Positions 1 to 64,000 of a DNA stretch of 64,000 nt are shown here, piece after piece (the stretch's first letter is position 1; each line of letters opens with the position of its first letter). The position numbers were made by a program, and so were the translations under genes. Source of the stretch: Streptomyces lycii (lineage in GTDB: Bacteria > Actinomycetota > Actinomycetes > Streptomycetales > Streptomycetaceae); contig NZ_WHPN01000351.1 in the NCBI RefSeq assembly GCF_009735685.1, forward strand, positions 25,749-89,748, in the 5' to 3' direction. The notes below the pieces were generated by a model. The model was given only the letters and a program-made list of their open reading frames with translations. It was not told where the DNA came from and did no database searches.

Positions 1-948
1 CCCGCCGGCCGGGTCGCCGGACGCTCCGTCCGCGGGGGCCGGGGTCGTGGTCGGGGCCGGGGTTGGGGCCGGGGCCGGCCGGGCAGGGGTGGGCCGGTCC
101 GGGGTGGGCAGCCGGTCCGGGGTGGGCAGCCGGTCCGGGGCCGGATCGTCGGCCCGTACGGACTCGGTCACTGCCAGGTCGTCGGCCGGTACGGACTCGG
201 GCACTGCCAGGTCGTCGGCCGGTACGGACTCGGGCACGGCCGGGACGTCGGCCCGTACGGACCCGGGCACGGCCGGGACGTCGGCCCGTACGGACCCGGG
301 CACGGCGGAGTCTTCGGCCGGCACGGACCCGGGCACGGCGGGATCTTCGGCCGGTACGGACCCGGGCGCGGAAGAGAGCGGGGGCGCGGGCACGGGGCGG
401 ACGGTGGGCAGCGGGACCGGTGGAGTTCCGTGCGCGTCGAGCCGTACGCCGAGGGGCGCGGCCCAGGCCGGGTCGGGAACCTGCTCGCAGCTGGTGCGGA
501 CGGCGGCGCCCTGGGACCGCAGGAGACGGGCGAGGGTGTCGGTGGTGACGACGGCGCGGAGCTCGTACGGGCAGTGCAGCTGGTGAACCTCACCGGCGAG
601 GACGGAACTGTGGCCGTAGCGGAGACCGGCGGCGAGGATGTCGCGCACCAGCAGGGTGGCGGTGTCGTCGGCGAGGGTGATGTTCAGGAACCCGGGGCCG
701 GCGATGTCGACGCGCCGGATGCCGGGGGCGCCGGCGAGCCGGGGCCGCAGGATCTCGGCGACGCGGCGTGCGGGAAGCCCGGAGGGCCCGGCGAGCTGCA
801 GGGCGACGGCGGTGGCGTAGTCCCCGAGCCCGGGGCGCGCGGCGGGCTTGACGACCACCCGGCCGGGAACGGGCACGCGCAGCTCACCGTCCTGGACGGC
901 ACGGCGCACCGTGCTCAGCACGGTGCCGGAGAGCTGGGCGGGGGTCAC
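1..948 (-). CDS. NrtL-like ArgS-related anticodon-binding protein (partial, 3' end outside window)
   Basis: The reading frame is open from a GTG at 948-946 to the window edge (316 codons, no stop), so only the N-terminal part is seen. The first ~110 residues resemble the N-terminal additional domain of arginyl-tRNA synthetase: a GDYAT segment, then a PGFLNITL segment. This is how I recognise the streptomycete protein called NrtL. A Pro/Ala/Asp-rich linker with 11-residue repeats follows (see repeat at 151-381). The DALR anticodon-binding domain expected at the C-terminus lies beyond the window. The function in the family is unclear; it lacks the synthetase catalytic core. Its place beside an orphan receiver gene and tRNA-Arg is typical of Streptomyces. 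The family call is from memory and untested. Confidence 0.75.
   Translation of the reverse strand, partial: MTPAQLSGTVLSTVRRAVQDGELRVPVPGRVVVKPAARPGLGDYATAVALQLAGPSGLPARRVAEILRPRLAGAPGIRRVDIAGPGFLNITLADDTATLLVRDILAAGLRYGHSSVLAGEVHQLHCPYELRAVVTTDTLARLLRSQGAAVRTSCEQVPDPAWAAPLGVRLDAHGTPPVPLPTVRPVPAPPLSSAPGSVPAEDPAVPGSVPAEDSAVPGSVRADVPAVPGSVRADVPAVPESVPADDLAVPESVPADDLAVTESVRADDPAPDRLPTPDRLPTPDRPTPARPAPAPTPAPTTTPAPADGASGDPAGG
151..381. repeat. Seven tandem 33-bp units inside the NrtL-like gene
   Basis: Seven consecutive 33-bp units start with ggccSgtacgga or a close variant. On the minus strand they encode 11-residue units of the type S-V-P-A-D-D-L-A-V-P-E. The unit is a multiple of three, so copy-number changes stay in frame. 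A shorter 18-bp repeat (ggtgggcagccggtccgg) adjoins it at about 97-138 and encodes TPDRLP units. Together they form a long, low-complexity interdomain linker. Confidence 0.9.
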
Positions 949-1612
949 GCAGCAAGCGTATGGGAGGAAGGGGGTGGGTCCGCGAACCGGTTTCACGGAC
1001 CGATACGCCGGGCGGGGCGCACCGATACGCCGGGCCGGGCCTCGACCGGGGGCCGGGGAACGCGGAAGGACCGCGCCGGCGCAGGGATCTCGGCTCTGTC
1101 GTCGCGTGGCAGGACGTGTGCCGTGGCGTGGCCTGGCTCATGTCGCCATGGCGTGCCGTGACGTGGCTCATGCCGTGCCCGTGGCGTGGCGCGCCGTGGC
1201 GCGCCGTGGCGCGTCGTGGCACGGCTCACGGACTCCGGGAAGGACGGTGCTGCGAACAGCGGAGGGCGTAGGCCGCGGGCGGCGGGAGGACGCGGTTCGC
1301 GGGCAGTGGTGAGAGACGCGGTCGCGGACGGCAGGAGGGCGAGGGTCGCGGACGTGGCAGGAGGACGAGGTCCCGGACGGCGAGTGGGCGGCACGAAACG
1401 GGGCGGTACGAAACGGGCGGCCGAGCCCGGCCGGGGGCAGGCGCGGCGGCTGCCCGGGCCGGCCCACTGTCGAGCCGGGCCCCGGGCAGGCGCGGCAGCC
1501 TCGCTCGGCCAGGTCCGGAAAGGTCACCCAGCCGCTCGGCGCGGGCCCGCCGGGGGCACGACGCCATCGCATCGCACCCCCGGGGCCCGGCGGCCCAGGG
1601 GTACGGACGGGC
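949..1612. other. Intergenic spacer, no gene seen
   Basis: This 664-bp gap separates two minus-strand genes. The open frames here are low-complexity Arg/Pro/Gly strings without a recognisable family, and none has a convincing ribosome site. A run of short repeats of the type gccgtggcgc lies around 1185-1215. The promoter of the NrtL-like gene should lie at the left end, but I cannot assign it. Confidence 0.5.
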
Positions 1613-2125
1613 TCAGCCCGCCGGGTGCGCGAACGGAGCGGTGCCCCCGCCGGGCCAGTCGTCCGCGGCGGAGGAACCGAGCGGAGCCCGCTTGCCTCCG
1701 TGCAGCAGCTGACGTACGACCCGTACGAGCTGGACCGGTTCGAAGGGCTTGGCGACGAAGGCGTCGACACCGGCGGCCTGGGCGCTGTCGATCTCGCTGC
1801 GCGTGCAGGCACTGACGATGGCTATGGGCAGTTCACGGGTGCGCGGATCCTCGTGCAAACGGGCAGCCGTACGTAACCCGTCGAGTCGGGGCATCACTAC
1901 ATCCAGGGTGACGACGTCGGGACGCACGTCATGGACGACATCCAGACACTCGGCACCATCGGCCGCGGTCACGACCTCGAACCCTTCAAGCTCGAGGTTG
2001 ACCCTGATCAGCTGCCGGATCACCTTGTTGTCATCGACGACAAGGACCCGTGCGGACGAGTCGGGCACGTTTCGAGAGTAGGTCGAGAACTCCGGCCGCG
2101 TCCCGCTTTTGCCCACTTCCACCAC
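1613..2125 (-). CDS. Orphan single-domain response regulator (CheY-like receiver)
   Basis: A 170-residue protein made of one receiver domain with no output domain. The receiver starts at about residue 25 with VLVVDDNKV (acidic pocket). The phosphoacceptor Asp is in VVTLDVVMPRLDG and the conserved Lys is in AKPFEP. The last ~35 residues are a disordered Ala/Pro/Gly tail. The start is the GTG at 2125. No sensor kinase is nearby, so it is an orphan. It probably relays phosphoryl groups or acts by protein contact; its partner cannot be read from the sequence. It sits between the NrtL-like gene and tRNA-Arg, a conserved chromosomal arrangement in Streptomyces. Confidence 0.88.
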   Translation of the reverse strand: MVEVGKSGTRPEFSTYSRNVPDSSARVLVVDDNKVIRQLIRVNLELEGFEVVTAADGAECLDVVHDVRPDVVTLDVVMPRLDGLRTAARLHEDPRTRELPIAIVSACTRSEIDSAQAAGVDAFVAKPFEPVQLVRVVRQLLHGGKRAPLGSSAADDWPGGGTAPFAHPAG

Positions 2126-2379
2126 CTGCGAGGGACCTTTCAGCGACTACGTGCGGGGAAGCCGCCACATGCGCTACGGCGCCCCTCCTCCCCCGGGCCC
2201 CGCCCCTCCCCCACGCCTCGGCGGCATCAGCACCGGCCGTGGGGACGACCGACGCATTCAAGCCCGCCCGACCGAGACCGGCGCCGCCCCGCACAGCCGC
2301 ACGAAGCCCCCGGAACCCCAGCCTCCGCCACCTGCCCCGGCGGCCCGGCGGCCGCCTCCCGGGGCTGCGGCAAATGGTG

Positions 2380-2410
2380 TTCATGGACACCCCCGCAGAG
2401 CTGGTAGTGT
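2380..2410 (+). promoter_or_regulatory. Possible promoter of tRNA-Arg
   Basis: A TAGTGT -10-like box at 2405-2410 lies 31 bp before the tRNA. A weak TTCATG -35-like box is at 2380-2385, about 19 bp upstream. The rest of the 2126-2440 spacer holds no gene that I can support. The assignment rests on position and the -10 motif only. Confidence 0.35.
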
Positions 2411-2440
2411 TCTACCCGTCGCCGCGAGAGCGGCAGACAC

Positions 2441-2515
2441 GCCCCCGTAGCTCAGGGGATAGAGCAACGGCCTCCGGAGCCGTGTGCGCAGGTTCGAATC
2501 CTGCCGGGGGCACCA
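2441..2515 (+). tRNA. tRNA-Arg (anticodon CCG)
   Basis: The acceptor strand gcccccg (2441-2447) pairs with cgggggc (2505-2511), and CCA is encoded at 2513-2515. The anticodon stem acggc/gccgt encloses the loop ctCCGga, giving anticodon CCG, which decodes CGG. The T-arm has the standard ggTTCGAATcc. The D-arm aggggata is normal. tRNA 3' ends are common integration sites, and mobile-element debris starts just downstream. Confidence 0.97.
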
Positions 2516-2531
2516 TCGATTAAGGTGCCCA

Positions 2532-2571
2532 AAGACCCCGTCACCAGCGGAAACGCTGAGGCCGGGGTCTT
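2532..2571 (+). terminator. Hairpin terminator of tRNA-Arg
   Basis: The 9-bp stem aagaccccg (2532-2540) / cggggtctt (2563-2571) encloses a second small hairpin, agcg-gaaa-cgct, with a GNRA-type loop. It starts 17 bp after the CCA end. A weak T-rich stretch (cgcgtttgt) follows, so the form is compatible with intrinsic termination. Confidence 0.8.
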
Positions 2572-2689
2572 CGCGTTTGTGCAGCCGTATGCCGCTCGGA
2601 GCGGCCGTATGTCGAGGCCTGTGGGCGAGGCGTGGACGGGATCCTGAAGCATCGCCGCAGGTGGCCCGTGAGAGGGTGAGAGCCTACGC

Positions 2690-2800
2690 CAGCGTGACCT
2701 GGTCAGCTTGGTGCACCTGCGCTGATGCCACACCTTGATCCAGCTCGCGGCGGGCCTTGGCATCTCCGTCCGCACCGCCTACGCCTACGTCACTGTCATG
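2690..2800 (+). pseudogene. IS5-type transposase fragment (N-terminal helix-turn-helix only)
   Basis: Frame +2 reads LVHLR, an in-frame TGA (2723-2725), then TLIQLAAGLGISVRTAYAYV. This matches the pattern of the N-terminal DNA-binding segment of actinobacterial IS5-group transposases (LRxGxTLxxLAAGFGIS...TAWRYV). Nothing of the DDE catalytic domain follows; the sequence runs into the tail of the DUF6615-like gene. It is a short relic, inactive because of the stop and the truncation. The call rests on motif resemblance alone. Confidence 0.5.
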
Positions 2801-2809
2801 ACCTGCTTG

Positions 2810-3865
2810 TCAAGTCGCCAGATCGATCAACACCGACATCTTGAGCCGAGGGTCAGGGGACTGGACGTCACGTCCCGCAATCATGGCAACAACACGTTCA
2901 GGCAACTCAGGGAGCGGCTGATCGTTAGCGTCACGCAAGGCCAAGCGTCGAGAGATACCGCTAGGCAAGACAAGGGAATCGGCATGGGCTACGGGATGAG
3001 TTACTGGCGGAAGGTCAACATGCTTGCCTGATGCAGATGACCACTTGTCACCCTTCACAGTATCGCGCTCAGGCCGCTCCGCTCTAAAAGCGACAGAATT
3101 CTCCGCCCATGCGAAGTGGACAAGACCAGCGCGATGCATGAAGTTGACTACTGCATAGGCGCCCTCCAGGTCGCCCGGACTCTGATCTGAATCGTCACAA
3201 AGGATTGTGTGCCACGGCATGCTCTGCTGCCTGGCATACCTTGGCCCCAACTTGGGATCAAGAATCGCAGCTCTCACCGTATGAGCGGAGACAATGGTGC
3301 AACCAAGATGGGCTTGTTCACCGGAACCGTGAGGGCAGTCGAAGACGGCGTGGCCCGGAGAGTAGGGGGTCCAGTTTCGGTGGTTGTAGAACACATAGGC
3401 GGGTAGACAGCCCGACGCTTGTGCATCTTCCACGAGCAGTTCGCTTTGCAGGCGACCTCGTACGGTGTACTTCAACTGGTAGCTACCACCAGGCTTCATG
3501 CGCTTCGCTTGTACCCGCATACCAAACCCCCGCTTTCCAGAGTGGAACCACCACTCCCAGTCCGCGCCGTTTCGAGCTTCTTCGGATCGATGGAACTCCC
3601 GGATCTGCACACGGCCTCCGTGCAATCGACGAAATCTCCGCAAGTTTTTCTTGGTGAATTCCTCCTCGCTCGCAGGAGACCCATGAACATGGTCCATCGC
3701 GAGATCCTCGAACGTCTCCTTCGCACAGTCTCGAAGCGTACGACACAGAGAGCCGACAGGCGCCACACTTCGCTCCGCCCGGGACTCGACAGAATCGTCA
3801 ACCCCCGTTCCGCAATACGGGCAGAAACTGAATTGCTCGTCGGCCTGACGCCCACAGCACAACAT
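2810..3865 (-). CDS. DUF6615-like protein with N-terminal cysteine pairs
   Basis: A 351-residue protein. The ATG at 3865 is preceded by a strong ribosome site (ggagggg). The N-terminus has cysteines at CCGR and CPYC that look like a small zinc ribbon. The core contains EARNGADWEWWF, GMRVQAKRM and a later SAHTVRA segment, a pattern I associate with the uncharacterised DUF6615 family. GC content and codon use are lower and less biased than in flanking genes, and it lies between a tRNA and transposase remains, suggesting horizontal gain. Function is unknown. The conserved acidic/Trp motif and QAKR are reminiscent of nuclease-type folds, but this is speculation. It may belong to a defence or mobile-element cargo. 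Confidence 0.6.
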   Translation of the reverse strand: MLCCGRQADEQFSFCPYCGTGVDDSVESRAERSVAPVGSLCRTLRDCAKETFEDLAMDHVHGSPASEEEFTKKNLRRFRRLHGGRVQIREFHRSEEARNGADWEWWFHSGKRGFGMRVQAKRMKPGGSYQLKYTVRGRLQSELLVEDAQASGCLPAYVFYNHRNWTPYSPGHAVFDCPHGSGEQAHLGCTIVSAHTVRAAILDPKLGPRYARQQSMPWHTILCDDSDQSPGDLEGAYAVVNFMHRAGLVHFAWAENSVAFRAERPERDTVKGDKWSSASGKHVDLPPVTHPVAHADSLVLPSGISRRLALRDANDQPLPELPERVVAMIAGRDVQSPDPRLKMSVLIDLAT

Positions 3866-3923
3866 TGGTCCCCTCCCAGGGCAAGCGATGCGCGGAGCAA
3901 GGCTGGCGGGCTATGAAACAAGA

Positions 3924-3952
3924 GAGGCCCCGGACAGGATGCCCGGGGCCTC
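3924..3952. terminator. Inverted repeat, possible terminator
   Basis: A perfect 10-bp stem, gaggccccgg / ccggggcctc, with a 9-nt loop lies upstream of the DUF6615-like start. It separates this gene from the broken transposase. There is no clear T-run on either side. Confidence 0.45.
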
Positions 3953-4087
3953 GATGGGGTGCAGGATGTTTCACTCGTACTCGCGCAAGAGGTCCTCGAT
4001 ACGCCGGTTAGTACTCCAGCAGGACTTTGCTGTCTGACCTGCGGGTTCCGCTGGGCGGCTGGAGTGTAGCGGGACTTCGATCGTGCG

Positions 4088-4112
4088 GGGGCGGTCTCAC
4101 GGAGACCGCCCC
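4088..4112. terminator. 11-bp hairpin over the transposase stop codon
   Basis: The stem ggggcggtctc / gagaccgcccc has a 3-nt loop and contains the stop codon of the transposase remnant (4097-4099). It may act as its terminator or be part of the element's end. No clear terminal inverted repeat pair was found for the element. Confidence 0.45.
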
Positions 4113-5326
4113 TCGATCGTGCGACAACGCCGCAGGTAGTGACAGCGGCGGGCGACTGCTTGGCGTCGGCGGCGCCAGTTCGACCAGCTCAGCGCGTGGT
4201 GTCGTGCTCGGTGTCCGCTCAGGTGCGGGGGCCGGGCACGACTAGCTGCCAGGAGTCGCCGAACCTCCGCCACTGTGAGCTCGATGGTCCCGGCTGTCCC
4301 ACCTGTTCGCATTCCTCGATCGCCCAGCGTGCCCCGGCGACCCGCGCCAGCTCCTGGACGGTGACCTGAAGGGGGTGTAGGCGAGGTAGTAGGCGATCTC
4401 GTCGGGCTTGTTGATGCTGCGCCGGGCCAGTGCCCACCGCATCCGGTGAGGGACCTCGCCCTGATAGTCGAACTCGGCGACGGCCGGCAGCCGCACCGCT
4501 GTCCAGTGGTAGACGCGGGGGCCCCTTCGCGCCGTTGCCGCATGAGATCTTCTCCCACGCTTCGTCCGGGGCTTGCGCGAACAGAACCTCGATCCGCGAA
4601 CAGCTCACGCAGAACCGGGACTTGGGGACGGCCAGCACGTAGCCGACACCCGACTGTTCCAGCAGCCGGCGGAATCGGTTCTCCTGACCGTAGGCGGAAT
4701 CCGCGGTGACCCAGGCAATGGGCAGCGGCGAGGCGACGGCCCGCAGCACCATATGCCGGGCCAGTTCGCCCTTGGTGGCGAACTCCCGCTCGTCGGGGAC
4801 CCTTGCGGTGCGGCAGCGTTCCCGGTCCTCGGTCCAGGACTTCGGGAGGTAGAGCTCGCGGTCGACCAGGGCCCGGCCGCGGGCGGAGGCGTATGCGGTG
4901 AAGACGCCGATCTGGCAGTTCTCGGTCCGGCCGGCGGTTCCGGAGTACTGGCGCTGGACCCCGGCTGAGGTGGTGCCCTTCTTGACGACCCCGGTGTCGT
5001 CGACGATCAGGATGCCGTCGGCCTCGCCGAGCTTGTCGGCGATGTATGCGCAGGTCGTCGCGGATGTCATCGAGCTCCCACTTCGATCCGGCAAGGAGGT
5101 GCTGCAGGCCGTCGGGCGTGGGGTGGCCGACCTGTTCGGCCAGCTGCCAGCTGTTCTTGCGGGCCACCGGGGCGAGCAGCCCGCGTACGTAGTCACGCAT
5201 GCGACGGCGGAGCTCGAATCGGCCGAAGCGGTGCCCGATGGTCAGGAAGAGATCGTCCAGTTCGAGGTCCCATTGCGCGGCGGCGTACTCGGTGATCACC
5301 CTCGGAGGCTGCCCCGCCGCTGTCAT
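4097..5326 (-). pseudogene. IS701-family transposase, frameshifted and internally deleted
   Basis: Three minus-strand frames must be joined to read the protein. The first (from 5326) gives the N-terminal part with DLFLTIGHRFGR. The second (to about 4510) gives LIVDDTGVVKKG with the first catalytic Asp and WVTADSAYG with the second. The third (4496 to about 4310) gives RRSINKPDEIAYYLAYTP and then RWAIEEC with the catalytic Glu. The usual segment after RWAIEEC (FQAAK...GLDQYEVR) is missing. The typical C-terminus, with LTVAEVRRLL and LSWSNWRRRRQ, then resumes in the first frame and ends at 4097. At least two frameshifts and one deletion make it inactive. Confidence 0.85.
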
Positions 5327-5473
5327 TGCTCCGTGTCGCGTCCCCCCGGCCGAGAGCTGACGCGGCGTCCGCCGGCACGGGCCTGGCCGGCAGGGTCGGA
5401 GGGGTCGGCGGGATCGGCGGAATCGGCGGGATCGGCGCCGGAGGGGGGCGGCCCTGCCCTTGTCCTTTCCCGC

Positions 5474-5718
5474 TCAGGGTTCGCGGAGTTGCAGGGTGTC
5501 GTGCGGCTGCCCGCCGAGGACGACCTTGCGCGCACCGGTGTCGGCGGCCCGTGAGAAGACGTCGTACGCCTCCTCCATGGCGTCCAGGGAGAAGGTGTGG
5601 GTGACATGGACCCCGCGGACAGACGGCCGGCGTTCAGCATGCGCAGCAGCGTGGGCGTGGAGTACGTGTCGACCAAGCCGGTGGTGATCGTCACGTTCTT
5701 GTGCCAGAGGTCTTCGAG
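5474..5718 (-). pseudogene. C-terminal remnant of a zinc-dependent alcohol dehydrogenase
   Basis: One frame reads EDLWHKNVTITTGLVDTYST and continues to LNAGRL. After a frameshift near 5600 another frame reads VHVTHTFSLDAMEEAYDVFS and then ARKVVLGG. Together these match the C-terminal ~80 residues of medium-chain zinc alcohol dehydrogenases (substrate-binding and dimer region). The catalytic and cofactor domains are absent. It lies next to the broken IS701 copy, which may have caused the loss. Confidence 0.7.
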
Positions 5719-6221
5719 GTGCAGGACGGGCCATCCGCCGTCCCCGGTAACCACCAGCCACCGGCGCCGACGACAGACCGACGACAGGGGGACATCACTT
5801 GGCGGCCGTCCCGGGACGGAGTGCCCTCGTCCCACAGCCTGCCTCCGACCGCCGCCGTCCGCAGCGGCAGGCAGCTCGTTTCCGCCGCCGGAGCGGTGCG
5901 CCCGGGCGGGCCGGAGGCCGGCCGGGCCTCAGCGGTGCGTCTTGCGGGGCCGGGGCTGTGCGCCTCGCCGAGCCGGAGCCGTGCGTCCCGCCAGGAACCG
6001 GAGCAGTACGTCAGCCAGGGCGCAGCGGCACGTCTCACCGGGCCACAGCGGCTGCGTCGACCCGGCCGCGCAGCGGTGCATCTCGCCAGGCCGCAGCGGT
6101 TACGCCTCACCGGGCCGTGCCGCTCCGCGCCCGTACCCCCCGGCGCGGAGCCTGCGCCCGCAGCAGCGCCAGGGGCCCGTACCCGGCCGCCGCGCCGCCC
6201 CGCCACGCCGCCCCGCCGTGA
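5719..6221. other. Spacer with degenerate repeats, no gene seen
   Basis: About 500 bp of GC-rich sequence. Loose repeats of about 27-36 bp, built from agcggtgcgtctc and accgggcc motifs, run from about 5930 to 6125. All long frames here are Arg/Pro/Ala low-complexity and match nothing that I know. Confidence 0.5.
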
Positions 6222-6803
6222 TCACGCGGGGTGCTCAGCGCTGCTTCCCAGCAGGTCGCTGCCGATGGCTCGGGCCCATGCGTCGACGTCGGGCCAGTCC
6301 CGGTAGTCGCCGTAGCGCAGTCCCATCGCCCGCAGTCTCAGCCGCCCGGCCCGCGACAGGTGCTCGGGCCGGATGACGCCTGAGAACAGGCGGTGACCAC
6401 GCGGCCGCAGTTCCTCGGTGAGATCGCCGGTCACCTGTCCTTCTTCCCTGCTCACGAGTGCTTTCCACGGCCCTCGCAGAGCGGACGGCATCCCCACGCT
6501 GAAGATCCACACGCCGCGCCGGGCCAGCAGCTCCGCGTCCCGGTGCACGAGGGCGAGAGCCTCGGGCAGCCACGCCATGTCGTGGACCGCACTGCCCAGG
6601 ACGTAGGCGTCATACCCGCGAAGGTCGTCCACCGCCCCGGCCGGCAGGACATCGGCCGCGACACCCAGCTCCCCCGAACGGGTGGCGATGCGTTCGGCGA
6701 TGCTCCGGGTCGAACCGTGGACACCGGCATACGTGACCAGCACACGCACGGCCCCGCCCCGCGGTCCTCCCGCAGAACGCGCCTGTCCCGGATCGGTCGC
6801 CAT
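6222..6803 (-). CDS. Flavodoxin-domain protein (HemG-like)
   Basis: A 193-residue protein from the ATG at 6803. RVLVTYAGVHGSTRSIAERI is the flavodoxin FMN-phosphate loop, followed by DAYVLGSAVHDMAWL and GVWIFSVGMP, as in the flavodoxin / menaquinone-dependent protoporphyrinogen oxidase (HemG) family. Such proteins bind FMN and carry out electron transfer in the cytosol; the substrate cannot be told here. A longer in-frame start at 6887 adds a basic low-complexity stretch and is less likely. It appears to be a single-gene unit. Confidence 0.75.
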   Translation of the reverse strand: MATDPGQARSAGGPRGGAVRVLVTYAGVHGSTRSIAERIATRSGELGVAADVLPAGAVDDLRGYDAYVLGSAVHDMAWLPEALALVHRDAELLARRGVWIFSVGMPSALRGPWKALVSREEGQVTGDLTEELRPRGHRLFSGVIRPEHLSRAGRLRLRAMGLRYGDYRDWPDVDAWARAIGSDLLGSSAEHPA

Positions 6804-6920
6804 GCCCGCCAGTCTCGTCCACAGCGAGCCGCACCGCGACTTCCGCTGCGTACGTCCTGTGCGTACGCATGACGACTTCGTACGCATGACGACCGATCCG
6901 GTGGCCGGACGCGCGCGGCG

Positions 6921-9653
6921 CTACGGCGTCAGCGTCCGGCCGATCGCGGCGCCCGAGGGAAGCCCCAGTGCCCCGCGGCCGTAGTAGACGGCGCCGGTGG
7001 TGGACACGCCCGCACTGCCGCTGTCCAGTTGCAGGATCGTCCCGTTGCCGCTGTCCTCGCCCTGGGCCCCGATGGCGAGATCGGCGCGGCCCCAGCCCGA
7101 GAGGTCCTGCAGGACCACCGACGAGCCGACCTGGTCGCCGGACTCGCTGACGCCCGGCACTCCGGACGTGTCCTGGGAGAGGGCGCGGGCCCCGGAACCC
7201 GTCAGGCCGGCGGAAGTGCCGCGCAGCAGCAGCGTGGCGCCCGCGTTCTTCCGGCTGGTGCCGCTGCGGGTCAGGTCCTCGTTGGGCAGGCCGGCCAGAA
7301 CGTCGGCGTAACCGTCGAGGTCGTAGTCGCCCACCGAGACGGACCAGCCCAGCGCGTCGCCCGCCTCGGCGGCGCCCGGGACGCCGGAGGTGTCCTGGTG
7401 GATGGTTTTCATACCGGTCGTCGTGAAGCCGGTCGAGGTTCCGGGTACCACGGTCACCTGGCCGCCGGCCTTCGCGTTGGACTCGGCCGTGTACGCCTGG
7501 CCGATCACGAGGTCGTCGTAGCCGTTGCCGTTGACATCACCCGCGTCGACCGAGCGGCCGCCCCGCACGGACAGGTTGCCGACCTTCACGAGGCCCGAGG
7601 ACGATCCCTCGAACCAGGTGACCCGGCCGGTGCCGCCCGTGTCGCGGTAGTTGAGCGCCACGTCCGCGTAGCCGTCGCGGTTGAAGTCACCGGTGGTGGC
7701 GTCCATGTACGCGACGGAGCCGGTCGCGCTCGTCAGCGTGCCGTACTTCGTGCCGCCGTCCGTGTGCCGCACGTTCCAGTTGCCGCCCCCGCCGGTGCCG
7801 GCGGAGAAGAGGTCCGCCTTGCCGTCGGCGTCGAAGTCGCCGATGGTGACGGCCGAGCCCAGCTTGGCGCCGGACGCCGTGACCCCCGTGGTGGTGTACA
7901 TCGACCCGGAGTCCAGCCCGGGCCCGTACAGCACCGTGACCGCGCCCTGGTCGGTCGCGGACAGGTTCTCGCCGGGCGCGCCGACCGCGAGGTCCGCGTA
8001 CCCGTCGCCGTTGAGGTCGCCCCAGGCCGTGGCGGCACCGAAGGAGTCACCGGACTCGGAGCCGCCGGGCACACCGGCGCTGTTCTGCGTCAGGGTGCGA
8101 CCGGCCTCCGCCACCGGCCCCTCCGTGCCGCCGGGCACGACGGTCAGCGAGCCCGCGCCGCTCGACGTCTTGGGCGTACCTGCCACCAGGTCGGCGATCC
8201 CGTCGCGGTCCGTGTCGGAGGTGGGTACGGCCGAGTCCGCGCCCGGGGAGGCGGCGAAGCGGCGGATCTCGCCGAGCTTCGCGTAGAGGGTGGTGCCGGG
8301 GCAGGCGGTCGCGAAGCCGTCGCGGTGGCCGGAGATCCGGTGGATCGTGGCCTCTTCGTCCGTCTCCCAGACGCCCGTGTCGCCCTTGGCGGTCAGGGTG
8401 ACCTCACCGGCCGGATCGCCCCCGTACTGCCCGAGCTTCCAGGCCGCGACGCGTGCCACGGACTCCAGCGCTGCCCGGGTCGGTTCGCCCGGTGCGATGC
8501 CCTTCGCGGGATCGCCGTGGAAGTCGCCCAGGACCGCGATGCCGGTGGAGTAGCTGTTGAAACCGTAGGTGTGGGCACCCGTCACCGGCAGGTCGATCCC
8601 GCCGCCGCGGCCCTCGAAGATCTGGCCGCACTTGTCGACCAGGAAGTTGTAGCCGAGGTCGTTCCAGCCCTCGGACTGAACGTGGTAGGCCATGATGCCG
8701 CGCACCAGGGCGGGCGACTCGGCGCAGCTGTAGCTGTTGCTGCCGACCGTGTGGTGGACGAACGCCGCGTCCACCCTGTCGATGTACGTGGGCGGTTCCT
8801 CCACCATCGACTCGTCCGCGCCCCACCCGGCCCGGCTGATGACGGGCGGCTGCGTGACGGTGGACGGCGGGGCCGTCGGCACGGTCGCCGTGGGGGACGG
8901 AGAGGCCGGCGCCGAGCCGGTGGGCGTACCCGAGCTGGGTGTACCCGAGCCGGTGGGGGCGTCGCTCCCGGTCGGGGCAGCGCTGCTGGTCGGGGTGGCC
9001 GTCGCGGACTCGCCGGGTCCGGCGGTCCCGTCGGAGGTCACGCCGGGCGAGGGGCTTCCCGGCGGCGTCTCCTCGGCCGCGAAGGCCACCGGGTCGAGCT
9101 CGGAGCTGCTGTCCTCCGCCTCGGCCGCCGTGACACCCGGGTCGACCAGGCTGATCTTCATCCCCTTGGGCAGCCCGGCGGAGGTGGTTCCGTCCCCGGC
9201 CACGACCTGCACCTCGACGCCGTCCGACGGACCGACCCACAGCGGCTCCGAGCCGCCGCGAACACCTGGTTCCGCGGTCTCCGGCGGATGCGACTCGTCC
9301 GCCTCCAGGTCCCTCCAGGGCCCCCACTTCCCGTCGTCGCTGCTGCGGGTGCGCACCTGCGCGCTGCCGTCGAGCTTCTTCGCGGCGCCGGTCCAGGTGA
9401 CTCCGAGCAGGGAGAAGGGCTCCGTGCCCGTGCGCTGGAGTTCCCGCTTGCCCTTGCCGGTGTTCTTCAGCGCGATGTCGTGCACCGCGACCGGGCGCTT
9501 GGTCTTGCCGCCCGCCCCGGCCCGGTCCTCGTTAGGGCCGGCGACGGCGTAGGTGACGACGCCTCCACCCCCGAGTACCAGGGCCCCCAGAGTCAGCCAG
9601 GCTCTTCGTCTCGGACTGAGCGGTCTGTATGCGTGTGTTGTGCGCGGGCTCAC
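6921..9653 (-). CDS. Secreted PGRP-type N-acetylmuramoyl-L-alanine amidase with FG-GAP repeats
   Basis: 910 residues from the GTG at 9653. The N-terminus has a basic segment and a hydrophobic stretch (LTLGALVLGGGGVVTYAVAG), an export signal. A ~250-residue region with a Ser/Thr/Pro/Gly-rich linker follows. The PGRP/amidase_2 domain begins at ISRAGWGADES, has FVHHTVGSN and HVQSEGWNDLGYNFLVD, and ends with HRDGFATACPG; the histidines and Cys match the zinc site. The C-terminal ~430 residues hold repeated calcium-binding-like D-x-D-x-D-G-x-x-D motifs (DTDRDGIADL, DLNGDGYADL, DFDADGKADL), that is, FG-GAP beta-propeller repeats. Role: cell-wall peptidoglycan binding or cleavage outside the cell. 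Monocistronic. Confidence 0.92.
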   Translation of the reverse strand: MSPRTTHAYRPLSPRRRAWLTLGALVLGGGGVVTYAVAGPNEDRAGAGGKTKRPVAVHDIALKNTGKGKRELQRTGTEPFSLLGVTWTGAAKKLDGSAQVRTRSSDDGKWGPWRDLEADESHPPETAEPGVRGGSEPLWVGPSDGVEVQVVAGDGTTSAGLPKGMKISLVDPGVTAAEAEDSSSELDPVAFAAEETPPGSPSPGVTSDGTAGPGESATATPTSSAAPTGSDAPTGSGTPSSGTPTGSAPASPSPTATVPTAPPSTVTQPPVISRAGWGADESMVEEPPTYIDRVDAAFVHHTVGSNSYSCAESPALVRGIMAYHVQSEGWNDLGYNFLVDKCGQIFEGRGGGIDLPVTGAHTYGFNSYSTGIAVLGDFHGDPAKGIAPGEPTRAALESVARVAAWKLGQYGGDPAGEVTLTAKGDTGVWETDEEATIHRISGHRDGFATACPGTTLYAKLGEIRRFAASPGADSAVPTSDTDRDGIADLVAGTPKTSSGAGSLTVVPGGTEGPVAEAGRTLTQNSAGVPGGSESGDSFGAATAWGDLNGDGYADLAVGAPGENLSATDQGAVTVLYGPGLDSGSMYTTTGVTASGAKLGSAVTIGDFDADGKADLFSAGTGGGGNWNVRHTDGGTKYGTLTSATGSVAYMDATTGDFNRDGYADVALNYRDTGGTGRVTWFEGSSSGLVKVGNLSVRGGRSVDAGDVNGNGYDDLVIGQAYTAESNAKAGGQVTVVPGTSTGFTTTGMKTIHQDTSGVPGAAEAGDALGWSVSVGDYDLDGYADVLAGLPNEDLTRSGTSRKNAGATLLLRGTSAGLTGSGARALSQDTSGVPGVSESGDQVGSSVVLQDLSGWGRADLAIGAQGEDSGNGTILQLDSGSAGVSTTGAVYYGRGALGLPSGAAIGRTLTP

Positions 9654-10015
9654 TGCCCCACCCCTCGAAAAGTTCGTTTCGCGGCCCGCCTGTCCGGCAG
9701 GGCCCTGCTGTGAGCAGCGCCGTGAGCTGCTGAAACGTCACACCTCAAGGGGCGCAACCACCACACTCGTCGCGGATGCTCCCCGAACGGAGCCTCCCGC
9801 GAGGGCCCCCGGCGGCGGATTCCTTCCCAGAGGCAGCCACGCTCAGGAAACCTCGGAGGTCCGGTCTGCCGCGCTCGCCGCCCCGGCACGGGTGGCGCGA
9901 AGCGCCCGCGGTCCGAACGGCCTCGCTGTCCGACCCGGTCCGCGGGCCGGAGCACCGCACCGGCTCGGGGACCACGGCCTCCGAGCCGGCGCCGCACCCG
10001 GGCTGCCGACGTGTA
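9654..10015. other. Intergenic spacer, no gene seen
   Basis: A 362-bp gap between two minus-strand genes, which must hold the promoter of the amidase gene. I see no convincing -10/-35 pair, RNA gene or repeat. Confidence 0.4.
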
Positions 10016-10489
10016 TCAGCCGAACTGGCCGACCTGGTAGTCGCCCGCCGGCTGCTGGACGAGGACGTTCAGCCGGTTGTACGCGTTGATGACCGCGATG
10101 AGGGCCGCCAGGGCGGTGAGCTGCTCCTCGTCGTAGTGCTTGGCGGCGTTCGCCCAGGCCTCGTCCGTGACGCCGCCGGCCGCGTCCGCGATGCGGGTGC
10201 CCTGCTCCGTCAGTTCCAGCGCGGCGCGCTCGGCGTCCGTGAACACCGTGGCCTCCCGCCAGGCCGCGATCAGGTTGAGGCGCGTCGAGGTCTCCCCCGC
10301 CGCCGCGGCCTCCTTGGTGTGCATGTCGGTGCAGAAGCCGCAGCCGTTGATCTGGCTGGCACGGATCTTCACCAGTTCCTGCGTCGCGGCCGGCAGCTCC
10401 GACTCCGAGATCACCTTCCCCGTCGCGTTCATGTGCTTCATGAGCTTGGCTGCGAGCGGGCTGCCGAAGAGGTTCAAGCGAGCATCCAT
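10016..10489 (-). CDS. Carboxymuconolactone decarboxylase / AhpD-family protein
   Basis: 157 residues from the ATG at 10489. The active-site motif CGFCTDMHTKEA carries the CxxC and His of AhpD-like alkylhydroperoxidase-core proteins. ALTEQGT... and LAALIAVINAYNRLNV match the rest of the fold. Proteins of this type take part in thiol-based peroxide reduction. The length is that of single-domain members. No ahpC or SigJ-type partner gene is adjacent. Confidence 0.88.
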   Translation of the reverse strand: MDARLNLFGSPLAAKLMKHMNATGKVISESELPAATQELVKIRASQINGCGFCTDMHTKEAAAAGETSTRLNLIAAWREATVFTDAERAALELTEQGTRIADAAGGVTDEAWANAAKHYDEEQLTALAALIAVINAYNRLNVLVQQPAGDYQVGQFG

Positions 10490-10769
10490 GGTTCACTCCC
10501 TGTGCCGTTATCGGTGACTACACCTCCCTGACGGAGCAGCCCGGCGTGATGTGACGGGACCGGGTGTGACGTGCGTCCCACCCTCCCGTTCCCCGGCGGA
10601 CGAAAGGCCTTCACGCCGGGCAGCGCCCGGGCCGAAGGCCGGCTCCCGCGCACCTCGACGGGCCGACGTAATCTGGACCGCCGCAGGTCGGCGCCTCTCT
10701 TCCAGGGCCGCCGGCACCGCGGCTCCCCCGGGCGGCGCCGCGGGGAGGGCACGGGAGGGGAGGGGAAAG

Positions 10770-11234
10770 GTGAGTACGTTGAGGATCGCGCTGGACGATC
10801 TGTCCGGGCCGGAGATCGCCGGGTTTCTCGAGGAACACGTACAGCAGATGCGCTCGCTGACCCCCGTGGACAGCAAGCACGCCCTGGATCTCGACAGTCT
10901 CCGGAAGCCGGACATCACGTTCTGGTCGGTCACGGACGGCGGCGACCTGGTGGGCTGCGGTGCTCTCAAGCGGCTGGACGCGCGCCACGCGGAACTGAAG
11001 TCCCTGCGCACCCGGCCGGCACGGCAGCGGAGCGGAGTCGCGTCCCGGCTGCTGGGACACATCGTGGCCGAGGCGCGGCGCACGGGTTACGAGCGGCTGA
11101 GCCTGGAGACGGGCGCGGCCGAGTTCTTCGTGCCCGCCCGGAGGCTGTACGAGAAGTTCGGCTTCCGGTATTGCGAACCGTTCGCGGACTACCGGCCGGA
11201 CCCGAACAGTACGTTCATGACGCTGCGGCTCTGA
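10770..11234 (+). CDS. GNAT-family N-acetyltransferase
   Basis: 154 residues from the GTG at 10770, preceded by a gagggga-type ribosome site. The protein starts STLRIALDDLSGPE. The acetyl-CoA binding region is RQRSGVASRLLGHI, a variant of R-x-x-G-x-G/A. LSLETGAAEFFVPARRLYEK and FGFRYCEPF match the C-terminal half of GNAT enzymes. The substrate is unknown. A longer in-frame reading from 10551 is low-complexity and is rejected. Convergent with the gap gene. Confidence 0.88.
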   Translation: MSTLRIALDDLSGPEIAGFLEEHVQQMRSLTPVDSKHALDLDSLRKPDITFWSVTDGGDLVGCGALKRLDARHAELKSLRTRPARQRSGVASRLLGHIVAEARRTGYERLSLETGAAEFFVPARRLYEKFGFRYCEPFADYRPDPNSTFMTLRL

Positions 11235-11379
11235 GGGGTCCGTCCACGTAATCCGGCTCGGCTCGGCGGAGGCCGCGGGCCGGTGCGGGCCGCCCCCGGC
11301 CGGTGACGCAGCCGGTGACGCTGCCGGGTGCGCAGCCGGGGCCGACACCGCCTTGCGGGAGCCGCCCCGGCCGCGCACC

Positions 11380-11475
11380 CGGCCTCCGGCCTCAGGACAC
11401 CGGCCTCAGGTCACCGGGCCCAGATGACCGGGCTCGGGTCACCGGGCCCGGATCACCGGCCTCAGACCACCGGCG
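11380..11475. repeat. Degenerate ~15-bp repeats between convergent genes
   Basis: About six loose copies of a ~15-bp unit built from ggcctcaggtcaccgg lie between the acetyltransferase stop and the gap stop, running a few bases into the gap 3' end. They may influence termination; no perfect hairpin was found. Confidence 0.5.
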
Positions 11476-12922
11476 CCGGCGCCGCCGGATACGTCGGGTA
11501 CTCCACCCCGGACACGTGCTGCACGACCCGGATCACCTGGCAGGAGTAGCCGAACTCGTTGTCGTACCACAGGTACAGGATCGCGTCGTCGCCCTCGACC
11601 TTCGTCGCGCCCGCGTCCACGATCGACGCGTGCCGCGAGCCGATGAAGTCGCTCGACACCGCGTCCGGCGCGCTGGTGTAGTCGATCTGCCGCTTCAGCG
11701 GCGAGTTCAGCGATACGTCCCTCAGGTGCTCCAGGACCTCCTGGCGGGTCGTCTCGCGGGCGAGGCGCAGGCTGAGGATCGCGATCGACACGTCCGGGAC
11801 CGGGACCCGGATCGAGCTGCCCGTGATCCGTGCGTTCAGGTCGGGCAGCGCCTTGGCCACGGCCGACGCGGCGCCGGTCTCGGTGATGACCATGTTGAGC
11901 GGCGCCGAGCGGCCCCTGCGGTCGGACTTGTGGTAATTGTCCAGCAGGTTCTGGTCGTTGGTGAACGAGTGGACCGTCTCCACGTGCCCGCGCAGCACCC
12001 CGAACTCGTCCGCCATCGCCTTCAGCGGCGGCACGATCGCGTTCGTCGTGCAGGACGCGCAGGACAGGATCTGCTCGTCCGGCTTGATCATGTCGTGGTT
12101 GACGCCGTGCACGACGTTCGGCACGTCCCCCTTGCCCGGCGCGGTCAGGACGACCTTATCGACGCCGGGCCGCAGGTGCTGCGACAGCCCTTCGCGGTCG
12201 CGCCACCGGCCCGTGTTGTCGATGAGGATGGCGTCCTTGATGCCGTACGCCGTGTAGTCCGGCGACGCCGGATCGTCGGAGTAGATCACCTTGATCTCGT
12301 TGCCGTTGGCGATGATCGTGCTGTTCGCCTCGTCGACGGTGATCGTGCCCTGGAACTGGCCGTGGATCGAGTCGCGGCGCAGCAGCGACGCGCGCTTGAC
12401 GATGTCCTGGCCCGCGCCCTTGCGGACCACGATCGCCCGCAGCCGCAGGCCGTTGCCCGAGCCGGCCTTCTCGATGAGCAGGCGTGCCAGCAGGCGGCCG
12501 ATGCGGCCGAATCCGTAGAGCACGACGTCGCGCGGCTCCCGGCGCTCGATCTTGCCGGCACCCGTGGCACCCGCGACGGCCTCGGCGGTGAACTCCGCCA
12601 CCGGCAGTCCGCGGTCGTCCGCGCGGTACGCCGCGGCGAGCATCCCGAGGTCGATCTGCGAAGGGCCCAGGTCGAGGGTGGTGAGGGCCTGGAGGAAGGG
12701 CATCGTCTCGGTGACGGACAGTTCCGCGCCGGCGATCTGCCGGGCGAAGCGGTGGGTCTTGAGGATGCCGACCACCGACTTGTTCACCAGGGAGCGGCTG
12801 TGGAGCAGGACGGTGACGTCCCTCTCCCGCTGCAGCTTCCCGATGATCGGGATCATCGACTCCGCGGTTTCCTCGCGGTTCTTCCAGTTGGTGAACGTGT
12901 CCACGGTGGCAGTCACACTCAT
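11462..12922 (-). CDS. gap: Glyceraldehyde-3-phosphate dehydrogenase, long form
   Basis: 486 residues from the ATG at 12922. The usual ~335-residue GAPDH is preceded by a ~130-residue extension typical of the long actinobacterial form. The NAD-binding motif is YGFGRIGRLLARLL. The catalytic centre is SCASCTTNAIVP with the active Cys, and the C-terminal WYDNEFGYSCQV is present. It oxidises glyceraldehyde-3-phosphate to 1,3-bisphosphoglycerate, or the reverse. An upstream in-frame GTG/ATG would add 18 residues without a better ribosome site. Streptomyces genomes usually carry several gap copies; this one is far from pgk and tpi. Confidence 0.95.
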   Translation of the reverse strand: MSVTATVDTFTNWKNREETAESMIPIIGKLQRERDVTVLLHSRSLVNKSVVGILKTHRFARQIAGAELSVTETMPFLQALTTLDLGPSQIDLGMLAAAYRADDRGLPVAEFTAEAVAGATGAGKIERREPRDVVLYGFGRIGRLLARLLIEKAGSGNGLRLRAIVVRKGAGQDIVKRASLLRRDSIHGQFQGTITVDEANSTIIANGNEIKVIYSDDPASPDYTAYGIKDAILIDNTGRWRDREGLSQHLRPGVDKVVLTAPGKGDVPNVVHGVNHDMIKPDEQILSCASCTTNAIVPPLKAMADEFGVLRGHVETVHSFTNDQNLLDNYHKSDRRGRSAPLNMVITETGAASAVAKALPDLNARITGSSIRVPVPDVSIAILSLRLARETTRQEVLEHLRDVSLNSPLKRQIDYTSAPDAVSSDFIGSRHASIVDAGATKVEGDDAILYLWYDNEFGYSCQVIRVVQHVSGVEYPTYPAAPAPVV

Positions 12923-13123
12923 CTTTCGAGCTAGAGGGTGCTCAAATGATAAACGCCTGCCGTTTCGGCGTTTCACCCGGTGCCCTCCGGGGAAAGGTCT
13001 CCTGCTTCCGGGCTCGTGCCCGCGTCGGAGGCGGCGCCCGCCCTCGTCCCTCCGGCCCCCTGCCGTGCCCCGCCGAAGTCCTCATCCGGCCCGATGGATC
13101 GCCCCTTCCGCGTCCCTAGCGTC

Positions 13124-14365
13124 ATGGCCATGCGACGAACCTTCGTAACCCTGACCGCGATCACCGCGGCCCTCGGCATCGCCGCCGGCGCTACCGCGAC
13201 CGCCGCCGACCGCTCCCCCGGTGACGCCGGCCGGGACGCCGGCCCCGTGAGCCGGGCCACCCTGCAACACGACGCCGACGCCCTCCTCGACCTCGGCGCG
13301 CCCGGCGTGCTGGTCGCGCTGGACACGCCGGGCCGCGACATCACCGTGCGCAGCGGCTACGGCAACGTGGACCGGAAGACCCCGGTCCCCTGGAACGCTC
13401 GGTTCCGTATCGGCAGTTACACCAAGACCTTCGTGGCCGCGACCGTGCTGCACCTGGCCGGCGAGGGGAAGCTGTCCCTCGACGACACCGTCGAGGACTG
13501 GCTGCCCGGGCTCGTCAGGGGGCACGGCCACGACGCGGACGCGATCACCGTGCGCATGCTGCTCCAGCACACCAGCGGGCTGCCCGACTACGTCGCGGGA
13601 CTGCCGCATCTGTTCCTGGAAGAGGAGTTCGAGGCCAGGCGCTTCGAGACGGTGACGGCCGGGGAAGCCGTCCGGACCGGCCTCCGGCTGGACCCGGAGG
13701 ACCAGGACACCTCACCCGGCGAGTGGAGCTACTCCAACACCAACTACGCGCTCATCGGCATGATCATCGAGAGGGCCGCCGGGCACAGCTGGCAGCACGA
13801 GGTCCGCGAGCGCATCATCGAGCCGCTGGGCCTGCGCCACACCTACGCGCCGGACACGTTCCCCTTCATACCCGGACCGCACGCCGTCGGCTACCAGCGG
13901 TTCGCCGAGAAGGGCCTGGAGGCCGACCCCGAGGACCCCCGGTACGGCGAGGCCGTCGACGTGACGGTCCAGAACCCGTCATGGGGCGGCGCCGCGGGCG
14001 AGATGATCAGCACCGCCGAGGACGCGAACCGGTTCCTGCGCGCTCTGCTGGGCGGCGAGGTGCTCCGCCCCGCCGAGCTGGCGGAGATGAAGAAGACGGT
14101 GCGCGCCGACAAGTTCGACGGGCCGTGGCCCGGGGCCCGTTACGGCCTGGGACTGATGTGGGTGCCGAACTCCTGCGGCGGCTCCTGGTCACACGGCGGC
14201 GACATCCCCGGCTACAAGACGCGCAACGGCGTCACCCCGGACGGCAGCCGCAGCGTCGTGGTGTCGCTCAACACCGACAGCATGGTGCCGAAGCCCGGCG
14301 TCACCGCGCCGGCCGGGGACGAGGCGGCCGACCTGATCGATCACGCGCTCTGCGGTACGGGGTGA
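13124..14365 (+). CDS. Secreted serine hydrolase (beta-lactamase / D-Ala-D-Ala carboxypeptidase fold)
   Basis: 413 residues from the ATG at 13124. RRTFVTLTAITAALGIAAGA is an export signal. The class C beta-lactamase-type fold shows S98-x-x-K (SYTK), YSNTNYALIG with the Tyr-x-Asn motif, and SHGGDIPG as the third (H/K-x-G) motif. It most likely acts outside the cell on peptidoglycan peptides or esters; true beta-lactamase activity cannot be inferred. It is divergent from gap and stands alone. Confidence 0.88.
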   Translation: MAMRRTFVTLTAITAALGIAAGATATAADRSPGDAGRDAGPVSRATLQHDADALLDLGAPGVLVALDTPGRDITVRSGYGNVDRKTPVPWNARFRIGSYTKTFVAATVLHLAGEGKLSLDDTVEDWLPGLVRGHGHDADAITVRMLLQHTSGLPDYVAGLPHLFLEEEFEARRFETVTAGEAVRTGLRLDPEDQDTSPGEWSYSNTNYALIGMIIERAAGHSWQHEVRERIIEPLGLRHTYAPDTFPFIPGPHAVGYQRFAEKGLEADPEDPRYGEAVDVTVQNPSWGGAAGEMISTAEDANRFLRALLGGEVLRPAELAEMKKTVRADKFDGPWPGARYGLGLMWVPNSCGGSWSHGGDIPGYKTRNGVTPDGSRSVVVSLNTDSMVPKPGVTAPAGDEAADLIDHALCGTG

Positions 14366-15422
14366 CCCGCGGCCCCGGCGGCTTCGCGGTACGGGGCGGC
14401 TCCGTCCGGTGCGGTACGGGGCGGCTCCGTGGGTGCGGTACGGGGCGGCTCCATGCGGTGGGGTACACGGCCGCCCGTGATCGGCTTCAGCGGTGGCGCG
14501 TGCGGTGCGGAGCGCGCCTCCCGCCGCGGACCCGTGGACCCGTGAACGGTCGGGGACATGGCCAAGGGCTCGCCGACCGGTCGCGCTGAATGCTCCGGGC
14601 GGCCTTGCCGTGCTTTGCGGATGGAACGGGTGTTTCCCGCACGGGACAGGAAACGCCCGATTTCCCTTCCAGAGACGCTGGTACGGCATCGCTGCGGGGT
14701 GCGGAGAATCTGCCGCCGGGCACTGGGAACGCCGTGCGATCCGGCTCCCCTGAGGATTGTTCAGGAATCCGCACGGCTGAAATCTCCGCACGGCTGAACG
14801 GACACGGACAATCCGTGCCGGTTCGAACCGCATGCACCCGGCACGGCCGTTCGCCGGCACGGCCGTTCACCGGAACCGGCCCGGAACCCAGCCCGGAACC
14901 CGAACCCCGGTACGGACCCGGGCCAAGCCGCGACAGGCGGAAATCCACCGACCGACCGGCACCCTCCTCGACGGCACGACCGGGCCGGAACGGCACGCTA
15001 CAGCCCCCGGAACGGCAGGCTCCGGCTCCCGGAACGGCACGCTCCGTGTGTCGAGGTCGCGGTCTGGCCGTGCCGAACCCGGCGCCCTACACTCGCGTCT
15101 GAAAAACCGGCCAGCGTTCGAAATCACGAACGTATTCGGTGTGGGGGCACCCTGCGGCCATGCCACGGCCCTCCCACCGCACCACCGCACCACCGCACCA
15201 CCGCACCACCGCACCACCGCACCACCGCACCACCGCACCACGGCACCACGGCACCACGGCAAGCGAACCAGTCGTTCCGTTCCGGTGAGCCCCCGGTCAC
15301 CAGTGTTGTCCGTACAGGGCGGCCCACCGGTCACGCCGCTTCCTCCCGGCCGCCGGAGCCTCCCCGGCACCGCGTCGGTCACGGCCCGGCACCGGGTGGG
15401 AGCCGGCCGAGCCCGAAGGAGA
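14366..15422. other. 1-kb spacer with short repeats, no gene seen
   Basis: Three near-identical ~20-bp units (gcggtacggggcggctcc) occur at about 14386-14454. A cggcacggccgttc unit is doubled near 14835-14875, and an 8-bp repeat lies at 15181-15260 (separate entry). Base composition is slightly lower in GC around 14600-14780. No frame here has a family match or ribosome site. Confidence 0.5.
15181..15260. repeat. 8-bp tandem repeat, ten copies
   Basis: Seven perfect accaccgc units are followed by three accacggc units, 80 bp in total, in the non-coding spacer about 160 bp upstream of the secreted hydrolase at 15423. Confidence 0.95.
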
Positions 15423-16364
15423 ATGAGCCCCTTGCACAAGACACCACCCCTCGCCCGGCGGGCGGCCACGGTCCTCGTCACACTGCTGCTGGCCGCGGCA
15501 GCGGCGGTCACGACCGGCGCCCCGTCCGCGCCCGCCGCCACGCAGGCCACGAGCACGTCGACGCCGTCACCGCAGGCGCCCACGGACCCCCCTGCCGTGG
15601 ACAACGACTTCCCCGTCACCCGGGAAGGGGCGCACGGCGACAACCGCTACACGGTGTTCCGCCCCACGGACCCGCAGGCCGCCGGGCATCCGCTGCCCGT
15701 GCTGGCCTTCGGCAACGGCGCCTGCGCACACACCGACAACAGCGAGGTCACCCAGGCGTTGACGTTCATCGCGTCGAAGGGATTCGTCGTGGTGGACACC
15801 GGGTCCGCGGACGGCTCGTCCAACGGCGTGCCGAGCGGCCGGCCCATTCCGTCCCTGCTGACCGACGCGATCACATGGGCCGAGCAGGAACAGAACCGCC
15901 CGGACTCGCCGCTGTCCCAGCAGCTCGACCTCACGAAGGTGGCCACCGCGGGCCACTCGTGCGGCGGACTGGAGGCACTCGTCGCCGCCCAGGACGACCG
16001 GGTGTCCGCCGTGGTCTCGCTGAACAGCGGGTTCTTCGAGGACGGCTCCTTGGGCTACCCGCGCTCCGAGCTGCAGAAGCTCCACACGCCGGTGATGTTC
16101 ATGGACGGCGGCTCCGCCGACACCGCCTACGCCAACTCCCAGGCCAACTACGGCCTCGTCACCGTCCCCGCCGTGCTCGCCTCGCAACCGCAGGCCGGCC
16201 ACGTGGGGTTCATCACCGGCAGCCAGCTGGCCGAGGGCATGACAGCGGCCGTCTCGTTCCTCGACATGGTGCTCAACGGCAACGAGACGGCGCGGGACTA
16301 CATCCTCGACCCCGGCGGCCTCGCCTCCCAGGCCCCCTGGACGGTGGCCACCAAGAACTTCTGA
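15423..16364 (+). CDS. Secreted alpha/beta hydrolase (poly(ester) hydrolase / cutinase-like fold)
   Basis: 313 residues from the ATG at 15423, with ribosome site gaaggaga. It has a signal peptide (RRAATVLVTLLLAAAAAVTT) followed by a Thr/Pro-rich linker. The nucleophile elbow is GHSCGG. The Asp is probably in MFMDGGSADT and the His in AGHVGFITGS. The fold resembles actinobacterial secreted lipases, dienelactone hydrolases and polyester hydrolases. Substrate unknown. Single gene. Confidence 0.82.
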   Translation: MSPLHKTPPLARRAATVLVTLLLAAAAAVTTGAPSAPAATQATSTSTPSPQAPTDPPAVDNDFPVTREGAHGDNRYTVFRPTDPQAAGHPLPVLAFGNGACAHTDNSEVTQALTFIASKGFVVVDTGSADGSSNGVPSGRPIPSLLTDAITWAEQEQNRPDSPLSQQLDLTKVATAGHSCGGLEALVAAQDDRVSAVVSLNSGFFEDGSLGYPRSELQKLHTPVMFMDGGSADTAYANSQANYGLVTVPAVLASQPQAGHVGFITGSQLAEGMTAAVSFLDMVLNGNETARDYILDPGGLASQAPWTVATKNF

Positions 16365-16659
16365 ACCACCGGCCACTCCGCCGGCCCCCGCCAGGGCCGG
16401 CCCCCGTCCGGCCGCCGCGGTGACCCCGGGCCGCCGGCAACCGTCCGGCACCGCCCCCCTCCGGCACTCCCGCGGCATTCCTCCAGCTTTCCTCCAATTC
16501 CCTTCCGGACCTCCTCCCTTCGCCCTCCGGCTTTCCGTACGCCGCCCCTCCGGATTTCCGCACGCGACCCCTCCGGCTTTCCTCCGTTCTTGGCCCGCGC
16601 CGCGCGGCAGGCCCGGAATCCGCTCCCCATCCCTGTCCCGGCCGGGCAGAATCCGGGGC

Positions 16660-17103
16660 ATGACCGACACCCGGCTCACCGCCGCTATCAAGCTTCCCGA
16701 CGGCACCCCCGTACGCGGACGGGGCCTGCGCGATCCGCTCCCCGGCGGGGCGGAGCCCGAGTACGGCCTCTACCTCGGCAGCGCCCGGCTCCGGCGCCGG
16801 CACGACAGCGGGCTCGACTGGGAGCACCGCTGGGTGGACTGGCCCGACTTCCTCCTCCCCCGCGACCGGGACGACGCCGTGGACGGCATCCGCACCCTCT
16901 ACGAGCGGGCAGCCGCCGGGCGGCGGGCCGAGGTCGCCTGCGGCGGGGGCGTCGGCCGTACCGGCACGGTCGTCGCCTGCCTGGCAATCCTCGCCGGGCT
17001 GCCTGCCGGGCAGGCGGTGGACTGGGCCCGCGAGAACTACCACCGGCGGGCGGTCGAGACCCCGTGGCAGCGCGCCTGGGTGGCCCGCTTCCCGCCCGCC
17101 TGA
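16660..17103 (+). CDS. Protein-tyrosine-phosphatase-like protein
   Basis: 147 residues from the ATG at 16660. The P-loop reads ACGGGVGRTGT. The catalytic Cys and Arg of the C-x5-R signature are present, but the preceding His of the usual HC motif is Ala. The following helix (VVACLAILAGLPAGQAVDWA) matches dual-specificity phosphatases. It is probably a soluble phosphatase; target unknown. The His-to-Ala change may lower activity. Confidence 0.72.
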   Translation: MTDTRLTAAIKLPDGTPVRGRGLRDPLPGGAEPEYGLYLGSARLRRRHDSGLDWEHRWVDWPDFLLPRDRDDAVDGIRTLYERAAAGRRAEVACGGGVGRTGTVVACLAILAGLPAGQAVDWARENYHRRAVETPWQRAWVARFPPA

Positions 17104-17560
17104 GCGGCCACCCGGGCGAGCCCCTGGACGACCGCGCGGGCGACCCTGGACGACTGCACAGACGAACCCCGGGACGACTGCCGGGGCAAGTCCTGAACGA
17201 CCGCCCGGGCGAGCCCTTGAACCACCGACTGAACCACCGCTTGGACGACCGCCCGGGCGAGCCTCTGAACCACCGCCCGGGCGAACCCCCTGAACCACCG
17301 CCCGGACGACCGCCCGGGCGAACCGTTGGACCAGTTCCCGGGCGACCGCCTCGCCGTGCCGCCAGTTCTCGCCATTGTCGGGTGACCTGCCGCAAGGCGC
17401 GCACCTCCGCTGTGCGGGACTCATTCCCGATCGGGGACCGCTGTACCGCGAACTCCGGCCAGGTGTATTCCCTCCGCCCGACAGGCAGCCGTTGACGGGA
17501 ATTTTGGGCAGGGCGAGACTCAATCCGCCAATGTCGCCGGACCAATCGAGGTGTCCGCAC
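17104..17560. repeat. Spacer with degenerate GAxCGCCCGGGCGA repeats
   Basis: About ten imperfect units containing gaccgcccgggcgagcc or gaaccaccg run from 17108 to about 17345. They are low-complexity in all frames. 17370-17560 is unique sequence that should hold the promoter of the serine protease gene. I see no gene. Confidence 0.6.
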
Positions 17561-18586
17561 ATGCTGGGTACACGCCACAGATTCCTGCTCGTCATCGGCA
17601 CCACCGTCTCCCTCTTTCTCGCCCCGACCGCCGTCAACGCACACGCCGACGAGGCGAAAGCACCGGGAGAAACGGTCTCCCATTCCGCTTCCGTTTCCGC
17701 TCGCAACGCCCGAGCCACTGCCGCCGACTACTGGACCACCCAACGCATGGCCTCCGCGATACCCGTGGAGACGACCGAACTCGCCGAGGAGGCCGCCGAG
17801 CGCGCCGCCTCGGGGAACGCGCCCGGCCCCGACGCGCCGCAGGCCCCCGCCGGGGCCCCGACGACCGGTTCCGAGCCGGCCGCGCCCACCACCGGCGACT
17901 CCCTCCACCGCGCCGCCGTCACCGCGACCCAGGTCGTCGGCAAGGTCTTCTTCACCGCCTCCGACGGGCTCGACTACGTCTGCTCCGCGTCGGCGGTCAA
18001 CAGCACGGGCAAGAACATGGTGTTCACCGCCGGGCACTGCGTCCACGGCGGCCCCGGCGAGTCCTGGGCGTCCAACTGGCAGTTCGTGCCGTACTACGAC
18101 CACGGCAGCCGCCCGTACGGCACCTGGAGCGCCGAGACGCTGGTGGCCTTCAACGGCTGGATCGAGAACGGCAACTTCGGCTACGACCTCGGCATCGTGA
18201 TCACGTACCCGAATTCCTCCGGTACGGAGCTGGTCGACGCGGTCGGCGGCCTCGGGGTCCAGTGGAACTATGAGAAGGCGCGCGCGATGATCGCCATGGG
18301 CTATCCGGCGTCCGGACAGTTCGACGGCGAATGGCAGTACTTCTGCCAGGCCACCACCTCGCAGCGCAGCTCCGGCGTCCCCGACCAGATCAAGATGCCG
18401 TGCAACATGACCGGCGGTTCCAGCGGAGGCCCGTGGATCTACGGCAAGGACGACAGCGTCTACTACAGTGGCTATGTCAATGGTGTGAACAGCAACGTCG
18501 AGGACCGGGACGCTCCCACCGAGATGCGTTCCCCCTATTTCGCGACCTGGGTCGGAGACGCGTTCAACGAATACTCCGACAACTGA
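17561..18586 (+). CDS. Secreted trypsin-like serine protease
   Basis: 341 residues from the ATG at 17561, with gaggtg 8 nt upstream; an in-frame ATG at 17531 is possible. A signal peptide (RFLLVIGTTVSLFLAPTAVNA) is followed by a ~95-residue propeptide region. The catalytic triad is visible: His in FTAGHCVHG, Asp in FGYDLGIVI and Ser in TGGSSGGPW. Cysteines flank the His and Ser, as in extracellular members. Extracellular proteolysis; it is not part of the biosynthetic cluster. Confidence 0.93.
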   Translation: MLGTRHRFLLVIGTTVSLFLAPTAVNAHADEAKAPGETVSHSASVSARNARATAADYWTTQRMASAIPVETTELAEEAAERAASGNAPGPDAPQAPAGAPTTGSEPAAPTTGDSLHRAAVTATQVVGKVFFTASDGLDYVCSASAVNSTGKNMVFTAGHCVHGGPGESWASNWQFVPYYDHGSRPYGTWSAETLVAFNGWIENGNFGYDLGIVITYPNSSGTELVDAVGGLGVQWNYEKARAMIAMGYPASGQFDGEWQYFCQATTSQRSSGVPDQIKMPCNMTGGSSGGPWIYGKDDSVYYSGYVNGVNSNVEDRDAPTEMRSPYFATWVGDAFNEYSDN

Positions 18587-18650
18587 CCGGGCGCTCGACC
18601 GACCGGGCTCTCAACCGACCGGGCGCTCTTCGAGGGTGAGGCGTTTTCCC

Positions 18651-18983
18651 ATGACGGGGTCCACTGCGGCACCTGCCAGGCTTTGCGTCGTCGTGCTGGC
18701 GCTCGCCTGCGTGCTGCTCGGCTGTGCCGCGGAGAGCGGGCCCGCACGGCCGTCGCCGCCCTCGGAGGGCGGCGACGGGAAACCGGGCGACGGCAGGACT
18801 CCGTGTCCCCGGTCCCAGGCCCCCGAGCAGCCGTCGGACGGCGGCTCGCCCGGGACCACCGGCCCGGCGGACTCCCCGGAGCCCTCCTCCGGCGCCCCCG
18901 GGGACAGCACCTCGCACACGCTCCCTCCGGGTGACGGCTGCGTCATCGAGAGCGGGATCCCGGCCATGCCCGTGGACCCCTGA
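18651..18983 (+). CDS. Small putative lipoprotein
   Basis: 110 residues from the ATG at 18651; a GTG at 18636 would add five residues. The signal LCVVVLALACVLLGCAAES ends in a lipobox (LLGC), so the mature protein should be lipid-anchored at the Cys. The rest is Pro/Ser/Gly-rich and disordered, with a short C-terminal GCVIESGIP. It lies 64 bp after the protease gene and may be co-transcribed with it. Function unknown. Confidence 0.6.
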   Translation: MTGSTAAPARLCVVVLALACVLLGCAAESGPARPSPPSEGGDGKPGDGRTPCPRSQAPEQPSDGGSPGTTGPADSPEPSSGAPGDSTSHTLPPGDGCVIESGIPAMPVDP

Positions 18984-19300
18984 GCCGTACGAGTGCTGTG
19001 ACGGCACCCGGCGTCCCGTCCTCGAGCACGTCGATGCCGCCAGAGCCGCCAGAGCCGGATCCGCGGGTCACCTCAGAACCGACCGAACCGAACCGACCGA
19101 ACCGGCTGAACCGACCGAACCGACCGGAGCGGCCGGCGTGACCACGCGCCGGCCGCTCCCTGCTGTGCGCGCCACCCGCAGCCGGCCTCACAACCGGCCC
19201 CGAGAACCGTAGAAAACGCTCTCTGCGGTCTCGACAGTCCGGCGGTTCCGCCGCGCCCCTTGCACAGGCGGGGCGCGGAACCGACGGAAGGAAAACGCTT
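18984..19300. other. Intergenic spacer, no gene seen
   Basis: A short gaaccgaccgaacc repeat tract lies at about 19080-19130. A gaaaacgct element occurs twice (19214 and 19291), the second next to the galactanase start. It could be an operator for a sugar-responsive regulator, but this is a guess. Confidence 0.4.
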
Positions 19301-20761
19301 GTGAGGCGCAGGACTTTGTTAACGGCGGCCGGCGGAGCCCTGCTCGGCTCCGTCGTGGCGTCCGGTACGGCGCACGCGGACGCCATGGTGCGCGTCGAGC
19401 CGGGCACGGACAACGGCCCCTGGGACGGCTGGGGAACCTCGCTGGCCTGGTGGGCCAACGTGTTCGGTGAGCGGGACGACTTCGCCGACGCCTTCTTCAC
19501 CCTCGACGACGTGCCGTACGGCGGACGCACGCTGCCCGGCCTGGGCATGAACATCGCCCGCTACAACCTCGGCGCGTGCAGCTGGAACAGCGTCGACGGC
19601 GAGTCGATGGTCGAGTCCCCCAACATCCCCCGGTTCAAGCAGATCGAGGGCTTCTGGCAGGACTGGCGCGACACCGACCCGGCCGGCTGGAACTGGAGCG
19701 CCGACGCCGCGCAGCGGGGCGCCCTGCTGCGCGCGCACCGGCGCGGGGCGCAGGCCGAGCTGTTCTCGAACTCGCCGATGTGGTGGATGTGTTCCAACCA
19801 CAACCCGTCCGGGGCGGCGGACGGCGGGAACAACCTCCAGTCGTGGAACCAGCGGCAGTTCGCCACGTATCTCGCGGAGACCGCCCGCCGTTCGCGGGAC
19901 GACTGGGGCGTTCCGTTCGTCTCCGTGGAGCCGTTCAACGAGCCGTCCTCGGACTGGTGGAAGGCCGACGGCAAGCAGGAGGGCTGTCACATCGACTCCG
20001 GTGTGCAGGCCGTCGTGCTCGGCCACCTCGCCGACGAGATGGGCCGTGTGGGCCTGTCCGGCACCACCCTCGCGGCCTCCGACGAGACCAGTTACGACCT
20101 GGCCCGGACCACCTGGGCGGCGTTCGGAGCCGACACCCGCGCGCTGGTCGGGCGCGTCAACGTGCACGGCTACCAGGGCTCCGGCGGGCGCCGCGACCTG
20201 CTGCACGACGAGGTGACCGGCGCCGGCAAGGCGCTGTGGAACTCCGAGACCGGGCAGAACGACGCGACCGGACTGTCCATGGCGACGAACCTCTTCCTGG
20301 ACTTCCGGTGGCTGCGCCCCAGCGCCTGGTGCTACTGGCAGGTCATGGACCCGAGCCCCGGCTGGGCCCTGATCGCGTACGACCCGGACACCCTGCAGGC
20401 GGGTGCCGTGCAGACGAAGTACTACGTGCTCGCGCAGTTCACCCGGCACATCCGGCCGGGCATGCACATCCTGGGGACGAACGCGGGCGACAGCATCGCG
20501 GCGTACGACCCGGAGGCGCGCCGGCTGGTGATCGTGGCCGTCAACGCCGGGGACGCGCAGACCCTGACCTTCGACCTGTCGCGGTTCGGCCGGGCGGACG
20601 GCGGCGAGGGCGGTCTCGTCACGCGCTGGTCCACGCACACGTCCGGCGGCGGCGACCTGTACACGCGCCGGGCCGATCTGCGGCTGACGGGGACCTCCGT
20701 GGCCGTGCCGTTCGCCGCGGGGCAGATCCAGACCCTGGAGATCGAGAACGTCACCGAGTGA
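19301..20761 (+). CDS. Secreted GH30-type endo-beta-1,6-galactanase
   Basis: 486 residues from the GTG at 19301, with ribosome site ggaagga. The N-terminus MRRRTLLTAAGGALLG looks like a Tat or Sec signal. The (beta/alpha)8 domain starts DGWGTSLAWWANVFG. The acid/base Glu is in SVEPFNEPSSDWW and the nucleophile Glu in WNSETGQND. A C-terminal beta domain ends at the stop. The fold and motifs match actinobacterial family 30 (subfamily 5) beta-1,6-galactanases, which act on arabinogalactan side chains outside the cell. Codon 7 is TTA (19319-19321), so translation should depend on the bldA tRNA. Confidence 0.85.
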   Translation: MRRRTLLTAAGGALLGSVVASGTAHADAMVRVEPGTDNGPWDGWGTSLAWWANVFGERDDFADAFFTLDDVPYGGRTLPGLGMNIARYNLGACSWNSVDGESMVESPNIPRFKQIEGFWQDWRDTDPAGWNWSADAAQRGALLRAHRRGAQAELFSNSPMWWMCSNHNPSGAADGGNNLQSWNQRQFATYLAETARRSRDDWGVPFVSVEPFNEPSSDWWKADGKQEGCHIDSGVQAVVLGHLADEMGRVGLSGTTLAASDETSYDLARTTWAAFGADTRALVGRVNVHGYQGSGGRRDLLHDEVTGAGKALWNSETGQNDATGLSMATNLFLDFRWLRPSAWCYWQVMDPSPGWALIAYDPDTLQAGAVQTKYYVLAQFTRHIRPGMHILGTNAGDSIAAYDPEARRLVIVAVNAGDAQTLTFDLSRFGRADGGEGGLVTRWSTHTSGGGDLYTRRADLRLTGTSVAVPFAAGQIQTLEIENVTE

Positions 20762-21068
20762 GGACGGCGGCGGGTCACCGGGCTCCGCGTCCCGGTGCCC
20801 CGCTCCGTCCCGACGTCCGATGCCCGGTGCCCCCGCTCCGTCCCGGTGACGCGCCCGCCCCGGTACGCGCCGGCCCGGTGACGCGCCGTCCGCAAGGCGG
20901 CGTCCCGCTGTCCCGGCGCCCCGTAGCCCCGCAACCCCGTAACCCGGCACCCCGGCCACCCGGCCACCCGGCCACCCGGCCACCCGTAACGAAACACCCC
21001 GGTGACCCGCCCTCCCGCCGGCCGCACCGCCCTTGCGCATCGGTGCGGGGTCCCGCGAGACTGCGGCG
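20762..21068. other. Spacer with short repeats, no gene seen
   Basis: A 307-bp gap. It includes four tandem copies of ggccaccc (20954-20985) and several ccggtgacgcgcc-type units at about 20830-20890. No coding sequence is recognisable. Confidence 0.5.
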
Positions 21069-21701
21069 ATGACCTCGCTGACCGTTCCCGGCTTACCGTT
21101 CCCGCTCGTTCCGGAGGGCTCGCCCCCGTGCGCCGCCGAGGTGTCGCCGGACGGGTCGCTGCGGCTGACCGGCCGGGGCGGGACCGATCTGTTCGCCGAT
21201 CCCGCCGGAAGCACTGATCCGCTGCCCGACGCCGGGCGGCTGACCGGCGTGCCGCCCGCCGGGGACTTCACCCTGTCGGCCCGCGTCGGCGTGGACTTCA
21301 CCGACGTCTACGACGCCGGGGCTCTGCTCCTCCACGCCTCCGAGCGGCGCTGGGCCAAGCTCGCCTTCGAGTTCTCGCCGCAGCAGCGCCCGACGGCCGT
21401 CACCGTCGTCACCCGCGGCACCTCCGACGACTGCAACTCCTTCGAGACGGACGAGCGGGCCCTGTGGCTGCGGATCACCCGCGCGGGAGCCGCCTGGGCC
21501 TTCCACGCGGCCACCGGCGAGGACGCCCCGTGGCGGCTGCTGCGGTACTTCTCGCTCGGCGAGCACGGGGAACGGGACGGCGCCGAGCCGGTGTCGGTCG
21601 GTTTCCTCGCGCAGTCGCCGCTCGGCAAGGGCTGCACGGCCGGCTTCACCGGGATCACCTTCGCGCCGGGGGCGCCCGGGGACCTCCGCGACGGCAGCTG
21701 A
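21069..21701 (+). CDS. DUF1349 (concanavalin-like) protein
   Basis: 210 residues from the ATG at 21069. The segments DFTLSARVGVDFTDVYDAGA, RWAKLAFEFSP and VTVVTRGTSDDCNS match the DUF1349 family, which has a concanavalin-like jelly-roll fold. There is no signal peptide. Homologues are sometimes called regulators of enolase, but the biochemical role is not established. Single gene. Confidence 0.82.
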   Translation: MTSLTVPGLPFPLVPEGSPPCAAEVSPDGSLRLTGRGGTDLFADPAGSTDPLPDAGRLTGVPPAGDFTLSARVGVDFTDVYDAGALLLHASERRWAKLAFEFSPQQRPTAVTVVTRGTSDDCNSFETDERALWLRITRAGAAWAFHAATGEDAPWRLLRYFSLGEHGERDGAEPVSVGFLAQSPLGKGCTAGFTGITFAPGAPGDLRDGS

Positions 21702-22237
21702 ACACCTGCCGCCCCGGTCGCCCTCGCCGCCCCCTTCCGCCCCCGCTCACGCTCCCTGCCCGCGTTCCCCGACCACCGGCATTCCCGGACCACCGGCATT
21801 CCCGGACCACCGGCGCTCCCGGACCACCGGCGCTCCCGGACCACCGGCCCACCGGGCTGTCGGGCTCCCGGGCTCGGGCTCCGGTCCATCGGGCTCCCCG
21901 GCTCGGGCTCCGGTCCATCGGGCTGTCGGGATCCCGGCGCTCCCGGCGCCATCGGTGTTCCCGCGCTCCCGAGTTGTCCGTGTCCCCCGGCCTCCCGCGC
22001 TCCCGACCCCGTGCTACCGGGCTCCCGCGCTCCCGGCGCTCCCGCTCCATCGCTGCCCCCGGACTCCCGGCCTCCCCGCGTCGGCCGAACCGACCGGGCG
22101 GCTTCGGTCCGCGGGCGTACGACCGGCGGCCGATCCCGGTCGGGACGCGGGTCCGAGGTGGTTGTCCGAGCCGGCGGATACGGTCGTGTCCGGACCACGA
22201 CACCGCAGGCCCGGCAGACACGTCACAGGGGGAGACC
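21702..22237. repeat. Spacer with five 17-bp tandem repeats
   Basis: Units begin gaccaccggc and repeat at 21771, 21788, 21805, 21822 and 21839, exactly 17 bp apart; two variants (attcccg / gctcccg) occur. From 21860 to 22060 related ctcccggc motifs continue irregularly. No gene is seen. The unit is not a multiple of three and the copies are adjacent without spacers. Confidence 0.8.
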
Positions 22238-23065
22238 ATGACCGAAGGGCTCGACATCGACCGCTATCTGGCCCGCATCGGCCGGCCGGAGACAGGCGGG
22301 GCCGACGCGGACACCCTGCGCGCGCTGCACCGGGCGCATGTGCTGTCCGTCCCGTTCGAGAACGTCGAGTCGCTGCTCGGCTCGGCCCCGTCGCTCGCCC
22401 TCGCCGATCTGGAGCGGAAGCTGGTCGGCAGCCGGCGCGGCGGTTACTGCTTCGAGCACAACACGCTGTTCGCGGCGGCGCTGCGCGGCTTCGGCTTCGA
22501 GGTGACCGGGCTCGGCGCCCGGGTCCGGCTCGGGGGCGGCGACGGAGCCGTCCGGCCGCGTACGCACCTGCTGTCGCTGGTGCGGGTGCCCGGGGAGCCG
22601 GGGCCGTATCTGGCCGACGTCGGGTTCGGTACCAGCGGACTGCTGGAGGCGGTTCCGCTGGTCGCGGATGCCGTGACCGACCGCGGCGGCTGGGAGCTGC
22701 GGCTCGTCCGGGAGCCGCGGGAGCACGGCCCGGCCGACGTGTGGGTGCTCCAGCGCCGGGGCAAGGCGGCCGACGGCACCTGGACGGATCTGTACGACTT
22801 CACCCTGGAGCCGTTCGAGCCGGCCGATGTGCAGATGGCGAACTGGTATGTGGCGACCTATCCGCGCTCCCCGTTCCGGACGGGCCTGATAGCCCGCCGT
22901 GTCGGTGTGGACCGGCAGTTGAGCGTCGACGGGCGGGTGCTCGCCGAGGAGCTGGGCGACGGGACGCGCAGCGAGCGGAAGCTGGTGGAGGACGGCGAGC
23001 TGCTGCGGGTGCTCGCGGAGGACTTCGGCATAGAGCTGCCGGAGGGGACGCGGCTGCCCCTCTGA
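22238..23065 (+). CDS. Arylamine N-acetyltransferase (NAT)
   Basis: 275 residues from the ATG at 22238, with ribosome site aggggga. The catalytic triad is visible: Cys in RRGGYCFEHN, His in RTHLLSLV and Asp in LADVGFG. VPFENVESLLG is the usual N-terminal signature. The enzyme transfers acetyl from acetyl-CoA to arylamines or hydrazines by a ping-pong mechanism; some relatives act in amide formation of natural products. It stands alone, about 3 kb before the cluster, and I do not assign it to the pathway. Confidence 0.93.
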   Translation: MTEGLDIDRYLARIGRPETGGADADTLRALHRAHVLSVPFENVESLLGSAPSLALADLERKLVGSRRGGYCFEHNTLFAAALRGFGFEVTGLGARVRLGGGDGAVRPRTHLLSLVRVPGEPGPYLADVGFGTSGLLEAVPLVADAVTDRGGWELRLVREPREHGPADVWVLQRRGKAADGTWTDLYDFTLEPFEPADVQMANWYVATYPRSPFRTGLIARRVGVDRQLSVDGRVLAEELGDGTRSERKLVEDGELLRVLAEDFGIELPEGTRLPL

Positions 23066-23288
23066 GCCGTGGGCCGCCGGGCGTCGGAGGGAGACCGTTC
23101 CGCCGCCCGCCCGGCGTGCCCGACCGGCCCCCGGGCGGCCGGACGGGACGCTTCCGAGCGATCGGACCGGACGCTTCCGGACGGCCGGACCGGACGCTTC
23201 CCGTGCCGGCACGGGCCTGTCGCGCGCCCCTCCGGGCCGATATCCGCATAACAGACATAAGGCGTCTCGCTTGCTAGCGTCTTGTGTC

Positions 23289-24857
23289 ATGACCGCATCG
23301 ACCGCCGGAACGGCGGACCGGGACCGGCGGGACGCCCCGCCGCCCGCGCTCCGGTTCCCGAAGCGGCGGGGTGCCGAGCTGGCCATGCTCGTCGCCGCCG
23401 TCCTGATCCCCGTCTACGGCTATGTCGAGGTCGGCCTCGCCACCAGCGGGACGGTCCCGCCGGGGGCCGCGGGGTACGGTGCCGGGCTCGGGGCGCTCGC
23501 GCTGCTCGCGCACGTCGCGGTGCGGCTGCGCGCCGCGTACGCCGATCCGCTGCTGCTGCCCATCGCCGTACTCCTCAACGGCCTGGGGCTGGTCTTCATC
23601 TACCGGCTCGACCTGGCCACCCCGGACGACGAGGCCGCGCCGACCCAGCTGGTCTGGTCGGCGCTCGGCGTGCTCCTCTTCACCGCCGTGGTGGTGCTGC
23701 TGCGCGACCACCGGGTGCTCCAGCGGTACGCGTATCTCGGTGTCGCCGTCGCGCTGGTGCTGATGGTCGTTCCGATCTTCTTCCCGGCGGTGAACGGGGC
23801 CAAGATCTGGATCCGGTTCGCGGGCTTCTCGTTCCAGCCCGGCGAGTTCGCCAAGATCCTGCTGGCCGTCTTCTTCGCCGCCTATCTGGCGGCGAACCGG
23901 CACGCCCTGGCGTACACCGGACGGCGGCTGGGGAAGCTCCAGTTCCCCACCGGCCGGGTGCTGGGGCCGATCGTGGCGATCTGGCTGGTCAGTGTGGGCG
24001 TGCTGGTCCTGGAGCGGGATCTGGGGACGTCACTGCTCTTCTTCGGGCTGTTCGTGGTGCTGCTGTACGTGGCCACCGGGCGGCTCGGCTGGATCGCGGT
24101 GGGGCTGCTGCTGGCGGGCGTCGGCGCGGTCGTCGTCGGCTCGCTCGAACCGCATGTGCACAGCAGGGTCGAGGCCTGGCTGCACCCCTTCGCGAGCATC
24201 GAGGCCGGGGAGGGCCCGGGCCAGCTCGCGCAGTGCCTGTTCGCCTTCGCCTCGGGCGGCGCGCTCGGCACCGGGCTGGGCCAGGGCCATTCCGTCCTCA
24301 TCGGCTTCGCGGCCAAGTCCGACTTCATCCTCGCCACCGCCGGGGAGGAACTGGGGCTCGCCGGTCTCGCCGCCGTCTTCCTGCTCTACACCCTGCTGTC
24401 CGCCCGCGGCCTGCGTGCCGGGCTGGCACTGCGCGACTCCTTCGGCCGGCTGCTGGCCATCGGTCTCGCCTCGCTCGTCGCGCTCCAGGTCTTCGTGATC
24501 GCGGGCGGTGTGACCGGGCTGATTCCGCTGACCGGGATGGCGATGCCGTTCCTGGCGCAGGGCGGTTCGTCGGTGGTGACCAACTGGATCATCGTGGCGC
24601 TGCTGATCCGCATGAGCGACTCCGCCCGCCGGCCGCGTCCCCAGCGGGCGGAGACGGGCGTGATCGCGGCCGTGCCCGACAGCCCCGGCGGTGGCTCCCG
24701 GCCGGACGGCGGCCGCCCCGACACGGCCCCGCCGGACCGGGACCGGGCGCACGGGGCCCGGCCGGACGGCGGCCGCCCGGACCGCGGCCGCCCCGGCAAC
24801 ACCCCGTCCGGCGACGGCCAGCCCCGAGACCCGCGTCAGGAGGACGAGCGACCGTGA
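23289..24857 (+). CDS. FtsW/RodA/SpoVE-family peptidoglycan polymerase
   Basis: 522 residues from the ATG at 23289. About ten to twelve hydrophobic segments are present. Family motifs include NGAKIWIRFAGFSFQPGEFA and, near the C-terminus, GMAMPFLAQGGSSVVTNW. The last ~70 residues are a disordered Pro/Asp/Arg-rich cytoplasmic tail. SEDS proteins polymerise glycan strands together with a class B PBP, and the PBP gene follows with a 4-bp overlap (GTGA). The pair resembles the extra FtsW/PBP pairs of Streptomyces used in sporulation or growth. It ends 120 bp before the ACP gene of the cluster. Confidence 0.93.
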   Translation: MTASTAGTADRDRRDAPPPALRFPKRRGAELAMLVAAVLIPVYGYVEVGLATSGTVPPGAAGYGAGLGALALLAHVAVRLRAAYADPLLLPIAVLLNGLGLVFIYRLDLATPDDEAAPTQLVWSALGVLLFTAVVVLLRDHRVLQRYAYLGVAVALVLMVVPIFFPAVNGAKIWIRFAGFSFQPGEFAKILLAVFFAAYLAANRHALAYTGRRLGKLQFPTGRVLGPIVAIWLVSVGVLVLERDLGTSLLFFGLFVVLLYVATGRLGWIAVGLLLAGVGAVVVGSLEPHVHSRVEAWLHPFASIEAGEGPGQLAQCLFAFASGGALGTGLGQGHSVLIGFAAKSDFILATAGEELGLAGLAAVFLLYTLLSARGLRAGLALRDSFGRLLAIGLASLVALQVFVIAGGVTGLIPLTGMAMPFLAQGGSSVVTNWIIVALLIRMSDSARRPRPQRAETGVIAAVPDSPGGGSRPDGGRPDTAPPDRDRAHGARPDGGRPDRGRPGNTPSGDGQPRDPRQEDERP

Positions 24858-26311
24858 TCCGCCAGACCCGCCATCTCGCCGCCTTCCTGCTGCTCCTGCT
24901 GATCGCGCTGCTGGCCACCGCCTCCCGGATCCAGGTCCTCGACTCCGAGCGCTACGAGGAGAACGAGGCCAACCGGCGGCAGGCCGTCGCCCGTTACAGC
25001 CAGCCACGCGGTGACATCCACGTCGGCGGCGAACCGGTGACCGGCTCCCGCGACACCGGTGAGCGGCTGGCGTACGAACGCACGTACACGAACGGACCCT
25101 TGTACGCGCCGGTCACCGGCTACGCCTCGCAGGCGTACGGCACCTCGCTGCTGGAGAACGCGGAGGACGACCTGCTCTCCGGCACCGACGGCCGGCTGTC
25201 CCGCTTCCCGCTCTGGACCTCCCTCACCCGCGAGCAGCAGCCGCCCGGCGACGTCCACACCACCATCGACCCCGCCGTGCAGCGCGCCGCCGCCGGGGCC
25301 CTGGGCTCGGCGCGCGGCGCGGTCGCGGCCGTCGAGCCGTCCACCGGGAAGATCCTGGCGCTGGTCAGCAGCCCGTCGTACGACCCGGAGCGGTTCTCCG
25401 GATCCGGGTCCGCGGCGGCCCGGGCGTGGCAGCGGCTCAACGCCGCCGAGAACCGCCCGATGCTCAACCGGGCGCTCCGCCAGACCTATCCGCCGGGTTC
25501 CACCTTCAAGGTCGTCACGGCGGCGGCCGCGCTGGACTCCGGGCTCGTGCGGGATCTCGACGAGCCGACGGACTCCCCCGCCCCGTACACCCTGCCCGGC
25601 ACCTCGACCGAGCTGACGAACGAGGCGGCGGGCTGCGAGGACGCGACGCTGCGGCACGCCTTCGAGGTGTCCTGCAACACCGTCTTCGCCCGGCTGGGCG
25701 TACGGGCCGGGCTCGGCACCATGGTGGACACCGCGGAGAAGTCCGGCTTCAACGACGACGGCCTGCGGATTCCGTCCCGGGTCGCGGAGAGCGTCTTCGA
25801 CACGGACATGAACGACTCGCAGCTCGCCCTGTCGGCCATCGGCCAGTACAACACCGCCGCGACCCCGCTCCAGATGGCGATGGTCGCGTCGGCCGTGGCG
25901 AACGACGGTGAGCTGCGCCGACCGTATCTGGTCGACCATCTCACCGACGCCGGCGGTGACCGGATCGCCACCACCCGGCCGCGGACGTACGAGCGGGTCA
26001 TGGACTCCTCGACGGCCCGGAGCCTGGCGGAGCTGATGCGCGGGGTCGTCACCGACGGCACCGGGACGAACGCCGCGGTGCCCGGCGCGGAGGTCGGCGG
26101 GAAGACCGGTACGGCGCAGCACGGGGTGGAGAACGAGGGGATTCCGTACGCCTGGTTCATCTCCTGGGCAAAGGCGGAGGGCGCGGACGATCCGGCGGTG
26201 GCCGTGGCGGTCGTCGTCGAGGACGCGGAGGCGGACCGGGCCGACATCAGCGGCGGCGGCAACGCGGCACCGGTGGCGCGGCGGGTGATGGAGGCGGCCC
26301 TCGGCCGGTGA
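24854..26311 (+). CDS. Class B penicillin-binding protein (PbpA-like)
   Basis: 485 residues from the GTG at 24854, which overlaps the FtsW-type stop. There is one N-terminal membrane anchor (LAAFLLLLLIALLATASRIQ). The transpeptidase motifs are STFK (Ser216), SCN (within FEVSCNTVF) and KTGTAQ. It is shorter than FtsI and matches PbpA-like proteins. It cross-links peptidoglycan with its SEDS partner. Because it sits beside the cluster it could also be a self-resistance copy if the product targets cell-wall synthesis, but the motifs show nothing unusual. Confidence 0.93.
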   Translation: MIRQTRHLAAFLLLLLIALLATASRIQVLDSERYEENEANRRQAVARYSQPRGDIHVGGEPVTGSRDTGERLAYERTYTNGPLYAPVTGYASQAYGTSLLENAEDDLLSGTDGRLSRFPLWTSLTREQQPPGDVHTTIDPAVQRAAAGALGSARGAVAAVEPSTGKILALVSSPSYDPERFSGSGSAAARAWQRLNAAENRPMLNRALRQTYPPGSTFKVVTAAAALDSGLVRDLDEPTDSPAPYTLPGTSTELTNEAAGCEDATLRHAFEVSCNTVFARLGVRAGLGTMVDTAEKSGFNDDGLRIPSRVAESVFDTDMNDSQLALSAIGQYNTAATPLQMAMVASAVANDGELRRPYLVDHLTDAGGDRIATTRPRTYERVMDSSTARSLAELMRGVVTDGTGTNAAVPGAEVGGKTGTAQHGVENEGIPYAWFISWAKAEGADDPAVAVAVVVEDAEADRADISGGGNAAPVARRVMEAALGR

Positions 26312-26353
26312 CAGGGCCGGACGCCCGTCCGCGCCGCCGCCTCCTCCCGGCCG

Positions 26354-26395
26354 TCAGCCCGCGGTCAGTTGCCCGTCAGTGCCACGGTCAAGAAT
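26354..26395 (+). promoter_or_regulatory. SARP operator and -10 of the polyketide operon
   Basis: Three TCAG heptads start at 26354 (TCAGCCC), 26365 (TCAGTTG) and 26376 (TCAGTGC), exactly 11 bp apart. Seven bp later comes the -10-like AAGAAT (26390-26395). Direct heptad repeats in 11-bp steps, about 8 bp before the -10, are the known layout of SARP binding sites. The first gene starts at 26432. Confidence 0.8.
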
Positions 26396-26431
26396 TCCGG
26401 GTATCCGCCGGACACTTCACCGGGAGGCAAA

Positions 26432-26692
26432 ATGCCCAGCACCGTCGTCATCAATGCCGAGCAGCGCGCCCAGATCAAGGAAATCGTGTGCGACATCCTT
26501 GAGATCGAGCCTGCCGACGTGACGGACACCAGCCTTTTCAAGGAGGACCACAACGCCGATTCCCTGGGTGCCATCGAAATTCTCTCCTCGCTGGAGCGCA
26601 CCTTCAACGCCGAGATCGACCAGGCGGAGCTGACCCGGATGGTCAACCTCGACGGGGTCGTCCAGGTCGTCGAAGAGGCCCTGGCCAAGTAG
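26432..26692 (+). CDS. Acyl carrier protein (type II PKS)
   Basis: 86 residues from the ATG at 26432, with ribosome site gggagg. The phosphopantetheine site is Ser44 in HNADSLGAIE; the preceding DITDTSLF-like region (DVTDTSLFKED) is normal. It carries the growing polyketide chain for the KS/CLF, ketoreductase and dehydratase encoded downstream. It is the first gene of the operon, 38 bp before the KS, under the SARP-type operator. Confidence 0.95.
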   Translation: MPSTVVINAEQRAQIKEIVCDILEIEPADVTDTSLFKEDHNADSLGAIEILSSLERTFNAEIDQAELTRMVNLDGVVQVVEEALAK

Positions 26693-26730
26693 TCCGCGTA
26701 ACGCCGGGCGTTGAGAGAGAAGAGGCAGCG

Positions 26731-28008
26731 GTGAACAGCGAACACCGGACACCACGCCGGGTCGTCATCACGGGTCTGGGTGTGGTCACCAGTATCGGCA
26801 CCGGGGCGGCGGAATTTCTTTCCGGCCTCCGCACCGGCCGCAGTGGCGTCAAGCCGATCACTTCCTTCGACACGGCCGGCTACGCGCACGCCAACGGCTG
26901 CGAGATAGACGATTTCGACCCGGCCGAGTGGATCGAGAACATCGACCCGGACGAACTCGGCCGGGCCAGCCAGTTTTCCGTCGCCGCGGCGCGGATGGCC
27001 GTGACCGACGCGGGAATGGAGCACGAGGAACTGCGGCGGCGCCGGGTCCTGGTGTCCGTCGGCACCACCGACGGGGAGTCGCACGATCTGGACACCCTGA
27101 TGGGCCGCCAGCTGGAGGCCGGCCCCGAGTCCCTGGACCCGGGCGTGGCCCGCCGCTCCGCCGCCGGGCTGCTCTCCAGCAGCGTGGTGCGCGAGCTGGA
27201 GCTGACCGACGTCGAGGCCGTCACCATTCCCACCGCCTGCGCGGCGGGCAACTACGCCATCGGCTCGGGCTACGACGCCATCCGCGCCGGCGAGGTCGAG
27301 GCGGCGCTGTCCGGAGGGGCCGACGCGGTCTGCCGCAAGACCTTCACCGGCTTCTACCGGCTCGGCACCATCGCGCCCGAGGTGAGCCAGCCCTTCGACA
27401 CCGACCGCAAGGGCATCCTCACCGGGGAGGGCGCGGGCATCCTGTTCATGGAGAGCCTGGACTCCGCCCTGGCCCGCGGCGCCCGGATCTACGCCGAGGT
27501 CCTCGGGTACGGGCTGAACTGCGACGCCCACCACGCGGTCGCCCCGGACCGGGACAGCCTCGCCGCCTGTATCGAGGTGGCCCACCGCAACGCCGGTGTG
27601 AAGCCGGGGGACATCGACTTCATCTCGGCGCACGGCACCGGCACCAAGGCCAACGACGTCACCGAGGCCGGGGCGATCCGGCAGGTCTTCCCCGACCCGC
27701 CGCCGACCGTCTCGGTGAAGTCCATGCTCGGCCACACCATGGGCGCCGCCAGCGCGCTGGCCTCGGCCGCCTGCGCGCTGTCCATCACCGAGGGCTTCAT
27801 CCCGCCGACCATCAACCACCGGCAGACCGACCCGGAGTGCGGTCTGGACCCGGTGCCCAACGAGGCGCGCACCGCCGATGTCCGCATCGTGCAGAACAAC
27901 GCGCTGGCCTTCGCCGGGAACAACGCCGTACTGATCCTGGGGCGCTACGAAGGCCCGGAGCCCGTCGGCTCGGCCGGCCGGCCCGCCGCCGGACAGGGCG
28001 CGGCATGA
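26731..28008 (+). CDS. Beta-ketoacyl-ACP synthase, KS-alpha type
   Basis: 425 residues from the GTG at 26731. The full catalytic set is present: Cys170 in TACAAGN, His301 in SAHGTGTKAND and His335 in LGHTMGAAS. It is a FabF-type condensing enzyme and, with the Cys-less partner at 29794, should form the KS/CLF heterodimer that elongates the chain with malonyl units. The closest type I can name is the KS of highly reducing type II systems that make polyenes (ishigamide, aryl polyenes). The C-terminus carries ~20 extra Gly/Ala residues. Stop and next start overlap (ATGA). Confidence 0.93.
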   Translation: MNSEHRTPRRVVITGLGVVTSIGTGAAEFLSGLRTGRSGVKPITSFDTAGYAHANGCEIDDFDPAEWIENIDPDELGRASQFSVAAARMAVTDAGMEHEELRRRRVLVSVGTTDGESHDLDTLMGRQLEAGPESLDPGVARRSAAGLLSSSVVRELELTDVEAVTIPTACAAGNYAIGSGYDAIRAGEVEAALSGGADAVCRKTFTGFYRLGTIAPEVSQPFDTDRKGILTGEGAGILFMESLDSALARGARIYAEVLGYGLNCDAHHAVAPDRDSLAACIEVAHRNAGVKPGDIDFISAHGTGTKANDVTEAGAIRQVFPDPPPTVSVKSMLGHTMGAASALASAACALSITEGFIPPTINHRQTDPECGLDPVPNEARTADVRIVQNNALAFAGNNAVLILGRYEGPEPVGSAGRPAAGQGAA

Positions 28009-28838
28009 GCGTGGCGGAGCCGCGGTTGCGCCGCCCGTCCGGCACCGACGACCCGCTGCGGGTCCTCATGCTGCACGGACTCGGCGGCAAGACCACCGTG
28101 TGGGACCGGCTGGCGGACCGCGCCGACCGGACGCTGGAGCTCTGGGACGTGGAGCTGCCCTGGCGTGCCATGGCGGGCAGCGAGAGCTGGGGCACGCTGC
28201 CCGACCCGGCGCAGTTCCTCGTCGACCTGGTGGGTGAGGACACCGGCCGGTTCGACGCGGTGCTCGCCCATTCCTACGCGGCGAACCTGCTCACCGAAGC
28301 GATGGCGGAGGACCGGATCGCGCCCCGGCCCACCGTGCTGATCAGCCCGTTCTACCGGTCCAGCCCGCAGGACTTCGACTGGTCGGTGATCTCGTACTAC
28401 CTCAACGACTTCCACCGCGTCTTCGAGGAGGCGCTGGAGGTCGGCGAGACCGGCCGGTTCGGCAAGGCACACCGCGACTGGATGGCGCTGCGGCTGCGCG
28501 ACCAGATCGGGCCGTACGGCTGGATGCGGTTCTTCGAGGCCTATCTGCGGTCCCCGTTCATCGACCGGGGCGCCGTCCGGTCGCCGCTGCTCGTGCTGTC
28601 CGGGGAGAAGGACATCGCGGCGCGCCCCGGGGACGGCCGCGCCCTCGCGGCCGGGATCCCGGACGCGCGCTACGAACTCCTGGCCGGCTGCGGTCACTTC
28701 CCGATGGTGGAGCGCCCCGATCTCGTCACCCGGCTGGTGTGCGACTTCCTCGCCGGTGCCGGACGTCCGCAGCGGTGCGGCGCGGCGGCGTCCCGGCCCT
28801 CGCCCTCGTCCTTCCTGTCCGAATTGGAGATGTCATGA
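28005..28838 (+). CDS. Alpha/beta hydrolase
   Basis: 277 residues from the ATG at 28005, overlapping the KS stop by 4 bp. LRVLMLHGLGGKTTVWDRL gives the oxyanion loop. The nucleophile is Ser in LAHSYAANLL, the acid probably Asp in SGEKDIAAR and the base His in AGCGHFPMVE. It may release or edit the polyene chain, or catalyse a cyclisation. There is no signal peptide. The last ~25 residues are low-complexity. Confidence 0.85.
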   Translation: MSVAEPRLRRPSGTDDPLRVLMLHGLGGKTTVWDRLADRADRTLELWDVELPWRAMAGSESWGTLPDPAQFLVDLVGEDTGRFDAVLAHSYAANLLTEAMAEDRIAPRPTVLISPFYRSSPQDFDWSVISYYLNDFHRVFEEALEVGETGRFGKAHRDWMALRLRDQIGPYGWMRFFEAYLRSPFIDRGAVRSPLLVLSGEKDIAARPGDGRALAAGIPDARYELLAGCGHFPMVERPDLVTRLVCDFLAGAGRPQRCGAAASRPSPSSFLSELEMS

Positions 28839-29797
28839 GCAAGAGCACCACCGCCGTGGACGGCGCGACCCAGACGGAGATCCGGCCTCGCTACGAGGGT
28901 TCGAACATCTGCACCTGGATCGGCTTCAAGCACGTCAACTACATGGTCGAAGAGGCCGTCTACGACCACCTGCGGCAGCTCGGCCTCCCGGCCGGGAAGC
29001 TGTACGAGCGGCACGGCCTGGGTGTCGACATCACCGATATCGACACCAAGATCCGTACGGCCTTCCACATCGACGACCTGGCGACGGCGACCGTGACCCC
29101 GGCCGCCGACAAGGGCGACGGACGCCGCTTCACCGTGGAGATGACCGTCGAGCGCGAGGGCGAGACGGTGAAGGCCGTCACCTCGAAGGTCGCGGTGCAG
29201 TTCCGGCTCGACCCGCACGGCCACCCGGCCGAGGAGCCGCCCGCCGAGCTGGCCGGGCACGTCACCGACCGGCTCGGTGCCGGCGCGGAGCCGATCCGGG
29301 TGGAGCCCGGCACGGACCCGGCGGACCTGCTGACGGCGGGCAAGAACGCCTTCGCCTGGACCTGGCGGATCCCGTACTTCTACTGCCACTTCACCGAGCG
29401 CATGCAGATGTCCGGCTACCTGCGGCAGATGGAGGAGGTCGTCGACCTGTTCCTGGAGGACCGCGGCGTCTCCATCAAGACCCTGCTGGACGAGCAGGAC
29501 TGGATCCCGGTGGTCCCGCACTCGAAGATCACCATCCTGGACGAGGCCAACATGGAGGAGACGCTCTACACCGTCTTCACCGTGGAGAACGTCTTCAAGC
29601 GCTTCACCTACACGGCGCGCATGGACACCTACGTCCTGCGCGACGGCGTGCTCGTGCCGACCGCCACCGGCCGGATCACCCACGGCTGGGCCGTGATCGA
29701 GAACCGGCGCGACTGGAGCCTGGTCGACTTCGACGACCGCCTCGTCAACGGCCTGAACGGCAAGGCGGGCAAGATCACGGCCCGGGGGACGGCGTGA
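28835..29797 (+). CDS. Double-hotdog acyl-ACP thioesterase-like protein
   Basis: 320 residues from the ATG at 28835, with an ATGA overlap. Two hotdog halves are seen. The first has WIGFKHVNYMVEEAVYDHL, like 4HBT thioesterases. The second has FKRFTYTARMDTYVL. Family members hydrolyse acyl-ACP or acyl-CoA thioesters. The operon context suggests hydrolytic proofreading or release of polyketide intermediates. It could alternatively be a dehydratase-like hotdog protein, since no catalytic residue can be assigned with certainty. Confidence 0.7.
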   Translation: MSKSTTAVDGATQTEIRPRYEGSNICTWIGFKHVNYMVEEAVYDHLRQLGLPAGKLYERHGLGVDITDIDTKIRTAFHIDDLATATVTPAADKGDGRRFTVEMTVEREGETVKAVTSKVAVQFRLDPHGHPAEEPPAELAGHVTDRLGAGAEPIRVEPGTDPADLLTAGKNAFAWTWRIPYFYCHFTERMQMSGYLRQMEEVVDLFLEDRGVSIKTLLDEQDWIPVVPHSKITILDEANMEETLYTVFTVENVFKRFTYTARMDTYVLRDGVLVPTATGRITHGWAVIENRRDWSLVDFDDRLVNGLNGKAGKITARGTA

Positions 29798-30918
29798 CGT
29801 CCGCCGCCACCCTGGACGCGGCGGGACCGGCCGGGAGTGGGCCCGGTTCCACCGGCGAGCTGGTGTTCTCCGCCTGGTCGGCGGTCTCCCCGTTCGGTAC
29901 GGGCGCGGAGGCGTACAGCGCGGGCCTGCGGAGCGCGACGAGCGCCGTCGGCGCTCTCGACCCCGAGGCGTACCCGGGCCCGTACGAGCGGGCCGGGCTG
30001 GTCGACGGCTTCAGCGCCGCGGCCGCCCTGGGCAAGAAGGGCACCCGCACCATGGACCGGGTCACGGCGCTCGCCGTGTCCACCGTCGGAGAACTGCTGG
30101 AGCGCTGCGGGAGCAGTCTGCTGGAGCGGCCCGAACGGGTCGGCCTGGTGCTGGGCACCGGGTCCGGCAGCGTGCAGAGCATCATGGACTTCACCCGTGA
30201 CTCGCTGACCGGGGACCGCCCGTATCTGGTGGACCCGGCCAGGTTCCCGAACACGGTGATGAACCGGGCGGCCGGGCAGAGCGCCATCTGGCACGGCATC
30301 AAGGGGCCGAACACCACCATCGCGGGCGGCTGGCTGACCGGGCTGCTCGCGCTCGGCTACGCCGCTCGGCTGCACCGCGGCGGGCACTGCGACCGGGTGC
30401 TGTGCGGTGCCGCCGAGGAGTTCTCGGTGCAGCGCGCCTGGCTGGAGTGGCACGCGGCGGAGGAAGCCGCCCGGCCGCCGCTCGGCGAGGGCGGTGCGGC
30501 CTGGCTGCTGGAGCCCGGGGACGAGGCGCGCGCCGCCGGCCGGGAGCCGCTGGCCCGGCTGCTGACCACGCGCTTCCGCGCCTACCACCGGCCGCAGGAC
30601 GCGGGCCCGGCGCTGACCGAGTGCGTCCGCGGCGCGCTGGCGGAGGCCGGGGTCTCCGGCGGCGCGGTGCGCCTGGTCGCGCCGCTCGGCGCCCCCGGCG
30701 AGGAGTACGCGGTGCTGCGGGCGCTGCCGGCCGGCAGCGACCCGGAGTGGATCCGCTGCCGTCCCCTGCTGGGCGACGCGTCGGCGGCGGCCACCGGTTT
30801 CCAGCTGGCGGCCGTGCTGGCCGCCGCGGGTGACGGACGTCCCGCGGCGGGAGAGCTGTCGCTGGTCACCGGCATCGACCGGGACGGAACGGTGGGCTGC
30901 GCGGTGCTGGCCCGCTGA
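29794..30918 (+). CDS. Chain-length-factor-like KS (KS-beta, Cys-less)
   Basis: 374 residues from the GTG at 29794, with GTGA overlap. It has the thiolase fold of FabF (VGLVLGTGSGSVQS, NTVMNRAAGQSAI). At the active-site position the sequence reads TTIAGGWLTGL, so the nucleophilic Cys is missing, and the two catalytic His motifs are also absent. This is as expected for a chain length factor. It should pair with the KS at 26731 and set chain length. Two genes separate KS and CLF, unlike the usual adjacent KS-CLF order. Confidence 0.85.
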   Translation: MTSAATLDAAGPAGSGPGSTGELVFSAWSAVSPFGTGAEAYSAGLRSATSAVGALDPEAYPGPYERAGLVDGFSAAAALGKKGTRTMDRVTALAVSTVGELLERCGSSLLERPERVGLVLGTGSGSVQSIMDFTRDSLTGDRPYLVDPARFPNTVMNRAAGQSAIWHGIKGPNTTIAGGWLTGLLALGYAARLHRGGHCDRVLCGAAEEFSVQRAWLEWHAAEEAARPPLGEGGAAWLLEPGDEARAAGREPLARLLTTRFRAYHRPQDAGPALTECVRGALAEAGVSGGAVRLVAPLGAPGEEYAVLRALPAGSDPEWIRCRPLLGDASAAATGFQLAAVLAAAGDGRPAAGELSLVTGIDRDGTVGCAVLAR

Positions 30919-31024
30919 AGGCTCCGACCGACGACGACGGCCTCCGGGCCCCGGCGTACGTCTCCTCCCGCTGCCGCGGCGGGGCCGTACGCCGGGCCGG
31001 CCCGGGGCGAGAGGAGGACAGCCC

Positions 31025-31429
31025 ATGATGCTCGAACAAGCTCTGGCCATCGCCGAGGTGCCGGCCGGACCGGACCGGACGGACGGCGCGCCGGAGGACA
31101 GCGAGGAGACCGTCGTACGGGGCACCGTCACGGTCGACGCCGGGGACCCGTTCCTCGCCGGGCACTACCCGGGCTTCCCCCTCGTGCCCGGCTTCAGTCT
31201 GGTCCAGTACGTCCACGACCTGGTGACCGGCGCGGCCGCGGTGCCGCCGGAGAATCCCGCGGTGGTGCGGAAGGCCCGCTTCCTGAGCCCGGTGCGGCCG
31301 GGTGAGGAGATCGTCATCGAGGCCCGCGTCGGCCGCGACGCGAAGGGCGTCCACACCACCGCGACGGTCTCCGCGAACGCGCGGCCGGCCGCGGAGATCC
31401 GGCTCGACCATCCACAGGAGAACTTGTGA
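31025..31429 (+). CDS. FabA/FabZ-type dehydratase, catalytic half
   Basis: 134 residues from the ATG at 31025, with strong ribosome site gaggagga. The active-site segment is [20 protein letters not shown], with His47 in the place of the FabZ catalytic His. It follows the CLF after a 106-bp gap. It should dehydrate beta-hydroxyacyl-ACP to the trans-2-enoyl product. It overlaps the next hotdog gene, and the two are likely halves of one heterodimer. Confidence 0.82.
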
Positions 31430-32046
31430 CAGGCACAGAAACCGGGACCGCGGCCGGGCCCGGCACCGGCACCGGCACCAGTACAGGCGCCGACGCCGAC
31501 CGCATCGCCTCGGTCATCCCGCACCGTCCCCCGGCCCTGCTCGTCGACCGGGTCACCGAGGTGGAACCCGGGCGGCGGCTGGTCGCGGTCACGGACGTCC
31601 GCCTGCCCGCCGGCCGGCGCGGCACCGGGACGGGATCGGGCCCGGCCGGGGCCGAGTACGCGTACCCGCTCGGCCTGCTGCTGGAGTCCTGGGCGCAGGC
31701 CGCGGTGCTGCTCGCGTGCTGGGAGAAACCCAATCCGGACGTGCTGGCCGGCCAGGTGGCGCTGCTGGCCGGGGTGCGCGACGCGCGCGCCCTGGCGCCG
31801 GTGCGGGCGGGCTCGGTCCTCGAGCACGAGGTGCGGGTGCTCCGCGACCTCGGCGACACCGTCATCACCACCGGCCGCAGCACCGTGGCCGGCCGCCCGG
31901 TCCTGGAGATGGGGCAGCTCACCCTGGCGCTGCGCGGCGCCGGGACCCTGGCGCCCGCACCCGCGGGAACGACCGCCGGACCCACCGGCGCGGTCACCGC
32001 GGAAGCCACCGGAACAGTCACGGAGAACACGGAGAAGAGGTCATGA
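31426..32046 (+). CDS. FabZ-like dehydratase partner without the catalytic His
   Basis: 206 residues from the GTG at 31426, overlapping the previous stop by 4 bp. [20 protein letters not shown] is the FabZ N-terminal signature. [17 protein letters not shown] matches the central helix, but the HFPG segment that holds the catalytic His is replaced by a Gly-rich loop. In aryl-polyene systems, ApeI and ApeP form such a heterodimeric dehydratase; this pair fits that model (inference). The N-terminal ~25 and C-terminal ~40 residues are low-complexity Gly/Thr/Ala repeats. Confidence 0.75.
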
Positions 32047-32792
32047 TGTCCGAGGAGAACCGGCGGGTCGCGCTGGTGACGGGAGGCTCCCGCGGCATCG
32101 GCCGCAGCGTGGTCGCCCGGCTCGCCGCCGACGGCTACGACGTGGCGTTCTGCTACCAGCGCGACCACGAGGCGGCCGAGGCCACGGCCAAGGAGGCGGA
32201 GGCCGCGGGAGCCGCGGTGCTCGCCCGGCGCGTGGACGTGGCGCAGCAGAGCGAGGTCGAGCAGTTCGTACGGGCGGCCGAGAAGGAACTGGGCCCGGTG
32301 CACGCCGTGGTGTCCTCCGCCGGCATCATCCGCGACAACCCGCTGATCATGCTGTCCGAGCAGAACTGGCAGGACGTGCTGCGGGTCAATCTGGACGGCA
32401 CCTACAACGTGTGCCGCGCGGCCGTGTTCTCGATGATGAAGCGGCGGGCGGGCACACTGGTGACCCTGTCCTCGGTCGCCGGGGTGTACGGCAACGCGAC
32501 CCAGACCAACTACTCGGCGTCCAAGGCCGGGATCATCGGCTTCTCCAAGGCGCTGGCCAAGGAGGTCGCCCCGCGCGGCATCCGGGTCAACGCGGTGGCG
32601 CCCGGCTTCATCGACACCGACATGACCTCGGGCCTCTCCGGCGAGACCGGCGGGAAGCTGGCCGAGCGCATTCCGCTGGGCCGCTTCGGCCGGCCCGAGG
32701 AGGTCGCCGACATGGTGTCCTTCCTGGTGTCGGACCGCGCGTCCTACGTCACCGGGCAGGTGTTCGGGGTCGACGGCGGGCTGGTGCTCTGA
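32043..32792 (+). CDS. 3-oxoacyl-ACP reductase (FabG-type ketoreductase)
   Basis: 249 residues from the ATG at 32043, with ATGA overlap. The NADPH-binding loop is [10 protein letters not shown]. The catalytic set is Ser in [11 protein letters not shown] and Tyr/Lys in YSASKAG. The FabG-like GFIDTDM and VDGGLVL ends are normal. It should reduce beta-ketoacyl-ACP after each extension, before dehydration by the neighbouring hotdog pair. No enoyl reductase gene is in the operon, so double bonds should be kept, giving a polyene. Confidence 0.93.
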
Positions 32793-33499
32793 TGGCCCGC
32801 GGCGCACCGCGCTTCTACTTCTCGCTGCGCAGCCCCTACTCCTGGCTGGCCTACCGGGAGCTGACGGAGCGGCACCCGGACGTGGCCGCCGCCGTGGAGT
32901 GGCGGCCGTTCTTCGAACCGGACGCGACGAGCGAGCGGCTGCTCACCGAGCGTGGCGGCTCGTTCCCGTACACCCCCATGTCGCGGGCCAAGCACCTCTA
33001 CATCCTCCAGGACATCGGGCGGATCACCAAGGAGCGGGACGTCCCGCTGAACTGGCCGGTGGACCGGGACCCGGTGTGGGAGATCCCGCACCTGGCCTAT
33101 CTGGTGGCGGACCGGGAGGGGCTCGGTCAGCAGTACATCGCGGCGGCCTACCGCACCCGCTGGGAGGAGGGCCGCGACATCTGCGACCGCGACGTCGTCG
33201 CGGGGCTGGGCACCGAACTCGGCCTCGACCCGCGGGAGCTGGCGGACGCCGCCGACGACCCCGCGCTCCGCGAGGAGGGCGTGCGGCTGCTGCTCGACAT
33301 CTGCAAGGACGGGGTCTTCGGCGTCCCGTTCTTCGTCCACGGGTTCACCCGGTTCTGGGGACTGGACCGGCTGCCCGGCTTCGTCGGGCATCTGCGGGAG
33401 CGGGCGGTTCCCGCCGCGGCGATGCCGGCGCCCGAGTCCGGCCCGGTCGGGCTCGGCTCCCGCACCACCGACGACGGTCATGCCGGCGGCTGCGGCTGA
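32792..33499 (+). CDS. DsbA-fold 2-hydroxychromene-2-carboxylate isomerase-like protein
   Basis: 235 residues from the ATG at 32792, overlapping the FabG stop by one base (TGATG). RFYFSLRSPYSWLAY is the start of the HCCA-isomerase/GST-kappa fold. WPVDRDPVWEIPHLAYLVA and GVFGVPFFVHGFTRFWGLD are its other landmarks. It has Ser in place of the DsbA CxxC site. Family members isomerise double bonds, often with a thiol cofactor. In a polyene operon it may change the geometry of a double bond (inference). Confidence 0.8.
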   Translation: MARGAPRFYFSLRSPYSWLAYRELTERHPDVAAAVEWRPFFEPDATSERLLTERGGSFPYTPMSRAKHLYILQDIGRITKERDVPLNWPVDRDPVWEIPHLAYLVADREGLGQQYIAAAYRTRWEEGRDICDRDVVAGLGTELGLDPRELADAADDPALREEGVRLLLDICKDGVFGVPFFVHGFTRFWGLDRLPGFVGHLRERAVPAAAMPAPESGPVGLGSRTTDDGHAGGCG

Positions 33500-33526
33500 C
33501 CACCACATGTGCCCTGGGAGGGCCAG

Positions 33527-34708
33527 ATGTTCGATCTCGACGAACGGCTGAACGCCTTGCGCCGGCAGTTCCAGGAGTGGGGCCACGACTTCCGCCGGCA
33601 CGCCCTGGAACTGGACGCCGACCCGGAGGCGATCCGGCGCTATTTCGATCTGCCCGCCGTCCGCCACCTGGCGACCATGGGCATCCCGGCGGAGTACGGC
33701 AACGACCCCGAGCCGATCGCCGGCCGGCGCTACTACGGCGAGTCCGCCCTGGAGCGCGCCGTCATCATGGAGGAGCTGGCCTGCGCCGACGCGGGCATGC
33801 TGGTCGCCTCGCCGGGGCCGCTGCTGGCCGGTGTGCTGGTGGACCTGCTCGCCGACGAGCGGCAGAAGGAGTGGTTCTACGGGCGGATGACCGCCGAGCC
33901 GCTGTGGACGTTCTTCGCCCTCACCGAGCCGGACCGCGGCTCGGACGCCGGGGCCATGACGACCGCGCTGACCCCCGCCCCGGACGGCGCCGGCGGGGGC
34001 CTGCTGCTCAGCGGCGCCAAGCGGTACGTCGGCAACGCGGCCCGGGCCCAGATCGGTGTGGTGTTCGCCCGCACCCGGCCCGGCCCGCTGGGCGTGACCG
34101 CGGTGTTCGCCGAATCGTCCGCCGCGGGCTTCCGGGCCGAGGCGCTGCCGATGATCGGCCTGCGCGGCGCGATGATCAGCTCCATCTCGCTGGACTCGGT
34201 GGCCGTGCCCGAGGAGCACGTGCTGGGCCGGCATCTCTCGCCGAGCCGCCGCGGCACCTGGGCGTTCGTCCAGACGTTCAACCGGCTGCGGCCGGGGGTG
34301 GCCGCGATCGCGGTGGGCATCGCCCGCGCCGCGCACACCTATGTGTTCGCCAACCGGCGGAACTTCAGCCGCTCCGAACGGGACCGGCTGGACGAGCTGG
34401 GGCGCCGTATCAACGCCACCCGGAAACTGGTGCACCGGGCCGCCGCGGCGGTCGACCTGCGCACGGCCAACGGCCATCTCGCCTCGGCGGCCAAGGTGCG
34501 GGCGGCGCAGCTCGCGGAGGACGCGACGCTGGAGGCCTGCTCCTTCTTCGGGCCCGGTGCCCGGTTCGACCATCCGCTGCTGGACAAGCTGGCCCGGGAC
34601 GCGCGGGCGATGGAGTTCCTGGAGGGCACCGGGCACATGCAGCGGCTCAACCTCTTCCAGGGCTACCAGTCGAGCAAGTTCGACCGGAACGAGCCGTTCC
34701 CGGTCTGA
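33527..34708 (+). CDS. Acyl-CoA/ACP dehydrogenase
   Basis: 393 residues from the ATG at 33527, with gggagg 6 nt upstream; a GTG at 33509 is less likely. The FAD-binding motif is FALTEPDRGSDAGAM. The C-terminal helical bundle ends FLEGTGHMQRLNLFQGY, with Glu at the catalytic base position. It should oxidise a saturated acyl thioester to the alpha,beta-enoyl form. It may desaturate the aminobutyryl starter or another unit. Last gene of the polyketide operon. Confidence 0.88.
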   Translation: MFDLDERLNALRRQFQEWGHDFRRHALELDADPEAIRRYFDLPAVRHLATMGIPAEYGNDPEPIAGRRYYGESALERAVIMEELACADAGMLVASPGPLLAGVLVDLLADERQKEWFYGRMTAEPLWTFFALTEPDRGSDAGAMTTALTPAPDGAGGGLLLSGAKRYVGNAARAQIGVVFARTRPGPLGVTAVFAESSAAGFRAEALPMIGLRGAMISSISLDSVAVPEEHVLGRHLSPSRRGTWAFVQTFNRLRPGVAAIAVGIARAAHTYVFANRRNFSRSERDRLDELGRRINATRKLVHRAAAAVDLRTANGHLASAAKVRAAQLAEDATLEACSFFGPGARFDHPLLDKLARDARAMEFLEGTGHMQRLNLFQGYQSSKFDRNEPFPV

Positions 34709-35246
34709 GGGCGTCGCGTGGTCCCCGGCCGGCGCACGACGGGAGCCGCAGCACCTCGCCGCGCTGCCGGACCGCCCGCATACGACCGGTACGGGGACGG
34801 CTCCTCCGCCCCGCGACGCTGAGCGACGCCGAGCGCCGACGCCGCGCACCGATCCCCCGGGGACCGGCTTGCGGGTCGAGGGGCGGCGCCCGGCGCGTAC
34901 TTCCCCCGGACCCGTTTCCGGGAGCGCGCCCGGCAAGGCGCAGCGGGAGGCGCGGGCGGAGGAGGGAGCCGTCGCGGGGGGAAGGAGCCGTCGCGGTGCG
35001 GTGAGGCCCTCCCGCCCGGCCGAAGGCGGAAGACGGGGAGCGGGTGGCGGGGGCGGAGCGCGGGGGCGGGGCGGACAGCGGGGCGGAGCGCGGGAAGAGC
35101 GGCCGCAGCGCGGCTGGGGCTCTCGCCGGCGGCGCCGCGGGAACACCGGCGTCTCCCCCCGGCCCCGGTCCGGCGCACTGCCGTAGGCCGCAGGCGTAGG
35201 CCGCAGGCGTAGGTGCAGCCGCAGGCCGCAGCCGGCCGCCCGCGCC
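34709..35246. other. Spacer between convergent units, no gene seen
   Basis: A 538-bp spacer between the polyketide operon and the SARP gene. The right end (35184-35234) has repeated gtaggccgcaggc units. Open frames are Arg/Gly/Pro-rich without family features. I found no strong terminator hairpin. Confidence 0.5.
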
Positions 35247-36005
35247 TCAGCCCAGCGCGGCGTCCTGGGTCAGGATCGACTGGTAGATCCTCGACAGACC
35301 GCGGCCGGGTTCGAGACCCAGCTCCTTGACCATCCACCGCCGGGTGCGGTGGAAGACGTCAAGGGCCTCGGTCTGCCGGCCGTTGCGGTAGAGGGCGAGC
35401 ATCAGCTGCTCGCTGAAGCGCTCCCGGCCGGGGTGCTGCGCGATGAGCTGGAGCAGCTCGGGGATGACTCCACGCGCGTCACCCAGGCTCAGTTTCGCCG
35501 CGATCAGGTCCTCCCTCGCGCACAGCCGCTGCTCCTGGAGATGGGCGGTCTCCAGCTGGATGCGCGGTCCCTCGTAGATGTCGAACAGCGCCGGTCCGCG
35601 CCATTCGTTCAGGGCCTGCTCCAGCAGCCGTACGGACTCCTCGGGCTCGCTCTGCACCCGCGCCGAGCCGCGCGCGGCCAGGGACAGGAAGCGGTTGGCG
35701 TCGACGGACTGCGGGTCCAGGTCGAGCACGTAGCCGCCGCTGACCGTGCGCACGACCTCGTCGCCGCGCCGGCCGGTCAGCGTGCCCAGGATCTTCCGGG
35801 CCCGGAGGACGTTGGCCTGGAGGGCGTTGCGCATGTTCTCCAGCTCCCGGTCCCCCCATAACTCCTCCATGAGCTGTTCGAACTGGAGAGGTGTACCCGG
35901 TGGCAGCGCCAGCAGCGCCAGCACGGTCCGGACACGCTTGGAACAGACATGTTGGCGCACCTCTCCGTGGACGAGTGTCAGAGGTCCGAGCAGCTGTATT
36001 TCCAT
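35247..36005 (-). CDS. SARP-family pathway activator with a TTA codon
   Basis: 252 residues from the ATG at 36005, with ribosome site ggggaga. An N-terminal OmpR-type winged helix (residues ~1-95: EIQLLGPLTL, LMEELWGD, VRTVSGGYVLDL) is followed by the bacterial transcriptional activation domain (~100-245: LYRNGRQTEALDVFHRTRR, LGLEPGRGL). SARPs bind direct heptad repeats in 11-bp steps and recruit RNA polymerase. Four such arrays lie at cluster operons (26354, 44235-44263, 44360, 59065). Leu49 is encoded by TTA (35861-35859), so its translation should need the bldA tRNA and be tied to development. No array is seen at its own promoter. Confidence 0.93.
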   Translation of the reverse strand: MEIQLLGPLTLVHGEVRQHVCSKRVRTVLALLALPPGTPLQFEQLMEELWGDRELENMRNALQANVLRARKILGTLTGRRGDEVVRTVSGGYVLDLDPQSVDANRFLSLAARGSARVQSEPEESVRLLEQALNEWRGPALFDIYEGPRIQLETAHLQEQRLCAREDLIAAKLSLGDARGVIPELLQLIAQHPGRERFSEQLMLALYRNGRQTEALDVFHRTRRWMVKELGLEPGRGLSRIYQSILTQDAALG

Positions 36006-36067
36006 CAGCTTCTCCCCGTACAAGGCCTCGCAATGGACGACTGGTCCCGGCCATTGAGCCACCCCTG

Positions 36068-36092
36068 ACTCGACACGTACTCAAGTTCGAGT
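36068..36092. promoter_or_regulatory. Interrupted palindrome upstream of the SARP gene
   Basis: actcga (36068-36073) and tcgagt (36087-36092) form an inverted repeat with a 13-bp spacer, about 65 bp upstream of the SARP start codon. It may be an operator for another regulator. There is no further support. Confidence 0.3.
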
Positions 36093-36150
36093 GCAGTACC
36101 GGCGGTAATGCAGGTGGAGGGTCCGTGTTGCCGAGAAGCCGGCAGGGGCA

Positions 36151-36189
36151 GGGCCCCGGCCCGGCGCCTGGAGCGCCGGGCCGGGGCCC
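36151..36189 (-). terminator. Strong hairpin between the MMPL gene and the SARP gene
   Basis: A perfect 17-bp stem, gggccccggcccggcgc / gcgccgggccggggccc, with a 5-nt loop, 35 bp after the MMPL stop. It has no T-run but is a very stable GC hairpin of the type that ends actinobacterial transcripts. It should insulate the SARP gene from the exporter gene. Confidence 0.8.
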
Positions 36190-36223
36190 TCGGGGGAGCG
36201 TGCCGCGACAGCGCGGCGGGGGG

Positions 36224-38443
36224 TCAGCGCGTCGGCTGCGAGGCCGTGAGCGGCGCCTCCCGGACCGCCGTTCCGCCACCGCCCGTGTGGCGGGCGAAGT
36301 GGGGGCGCGAGGGCCACCAGAGCACCGGCGCCAGCAGCTTCATCGCGGCGGGCAGGATGAGGATCCGGACGACGACGACGTCCAGCAGGACGGCGACGCA
36401 GAGGCCGAAGCCCAGCTGCTTCATCTCCAGCAGGTTCGTGAACATGAAGCTGACGAACACGGAGACCATGACCACCGCTCCGCCGGTGACCACCCCGGCC
36501 GACCGGGCGATGCCCTCCTGCACGGCGTCGGCGGCGCTGCGGCCCTGCTGCACCGCCTCCCTGATCCGGCTCACCATGAACACGTTGTAGTCGGTGGAGA
36601 GCCCGAAGAGGATGACGAAGAGGAAGAGCGGGACGCGGGAGACGATGAAGCCGTCGGAGTCGTAGGCGAGCTGGTTCTGCATCCAGTCGGACTGGAAGAC
36701 CAGCACCAGCAGGCCCAGCGCGCCGGCCGCGGACGCCACGTTGAGCAGGGTGGAGACCACCGCGATGGGCACCGAGCGGAAGGCGGCGAACATGACCGCC
36801 AGGCTCAGCACCAGCACCGCGCCGATCACCCAGGGCAGCGCGTCCATCTGGCTGTCGAGCACGTCGGCGTTGCGGGCGACGTCACCCGACACGGCCGTCT
36901 CGGCGCCGGGGATCGCGCCGACGGTGTCCGGGACCAGCGTGCCGCGCAGCCGCTCCAGGGTCTGCTGCGCCTTGTCCGAGTCGAGGGCGTACGGCGTGTG
37001 GAGCAGGACCGAGCCCGTCCTCCCGTCCTCGGCGGTCTCCAGCTTCGGCTTCTCCTCGGTGCCGAACAGCGGGTCCTGGCCGGCGGCCCGGACGAGCCCG
37101 TCCATGGCGTCCGGGAGTTCGCCGCGGTGCGCGTCGTCGGTGCGGACGACCACCAGGTAGGCGGCGCCCTGGGAGGGGAACTGCTCCACCATCCGGTCGC
37201 GCGCCTTGACGGCCTCGACCTTGGGGAGCGTGCTGACCTCGGTGGAGGACAGCTCCATGCCCAGCGCGGGCAGCCCGAGGCCGCAGATGAGCGCGAGTCC
37301 CGCGACCAGCGAGGCCACCGGCCGCCGCATGCCGGGGCGGAGCAGCGTGGTCCAGAGGCGGCCCGGGCCGTCCTGGGCGGCGGAGCGGCCGGCGATGCGG
37401 CCGATGAGCGGGACCCGGGGGCGGTCCAGCGCACGGCCCAGCTTGACGAGCATCGCGGGCAGCACGGTCAGCGAGGCGGCCATCACGATCGCGACGACGC
37501 TGATGGAGGAGACGGCCAGCGAGGAGAAGACCACGTCGCCGACGACGAACAGGGCGGCGAGCGACACCACGACGGCGCAGCCGGAGACGATGACGGTGCG
37601 ACCCGCGGTGGCGGCCGCGACGAGGACCGCGGCCTCCTGGTTGAGCCGGCCGCCGGAGCGGGCCTTCTCCTCGCGCACCCGCTTGATGAACAGCAGGGAG
37701 TAGTCGACGCCGACCGCCATGCCCATGAGCAGGATCAGGCTGTTGTTGGCCCCGACGCTCGGGAAGACGTGGGAGAAGAGCTGGGAGAGGCCCATCGCCG
37801 CGGCGATCGCGGACAGGGCCAGCAGGACGGGGACCCCGGCGGCGACGACGGCGCCGAAGACGACCATCAGGATGAGGAGGGTGAGCGGGAGGGTGATGCG
37901 CTCGGCCGTGGCCAGGTCCTCCGCCATCGACTCCGAGACGCCCTGTCCCATCGAGAAGTGGCCGGTCTGGGCGACCTGCACCTGCGGATGGGCCTTCTGG
38001 ACGTCGGCGGTGATGTCCAGCAGGGCCGGGATGTCCTCGGAGATCTCCGCGTCCTCGCCCTCCATGGCGAGGTGGACCAGGACGGCCTGGCCGTTCGGCG
38101 CCCACTCGGTCTCGCCGACCTCGCCGACGGACGGGGCGCCGGCCATCCGCTCGGCGGTCTCCTGGGCCGCGGCGGTGGCCGCGGCCCGGTCGATCGTGTC
38201 ACTGCCGGGGCGCGGGGTGATGACGACCTGCTCCATGAGCGGGTCGAGGATCCCGGCGTCGGCCGCGATCGCCTCGGCCCGGCCGGCCTCGCCGACGCGG
38301 TAGTCCACGCTGTCGGCCTGCCGCGTTCCGGCCATCGAGCCGAGGGCCAGGCACACCACCACCAAGGCCAGCCATCCGATCATCGCGCGCCACGGGTGGC
38401 GCGCGCTCCACATGGCCATTCGGACGGTTAACCGCTGTTCCAT
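36224..38443 (-). CDS. MMPL/RND-family exporter with a TTA codon
   Basis: 739 residues from the ATG at 38443 (ribosome site gggg-ag); a GTG at 38446 lies directly before it. Two repeats of one membrane helix, a large extracytoplasmic domain and five membrane helices give about 12 helices. MGMAVGVDYSLLFIKRVREE and FGLSTDYNVFMVSRIREA are the Asp/Tyr motifs of MmpL proteins in helices 4 and 10. It uses the proton motive force to export lipids or lipopeptides; aryl-polyene clusters also carry an MMPL gene. Leu5 is encoded by TTA (38431-38429), suggesting bldA control of export. Single-gene unit with its own terminator. Confidence 0.92.
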   Translation of the reverse strand: MEQRLTVRMAMWSARHPWRAMIGWLALVVVCLALGSMAGTRQADSVDYRVGEAGRAEAIAADAGILDPLMEQVVITPRPGSDTIDRAAATAAAQETAERMAGAPSVGEVGETEWAPNGQAVLVHLAMEGEDAEISEDIPALLDITADVQKAHPQVQVAQTGHFSMGQGVSESMAEDLATAERITLPLTLLILMVVFGAVVAAGVPVLLALSAIAAAMGLSQLFSHVFPSVGANNSLILLMGMAVGVDYSLLFIKRVREEKARSGGRLNQEAAVLVAAATAGRTVIVSGCAVVVSLAALFVVGDVVFSSLAVSSISVVAIVMAASLTVLPAMLVKLGRALDRPRVPLIGRIAGRSAAQDGPGRLWTTLLRPGMRRPVASLVAGLALICGLGLPALGMELSSTEVSTLPKVEAVKARDRMVEQFPSQGAAYLVVVRTDDAHRGELPDAMDGLVRAAGQDPLFGTEEKPKLETAEDGRTGSVLLHTPYALDSDKAQQTLERLRGTLVPDTVGAIPGAETAVSGDVARNADVLDSQMDALPWVIGAVLVLSLAVMFAAFRSVPIAVVSTLLNVASAAGALGLLVLVFQSDWMQNQLAYDSDGFIVSRVPLFLFVILFGLSTDYNVFMVSRIREAVQQGRSAADAVQEGIARSAGVVTGGAVVMVSVFVSFMFTNLLEMKQLGFGLCVAVLLDVVVVRILILPAAMKLLAPVLWWPSRPHFARHTGGGGTAVREAPLTASQPTR

Positions 38444-38592
38444 CACGACTCCCCATTGGGTTCCAGATCGGAGGGTGCAAGCTTTCTCGTGTAAGTTCAG
38501 ACTGACAGGTGAATGGAATAGCCGTCAACTGTAGGAGCGGGCTCATTTCGAGTTGGCCGGAAGGTGACGCTCCGGCGCGCGGCCGAAGAAAA

Positions 38593-38623
38593 GGGCCGGG
38601 GTGCGACGTTCGCACCCCGGCCC
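38593..38623 (-). terminator. Intrinsic terminator of the aminobutyryl-ACP operon
   Basis: A perfect 14-bp stem, gggccggggtgcga / tcgcaccccggccc, with a 3-nt loop, 20 bp after the last stop of the minus-strand operon. On the minus strand it is followed by ttttcttc, a T-rich tail, so this is a standard intrinsic terminator. Confidence 0.9.
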
Positions 38624-38642
38624 GATCCCGCTGCGCCAGTGC

Positions 38643-39359
38643 CTACCAGCATCTGCTCCCGGCCACGGCCGTACGGGCCACGGCCCGCTCCTCCTTCTTG
38701 CCGGCCGACGCGTACGCCTCGGCGAGCAGCTCCGAGACATAGCCGACCTGACCGGGCCCCGTCCGCAGATAGCCGCTCGCGCCCAGCAGCTTCACCTGGG
38801 CGCGGTCGGTGGCCGTCAGCCGCCTCTGGAGGTCTCCCAGCAACGCCGGCGACAGCTCCGCCGGCCGGGCACCGTCCAGCACCGCGCGGACCTCCAGATG
38901 CTCGATGAGGGCGTCGGCCACCGCCGACTTCACCAGCTGCTGGTGCAGCAGCGGGGAGCCGCCCGTCGTCCGGCCGCCGAGATGCGCCACCACCGACTCG
39001 CGCAGCCCCTCGGACAGGCCGAGCCGCAGCCACACCAGCCCCAGCCCCCAGCCCGCCCCGAGGTCCCCGGGCCCGTACTCGACCGCGGAGGGCACCTCGT
39101 GCCGCACCATGACGACCTCACCGCCCGGCAGCTCCGTCCGGGACAGCACCTCCGGGCCGCCCGGGGCCAGCGGGCACGGCCGTCCGCCGTACCAGACCTC
39201 CTCGGCCTTCAGCAGGGTCTCCGGCGCGACCACGCCGTGGCCGTGCGGCCCGCAGGGCAGCATGCCCGGCAGCAGTTCCCCGGCCAGCAGGGCCAGCGCG
39301 GGCGCCGGCCCCCGGTCCCGGGCCGCCCGGTGACAGGCGTCCCACAGGGCCGCGCTCAC
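38643..39359 (-). CDS. Short acyl-CoA dehydrogenase-like protein
   Basis: 238 residues from the GTG at 39359, overlapping the previous stop (GTGA). The C-terminal part (LVKSAVADALIEHLEVRAVL, then QVKLLGASGYLRTGPG) resembles the four-helix bundle at the C-terminus of acyl-CoA dehydrogenases. The N-terminal FAD-binding domain is not recognisable and the protein is about 150 residues too short for a complete enzyme. It may be a partner subunit or a scaffold. It is the last gene of the operon for the aminobutyryl starter. The family call is tentative. Confidence 0.5.
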   Translation of the reverse strand: MSAALWDACHRAARDRGPAPALALLAGELLPGMLPCGPHGHGVVAPETLLKAEEVWYGGRPCPLAPGGPEVLSRTELPGGEVVMVRHEVPSAVEYGPGDLGAGWGLGLVWLRLGLSEGLRESVVAHLGGRTTGGSPLLHQQLVKSAVADALIEHLEVRAVLDGARPAELSPALLGDLQRRLTATDRAQVKLLGASGYLRTGPGQVGYVSELLAEAYASAGKKEERAVARTAVAGSRCW

Positions 39360-40228
39360 CGCTCCGCCTCCACCGGTCCCACGGCGCACAGACCGAGCCA
39401 GCGGGTCACCGGGTCGTGGTCGACCAGCACCAGCGGCCGGTCCGCGGGACGCGGGCCGGCCAGCGCCGACCACAGCCCGGTGCACGGGAAGCCCTTGCCC
39501 GTCCGGCGGACCTCGGCGAGCCCGGCCGGCAGGTCGCGAGCCGGGTCGACACCCGGCCCGGCCACGACCGTCGCCCGGCCCTCGTACCGCGCCAGCTCGC
39601 CGGCGAGCACCTCGCGTACGTCCGGGGTCGCCACTCCGGTGAGGTACCGCAGATCCGGCCGCGGTCCGGCCTGCTGTGACGCGGACAGCAGCAGGGCCAC
39701 CCCCGCGTCGCCGCCCAGCTCGGCCGGCCCGGTGTCGTACGGCAGCGAGGCCTGGTCCAGGATCAGCACCACGGCCGCGCGCAGCCCGTGCCGTCCGGTG
39801 TAGCCGGCGGCGAGCCGCAGCGCGGAGAACGGCGTGCAGCTGCCCTGCTCCGAGACGCCGAAGGACAGCGGGCCGTGCGGCCACGCCTCCGAGAGGTAGG
39901 TGGCCGCGGCGTAGCGGCAGTCCAGGTCGGGCGTGGAGTGGGCGACCACGGCCAGCCCGACGGGCTCCGACTCCGCGCCCAGGGCCCCGACCAGCTCCTT
40001 GGACATGGCGGCGAAGGTGTTGCCCGCCCCGCCGCTGACCGCGCCGGGCCGGAACTCGGTCCCGTAGGCCGCGGTCAGATCGGTGAAGTGACGTACGGAG
40101 AAGGCGTCGTCGATGCGGCTTTCACCGGGCGGGAAGACCCGGTGCACGACGCGTTCGAGGCGCAGCGGAAACACTCCGCCGGCGGCGTCCTGAGGTGCGC
40201 CCGCCGGGGGCGCGGCCGTTCGGTACAC
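39356..40228 (-). CDS. Degenerate KAS III-like thiolase-fold protein
   Basis: 290 residues from the GTG at 40228. SEQGSCTPFSALRLAAGY lies where FabH enzymes have the catalytic Cys, and VAVVAHSTPDLD-like segments (LAVVAHSTPDLDCRYAAA) match the thiolase fold. The His motif (LPHQAN type) is absent, and the Asn motif (GNTSA type) is replaced by GKGFPCTGL. It is therefore unlikely to condense by the normal mechanism. It could be an acyltransferase or the inactive partner of the intact KAS III at 43285. It starts 3 bp after the ACP stop. Confidence 0.65.
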   Translation of the reverse strand: MYRTAAPPAGAPQDAAGGVFPLRLERVVHRVFPPGESRIDDAFSVRHFTDLTAAYGTEFRPGAVSGGAGNTFAAMSKELVGALGAESEPVGLAVVAHSTPDLDCRYAAATYLSEAWPHGPLSFGVSEQGSCTPFSALRLAAGYTGRHGLRAAVVLILDQASLPYDTGPAELGGDAGVALLLSASQQAGPRPDLRYLTGVATPDVREVLAGELARYEGRATVVAGPGVDPARDLPAGLAEVRRTGKGFPCTGLWSALAGPRPADRPLVLVDHDPVTRWLGLCAVGPVEAER

Positions 40229-40231
40229 GGC

Positions 40232-40516
40232 TCAGGCGCCCATCTCGCCGAGCAGGAAATCGGCGAGCGTGCGCACCGATTCGAAGTGGCTCATCTCCAG
40301 GTTGTCGGTGTCCAGCTCGATGGAGAACGCCTCCTCCAGCGCCATCAGGAGTTCGAACACCCCGCTGGAGTCGAGGCCGACCTGGTCGAAGAGGCGGGAG
40401 TCCTCGGTGAGGTCGGGCAGGTCGTGGCCCAGCACCTCGGCCAGCGCGGAGGCGATGGTCTCCACGGCCTTGGTCCGGTCGACAGCGGTCGCTGTGGAGG
40501 CGGCGGCGTCAGTCAT
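40232..40516 (-). CDS. Discrete acyl carrier protein, BtrI-like
   Basis: 94 residues from the ATG at 40516. The carrier site is Ser50 in QVGLDSSGVFELL. It follows the decarboxylase gene by 30 bp in the same operon. In butirosin synthesis, BtrI carries gamma-glutamyl and then 4-aminobutyryl as a thioester. The combination here of ACP, ATP-grasp ligase and PLP decarboxylase suggests the same role (inference from context). It is distinct from the polyketide ACP at 26432. Confidence 0.88.
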   Translation of the reverse strand: MTDAAASTATAVDRTKAVETIASALAEVLGHDLPDLTEDSRLFDQVGLDSSGVFELLMALEEAFSIELDTDNLEMSHFESVRTLADFLLGEMGA

Positions 40517-40546
40517 GGCGTGACAGTCCTTTCGGAGAGCGTCGGT

Positions 40547-41845
40547 TCAGTGGCCCGTGGCGGTACGGGAGAGCACGTCGGCCGCGGGGAGGTGCTGCTT
40601 GCGGAGCAGGTCGTCGGGACGGTCCCGGTCGCGGACCAGGTGCGCCTCGCCGTCCAGGACGAGCGCCTCGGCCGGGTGGCCGTGGCTGAGGAAGAGGACC
40701 GGGGAGGCGCTGGGCCCGTAGGCGCCGGACCGTTCCACGCCGATCAGGTCGCCCGGCCGGACGTCCGGCAGCGGGACCTTCTTGCCCAGGGTGTCGTTCG
40801 GGGTGCAGAGCGGGCCGGTGAGGTTCCACGGGCCGGTGGCGGGCTCGTCGGTCCGGTTGAGCACCGTCATGGGGAAGTTGCGCTTGACGAACGACCCGAT
40901 GCCGACGGCGGCCATGTGGTGGTTGGTGCCGCCGTCGAGCACGGCGAAGTTCTCGCCCATGGACGTCTTCACATAGCGCACCGTGGTGACGTAGAGGCCG
41001 AACGGTGCCGTGAGATAGCGGCCCAGCTCCATCACCAGCCGGGTGTCCGGGTGGCGCGAGGCGAACTTGTCGATCACCGGGTTGAGCTGCGAGGCCAGCA
41101 GGTCGAAGTCCAGATCGGTCTCGTTGTCGAAGTACGCCACACCGAGGCCGCCGCCGATGTCGACCATCTCCAGCGGGAAGTCCAGCGCGTCCGCGACCTG
41201 CTCCGCGAGGTCGAAGATCCGCTCGGTGTTCTCCACCACGGCGTCCTCGCTGAGGATCCGGGTGCCCATGTAGACCTGCACGCCCATCAGCCGTACGTGG
41301 CTCAGCGCCGACACCGCCTCCGGCGCCGCGCCGAGCAGCTGCGCGGCGTCGATGCCGAACTGCCGCGGCTTGCCGCCCATCGTGAGGCCGGAACCCTTGA
41401 CGGCGAACTCGGGGTTCACGCGCAGCGCCACGCGTGCCGTCACCGAGCGGTCCCGCGCCAGCTCGTCGATGAGCGCCAGCTCTCCGAAGGACTCGCAGAT
41501 GATCGCGTAGACGCCCTCGTCGAGGCAGGCGGCCAGCTCCGCGCGGCTCTTGCCGGGGCCGAGGAAGAGGATGTCGGCCGGGTCGACGCCGGCGCGCCGC
41601 GCGGTGGCCAGCTCGGCCAGCGAGGAGATCTCCGCGCGGGCGCCGTGGGCGTGCAGCAGGCCGCAGACGGCGATGTTGGGGTTCGACTTGAGGGAGAAGA
41701 AGACCTCCAGGCGGGGGTGCAGCCGGTCCCGGACCGTCGTGATCCGGTCCCGCAGCCCGTTGCCGTCGTAGAGGTACAGCGGGGTGCCGTACCGCTCCGC
41801 CAGCTCCGTGACCCCGATTCCCTGCACCGTGCGTTCAGCGGGCAT
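40547..41845 (-). CDS. PLP-dependent decarboxylase, BtrK/LysA fold
   Basis: 432 residues from the ATG at 41845, with strong ribosome site ggaagga inside the upstream gene. The fold III (alanine-racemase-like) PLP motifs are FFSLKSNPN with the PLP-Lys, DIGGGLGVAYFD for phosphate binding, GPLCTPNDTLG with the active Cys, and GAYG near the C-terminus. The HIGS motif of diaminopimelate decarboxylase is replaced (VQVYMGTRI), which fits members that act on carrier-bound substrates such as BtrK, the L-glutamyl-ACP decarboxylase. The predicted product is 4-aminobutyryl-ACP; another amino acid cannot be excluded. Confidence 0.85.
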   Translation of the reverse strand: MPAERTVQGIGVTELAERYGTPLYLYDGNGLRDRITTVRDRLHPRLEVFFSLKSNPNIAVCGLLHAHGARAEISSLAELATARRAGVDPADILFLGPGKSRAELAACLDEGVYAIICESFGELALIDELARDRSVTARVALRVNPEFAVKGSGLTMGGKPRQFGIDAAQLLGAAPEAVSALSHVRLMGVQVYMGTRILSEDAVVENTERIFDLAEQVADALDFPLEMVDIGGGLGVAYFDNETDLDFDLLASQLNPVIDKFASRHPDTRLVMELGRYLTAPFGLYVTTVRYVKTSMGENFAVLDGGTNHHMAAVGIGSFVKRNFPMTVLNRTDEPATGPWNLTGPLCTPNDTLGKKVPLPDVRPGDLIGVERSGAYGPSASPVLFLSHGHPAEALVLDGEAHLVRDRDRPDDLLRKQHLPAADVLSRTATGH

Positions 41846-43220
41846 GACTCACTCCTTCCGCCACCAGCCGGGCGGTGATGTCCTCATCGAGGGCGGTCAG
41901 CTCGGCGGCCGAAGCGGCCACCACGATTCCGTAGAGACGGCCGTCGTACGCCTCGTCCGGGCGGACCCGGCCTCCGGCGTTGACGGTCGCGAAGTTGTTG
42001 ACGAGCAGGCCGGACCCGCCGGGCGCGGTCAGCAGCGCGTCGCCGAGGATCCGGCGGAAGCCGGCGAAGTCCAGCTCCCGTTCCAGGCGGACCGGGTAGT
42101 GGCGGGCCAGCGCCGTCATGCCGGGGCCCACGAACTGCTCCTGGAGGCGCACCTGGTAGGTCGACATGTTGTTGCGGGCGTTGATCTCCAGGACCGGCCA
42201 CACCCCGTCGGCCTCGTCCAGCAGCGCGTCCACGCCGACGACGCCCGCGTAGCCGTCCGCGGCCAGCCGCTTGCCCAGCAGCTCGGCGGCGGACCGGACC
42301 GCGGCGAGCCGGGACGGCCCGAGCGCGGCCGGGATCCGGTGGCCCTTGTGCACGCCGCCCTCGGTCACGGCGCGCTTGACGAAGTCGAAGTGCACCGCAC
42401 CGTCGTGGCCGACGGTGAACTGGTAGTTCAGATCGCCCTGGTGCGGGACCCACTCCTCGACGGTGAACGCGATGCGGTCCTCCCCGGAGCGGGCCACCTT
42501 CTGCCCGACCATCCGGTGCACCCGGTCCATCCAGCGCTCGTTCTCCAGCACCACGATGCCCTTGCCGGACACACCGAAGGCCTCCTTGACGACCGTACGG
42601 CGGCCCTGCGCGAGCAGCTTCCTGGCGTGGCCGAGCGCTTCGCCCAGCTCGTCGACGGTCTCGCACACCCAGCCCGCGGGCTGGCGCAGTCCCAGCTCGT
42701 CGGCGACCCGGCGGCTGTAGATCTTGCTGTTGACGCTTTTGCAGAGGTCGGCCGGGGAGCCCGCGATCTCCATTCCGGTGCGCCGGCACAGCTCTTCCTC
42801 CAGCACCGACACCCCGTGCGGGAACAGCCGGCAGCCCTGCCCGGCGAGTCCGGTGAGCACGGCCGGCAGTGCGGGGTCGCGCAGGATGTCCTCGGTGACG
42901 TTGCGCTGCGCGTCCTGCTCGGCGACGACATGGACGGTCGGCAGGGCCAGCCCGAGTTCGCGCAGATACGCGAGGTACGCCTCGTCGGGCGCGGTCTTGA
43001 GCACCACGTGGTCGCCCTCGCCCGCCAGCAGCAGGGCGAACTCGTCCATGCGGTTCACCACGGCGCTGCCCGACGCCGCGGAGAAGCGGGGCAGGGTGTG
43101 CTCGCCCTGCGCCCACACCTCCTCGACCTCGAAGTTCCCGAGGAACACGAGTGGCGCGCCGGCCGCTCCGGCCACGGCGCTCTTGAGCCGGCCGGTGAAG
43201 CCGGGCAGGAATTCGTCCAT
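41835..43220 (-). CDS. ATP-grasp amino acid-ACP ligase, BtrJ-like
   Basis: 461 residues from the ATG at 43220, which has gggagaa at the right distance; an ATG at 43238 has a weaker site. The ATP-grasp core shows TVVKEAFGVSGKGIVVL (nucleotide loop) and VWPVLEINARNNMSTYQ (Mg-binding Glu/Asn). In butirosin synthesis BtrJ joins glutamate to the BtrI ACP as a thioester. It overlaps the decarboxylase gene by 11 bp, as expected for a coupled pair. The amino acid substrate is not proven by sequence. Confidence 0.82.
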   Translation of the reverse strand: MDEFLPGFTGRLKSAVAGAAGAPLVFLGNFEVEEVWAQGEHTLPRFSAASGSAVVNRMDEFALLLAGEGDHVVLKTAPDEAYLAYLRELGLALPTVHVVAEQDAQRNVTEDILRDPALPAVLTGLAGQGCRLFPHGVSVLEEELCRRTGMEIAGSPADLCKSVNSKIYSRRVADELGLRQPAGWVCETVDELGEALGHARKLLAQGRRTVVKEAFGVSGKGIVVLENERWMDRVHRMVGQKVARSGEDRIAFTVEEWVPHQGDLNYQFTVGHDGAVHFDFVKRAVTEGGVHKGHRIPAALGPSRLAAVRSAAELLGKRLAADGYAGVVGVDALLDEADGVWPVLEINARNNMSTYQVRLQEQFVGPGMTALARHYPVRLERELDFAGFRRILGDALLTAPGGSGLLVNNFATVNAGGRVRPDEAYDGRLYGIVVAASAAELTALDEDITARLVAEGVSHAR

Positions 43221-43284
43221 GTCTTCTCCCACGTCCATGTCCGGTTGCGGCGGGCCGGGCTCTCTGCTTGCCGTCAGTGGCTCG

Positions 43285-44214
43285 TCAGTGCTGGAGGACC
43301 ATCGCGGCGAAGGACTGGCCGAGGCCCGCCGAGGTCATCAGGTAGTGGTCGCCCGGGTTGATCAGGCCCAGCTCGCGCACGGACTGGTAGTTGATGTAGG
43401 GGTCGGCGCAGAAGGAGTGCCCCGTGGCCCCGATGTTGCCGAGATAGATCTTGTCGGCGGGGATGCCCAGGTTCTTCGCGGCGACGGTCCAGGAGACCCG
43501 GTTGACGTTGTGCGGCAGGACCAGGTCGAGGTCGGCGACGGTGATCCCGGCCTCCTCGGTGGCCGCCAGCACCACTTCCTCCAGGGCGTCCTGGTAGATC
43601 CGTACGGCTTCCTTCGCGAGGTCGCCGACCAGGTCGATCAGGCCGTCCTCACGGCCGCGGATGCGGGCCGCGTAGCCGAGCATCCGGTCCCGGCCGCCGC
43701 CCGGGCCCACCAGGACCGCGGCGGTGGCCTCGCCCATGATCGAGACATCGGCGACCCACTGCGAGAAGGGCGTCAGCGTCTTGTCGCCGGCCAGGATCAG
43801 CGCGAGCGCGTCGGGGTCGCCGTCAGCCTCCAGCAGCATCCCGGCGACGTCGAACGCGAGCAGCCCGGTCGCGCAGCCGTGGTCCGAGACCGCGAAGGTC
43901 GTGGCGTTGCGCAGGCCCAGCGCGTCGCACACGTCGCGCAGCGGGTTGTTGGGGTACGGGGCCGTGGTCCGCAGGCCCTTGGCCCGGACCACATAGCGCA
44001 CCCGGTCCTCCTGGCCGGCCAGTCCGTCGAGCTTGCCGGCCGCGGCCAGCAGCAGCTCGCTCTCGGAGCGGTCCGGTGCCTGGCAGATCCGGTCCAGCCC
44101 GTACAGCCGGGTGAACCTGCGCACCTGCTGGTCGTTGAGTCCCAGGGGTTCCTTGAGGGCGTCCACCGGCACCGTGTCCGGCAGATGACTCGACACTGCC
44201 ACCAATGAGGTCAT
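43285..44214 (-). CDS. KAS III-type condensing enzyme (starter unit)
   Basis: 309 residues from the ATG at 44214. The catalytic set is complete: Cys114 in SDHGCATGLL, His in LPHNVNRVS and Asn in LGNIGATGHS. It is a FabH-like enzyme and likely makes the first C-C bond between the aminobutyryl-ACP starter and malonyl-ACP; an acyltransferase role as in CerJ-type proteins is an alternative. It is the first gene of the minus-strand operon. The -10-like TAGCGT lies 7 bp before the ATG, so the mRNA is probably leaderless. Confidence 0.82.
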   Translation of the reverse strand: MTSLVAVSSHLPDTVPVDALKEPLGLNDQQVRRFTRLYGLDRICQAPDRSESELLLAAAGKLDGLAGQEDRVRYVVRAKGLRTTAPYPNNPLRDVCDALGLRNATTFAVSDHGCATGLLAFDVAGMLLEADGDPDALALILAGDKTLTPFSQWVADVSIMGEATAAVLVGPGGGRDRMLGYAARIRGREDGLIDLVGDLAKEAVRIYQDALEEVVLAATEEAGITVADLDLVLPHNVNRVSWTVAAKNLGIPADKIYLGNIGATGHSFCADPYINYQSVRELGLINPGDHYLMTSAGLGQSFAAMVLQH

Positions 44215-44221
44215 GCGACGG

Positions 44222-44263
44222 ACGCTAGGCAGCACGGCTGACGCCCGGCTGACGCGACGCTGA
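44222..44263 (-). promoter_or_regulatory. SARP operator and -10 of the aminobutyryl-ACP operon
   Basis: Read on the minus strand, heptads TCAGCGT (44263-44257), TCAGCCG (44252-44246) and TCAGCCG (44241-44235) are 11 bp apart. After 7 bp comes TAGCGT (44227-44222). The start codon is at 44214, so a leaderless transcript is expected. Confidence 0.82.
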
Positions 44264-44359
44264 CCGTGGCCGGGCCCCGGCCCGGCGGGTGCCCGCCCGG
44301 GTCTCCGCGGCGTGCCGGCGCCGCGGCGCCGCGGGGATCCGGACGACACCCCCCCCAGG

Positions 44360-44401
44360 TCAGTTCGCCGTCAGCGGGGCGTCAGTGCCGCCCCGGAGCA
44401 T
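44360..44401 (+). promoter_or_regulatory. SARP operator and -10 of the NRPS operon
   Basis: Heptads TCAGTTC (44360), TCAGCGG (44371) and TCAGTGC (44382) lie 11 bp apart, followed after 7 bp by GAGCAT (44396-44401). It is divergent from the array at 44235-44263; the two arrays are 97 bp apart and control opposite operons. Confidence 0.82.
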
Positions 44402-44441
44402 GAGCCGTGTCCGGAACGGCTTGCCAGGGAGCGTGGAAGAG

Positions 44442-45527
44442 ATGCCGGTGTCACAGTCGGAGGAGAGCGGACCCGAGGCGCTGCCCGCCTTCGCGGTGGT
44501 TCCCGGAGCACAGGTGAACGCCGTGCTCCAGGGACGTGAGAAGCATGTCATCGACGTCGTGGAGGCGGCCTACCGGCTGCACGGCGCCGGGAGCACCGTG
44601 AACCCGCCCTCGTACTTCCTGCGCTTCCCGGACCGGCCGGACGCGCGGATCATCGCGCTGCCCGCCTCGCTCGGCGGGGAGTCGCCCGTCGACGGGCTGA
44701 AGTGGATTTCCAGCTTTCCCGGCAACATCACCTCGGGGCTGCCCCGCGCGTCGGCGGTGCTGATCCTCAACGACCCGGCCACCGGCTATCCGTTCGCGTG
44801 CCTGGAGTCGTCGGTCATCAGCGCGGCCCGCACCGCCGGTTCGGCGGCGCTCGCGGCCCAGGTGCTCGGCCGGGAGCGGGGCACACGGCCCCGCAGGGCC
44901 GGCTTCGTCGGCACCGGGCTCATCGCCCGCTTCGTGCACACCTATCTCGCGGCCGCCGGTTTCGAGTTCGACGAGATCGGGCTGCACGACCTCGACGCGG
45001 GGCACGCCGGACGGTTCGAAGGCTATCTCCAAGAGAGCGGGCACGGCGGCCGGACCGTGGTGCACAGCCGCGCGGAGGACCTGATCCGCTCCAGCGATCT
45101 GGTGGTGTTCGCGACCGTCGCCGGGGAGCCGCACGTCAGCGACCCCGCGTGGTTCGAGCACGCGCCGCTGGTGCTGAACCTGTCGCTGCGCGACCTGTCG
45201 CCGGAGGTCGTCCTGTCGGCCGTCAACGTGGTCGACGACGTGGAGCACTGCCTCAAGGCCAACACCTCGGTGCACCTGACCGAACAGTTCACCGGCAACC
45301 GGGACTTCCTGGCCGGGACCCTGTACGACGTGCTGACCGGGAAGCTGCGCCCGGAGAGCGGCAGCCCGCTGGTGTTCTCCCCGTTCGGGCTCGGGGTCCT
45401 CGACCTCGCCGTCGGTTCGTACGTGTACGACGAGATCGCCCGTGCCGGCGAACTGCACGCCGTCAACGGATTCTTCGATGAGCTCGACCGCTATGGGAAG
45501 AGCCGAGCCGCGGCCCGTCGGCCGTAG
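44442..45527 (+). CDS. SbnB-like dehydrogenase (2,3-diaminopropionate synthesis)
   Basis: 361 residues from the ATG at 44442; an in-frame ATG at 44400 overlaps the -10 and is unlikely. It belongs to the ornithine cyclodeaminase/mu-crystallin family. [16 protein letters not shown] is the NAD-binding Rossmann loop, and [11 protein letters not shown] and [10 protein letters not shown] are family landmarks. SbnB oxidatively cleaves N-(2-amino-2-carboxyethyl)-L-glutamate, releasing L-2,3-diaminopropionate. The SbnA-like gene follows directly, which supports this rather than ornithine metabolism. First gene of the NRPS operon. Confidence 0.9.
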
Positions 45528-45541
45528 GTGGGAGTCGTCCT

Positions 45542-46540
45542 GTGCCAGTCATATCCACTCCGCAGGAATTCAACGTCGACGACCTCTACGTCGACCTCCG
45601 GTGGATTTTCGGTCGCCATCTCTTTCTCAAGTGCGAGGGATTCAACTTCGCCGGATCCATCAAACTCAAGGCCGCCGCCGAGATGATCGCCATGGCCGAG
45701 CGCAGCGGAGAGCTGCAGCCCGGGGACATGCTCGTGGAGAGCAGTTCCGGGAACATGGGCGTGGCGATCAGCCTGCTGGCCAGCAGCAAGGGCTACCGCT
45801 TCACCTGTGTGACGGACTCCCGCTGCACGCTGGGCGCCCGGCAGCTGATGGAGGCCCTCGGCACCGAGGTGCACCTCATCGACCAGCCGCATCCGCAGGA
45901 CGGCCTGCTCGGCGCGCGCATCGCGCACGTCAAGAAACTCTGCACCGAGAACCGCAGCTATGTGTGGCTGAACCAGTATTTCAACGCCGGGAACTGGCTG
46001 GCCCATTTCCACACCACCGGGCCGGAGCTGCTGAAGATATTTCCCGAGGTCGACGTCGTCTTCGTCGGCGCGGGCACGACCGGCACCCTGATGGGCTGCG
46101 CGCGCTATCTGCGCCAGGCCAAGCCCTCGGTGCGGATCGTGGCCGTCGACACGGTCGGCTCGGTCACCTTCGGCACCCCGCCCGGGCCGCGTTCGATCCC
46201 GGGACTCGGCACCAGCGTCCGGCCGCACCTGCTCGACGAGTCCTTCGTGGACGACGTCGTCCACGTCTCCGAGGCCGACACCCTGCGCGCCTGCCGCCGG
46301 ATGGCCGACCACGGCTTCCTCTTCGGCGGCTCCACCGGAACGGTCGTCAGCGGCGCGCTGGGCTGGCTGGCGGAGAACCCGGCCACCGACGAACTCACCG
46401 CGGTGACGATCGCGCCGGACCTCGGCGGCCGCTATCTGGACACGATCTACAACGACGAGTGGGTCGAGCAGGTCTACGGGGCGGGCGCGCTGGAGCCGCC
46501 TGCCGCCGGCGCGGGCCTACTGACCAGGGGGATCCAATGA
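45542..46540 (+). CDS. SbnA-like PLP synthase (2,3-diaminopropionate synthesis)
   Basis: 332 residues from the GTG at 45542. It has the cysteine-synthase fold II: PLP-Lys41 in [20 protein letters not shown] for the substrate carboxylate, and [11 protein letters not shown] for the PLP phosphate. SbnA joins O-phospho-L-serine and glutamate to N-(2-amino-2-carboxyethyl)-L-glutamate. With SbnB it supplies L-2,3-diaminopropionate, which fits the predicted specificity of the first NRPS adenylation domain. The stop overlaps the NRPS start (ATGA). Confidence 0.9.
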
Positions 46541-49500
46541 CCGACACCGCCGGCCGCACCGAGGACCTCGCGCTGACCGCGGGGCAGGCCGACATCTGGT
46601 TCGACGAGAAGCTCTCCGGGGCCGGTTACGCGTACAACACGGCCGGCTACCTCGACATCGACGGCCCGCTGGACCCGGAGCTGTTCCGTGCGGCCGCCCG
46701 GCAGCTCGTCGACGAGGCCGAGTGCACCCGCTCCCGGTTCGTGGAGACCGGCGGGGTGCCGCGGCAGCGGGTGGAGCCGCTGGCGGAGCTGCCGTACACC
46801 GTGCTCGACCTCGCCGGGGAGGCGGACCCGCTCGCGGCCGCGCGGGCCTGGATGCGGGCGGACCTCGACACCCCCTTCACGCTCGACGACTTCCCGCTGT
46901 TCCGGCTCGCGCTGATCAGGACCGGCGAGAACCGTTCGCTGTTCTACATGTGCATCCACCACTTCCTGTGCGACGGCTACAGCCAGGTCGTGTTCTGGCG
47001 CCGGCTGGCGGAGATCTACGCCGCCCTGGCCGACGGCCGGGACACCGGCCGCGGCGCGCTGCCGCCGCTCGCCGACCTGATCGCCGCCGAGCAGCGTTAC
47101 GACAGCTCCGGCCCGGCCGCCCGGGACGCCGCCTTCTGGGCGGGCCGCTTCCCGCAGGCCCCGGAGCTGGTCACCCTGTCCGCGCACGAGGACGCGGAGC
47201 CGGTCTCCGGCTTCGTACGGGACGAGTTCACCCTCGGCAAGGAGATCACCGGCGCCCTGCGCGAGCTGGCGACGCGGACCTCGGTGACCTGGCCGACCGT
47301 GATGATGGCCGCCGTCGCCGCCTACACCCAGCGCCGTACCGGCCGGCCGGACGTGCTGCTGACGGTGCCCGTCACCACCCGGGTCGGCGCCCGGATGCGG
47401 GCCGTTCCCGGCATGGTCGCCAACACCCTGCCGCTGCACGTCCAGGCCGGGCCCGCGACCACCCGCGCGGAACTGCTGAAGAACACCTCCCGGGAGTTCA
47501 CCCGGATCCTCAAGCACCAGCGGCACCGGGTCAGCAAGGTCCGCCAGGCCATGGGCCTGCGCAGCGACGACCGGCGCCCGTTCGGCCCGCTGGTCAACAT
47601 CCTCCCGCAGGAGACCCGGCTGAGCCTGGGCCCGTGCGAGCTGACCGTCAACAACCTCTCCACCGGGCTCATCGACGACTTCGAGATCACCGTGGTGGAC
47701 GCGGCCGACGGCGGATCGACGGTGCACCTGAGCGGCAACGCCGGCCTGTACACCCGGGAGGAGCTGGCCGGGCACACCGCCGGGCTCGCCCACTTCCTGC
47801 GGTCCTTCGTGGCCGCGGACGACGACACCCCGCTGGGCCGGCTGGCCACCCTGGACGGGAAGGCCGTCGCGGAGCTGCTGCGCACCGGCACCGGCCCGGT
47901 GGACACCCGCCCCTTCGAGGGCGTCGTGGAGCGGGTGCGCCGGACCGCCGACACCTTCCCCGACGGCGTGGCCGTCGTCGAGGACGGCGGCTCGCTGTCC
48001 TACTCGGCCCTGGTGGCCCGCGCCAGCGCCCTCTCCCGCAGGCTGGACACCGCTCCCACCGCGGTGCTCGCGGCGCCCGGCGCCGGTTTCGTCACCGCCG
48101 TGCTGGGCGCGCTCAACGCGGGCGGTTCCTATGTGCCGCTGGACACCGGCGCCCCCAGGACCCGGCTGGTCTCGCTGCTCCGGGACAGCGGCGCGGCGAC
48201 CCTGGTCACCGACGCCGCGCACCGGGAGCTGGCGGACGACATCGCCGACCGGGCCGGCACCGCTCCCCGGGTGGTGGAGCTGGACGGTGCCGAGGACCCG
48301 GCCGGCGAACTCGTCCCGCCCCGCGGCTGCGACGACGACCTGGCCTACACGATCTTCACCTCCGGCTCCACCGGCCGCCCCAAGGGCGCCATGGTGCACC
48401 GGGCCGGGATGGCCAACCACCTGCTGGCCAAGGTCGAGGACCTCGACCTGTGCGAGGGCGACACCCTGGTCCAGAACGCCCCCGTGACCTTCGACATCTC
48501 CGTCTGGCAGATGCTCGCGCCGCTGCTCACCGGCGGCCGGGTGCGCGTCGTCGACCGGGCCACCGCGGCCGACCCCGAGCTGCTGTTCCCCCTCACCGCG
48601 CGCGAGCAGGTGACGGTGTTGGAGGTCGTGCCCTCGCTGCTGCGGGCCGCGCTCGACTCCTGGGACGAGACCGGGGAGAGCCCCGAGCTGCCCTCGCTGC
48701 GCCGGCTCGTGGTGACCGGTGAGGTGCTGCCGGCGGACCTGTGCGCCCGCTGGACGGCCCGCTTCCCCGGCATCCCGATGGTCAACGCGTACGGGCCGAC
48801 CGAGTGCTCGGACGACGTCACGCACGCCGTCATCACGGCGGACGAGCTGCCCAGGGGCCGGGCGAGCGCCCCGATCGGCCGCGCGGTGCGCAACACCCGG
48901 CTGTTCGTCCTCGGTGACGAACTCCAGCCGGTGCCCGCCGGCACCCCCGGCGAGCTGTACGTGGCCGGCGAGGGCGTGGGCCGCGGCTATCTGGGCGATC
49001 CGGGGCGCACCGCCTCGGTGTTCGTGCCCGACCCGTACGGCCCTCCGGGGACCCGCATGTACCGCACCGGGGACCGGGTGGTGCTCCGTCCCGACGGGCA
49101 GTTCGAGTTCCTGGAGCGCCGCGACCACCAGGTCAAGGTGCGCGGTCACCGGATCGAGCTGGGCGAGATCGAGTCGGCCCTGCGCGAGCTGCCGCAGCTC
49201 GCGGACGCTGCCGTCGCCGTCCACACGGACCCGGCGGGAGGCAAGCGGCTCACCGGCTATCTGGTGGCCCGCGGCGGCGAGCCCGGCGACGGCGGCGGCA
49301 TCGTCGCTGCCGTCCGCGAGCTGCTGGCCGCCCGGCTGCCCGACTACATGGTGCCGTCCGCGTTTTTGACCCTGCCCGCGCTGCCGCTCACCCCGCACGG
49401 CAAGGTGGACCGCAAGGCGCTGCCCGAGCCGGAGTTCACCTCCGCCGCGGGCGCCGGCCGCGGCGCCGCCCCCGGCACGAGCAGCCCGGGCGAGGACATC

Positions 49501-52500
49501 CTCACCGCCGTGATGGCGGACGTGCTGGGCCGTGCCGCCGTCGCCCCCGGCGACAACTTCTTCGAGCTGGGCGGCGACAGCATCAGCGCCATCCAGGTCG
49601 TCAGCCGGGCCCGCCGGGCCGGTCTGACGGTCAGCGCGCGCCAGATCTTCGAGCACCGCACCCCGGCCGCCGTCGCGGCGGTCGCCGGACCCGTACGGGA
49701 ACGGCGGACCGCCGTGCCCGACGACGGGGTCGGCGAGACGGAGCTGCTGCCCGTCGCCCACCAACTGCGGGAGGACCTGGAGGAGCTGGACGCGCCGGTC
49801 CGGGAGTACAGCCAGTACGTGGCCGTCGAGGTGCCGGCCGGGGCCGGGGCGGACGCTCTCACCACCGCGTTCCAGGCGCTGCTGGACCACCACGACGCGC
49901 TGCGGCTGCGGCTCGCCGTCCCCGTCCCGGGCCTGTGGACCCTGGAGGTCCGGCCGGCCGGCGCCGTACGGGCCGCCGACGTGCTGAGCCGGGTCGCCGC
50001 CGACGACCGGCCGCTCGCCGAGCAGACGGCCGAGCAGGTCGCCGCCGCCCGCGCGCTGCTCGACCCCGAGCAGGGCACCGTGGTCCGCGCCGTGCTGCTG
50101 GACCGCGGCGCGGACCGGCCCGGCCGGCTGGTCGTGGTGGCCCACCACCTGGCCGTGGACGGTGTCTCCTGGCGCATCCTGGTGCCGGACCTGCGGTCCG
50201 CGTACGAGGCCGCGGCGGCGGGCCGCACCCCCGTACTGGAGCCGGTGCCCACCTCACTGCGCCGCTGGTCGCGCGAGCTGTCCGAGCACGCCCGGGCCAC
50301 CCGCCGGGTCAGCGAACTGCCGCTGTGGCGCCGCCAGCTCACCGGCGACGACCCGGCGCTGGGCAGCCGCCCGCTGGACCGCGCCAAGGACGTCCGCGCG
50401 ACCGCCCGCAGGCTGCGCGCCGAGCTGCCCGCCGAACAGACGGCGGAGCTGCTGAACTCGGTGCCCGCGGCCCTGCACGCGGAGATCAACGACGTGCTGC
50501 TGACCGCGCTGGCCCTGGCCGGCGCCGACTGGCGCAGACGGCGTGGCGGGAGCGGCTCCGAGCTGCTGGTGGAGATCGAGGGGCACGGCCGCGAGGAGTT
50601 CGCGGAGGAACTCGACGTCTCCCGCACGGTCGGCTGGTTCACCACCTCCTTCCCCGCCCGGCTCGCGCCCGGCGACGTCGACTGGTCCACGGTGTGGTCC
50701 GGCGGCCCGGCCGCGGGAGCCGCGCTCAAGCGGGTCAAGGAGCAGCTGCGCGGGCTGCCCGACCACGGACTGGGATTCGGGCTGCTGCGCCATCTCAACC
50801 CGCAGACGCAGGCCGTGCTCGGGCGGCTCGCCCCGCCGCAGATCGGCTTCAACTACCTCGGCCGGTTCGGCGGCCCGGCGGCGGACGGCAGCTGGTCGCT
50901 GGACGGTGCCGACGCCGTGGTGGGCCTCGGCGCGCACCCGGACACACCGCTGCGCCACGTCGTCGAGCTGTCCTCCGTCGCCGAGGAGCGGGACGGCGGC
51001 CCGGTGCTGGTCGCCGAGTGGGCCTGGGCCGGTGAACTGCTGGCCGAGGCGGACGTCGACGAGCTGGCGCAGGGCTGGTTCCGGGCGCTGCGGGCGCTGA
51101 TCGCCCATGCCCGTACGCCGGACGCGGGCGGCCGGACGCCCGCCGACTTCCCGCTGGTGTCGCTGTCCCAGCAGGAGGTCGAGGAGTTCGAGCGGGAGCT
51201 GGGGCCGCTGTCGGACGTGCTGCCCGCCTCACCGCTCCAGCAGGGGCTGGTGTTCTCGGCGGAGTACGACACCGAGGGCCTGGACCCGTACACCCTGCAG
51301 ATCGGGGTGGACGCCGAGGGCCCGCTGGACCCGGCGCGGCTGCGCGCCGCGGCGCAGGCCCTGCTGCGCCGGCACGCCAACCTCCGCGCCTGCTTCCCGG
51401 CGCGGCCGGACGGCGGCGACCCGGTGCAGGCGGTGCCCGCCGAGGCCGCCGTCGGCTGGCGGGAGACCGATCTGAGCGGTCTGCCGGAGCAGGAGCGGGA
51501 GGCGGAGCTGGCCCGGCTGACGGAGGCCGAGTGGCGCGCCCGGTTCGACATCCACCGCTCGCCGATGGTCCGGTTCACCGTGGTCCGCACCGGCGAGGAG
51601 CGGCACCGGCTGCTGTGGTCGGTGCACCACGCGCTGGTCGACGGCTGGTCGATGGCGATCTTCGCCCAGGAGCTGTTCACCCTCTACGCGCAGGGCCCGG
51701 ACACCGCGTCGCTGCCGGACGCCGTGCCGTACCGCTCGTATGTGAGCTGGCTGGCCGAACGCGACCCGGAGGAGGCCCGCGCGGCCTGGAAGTCCGTGCT
51801 GGACGGCATCGAGGAGCCGACCCGGCTCGTCCAGTCGGCACGGGCCGCCGGCCCGGCGGGCCTGCCCGGGGAACTGCTGCGGGAGGTGGACGAGGACCTG
51901 TCCGCCGCGCTGGCCGACTGGGCCCGCGCCCGCGGCCTCACCGTCAACACGGTGTTCCAGGGCGTCTGGGCGGTGCTGCTGAGCAGGCTGACGGGGCGCC
52001 ACGACGTGGTGTTCGGCGCGGTCGGCTCCGGCCGGCCCGCCGATCTGCCCGGAGTGGAGTCGATCGTCGGCTCCTTCCTGAACACCCTGCCGGTACGGGT
52101 CCGGCCGGCCCCCGGCCGCACCCTTCCCGAAGTGCTCGCCGAACTCCAGGAACAGCAGTTCGCGATGGCCGAGCACCAGCACCTGGGGCTCGCCGAGGTG
52201 CAGCGGATCGCCGGGACGGGCGACCTCTTCGACACGGTGATCAGCTACAACAACTACCCGATGGCCGACGTCTCCAGCCTGGACGGGGTGGTGCCGGAGC
52301 TGCGCTTCGGCGCGAGCCACGCCAAGGTCGTCGCCGAGTACCCGTTCGCGCTGTCCGTCTACCCCGGCCCCCGGCTGCAACTGCACGTCCAGTACGCCCC
52401 GGACGTCCTGCCCCGCGAGGAGGCGGAGTCCGTCACCGGCCGCTTCCTGCGGCTGCTGCGCACCGTGGTCGAACAGCCCGACGTTCCGCTCGGGCGCCTG

Positions 52501-55500
52501 GACGTGCTGGAGGACGCCGAGCGGCGCACCCTCCTGGAGGACTGGGCGGGCCACGCGGAAGCGGGCGCCGGTGCCCCGGTCACGGAGCTGTTCGAGGGCT
52601 GGGCGGCCCGTACGCCCGGCGCGCCCGCGGTGGTCTTCGACGGCGCGGAAATCCCGTACGGCGAGATCAACAGCCGTGCCAACCGGCTGGCGCGGCTGCT
52701 CACCGGCCGCGGGGTCGGCCCCGAGGACCTGGTCGCGCTCGCGCTGCCGCGGACGCCCGACATGGTCGTCGCCGCGCTCGCGGTGCTGAAGGCCGGCGCG
52801 GCCTATCTGCCGATCGACGCCGGCTATCCCGCCGACCGCATCCGCTACATGCTGGCCGACGCCCGGCCGGTGGCGCTGCTCACGGCGGCGGAGCTGGCGC
52901 TGGACCTCAGCGTGCCGGACGAGGTCCCGGTGCTGGTGATCGACGGGGACGCCGTGTCGGCGGACCTCGCCGGGCTGCCGGACGCGGACCTCGCCGACGC
53001 GGACCGCCGGGAACCGCTCCGCCCGCAGCACGCCGCCTACACCATCTACACCTCCGGCTCCACGGGGAAGCCCAAGGGCGTCGTGGTGGACCACTCCGGT
53101 TTCGCCGCGATGGTCGAGTCGCTGACCGAGCGGTTCGGTCTCGATCCCTCGGTGCGGGTGCTCCAGTTCGCGTCCTTCAGCTTCGACGCCTCCGCGTGGG
53201 AACTGGGCCTGGCGCTGTTCAACGGCGGCGCGCTGGTCATCGCCGACGACGAGTGCCGCGACCCGGGCCGGCCGCTGGTCGACCTGATCAACGACTCCGG
53301 GGTGACCCTCGCCGGGCTGCCGCCGGTCGTCGCGGGCGCGCTGCCGGACGACGCCCGGCTGCCCGAAGGGCTGACCATGGCCGTCGCGGGCGAGGCCTGC
53401 CCGCCGGAGGTGATGGCCCGCTGGGCGCCGCGGGTGCGGATGTTCAACGGCTACGGCCCCACCGAGGCGGTCGTCGCCTCGACCGTGGGCGGTCCGCTCT
53501 CCGGCACCGACCGGCCGCCCATCGGCCGGCCGACGACGGCCCACCGGGTGTACGTCCTCGACCGCGACCTGCGTCCCGCGCTGCCGGGCGTCACCGGCGA
53601 GCTGTACGTCGCCGGGGGCCTCGCCCGCGGCTACGCCGGCCGCCCCGGACTGACCGCGCAGCGCTTCCTGGCGGACCCCTACGGCCCGCCCGGCACCCGG
53701 ATGTACCGCACCGGCGACCTGGTGCGCTGGCTGCCCGACGGCCAGCTGGACTACGTCGGCCGCAGCGACGACCAGGTGCAGCTGCGAGGCTTCCGCATCG
53801 AACTCGGCGAGATCGAGTCGGTGATCGCCGCCCACCCGGGCGTGGCCACCGCGGTGGTCACCGTCCGCGGGGACGGCTCCGGCGACAAGCGCCTGGTCGG
53901 GTACATCGTGCCGGACGCCTCCGGCACCGCCGACGCACCGGCGCTGACGGCGGCCGTGCGCGAGCGGGTCGCGGACGCGCTGCCCCAGCACATGGTGCCG
54001 TCCGGCTTCGTGGTGCTGGACGCCCTGCCGCTCACCCCGCAGGGCAAGGTCGACCGCAAGGCGCTGCCCGCCCCGGACCACACGGACCGGGACGCCGGCC
54101 GGGGCCCGCGGACCCCGGTGGAGGAGATCATCTGCGGGCTGTTCGCCGATGTGCTGGGGCTGGAGCGGATCGGTGTCGACGAGGACTTCTTCGCCGCCGG
54201 CGGGCACTCGCTGCTCGCCACCCGGGCGGTCGGCCGGGCCCGTTCCCTGCTGGGCGTCGAACTGCCGATCCGCACCCTCTTCGAAGCCCGCACGGCCGCG
54301 GGCCTCGCCGAGCGGGTCGCCGGTGCCGCGCAGGCCCGTCCGGCGCCGAAGCTGGCACCGCGCACGGACCGCCCGCCCGCCGAAGGGGACGGCAGCGCGC
54401 CGCTCTCCCACGCCCAGCGGCGCCTGTGGTTCGCGGGCCGGCTCGAACAGGGCGGCCGGGGCAGCTACAACGTGCCCTTCGCCGTCCGCCTCACCGGCCG
54501 GCTCGACGTGCAGGCCCTCCAGTCGGCGCTGAACGACCTCGCCGGCCGCCACGAGGTGCTGCGCGCGGTGTTCCCGGCCGGTGACGACGAGCCGTACCAG
54601 CAGGTGCTGGACGCCCCCGCGGGCGATCCCGTGCTGCTGGCCCGGCGGGTCACCGAGGAGGAGCTGCCGCAGGCCCTGGCGGTGGAGGCCGAGACGGGCT
54701 TCGACCTGACGGCCGTACCGCCGCTGCGGGCCCGGCTGTTCACGCTCGCCGAGTCCGACGAGACGTACGTGCTGCTGCTGGTGTTCCACCACATCGCCTT
54801 CGACGGCTGGTCCATCGCGCCGCTGCTGGCGGACCTCACCCGCGCCTACCGGGCCCGGGCCGCCGGAGCGGAGCCGCAGTGGCAGCCGCTGCCGGTGAGC
54901 TACGCCGACTACGCGGCCTGGCAGCGGGACCTGCTGGGCTCCCCCGAGGACCCGGACTCCCTGCTGTCCCGTCAGCTGGAGCACTGGACCCGGGCACTGG
55001 CCGGGCTCCCCGAGGAGCTGCGGCTGCCCCGGGACTACGCCCGGCCGGCGGTCGCCAGCCACAGCGGCGGCGGCGTGGAGTTCCTGCTCGGCCCGGAGCT
55101 GTACGCCGAACTGAACGCCATCGCCCGGCAGTCCGGCGCGACGCTGTTCATGGTCCTCCAGGCGGCCTTCGCGGCCCTGCTGACCAAGACAGGCGCCGGC
55201 ACGGACATCCCGGTGGGCAGCCCGGTCGCGGGCCGTACCGACGAGGGCCTGTCCGATCTCATCGGCACCTTCGTCAACACCCTGGTGCTGCGCACCGACA
55301 CCTCCGGCGACCCGACCTTCCAGGAGCTGCTGGCCCGGGTGCGGGAGGTGAACCTCTCCGCGTACTCCCACCAGGAGCTGCCGTTCGACCGCATCGTGGA
55401 CGCGCTCAACCCGGAACGCTCGCTGGCCCGGCACCCGCTGTTCCAGGTGATGCTCGTGCTCCAGAACACCGATGACGGCGCCCCGCCGGTGCTGCCCGGC

Positions 55501-57984
55501 CTGGAGCTGAGCGGCCAGCCGGTGCCCCAGCGGATGACCAAGTTCGACCTGCGGCTGCAGTTCGACGAGCCGCACGGCCCGGAGCACGGGCTGCGCGGGG
55601 TGCTGGAGTACGCCACCGATCTCTTCAAGCGCTCGACGGCCGAGGGCCTGGTGGAGCGTCTGCAGCGGCTGCTGCGGGCGGTCGCCGCCGATCCCGGAGC
55701 ACGGCTGTCGGCCATCGACCTCCTCGACGGAAAGGAACGGCAGCGCGTGCTGACCGACTGGAACGACACGGACCACGAGACGGTGACCGCCACCCTGCCG
55801 GAGCAGTTCGAGGCCGCCGTACGGCGCACCCCCGACGCCCCGGCCCTGGTGGCCGGCGACACCGCACTCAGCTACCGGGAACTGGACGCGCGGGCCAACC
55901 GGCTGGCGCACCACCTGCTCGCCCAGGGCGCCGGGCCCGAGCGGATCGTCGGCATCGCCCTGCCGCGCTCCCCCGAACTCGTCGCGGCGGTGCTCGCCGT
56001 GCTGAAGTCCGGCGCCGCCTACACCCTGTTCGACGCCGCGCTGCCCGCCGGCCGCATCGAGGCGCTGGCCGGCCAGGCCCGCCCGGTGTGCATCCTCACC
56101 ACCGCCGGCTCGGCCGGCCGGATGCCGCCGGGGTACGCCCGGGTCGTCGTCGGCTCGGCGGCGCTGGACGCCTCCCTCGCGGAGCTGCCGGACACCGCCC
56201 CGGAGCCCCGGTGGAGCGGCGGCCCGGCCGCGGCCGCGTGCGTCGTCTACACCTCCGACGCCGACGGCAGGCTGCTGGGCACCGTCGTGGAACACCGCGC
56301 ACTGGCCGGCCACACCGCCTGGGCGGCGGAGCGGGAGCCCGGCTCCGACGCCGTCCTGCCCGCCCCGCTCGGCTACGAGAACGCGATCGGCTCGCTGTAC
56401 GCGCCGCTGGTCTCCGGCGGCACCGTACGGCTGGACGCACCGGCCGGCGACCGTTCCGGCCCGTCCGGCACGGCCTGGACCGTGGAGCCCGACGACCGGG
56501 TGCCCGCCGGGATCCTCGACGGCGGCCGGCCCGCCGGGCACACCCGGGCGTACGTCCTGGACGAGCGGCTGGCCCCGGTCGCGCCCGGAGCCATCGGCGA
56601 GCTGCACCTCGCGGGCGGCCGGCTGGCGCGCGGCTATCTGCACCGGCCGGGCCTGACCGCGGAGTTCTTCGTCGCCGACCCGTTCGGCCCGGAGGGCTCC
56701 CGGATGTTCCGCACCGGCGAGCTGGTCCGCTGGGCCGAGGACGGCACGCTGCTGCCGGCCGAACCCACCGCCCTGCGCCCCGAGGAGGACACGGCCGGCC
56801 CGGCGGAGGCCGGCACGGCGTCCGGGCCCGCGGAGTCCGCGCCCGCCGGCGGCCCCCGCACCCGGCGGGAGGAGGTCCTGCTGGGCGTGCTCACCGAGGT
56901 CCTGGGCCGGGACGGGATCACCGTCGACGACAACTTCTTCACCATCGGCATGGACTCCATCCGCTCCATGCAGGTCGTCGCCAAGGCCCGCGCCGCCGGC
57001 ACCCAGCTGGAGATCGCGGACGTGTTCGCGCACCAGACGGTCGCGGCCCTGGCGGCCGAGGCCGACCGCCGGGAGGGCCCGGTCCGCCAGGACCCGCCGC
57101 GCGGCTCCGTCATCGACGAGGTCTTCGCGCAGCTCGGCTCGCCCGAGGAGAACGACCCGTTCGGCACCGTCGTCCAGCTCAAGCAGGGCGGCTCCCGGCC
57201 GCCGCTGTTCTGCCTGCACAGCGGCGTGGGCTTCGCCCTTCCCTACGTCGGTCTCGCCCGCCACATCGGCGACGAGCACCCCATCTACGGCATCCAGGCG
57301 CCCAGCATCAGCGAACTCGCCCCGCTGCCGGGCACCGTGCGGGAGATGGCCGCGGAGTACGCGGAGCTGATCCGCAAGGTCAGCCCGCAGGGCCCGTACC
57401 ACCTGCTGGGCTGGTCCTTCGGCGGCTCACTGGCCTACGAGATCGCCGCCCGGCTCCAGGAGGGCGGCGACGAGGTCGGCCTGCTGGCGAACCTCGACTC
57501 CTATCCGCGCACCGCGGACGAGGAGGTCGGCGACGACCAGTCGCTGCTCGGCTGGGTGGTGGAGCTGGTCGGGCACGACAAGTCCGAGTTCGCCGGGCGC
57601 GAGCTGACCCCCGCCGACGTCGTCGACGTCCTGCGGCGCGGCAACAGCCCGCTGGCCGGACTCGGCGAGCAGCGGGTGCTGGCGATGCTGGAGACGATGC
57701 GCAACAACGCCCGGCTGATGAGCGAGCACGACCCGGGCGCCTTCAGCGGGCGGATGCAGCTCTTCGTGGCCTCGGCCAACGCCTCCGACGCGGAGGTCGC
57801 GGAGCGCGCCGCGCAGTGGGAGCGGCATGTGGACGGGACCGTGGTCGTCCACCAGGTGCCGTGCAGCCACGACTACATGATGCACCCGGACCCGCTGGCG
57901 CTGGTCGGCGCGGCCGTCGCGGCCGAGCTCCAGCGGCTGCACATGGCCGCCGCGCAGAGCACCCGTACGGGCGGCACCACATGA
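46537..57984 (+). CDS. Three-module NRPS: C-A-T-E-C-A-T-C-A(degenerate)-T-TE
   Basis: 3815 residues from the ATG at 46537. C1 (~13-450; HHFLCDG at 141) should accept an acyl chain. A1 (~460-968; P-loop FTSGSTG at 607) reads a pocket of about D-I-W-E-V-T-A-D-D-K, like 2,4-diaminobutyrate codes, so diaminopropionate is likely. T1 has Ser1015. The epimerase (~1067-1527; HHLAVDG at 1203, EGHGRE, NYLGRF) makes the D-isomer. C2 (~1545-2000; HHALVDG at 1697). A2 (~2015-2518; YTSGSTG at 2171) has a pocket of about D-A-W-G-A-A-G-V-A-K, small residues suiting a bulky aromatic. T2 has Ser2558. C3 (~2622-3075; HHIAFDG at 2751). A3 (~3085-3409) is only ~325 residues, with [11 protein letters not shown] instead of the P-loop and no A4-A5 or A10 regions. 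T3 has Ser3474. TE (~3540-3815) has Ser3627 in GWSFGG and His in CSHDYMMHP. Confidence 0.95.
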
Positions 57985-58811
57985 CGGCCGTGGCGACCGC
58001 CGCCTGGACCCCCCGCGCCCCGGCCCGGACCGCCGCGCTCACGGAGACGCTGGCGGTCGCCGGCCGGCGGCTGCGCCACCTGCGCAGGGCCCCGGGCCGG
58101 TTTCTGGGGATCACCCTCAATCCGCTGCTGACCATGCTCGTCCTCGGCTTCCTGCTGGAGAAGTCGCTGGTGATCCCGGGCAACGGCAGCTATCAGGAGT
58201 ACCTGTTCGCGGGGGCCGTGATCCAGGGCGGGCTGGCCGGTGTCGGCCCGACCGCCATCGCGGTGGCCTCCGACGTGCGGGGCGGGGTGATCGACCGCTT
58301 CCGGTCGATGCCGGTGTCCCGGGGGGCGGTGCTCTTCGGGCACACCCTCGCGGACTTCCTGGTCGGGCTGGGCTCGCTGGTGGTCGTCACCGGGTTCGGG
58401 CTGCTGCTGGGCTGGCGGCCGCACGGCAGCGCGGCGGCCGTACTGGCCGGCTTCGGGCTGATCGCGGTGTTCAACTACGTGATGCTCTGGGTCGGGGTGC
58501 TGCTCGGTCTCGCCTCCCGCAGCCTGGAGACCATCAGCTCGCTCACCCCGCTGGTGGTGACCGTGCTGCCCTTCCTCTCCAGTGCCTTCCTGGCACCGCA
58601 GAACCTGCCCGCCTGGCTGCGGGCGTTCGCGGAGTGGAATCCGGTCAGCGCCGTCGCCCAGGCGTGCCGCGAACTGTGGGGCAACCCCTCGGCCGCCGGC
58701 AGCGGCTTCCCCGCCGAGCACCCGGCGCTCGTGATCGCGCTGACGCTGGGCGCGGTGTTCCTGCTGACCACCGTGTTCGGACTGCGCCGCTACCGCACCG
58801 TGGGCAACTAG
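57981..58811 (+). CDS. ABC-2 type transporter permease (DrrB-like)
   Basis: 276 residues from the ATG at 57981, overlapping the NRPS stop (ATGA). Six hydrophobic segments are present. The ABC-2 landmarks are [34 protein letters not shown] and [16 protein letters not shown]. It should export the product together with the ATPase at 59412, which lies in a separate operon. Confidence 0.9.
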
Positions 58812-59064
58812 GCACCGCCCGCGCCGAGGACACCGCTCCTCCGGCGGAACCGTCCCGCCGGGGAGCCGTCCCGCCGGAGAGCCCTTCCGGGATCCGCCCC
58901 GGGTCCCGCCCCGACCGAGCCCGGCCGTGCCCCCCGTCACGGCCGGGCTCCTCCGTGTCCGGCCGACGGCCGGGCGGGGCCCCGTCCGGCCGCCGGCAGC
59001 CCCCGTCGGGCCCCCGTCCGGCCGCCGGCGGGACACGTCGCCGTACCCCGGCTCGAGCCGGGCA
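58812..59064. other. Intergenic region holding a terminator
   Basis: The spacer between the permease gene and the MbtH promoter has imperfect ccgtcccgccgg repeats at 58848-58880, a perfect hairpin (58917-58950, separate entry) and a duplicated gtccggccgccggc segment near 58985-59030. No gene is seen. Confidence 0.5.
58917..58950 (+). terminator. Hairpin terminator of the NRPS operon
   Basis: A perfect 13-bp stem, gagcccggccgtg / cacggccgggctc, with an 8-nt loop, 105 bp after the permease stop and before the MbtH promoter. No T-run follows. Confidence 0.75.
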
Positions 59065-59106
59065 TCAGGCAGCGGTCAGCCGCAGATCAGCACCTCACGG
59101 CAGCAT
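59065..59106 (+). promoter_or_regulatory. SARP operator and -10 of the MbtH-ABC operon
   Basis: Heptads TCAGGCA (59065), TCAGCCG (59076) and TCAGCAC (59087) lie exactly 11 bp apart. Seven bp later comes CAGCAT (59101-59106). The geometry is the same as at the other three cluster operons. The first start codon is at 59186. Confidence 0.82.
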
Positions 59107-59185
59107 CGGTGTGCAGGCGCGGAGCGGTGCGTGAAGCCCCCGCCGCGCCCCGCACCCACCCTGCTACGGAGACGGAGCGTGCGCT

Positions 59186-59407
59186 GTGAGCAACCCCTTC
59201 GACGATGAGAACGGCTTCTTCCTGGTCGTGGTGAACCGGGAGGGCCAGCACAGCATCTGGCCCTCGTTCGCCGCCGTGCCCGACGGCTGGACGGTCGCCC
59301 AGGAGGCCGGCACGCGGGAGGCCGCGGTGGCCTACGTGGAGAACAACTGGACCGATCTGCGCCCGCTGAGCCTGCGCGAGCAGAGCACCGCCGACCAGGG
59401 CCGCTGA
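59186..59407 (+). CDS. MbtH-like protein
   Basis: 73 residues from the GTG at 59186. It contains the family core NREGQHSIWPSFAAVPDGW and WTDLRPLS, with the conserved Trp residues that bind adenylation domains. MbtH-like proteins aid folding and activity of NRPS A domains; A1 and A2 of the NRPS are the likely clients. It lies 4 bp before the ABC ATPase gene. Confidence 0.95.
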   Translation: MSNPFDDENGFFLVVVNREGQHSIWPSFAAVPDGWTVAQEAGTREAAVAYVENNWTDLRPLSLREQSTADQGR

Positions 59408-59411
59408 CCCG

Positions 59412-60389
59412 ATGGCCGCGGAACTGGCGATCGAGGCGACCGGGCTGCGCAAGCGGCACAAGGACAAGCAGGCGCTCGACGGCATCGACCTGTCGGTGCC
59501 GTCCGGCAGCGTGCTGGCCCTGCTCGGCCCGAACGGGGCCGGCAAGACCACCACGGTGCGGGTGCTGTCGACCCTGCTGGCACCCGACTCCGGGACGGCC
59601 CGGGTGGCGGGCCACGACGTGGTGCGGCGGCCCGCCGACGTCCGCCGCAACATCGCGCTCGCCGGTCAGTACGCGGCCGTCGACACCCTGCTGACGGGGC
59701 GCCAGAACCTGGTGCTCATCGGCACGATGCTGCACCTCGGCCGGACCGGCGCGCGCCGCCGCGCGGAGGAGCTGCTGGCACGTTACGGGCTCCTGGACGC
59801 CGCCGACCGGCCCGTCGGCACGTACTCGGGCGGCATGCGGCGCCGGCTGGACCTGGCGAGCTGCCTCGTCGTCAGGCCGGCCGTGCTGTTCCTCGACGAG
59901 CCCACCACGGGCCTGGACCCGGCCAGCCGGAACCTGCTGTGGAAGGCGGTGCGGGACCTGGTCGCGGACGGGGTCACCGTCCTGCTCACCACGCAGTACC
60001 TGGAGGAGGCCGACCAGCTGGCCGACCGGATCGTGGTGCTCGCCGACGGCCGGGTCATCGCGGACGGCACCGCGGACCAGCTGAAGAACAAGGTGGGGCA
60101 GGCCCGGCTGGAGTTCACGGTCGCCGACCGGGCGGCCCTGCCCGCGGCCCGGGCCGCGCTGGCCCGGGTCACCGGGGGCGACGCGCACGTCGACGAGCAG
60201 CGGTCCACCGTCGCGCTGGCGGTCACCGACGGCCTGGACGACGTCGCCACCGCGGCCACGGCCCTCCGCGACGCCGGTGTGCGGGTCGCGGAGTTCGGGC
60301 TGCGCAGACCCACGCTGGACGACGTCTTCCTCCACCTCACCGGCCAGGCGCCGACTGCCCAGGGCGCTTCCCCGGACCTTCACTCCTAG
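59412..60389 (+). CDS. ABC transporter ATPase (DrrA-like)
   Basis: 325 residues from the ATG at 59412. Walker A is GPNGAGKTTT, the signature is YSGGMRRRL and Walker B is VLFLDEPTTGLDP; a C-terminal DrrA-type domain (LRRPTLDDVFLHLTG) is present. It should pair with the permease at 57981 for export and perhaps self-resistance. The two subunit genes are split between operons by a terminator and a SARP promoter. Confidence 0.93.
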   Translation: MAAELAIEATGLRKRHKDKQALDGIDLSVPSGSVLALLGPNGAGKTTTVRVLSTLLAPDSGTARVAGHDVVRRPADVRRNIALAGQYAAVDTLLTGRQNLVLIGTMLHLGRTGARRRAEELLARYGLLDAADRPVGTYSGGMRRRLDLASCLVVRPAVLFLDEPTTGLDPASRNLLWKAVRDLVADGVTVLLTTQYLEEADQLADRIVVLADGRVIADGTADQLKNKVGQARLEFTVADRAALPAARAALARVTGGDAHVDEQRSTVALAVTDGLDDVATAATALRDAGVRVAEFGLRRPTLDDVFLHLTGQAPTAQGASPDLHS

Positions 60390-60400
60390 GGGCGAGACCC

Positions 60401-61366
60401 ATGCAGAGAATCCACCTCACCGCATCCGACCTGGCCCGCACCCGACTGCAGAGCACCCTCGGCCCGGTGGCCGAAGGTGTCTTCGCGCTCGGCGTGCTGG
60501 CCCGGTCCGGCAATGCCGACTACGCCCGCTGGCGCGGCGAGGCACTCGGCCGGCTGCGTCAGCAGGGCTCTCCCGGGAGGACGTGGGCGCAGCTGATGCG
60601 CAGTGTGGGGAGCCCGGACGACCTGCTGTTCCTGCTGGAAAGGTCTCCCCGGCGGACCGCCGCGGAGACCAGGGGGCTGTCCGGCCCGGAGGCGGCCCGG
60701 CTCGCGCTGGACGTGTGGCGGGTCGGCGTGGCCCCGTACTGGGAGCGCATCCACGAACGGCTGCGGGCGGACTGCGACGCCCGCGGCCGGATCACCACGA
60801 CCGGCGGCGTGGAACGGCTGCTGGCCACGCTGCACCCGAAGATCCTCTGGAAACCGCCGGTGCTGGAGATCCACGACGGGCCGGACCTCGACGTCCGGCT
60901 CGACGGCCGCGGGCTCCTGCTGTGCCCCTCGGTCTTCCTGCCGGGCCGCAGCGGCCGGGTCGTGGAGGTCGAGCGGGAGTCCGGCATGGCCGCCCTGGTC
61001 TTCGCCACACCCGCCACCTTCACCCGGGCGGCCGACCTGTGGAGCGGTCCGCCCGACAGCAGCGCGCAGGCGCTCAGCGCGCTGGTGGGCCAGACGCGGG
61101 CCGCCGCGCTGCGGGCGCTGACGGCCACCTGCACCACCAGCCAGCTGGCGGCGCACCTGGGCATCTCCTCCGCCGGTGCCAGCCAGCACGCCTCGGTGCT
61201 GCGGCAGTCGGGGCTCATCACGACGCGGCGGGTGCGGAACAACGTGCTGCACACGGTGACTCCCCTCGGTATGGCGCTGCTCGGCGGCCGGCTGCCCAGC
61301 ATGCCGCGGCCGGTGTCCGTGGCGATGCCCGCGGCGGACCTCGTTCCCGAGTCCGCCGCGAGCTGA
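60401..61366 (+). CDS. ArsR-type winged-helix regulator
   Basis: 321 residues from the ATG at 60401. The N-terminal ~220 residues match the DUF5937-like domain that precedes many ArsR-type helix-turn-helix segments in actinobacteria. The C-terminal helix-turn-helix (CTTSQLAAHLGISSAGASQH, then ASVLRQSGLITTRR) is clear. There are no metal-binding cysteines of classic ArsR. It is co-transcribed with MbtH and the ABC ATPase, 11 bp apart, so it may control export or respond to the product. Target unknown. Confidence 0.8.
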   Translation: MQRIHLTASDLARTRLQSTLGPVAEGVFALGVLARSGNADYARWRGEALGRLRQQGSPGRTWAQLMRSVGSPDDLLFLLERSPRRTAAETRGLSGPEAARLALDVWRVGVAPYWERIHERLRADCDARGRITTTGGVERLLATLHPKILWKPPVLEIHDGPDLDVRLDGRGLLLCPSVFLPGRSGRVVEVERESGMAALVFATPATFTRAADLWSGPPDSSAQALSALVGQTRAAALRALTATCTTSQLAAHLGISSAGASQHASVLRQSGLITTRRVRNNVLHTVTPLGMALLGGRLPSMPRPVSVAMPAADLVPESAAS

Positions 61367-61414
61367 CCGCCCGGGGCCGCGGCGCCTGCCACCGCCCCGC
61401 GCGGTCGCGCCGGG

Positions 61415-61930
61415 CTACTCCTCGGACCAGGTACGGAACTCCCGCCGTCCGTAGAGCAGCGGGGCCTGGTCCGACCACTCGGTGACGCGCCTGGTGGTGC
61501 CGTACACGGCGACGTGGTCGCCCACCCGCTGGGTGAGCAGCACCTCGCAGTCGGCCACCGTGTGGGCGTCCCGGGTCAGATGGGGGCCGGCGGCCTCCCC
61601 GGCGCCGTCCCAGGGCACCAGCTTGAAGCGGTGCGGGTTGCCGGAGGCGAACAGCTTCGCGGTCTCCTCGGCACGCCCGTGCAGCAGGTTCACCGCGAAG
61701 GAGCCGGAGCCCACCACGGCGTCGAGGGTGGGGCTGCCGTCGCGCAGGCAGACCAGCAGTACCGGGGGGTCCAGCGAGACGCTGCACACCGAGGAGCAGG
61801 TCATCCCGCGCGGCGTCTCGTCGTCACCGGTGGCCGTGACGACACTGACGCCGGTCGGGAAACCGCTCATCAGCGTCCGGAAGTCGTCCGGGGTCGCCGT
61901 CGCCGGCGCCCGGGTGGCGGAGTCGGTCAT
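61415..61930 (-). CDS. NAD(P)H:flavin reductase (halogenase partner)
   Basis: 171 residues from the ATG at 61930, whose first base overlaps the antiporter stop (TGATG); a GTG at 61933 is possible. FPTGVSVVTATGDDETPRGM and VCLRDGSPTLDAV are landmarks of the flavin reductase-like domain (HpaC/PyrF type). It should supply reduced FAD to the flavin-dependent halogenase encoded two genes upstream in the same operon. Confidence 0.92.
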   Translation of the reverse strand: MTDSATRAPATATPDDFRTLMSGFPTGVSVVTATGDDETPRGMTCSSVCSVSLDPPVLLVCLRDGSPTLDAVVGSGSFAVNLLHGRAEETAKLFASGNPHRFKLVPWDGAGEAAGPHLTRDAHTVADCEVLLTQRVGDHVAVYGTTRRVTEWSDQAPLLYGRREFRTWSEE

Positions 61931-63204
61931 CACACACCACTTTCTGTGGGTACGGGCACCCGCCGTGGGGCCGGTGCCGCTGTGCGGTCCAGGAGCATCA
62001 GGAGCGGTCCGGTCATCACCGTCGTGGTCACCGCCATGACGATCAGAGCCAGGACCAGTGCCTCGGTCAGCAGCCCGGCACTCAGCCCGGCCTGCAGCAC
62101 GATGAGTTCGGTCAGTCCCCGGCTGTTCATCAGCACGCCGATCTGGCGCGACTCGAAGGAGGAACAGCCGCCGAGCCGTGCCCCGAGGTATCCGCCGACG
62201 CCCTTGCCCAGACAGCCGAGCACCACCGCCGCGACGATCAGCGGCCAGGGCACCGAGGTGAGCGACTCGTCGAGCACCGTGATGCCGGTGACCACGAAGA
62301 ACGCCGGCGCCAGCGCCCGCCCCGCCCGGCCCACCGAAGCGGCGGCACCGGCCCAGGGGGCCGGCTTGTCGCGCGGGATCGCGAAGCCGACCATGGCCGC
62401 GCCCAGCACGGCGGTCATGCCGAGGTGTTCCATGCCGAAGGAGACCAGCAGGGCCACCGCGGCCAGCAGCAGCGCCGCGGTCCGCGGCAGCCGGGCCGGC
62501 AGCCGCCGGCCCGCCCGGGTGCGCATGGCGTACCGCACCGTCAGGGCGCCCGCCGCGCCCAGCGCCAGGGCCGCCGCCGCACGGAGGGCTCCGGCCGCGT
62601 CACCGGCGCCGAGGCCGAGTGCCACGGTCAGGCCCAGCCAGCCGAGGGCGTCGATCGTGATGGCCGAGCCGAGCGCGAGCCCGCCCGCCGCCGTCCCGCT
62701 CATGCCGCGGTCGGTGAGGATCCGCGCGAGCACCGGCACCGCGGTGATCGACATCGCCACCGCCAGCATCAGGCAGAAGGCCGGCAGCGGAGCGGTGCCG
62801 CGCACCGCGGGGTCTCCCCTCGCGATGATCCAGCCGGCCAGCAGCAGCCCGGTCAGCAGCGGCAGCACGAAGGACCCCGCACTGATCCAGGCCGTGGCCC
62901 GGCGGGCCGACCGCCCGCCGTTGTCGCCGTGGTGCAGCGAGTGGGCGAGGCCGACGAGGAAGAGCACCAGACCGGCCTCGGCGATCACGCCGAGGCCGTC
63001 CAGCACCCGTTCGGGCAGCAGCAGCGTGAACCAGTCACGTCCCGCCAGGGCGATCGCGGCGGGGCCGGCGAGCAGCCCCACCACGATCTCCCCGATCACC
63101 TCGGGCTGCCGCAGCAGCCGGGCGGTCAGCCGGCCGAGCACCGCGGTGGCGAGCACCACCGCGAGCGCTGCGGCCACATGCAGGACGTACACCGTCAGTG
63201 CCAC
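61930..63204 (-). CDS. Cation:proton antiporter, CPA2 family
   Basis: 424 residues from the GTG at 63204, overlapping the halogenase stop by 10 bp. About 12 membrane segments are present. VIGEIVVGLLAGPAAIAL, AVAMSITAVPVLARILTDRG and LMNSRGLTELIVL are CPA2 landmarks. There is no KTN/TrkA-N domain. Antiporters of this type occur in several antibiotic clusters, probably for export or pH balance. A direct role in product export is inferred from its place between halogenase and flavin reductase. Confidence 0.9.
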   Translation of the reverse strand: MALTVYVLHVAAALAVVLATAVLGRLTARLLRQPEVIGEIVVGLLAGPAAIALAGRDWFTLLLPERVLDGLGVIAEAGLVLFLVGLAHSLHHGDNGGRSARRATAWISAGSFVLPLLTGLLLAGWIIARGDPAVRGTAPLPAFCLMLAVAMSITAVPVLARILTDRGMSGTAAGGLALGSAITIDALGWLGLTVALGLGAGDAAGALRAAAALALGAAGALTVRYAMRTRAGRRLPARLPRTAALLLAAVALLVSFGMEHLGMTAVLGAAMVGFAIPRDKPAPWAGAAASVGRAGRALAPAFFVVTGITVLDESLTSVPWPLIVAAVVLGCLGKGVGGYLGARLGGCSSFESRQIGVLMNSRGLTELIVLQAGLSAGLLTEALVLALIVMAVTTTVMTGPLLMLLDRTAAPAPRRVPVPTESGV

Positions 63205-64000
63205 TGGGAGAAGTAGTCGTACGCCTTCGGCAGGGTCTCCGTGAGCTGCCGGGTCTTCTCCCGGATGTCGGCGAACTCACGCTGCGCGGCGGCGCTGTCG
63301 GTGAGCGCCAGGCCGGGCGACGGCTTCACGTCGATGCCGCCCATGCCGAGCAGCACGCACATGTAGGAGTACGCCGGCAGCCCGTGGTAGTACGGGAAGA
63401 TGGTCTCGCTGTCCGGCAGCTGGGTCTTCCACTTCTCCAGCCGCTCGGCGAGCCCGTCCGGGACGGCGCGGGTCTTCGTGTCCTTCCAGTATTGGTTGTC
63501 CTGTCGCTTGGCCGCCACATAATGCAGCACCAGGAATTCACGTACGCCGTCCATGACATGGGAAACGGCGTCGTTGTAGCGATTCCGGTAAGTGGCGTCC
63601 CAGTCGGGTCCCGGGAAATTCTTGACGAGCTGCTCGATGGCGTGGTGAATGAAGAAAATACCGGTGGATTCAAGCGGCTCGACGAATCCGCTCGCCAGGC
63701 CGATTCCGACGCAGTTCTTCACCCAGGAGTTCCGGCTGCGGCCGATGCGCATCTTGATGTGGTTGGCCTCGACGTCCGCCGCGGCGGGGCCGACGAACTC
63801 GCGCAGGGTGCGCTCCGCCTCGTCCGGGGACAGGTAGTCCTTGGCGTAGACGTATCCGGTGCCGACCCGGCCCATGAGCGGGATCGTCCAGATCCAGCCC
63901 GCGTCCTGGGCGGTGGCGGTGGTGCAGGGCCGGATGCCGCGCTTCTCCATGTCCATCGGCACCTGGAGGGCGACGGCGCTGTCGTTGGGCAGGGTGTCCT
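63195..64000 (-). CDS. Flavin-dependent tryptophan halogenase (partial, N-terminus outside window)
   Basis: The last 267 residues and the stop are in the window; the frame is open to the edge, so the gene starts beyond 64000. AGWIWTIPLMGRVGTGYVYA contains the halogenase WxWxIP motif. LASGFVEPLESTGIFFIHH is the second diagnostic segment. DVEANHIKMRIGRSRNSW, HVMDGVREFLVLHY and NQYWKDTKTRAVP match tryptophan 5-/6-halogenases such as PyrH. The N-terminal GxGxxG and catalytic Lys cannot be seen. It likely chlorinates tryptophan or a tryptophan-like residue. It is the distal part of a minus-strand operon with the antiporter and flavin reductase. Confidence 0.93.
   Translation of the reverse strand, partial: DTLPNDSAVALQVPMDMEKRGIRPCTTATAQDAGWIWTIPLMGRVGTGYVYAKDYLSPDEAERTLREFVGPAAADVEANHIKMRIGRSRNSWVKNCVGIGLASGFVEPLESTGIFFIHHAIEQLVKNFPGPDWDATYRNRYNDAVSHVMDGVREFLVLHYVAAKRQDNQYWKDTKTRAVPDGLAERLEKWKTQLPDSETIFPYYHGLPAYSYMCVLLGMGGIDVKPSPGLALTDSAAAQREFADIREKTRQLTETLPKAYDYFSQWH

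Follow-up and report, generated by a model that had tools for sequence, protein, structure and literature searches.

Does a single TTA codon in its activator gene place a whole biosynthetic gene cluster of Streptomyces lycii under the control of bldA? A TTA codon in an activator gene, acting as a developmental brake by way of bldA, is well-known textbook biology. The original prediction, made for the window (the whole stretch of 64,000 nucleotides that was analysed), held that one such codon in a SARP gene gates all four operons of the cluster.

The gene in question encodes a small SARP activator of 252 amino acids (35247–36005, − strand), starting at the ATG at 36005, with GGGGAG located 5′ of it. 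Its only Pfam matches are Trans_reg_C (E-value 3.2e-10) and BTAD (1.2e-42), hence a winged helix-turn-helix followed by BTAD in less than about 300 residues, with neither NB-ARC nor TPR. Trans_reg_C and BTAD alone are the definition of a small SARP (PMC12224297). No other SARP-type gene was found in the cluster. Positions 35859–35861 read TAA on the + strand and therefore TTA on the − strand, in frame within ATG GAG GAG TTA TGG GGG GAC, an in-frame TTA being one of the defining features of bldA-dependent (TTA) genes. Counted from the ATG at 36005, this codon is Leu49, so the position and residue number originally given for it are correct. It lies directly 5′ of a near-invariant Trp (E-L-W), and among SARP relatives this is a conserved hydrophobic position. 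The 42 leucine codons of the gene comprise 27 CTG, 13 CTC, one CTT and one TTA, with neither TTG nor CTA, which makes TTA exceptional within it. The gene had also been described as being of very high GC; this holds overall (GC3 of 0.89), but the 5′ third of the SARP relatives is AT-richer (GC3 of 0.83, against 0.93 for the 5′ parts of other genes).

The assumption that only the bldA tRNA reads UUA is consistent with the source genome (7.65 Mb, 430 contigs, 99.99% complete). A tRNA-Leu with anticodon taa, encoded by bldA, was called by ARAGORN at C139:11438, and a degenerate scan of the 430-contig assembly (TTAAR plus a canonical T-arm, a pattern which a non-canonical tRNA could escape) yielded no tRNA-Leu(UAA) besides bldA. 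In S. coelicolor, the bldA tRNA peaks in stationary phase (PMC2000904; PMC11836424).

Strict bldA dependence is not a necessary consequence of a TTA codon. Near-cognate tRNAs might read UUA adequately, leaving the cluster at most weakly dependent on bldA, although most tested TTA regulators are, as a matter of general knowledge, strictly bldA-dependent. A precedent for such leakiness is CcaR of S. clavuligerus, like the protein studied here a small SARP with a TTA codon: a 2002 report by Trepanier, cited in PMC11836424, is said to describe mistranslation of ccaR in a bldA mutant, which sets CcaR apart. UUA is also translated in some bldA mutants according to work on adpA in S. ghanaensis, where an adpA-gusA fusion was still detectable in a bldA deletion, at an about 15-fold reduced level (PMC3814723). 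However, since Leu49 is a conserved hydrophobic residue beside a near-invariant Trp, miscoding at this position may damage the SARP, and adequate reading by near-cognate tRNAs is considered quite unlikely.

The cluster combines a reducing type II PKS with an NRPS and a halogenase. Operon 1 (26432–34708, +), the PKS operon, encodes an ACP, a KS, a hydrolase, a thioesterase-like protein, a CLF, two FabZ-like proteins, a KR, a DsbA-like protein and an acyl-CoA dehydrogenase. It is directly adjoined by FtsW/RodA-type and PBP transpeptidase genes (23385–26311, +), which places the cluster beside a cell-wall locus. Operon 2 (38643–44214, −) encodes a KSIII-like protein, an ATP-grasp ligase, a PLP decarboxylase, an ACP and two unknown proteins. 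The first four resemble the BtrJ/BtrK/BtrI set, in which an amino acid is attached to an ACP and then decarboxylated; this gene set is found together with this SARP in many Streptomyces clusters, and a scan of viral contigs gave no match to the ATP-grasp ligase. Operon 3 (44514–58811, +), whose first start may lie further upstream, encodes an ornithine-cyclodeaminase-like and a PLP synthase-like protein, an NRPS (four C domains, four A domains and a TE) and an ABC permease. The first two genes (44514–46540, +) resemble the SbnB/SbnA pair of diaminopropionate synthesis. Operon 4 (59186–61366, +) encodes an MbtH protein, an ABC ATPase and an ArsR-like HTH regulator and contains no TTA. A further unit (61415–63962, −), with a flavin reductase, a Na+/H+ antiporter and a tryptophan halogenase, extends beyond the window edge and has neither a TTA nor an operator. 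For the combination of a reducing type II PKS, a BtrK-like ligase and a halogenase, no matching product was recognised in the literature. Outside the cluster, a gene whose product has a twin-arginine-type signal peptide carries TTA as its codon 7 (19319–19321, +). On contig C117, right of the window, a putative sensor-domain gene adjoining the cluster (L089, 6066–6689) carries TTA at codon 197 of 207.

Upstream regions were searched for 7-mers repeated at 11 bp, and the motif recovered is a triple repeat, RTCAG-N6-RTCAG-N6-RTCAG, with an 11-bp period. It occurs four times in the window and in none of 100 shuffles (expected 0.00). Over the whole 7.65 Mb genome there are exactly four copies, all 5′ of operons of this cluster, while the reversed control gives zero. 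These predicted SARP operators precede the PKS operon (26353–26379, +), the KSIII–ATP-grasp–decarboxylase–ACP operon (44238–44264, −), the OCD–PALP–NRPS–ABC operon (44359–44385, +) and the MbtH–ABC–HTH operon (59064–59090, +). At all four sites, a −10-like hexamer follows 10 nt after the last repeat (AAGAAT, TAGCGT, GAGCAT and CAGCAT, respectively). A profile built from 57 sites outside the window contains the same RTCAG repeats and an A....T −10 signature at the identical 10-nt spacing, and in related clusters with this SARP equivalent sites precede the ACP1, KSIII, OCD/PALP and MbtH genes. Three heptamers with an 11-bp period, separated from each other by four bases, are an established form of SARP operator (PMC10972967). 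The repeats found here are likewise heptamer-type direct repeats with an 11-bp period, placed over the −35 of the target promoters, where the SARP is predicted to bind. If TAGCGT is the −10 of operon 2, transcription of the KSIII gene would begin at, or right beside, the ATG (about 44214), and the transcript may be leaderless (44202–44264, −).

The operator set thus provides strong circumstantial support for the claim that the SARP gates four operons: the triple repeats stand 5′ of exactly those four, whereas binding and activation are predicted from the sequence. Control of the whole cluster, on the other hand, was overstated, because at least three transcription units carry no operator; a scan with the motif and the profile detected no SARP-type operator 5′ of the SARP gene, the exporter gene described below, or the halogenase–antiporter–flavin reductase unit. 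Autoregulation of the SARP was rejected, as there is no repeat 5′ of its gene in the window; three relatives (L094, L101 and L103) do have a double repeat 5′ of their own SARP gene. A fifth operator was also considered and dismissed: the double RTCAG at 43273–43288 (+) lies where the KSIII gene ends, on the opposite strand, has no gene downstream of it in its own orientation and possibly arose by chance.

The SARP codon is not the only TTA in the cluster, and in this respect the original prediction was incomplete. An MMPL-family exporter gene (36224–38445, −; Pfam MMPL, 1.9e-61) adjoins the SARP gene on its 5′ side, on the same strand, and its Leu5 is encoded by TTA (38429–38431, −). That this TTA lies upstream of the true start was rejected: the first ATG has GGGGAG 5 nt 5′ of it, the following ATG lacks such a sequence, and alignments with homologues extend across this N-terminus. 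Between the exporter gene and operon 2, 5′ of the exporter and after 38643, lies a G+C-rich hairpin with a T-run, which indicates that the exporter is a separate transcription unit. The exporter and SARP genes are separated by a G+C-rich inverted repeat that lacks a T-run. Based on the TTA at codon 5, export is probably gated separately, in parallel with the SARP. The dependence of the product on bldA could then be real and yet run mainly through the exporter, AdpA or another TTA-bearing regulator, the SARP codon being redundant. Two homologous clusters with a TTA-free SARP fit this explanation, L102 having TTA at codon 16 of its MMPL gene and L094 at codon 5 of an adjacent LysR gene. Nevertheless, with operators for the SARP activator in front of four operons, limitation of the SARP would suffice, and a mainly SARP-independent route is considered unlikely.

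When the codon was compared in homologous clusters, as the original prediction had proposed, the TTA at Leu49 turned out not to be conserved. Of roughly 70 related SARP genes, a single one shares TTA at codon 49, that of a distant Actinomadura (L033); no close relative of the same clade does. Conservation in orthologues, a supporting rather than a defining property of TTA genes, is thus absent. The SARP groups with those of Pseudonocardiaceae, Frankiaceae and five Streptomyces clusters, and elsewhere in this group TTA occurs only in Dactylosporangium (L017), at a different codon. The SARPs of the nearest homologous clusters are TTA-free, and gene calls within 20 kb revealed no TTA in the homologous clusters L100, L101 and L103. 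On the SARP tree, the presence of TTA requires at least eight to nine changes.

One TTA in one named gene is not decisive by itself. Three of the 42 called genes in the window contain TTA, and about 2% of Streptomyces genes hold one (PMC11836424), so its chance is a few percent. Among de-duplicated homologues from Streptomycetaceae, TTA is found in 11 of 37 SARP genes against 2 of 208 other cluster genes (Fisher 1e-8, kinship ignored), and 12 of the 13 SARP TTAs lie in the first third of the gene. The codon could be neutral, a by-product of loose codon choice in the 5′ third of a regulator gene with weak expression; enough bldA tRNA would then be present whenever the SARP is transcribed, and the codon would place no practical limit on expression. 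In line with this, the 5′ third has the lower GC3 given above, the position at codon 49 is private to this lineage, and the general ratio of A-ending codons already predicts 6.7 TTAs in the 5′ third against the 12 observed (Poisson about 0.04, kinship ignored). A leucine-specific control (CTA/CTG × TTG), however, predicts only about 1.7, and the SARP gene in the window has its TTA without a single TTG or CTA. Moreover, in a clade of Kitasatospora, Streptomyces and Embleya a TTA is retained in all eight SARPs, at shifting positions (codons 6, 20 or 62/76). The excess of TTA in the SARP family is genuine, yet smaller than the raw contrast, and much of it follows the AT-richer codon use of the 5′ third. 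For the codon studied here, neutrality has a low probability.

With bldA present as the sole UAA tRNA found and four operators in place, the best reading, and a fairly probable one, is that bldA controls the SARP and the SARP the four operons, with the exporter gated in parallel. Both TTA codons, the gene for the bldA tRNA and the operators with their positions are observed, and it is inferred that the SARP binds, activates and depends on bldA. Full-length SARP would depend on the bldA tRNA through TTA49. As long as charged tRNA-Leu(UAA) is scarce, translation would halt or break down at codon 49, which falls within the winged-helix domain, and only small amounts of the activator would be made. 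Once the tRNA accumulates, the SARP would be produced and would bind the triple RTCAG repeats overlapping the −35 of the four promoters, recruiting RNA polymerase to the PKS, starter-unit, NRPS and MbtH operons. Export would be gated alongside by the TTA at codon 5 of the exporter.

Similar arrangements have been described for other pathway activators. In S. coelicolor, bldA is linked to antibiotic production by TTA codons in the activator genes of the ActII-ORF4 and RedZ–RedD systems. The sites bound by ActII-ORF4 are triple heptamer repeats as well (PMC10972967), and the ActII-ORF4 gene is listed with others as a TTA-bearing SARP gene with bldA effects (PMC11836424). Those systems differ from the present one in cluster and operator sequence; in the window the dependence is predicted, and a second TTA is present in the exporter gene. 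According to PMC10786969, peuR, the SARP gene of the peucemycin cluster in Streptomyces peucetius, contains three TTA codons, one of them at codon 52, in a host which lacks bldA, and peucemycin production rises once bldA is supplied. Codon 52 of peuR is near codon 49 of the SARP described here, whose gene, in contrast, has one TTA in a host with bldA.

Effects of bldA on TTA-bearing SARP genes are thus already known, and the least ordinary part of this locus is the combination of fixed operators with a wandering TTA. While the operators stay in place, the TTA checkpoint moves between SARP codons, the exporter and a LysR gene. This might reflect selection at the level of the pathway or drift. 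As a tentative and rather doubtful interpretation, selection would maintain bldA control of the pathway and not of any particular codon or gene, with both activator and exporter being gated in this cluster. The shifting TTA positions offer a small comparative data set on pathway-level selection of bldA control. If the preferred reading, in which bldA acts through the SARP on the four operons, is true, the threefold RTCAG repeat would be a precise operator that defines the regulon, and the cluster could be awakened by expressing a TTA-free SARP together with a TTA-free exporter, or by supplying bldA.

What the first reader, a model, noticed from the sequence alone, without database searches (positions are those of the whole stretch)
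55791..56760. Third NRPS adenylation domain is a degenerate shell
A3 spans only ~325 residues. Its P-loop reads [11 protein letters not shown], the A4-A5 specificity region is deleted and the A10 Lys region is missing, while the flanking C3 (HHIAFDG), T3 (Ser3474) and TE (Ser3627) look intact. So T3 must be loaded in trans, take a unit from a discrete carrier (for example the BtrI-like ACP), or be skipped, with C3 acting otherwise. The reading frame stays open, so this is not random decay of the whole gene.
Basis: partly seen in the sequence, partly recalled or inferred. Interest (0 to 1): 0.78.

Follow-up and report, generated by a model that had tools for sequence, protein, structure and literature searches.

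The report
Dead NRPS domain replaced in trans
The third amino-acid-loading domain of this Streptomyces peptide factory really is a broken stump, and in eight of ten related gene clusters with the same defect a separate stand-alone loading enzyme of one conserved family sits nearby, so evolution seems to have outsourced the step and then let the built-in part wither away.

Summary
The NRPS (window 46537-57984, C-A-T-E-C-A-T-C-A3*-T-TE) has a ~330-residue third A domain: P-loop [12 protein letters not shown]4 decayed, 64 residues lost between A4 and a vestigial A5, A8-A10 gone. It is no assembly error: nine genomes carry homologous shells of one clade (322 down to ~190 residues), a tenth has lost A3 entirely (C-T-TE), and two related clusters (Actinokineospora, Saccharothrix) keep an intact last A. 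Just beyond the window (window-equivalent ~70398-71981) lies a complete stand-alone A domain with an Asp-type code (DLTKMGHIGK). Its orthologues (65-78%) sit in the same cluster of 8 of the 10 A3-defective assembly lines and are absent from the two intact ones. The other two carry a different free-standing A-T protein and an altered T3 motif. In clusters with the stand-alone A, T3 is the only NRPS carrier without a cis A. Most likely the stand-alone A charges T3 with Asp in trans. Trans-complementation of dead or missing A domains is known (albicidin, WS9326A, syringomycin); new here is the graded series of A-domain erosion. The BtrI-like ACP is not the general supplier. Biochemistry is untested.

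The parts
46537..57984 (+). Trimodular NRPS, C1-A1-T1-E-C2-A2-T2-C3-A3*-T3-TE
   Evidence: Pfam hits, motif positions, domain table
54379..55776 (+). C3 condensation domain, HHIAFDG intact at 54787
   Evidence: (Condensation, best stretch)
55786..56781 (+). A3*: degenerate adenylation shell
   Evidence: PF00501 over residues 8-216 of the piece, profile positions 1-236; alignment with the intact Actinokineospora A3; AF2 model folds except at the scars
56248..56280 (+). Ruined A3 motif (P-loop) [11 protein letters not shown]
   Evidence: [11 protein letters not shown] in orthologue G337
56371..56391 (+). Decayed A4 motif (GYENAIG; the specificity Asp is lost)
56448..56475 (+). Point of the 64-residue deletion and vestigial A5 (DRSGPSGTA)
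56596..56733 (+). Retained A6-A7 (GELHLAGG ... [12 protein letters not shown])
56761..56841 (+). Linker that replaces A8-A10 and the C-terminal subdomain
   Evidence: low pLDDT in the model (residues 807-827)
56842..57054 (+). T3 carrier domain, active-site Ser in GMDSIRS (56947)
   Evidence: PF00550 E 8.9e-14
57094..57972 (+). TE domain, GWSFGGS at 57409
   Evidence: orthologues
59186..59407 (+). MbtH-like protein of the cluster (next to the stand-alone A gene in five relatives)
   Evidence: PF03621; gene positions. The stand-alone A itself lies outside the window: G000:C117:96146-97729, - strand, window-equivalent 70398-71981
44289..45527 (+). SbnB-type 2,3-diaminopropionate biosynthesis gene
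   Evidence: TIGR03944 above cut-off
45542..46540 (+). SbnA-type 2,3-diaminopropionate biosynthesis gene
   Evidence: TIGR03945 above cut-off

Best explanation
A3 is a vestigial adenylation domain that cannot make an aminoacyl adenylate. T3 is instead charged in trans, most likely with L-aspartate (or a hydroxylated form), by a stand-alone A domain encoded about 12.4 kb downstream of the NRPS gene, just outside the window. An ancestor of this Streptomyces cluster family recruited that free A domain; the built-in A3 was then free to decay in frame, giving the present series of shells and, in one lineage, complete loss. C3 joins the chain on T2 to the residue on T3, and TE releases the product. 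Shown here: the shell, its homologues, the intact relatives, the stand-alone A with complete core motifs, their co-distribution, and the shell and stand-alone-A clades. Inferred: the Asp substrate (from the specificity code), loading of T3, and the order of events.
For: Catalytic motifs lost in A3* and present in the stand-alone A. Stand-alone A orthologues at 65-78% identity in the same cluster of 8 of 10 A3-defective assembly lines and none (best about 43%, from ordinary NRPS) in the Actinokineospora and Saccharothrix genomes with intact last A. The code DLTKMGHIGK was extracted from the window strain, WAC05374 and S. cellulosae and the A4/A5 segments are nearly the same in the others; it matches the established Asp code DLTKVGHIGK. 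The intact A3 of Actinokineospora reads DLTKCGEVGK (Asn-like). Census of A and T domains: A1, A2 and the stand-alone A against T1, T2, T3. Trees: shells form one clade (98/94, 95), placed with Actinokineospora A3 at 90/73; stand-alone A forms a separate clade (100/100). G334 lacks A3 wholly but keeps T3, TE and the stand-alone A. The stand-alone A is under purifying selection (dN/dS 0.23).
Against: Two shell-bearing clusters (G309, G371) lack this stand-alone A and carry another free-standing A-T protein instead, so the link is not absolute. The clusters share ancestry, so 8 of 10 against 0 of 2 counts few independent events. A more distant stand-alone A (G191, about 50%) sits beside a discrete carrier and what look like glutamate-mutase genes (read by eye), so this enzyme family can serve other carriers. 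No activity, mass-spectrometry or product data; the product is unidentified. The sister relation of the shells to Actinokineospora A3 is only moderately supported and not resolved in the second tree.
Confidence: 0.77

Rival explanations
1. T3 is loaded across modules by the in-cis A1 or A2, as the SidD A1 domain loads T2 of a module with a truncated A domain.
For: Precedent in fungi (PMC10192304). A1 and A2 are intact in all lines examined.
Against: It leaves the conserved stand-alone A, the only A without a carrier, without a partner; A1 and A2 are kept equally in relatives with intact A3.
Confidence: 0.07
2. The stand-alone A does not load T3: it makes an amide bond directly (PacU/ORF19-like) or charges another carrier, and module 3 is skipped or only its C3 and TE act.
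For: Stand-alone A domains can form amides (PMC10192304). A relative in G191 sits next to a discrete carrier. In G309 and G371 the T3 motif has changed to SMTS and SLNS.
Against: T3 keeps MDS in all eight clusters that have this stand-alone A. Those clusters share no other free NRPS-type carrier.
Confidence: 0.1
3. T3 takes a 4-aminobutyryl unit from the BtrI-like ACP at 40232-40516.
For: ACP, ATP-grasp and PLP-decarboxylase genes lie next to the NRPS.
Against: These genes were not found in the other A3-defective clusters, whereas the defect is shared; the KAS III genes beside them suggest a role in the acyl part.
Confidence: 0.04
4. The shell is a sequencing or assembly deletion.
For: Draft assembly of 430 contigs.
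Against: Independent genomes carry homologous shells, the nearest with the same 322-residue length and different sequence.
Confidence: 0.01

Closest known systems
Albicidin and cystobactamid assembly lines (inactive cis A complemented by Alb04)
   Same: A non-functional A domain stays in the line and is thought to be complemented in trans by a stand-alone A-containing protein (PMC8949500)
   Different: Alb04 is an A-T protein with an inserted extra domain and prefers Asn; here a lone A domain with an Asp code, and the cis A is truncated, in one relative absent
WS9326A (Cal22Thr, Cal23Asn) in Streptomyces calvus
   Same: Trans A domains of a Streptomyces cluster, MbtH-dependent, shown by knock-out and assays (PMC7539972)
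   Different: A-PCP didomains; no decaying cis A series is described in the passages read
Syringomycin SyrB1/SyrE module 9
   Same: Terminal C-T-TE module whose residue is activated by a separate protein (PMC8949500), as in relative G334
   Different: SyrB1 has its own T domain and needs the shuttle SyrC; this stand-alone A has no T domain
SidD module 2 (fungal siderophore NRPS)
   Same: Truncated, inactive A domain beside a working T (PMC10192304)
   Different: Loaded by an A domain of the same protein, not by a stand-alone one

Membership tests
Functional NRPS adenylation domain (for A3*) | P-loop (A3 motif) TSGSTGxPKG | tested here: not met
   [11 protein letters not shown]
Functional NRPS adenylation domain (for A3*) | A5 motif and A4-A5 specificity pocket | tested here: not met
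   64 residues missing, A5 reduced to SGPSGT
Functional NRPS adenylation domain (for A3*) | C-terminal subdomain with A8 and the A10 Lys | tested here: not met
Trans-complemented A-defective module (albicidin, WS9326A kind) | Intact C, T and release domains around a defective or absent A | tested here: met
Trans-complemented A-defective module (albicidin, WS9326A kind) | Stand-alone A with complete core motifs in the same cluster | tested here: met
Trans-complemented A-defective module (albicidin, WS9326A kind) | Stand-alone A occurs where the cis A is defective and not where it is intact | tested here: met
   8 of 10 against 0 of 2; the other two have a different A-T protein; shared ancestry limits the weight
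Trans-complemented A-defective module (albicidin, WS9326A kind) | The stand-alone A activates the residue incorporated there and loads the T domain | not testable with these tools
   needs protein assays and the product structure
SyrB1/SyrC-type split module | Trans A carries its own T domain | tested here: not met
   527 residues, AMP-binding only; no T found in the frame; the A-T proteins of G309/G371 do have one

The most novel reading that the evidence does not exclude
Once the cis A domain is dead, module 3 becomes an open socket whose substrate is set by whichever stand-alone A-containing gene the cluster holds (Asp-type lone A in eight clusters, a different A-T protein in two). The residual shell, still under partial purifying selection and predicted to fold, would persist as a structural spacer or docking platform.
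Probability: 0.28. Interest if true: 0.68.

Novelty: new member of a known kind. Interest (0 to 1): 0.52.

Why it matters
Modules without a working A domain are known, but how they arise is seldom seen. This family holds the stages side by side: intact A3, shells of decreasing size, and full loss, with a recruited stand-alone A domain in most of the defective lines. It gives a natural test set for how an NRPS tolerates loss of a domain, for what a trans A domain needs to find its carrier, and for changing a residue by exchanging a separate gene. It also warns that an annotated 'A domain' in such clusters should not be used to predict a residue.

Tried and rejected
A genome-wide search for carrier domains gave too many hits; a local profile scan of the clusters replaced it. 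A first reading of the stand-alone A loci on the wrong strand was corrected. Searches for the product (chlorotryptophan, diaminopropionate, type II PKS) and for the strains found nothing relevant in the listed titles and abstracts, and the code strings were not found in the literature held, so the Asp assignment rests on the established code. The apparent stop in the G753 stand-alone A is its own terminal stop. Supply from the BtrI-like ACP and the assembly-error reading were rejected as above.

Full report
What was checked. The NRPS runs from 46537 to 57984 and reads C1-A1-T1-E-C2-A2-T2-C3-A3*-T3-TE. A3* occupies about 55786-56781.

What exactly is broken. Against the intact A3 of Actinokineospora bangkokensis (L018), the window protein has lost the P-loop residues, has a decayed A4, has lost 64 residues between A4 and A5, keeps a vestige of A5, keeps A6 and A7, and has lost A8-A10 with the C-terminal subdomain. 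Pfam AMP-binding matches profile positions 1-236 of 384 in its best stretch. An AlphaFold2 model of C3-A3*-T3 (mean pLDDT 87) folds the shell with good confidence except at the deletion scar (residues 693-714) and the linker (807-827); Foldseek aligns it with solved C-A structures over most of its length.

It is old and shared. A search of 296 Streptomyces genomes, a scan of bacterial and archaeal species genomes and TE-based searches found homologous lines. Shells occur in the window strain, G337, Streptomyces sp. WAC05374 (the same 288509-base contig as G252), S. cellulosae NRRL B-2687, G213, G199, G753, G309 and G371: 322, 322, 296, 278, at least 223, 192, 193, 296 and 299 residues (G213 is cut by its contig end). 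G334 has no A3 at all: C3 runs into T3. Actinokineospora and Saccharothrix sp. NRRL B-16348 have an intact last A domain. The shells form one clade (98/94), next to the Actinokineospora A3 in the first tree (90/73). Between the window and G337, dN/dS is 0.44 for the shell, 0.28 for A1+A2 and 0.31 for C3, and 0.23 for the stand-alone A: relaxed, not neutral.

The missing activity is next door. The contig beyond the window holds a stand-alone A domain (L014:16147-17730, - strand; window-equivalent 70398-71981) beside a phosphopantetheinyl transferase and a TauD-type dioxygenase. The core motifs looked for are there (P-loop, A5, A7, A8, A10 Lys). Orthologues lie in the clusters of WAC05374 and S. 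cellulosae and not in the genomes of Actinokineospora or Saccharothrix, where the best hits are ordinary NRPS A domains at about 43% or less. In 393 Streptomyces genomes the enzyme was found in eight: seven belong to this cluster family, and the eighth (G191, 50%) stands beside a discrete carrier and genes that look like glutamate mutase. G753 has it too. The code read in three of them is DLTKMGHIGK, matching the known Asp code; the Asp assignment is established knowledge, not measured here.

The exceptions. G309 and G371 have shells but not this enzyme. They carry instead a free-standing protein of 926-945 residues with A and T domains (Pfam), also beside a TauD-like gene, and their T3 motif has changed from MDS to MTS or LNS. 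Either another trans A serves the module or module 3 is failing there.

Accounting. A profile scan of the clusters finds, in those with the stand-alone A, three NRPS T domains (four in WAC05374, where T3 is duplicated) against A1, A2 and the stand-alone A. G213 and G337 are split over contigs and less complete. The BtrI-like ACP, ATP-grasp and PLP-decarboxylase were found only in the window's cluster, as far as the others were fetched.

Interpretation. The stand-alone A was probably recruited once, took over loading of T3, and the built-in A3 then eroded in frame. The open frame needs no function of the shell, since T3 and TE depend on it. Precedents for trans-complementation are albicidin, ramoplanin, enduracidin and syringomycin, SidD for cross-module loading past a truncated A, and WS9326A. 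The new part is the series of stages. Cluster content (SbnA/SbnB, Trp halogenase, trp genes in relatives, type II PKS-like genes) suggests an acylated peptide with diaminopropionate and perhaps a halogenated Trp; the product is unknown.

Noticed in passing
L012 (G252:C61), NRPS of WAC05374, about 80666-81121 of the contig: T3 is tandemly duplicated (228-base repeat, 221 of 228 identical), giving C-A*-T-T-TE.
   Followed up: partly
G309 cluster 45133-47910 (L180:5133-7910) and G371 cluster 46423-49257 (L183:6423-9257): Free-standing A-T proteins with a degenerate C-like N-terminus beside a TauD-like gene, in the two shell clusters that lack the Asp-type stand-alone A; T3 there has lost the Asp before its Ser.
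   Followed up: partly
G191:C16, about 161558-166500 (L149): A distant relative of the stand-alone A (50%) sits beside a discrete carrier protein and genes that look like the two subunits of glutamate mutase, as in 3-methylaspartate pathways.
   Followed up: no
39356-44349: Island of two KAS III-like genes, ACP, PLP decarboxylase and ATP-grasp; found only here, with one KAS III (86%) seen at the fetched edge of the G337 contig.
   Followed up: partly
63195-64000 and beyond (L014:8944-10494): Tryptophan-halogenase-family gene conserved at 82-88% in the Streptomyces clusters; trp biosynthesis genes lie at the edge of most of them.
   Followed up: partly
L014:15486-16142: Phosphopantetheinyl transferase gene next to the stand-alone A, seen only in the window strain and G337.
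   Followed up: no
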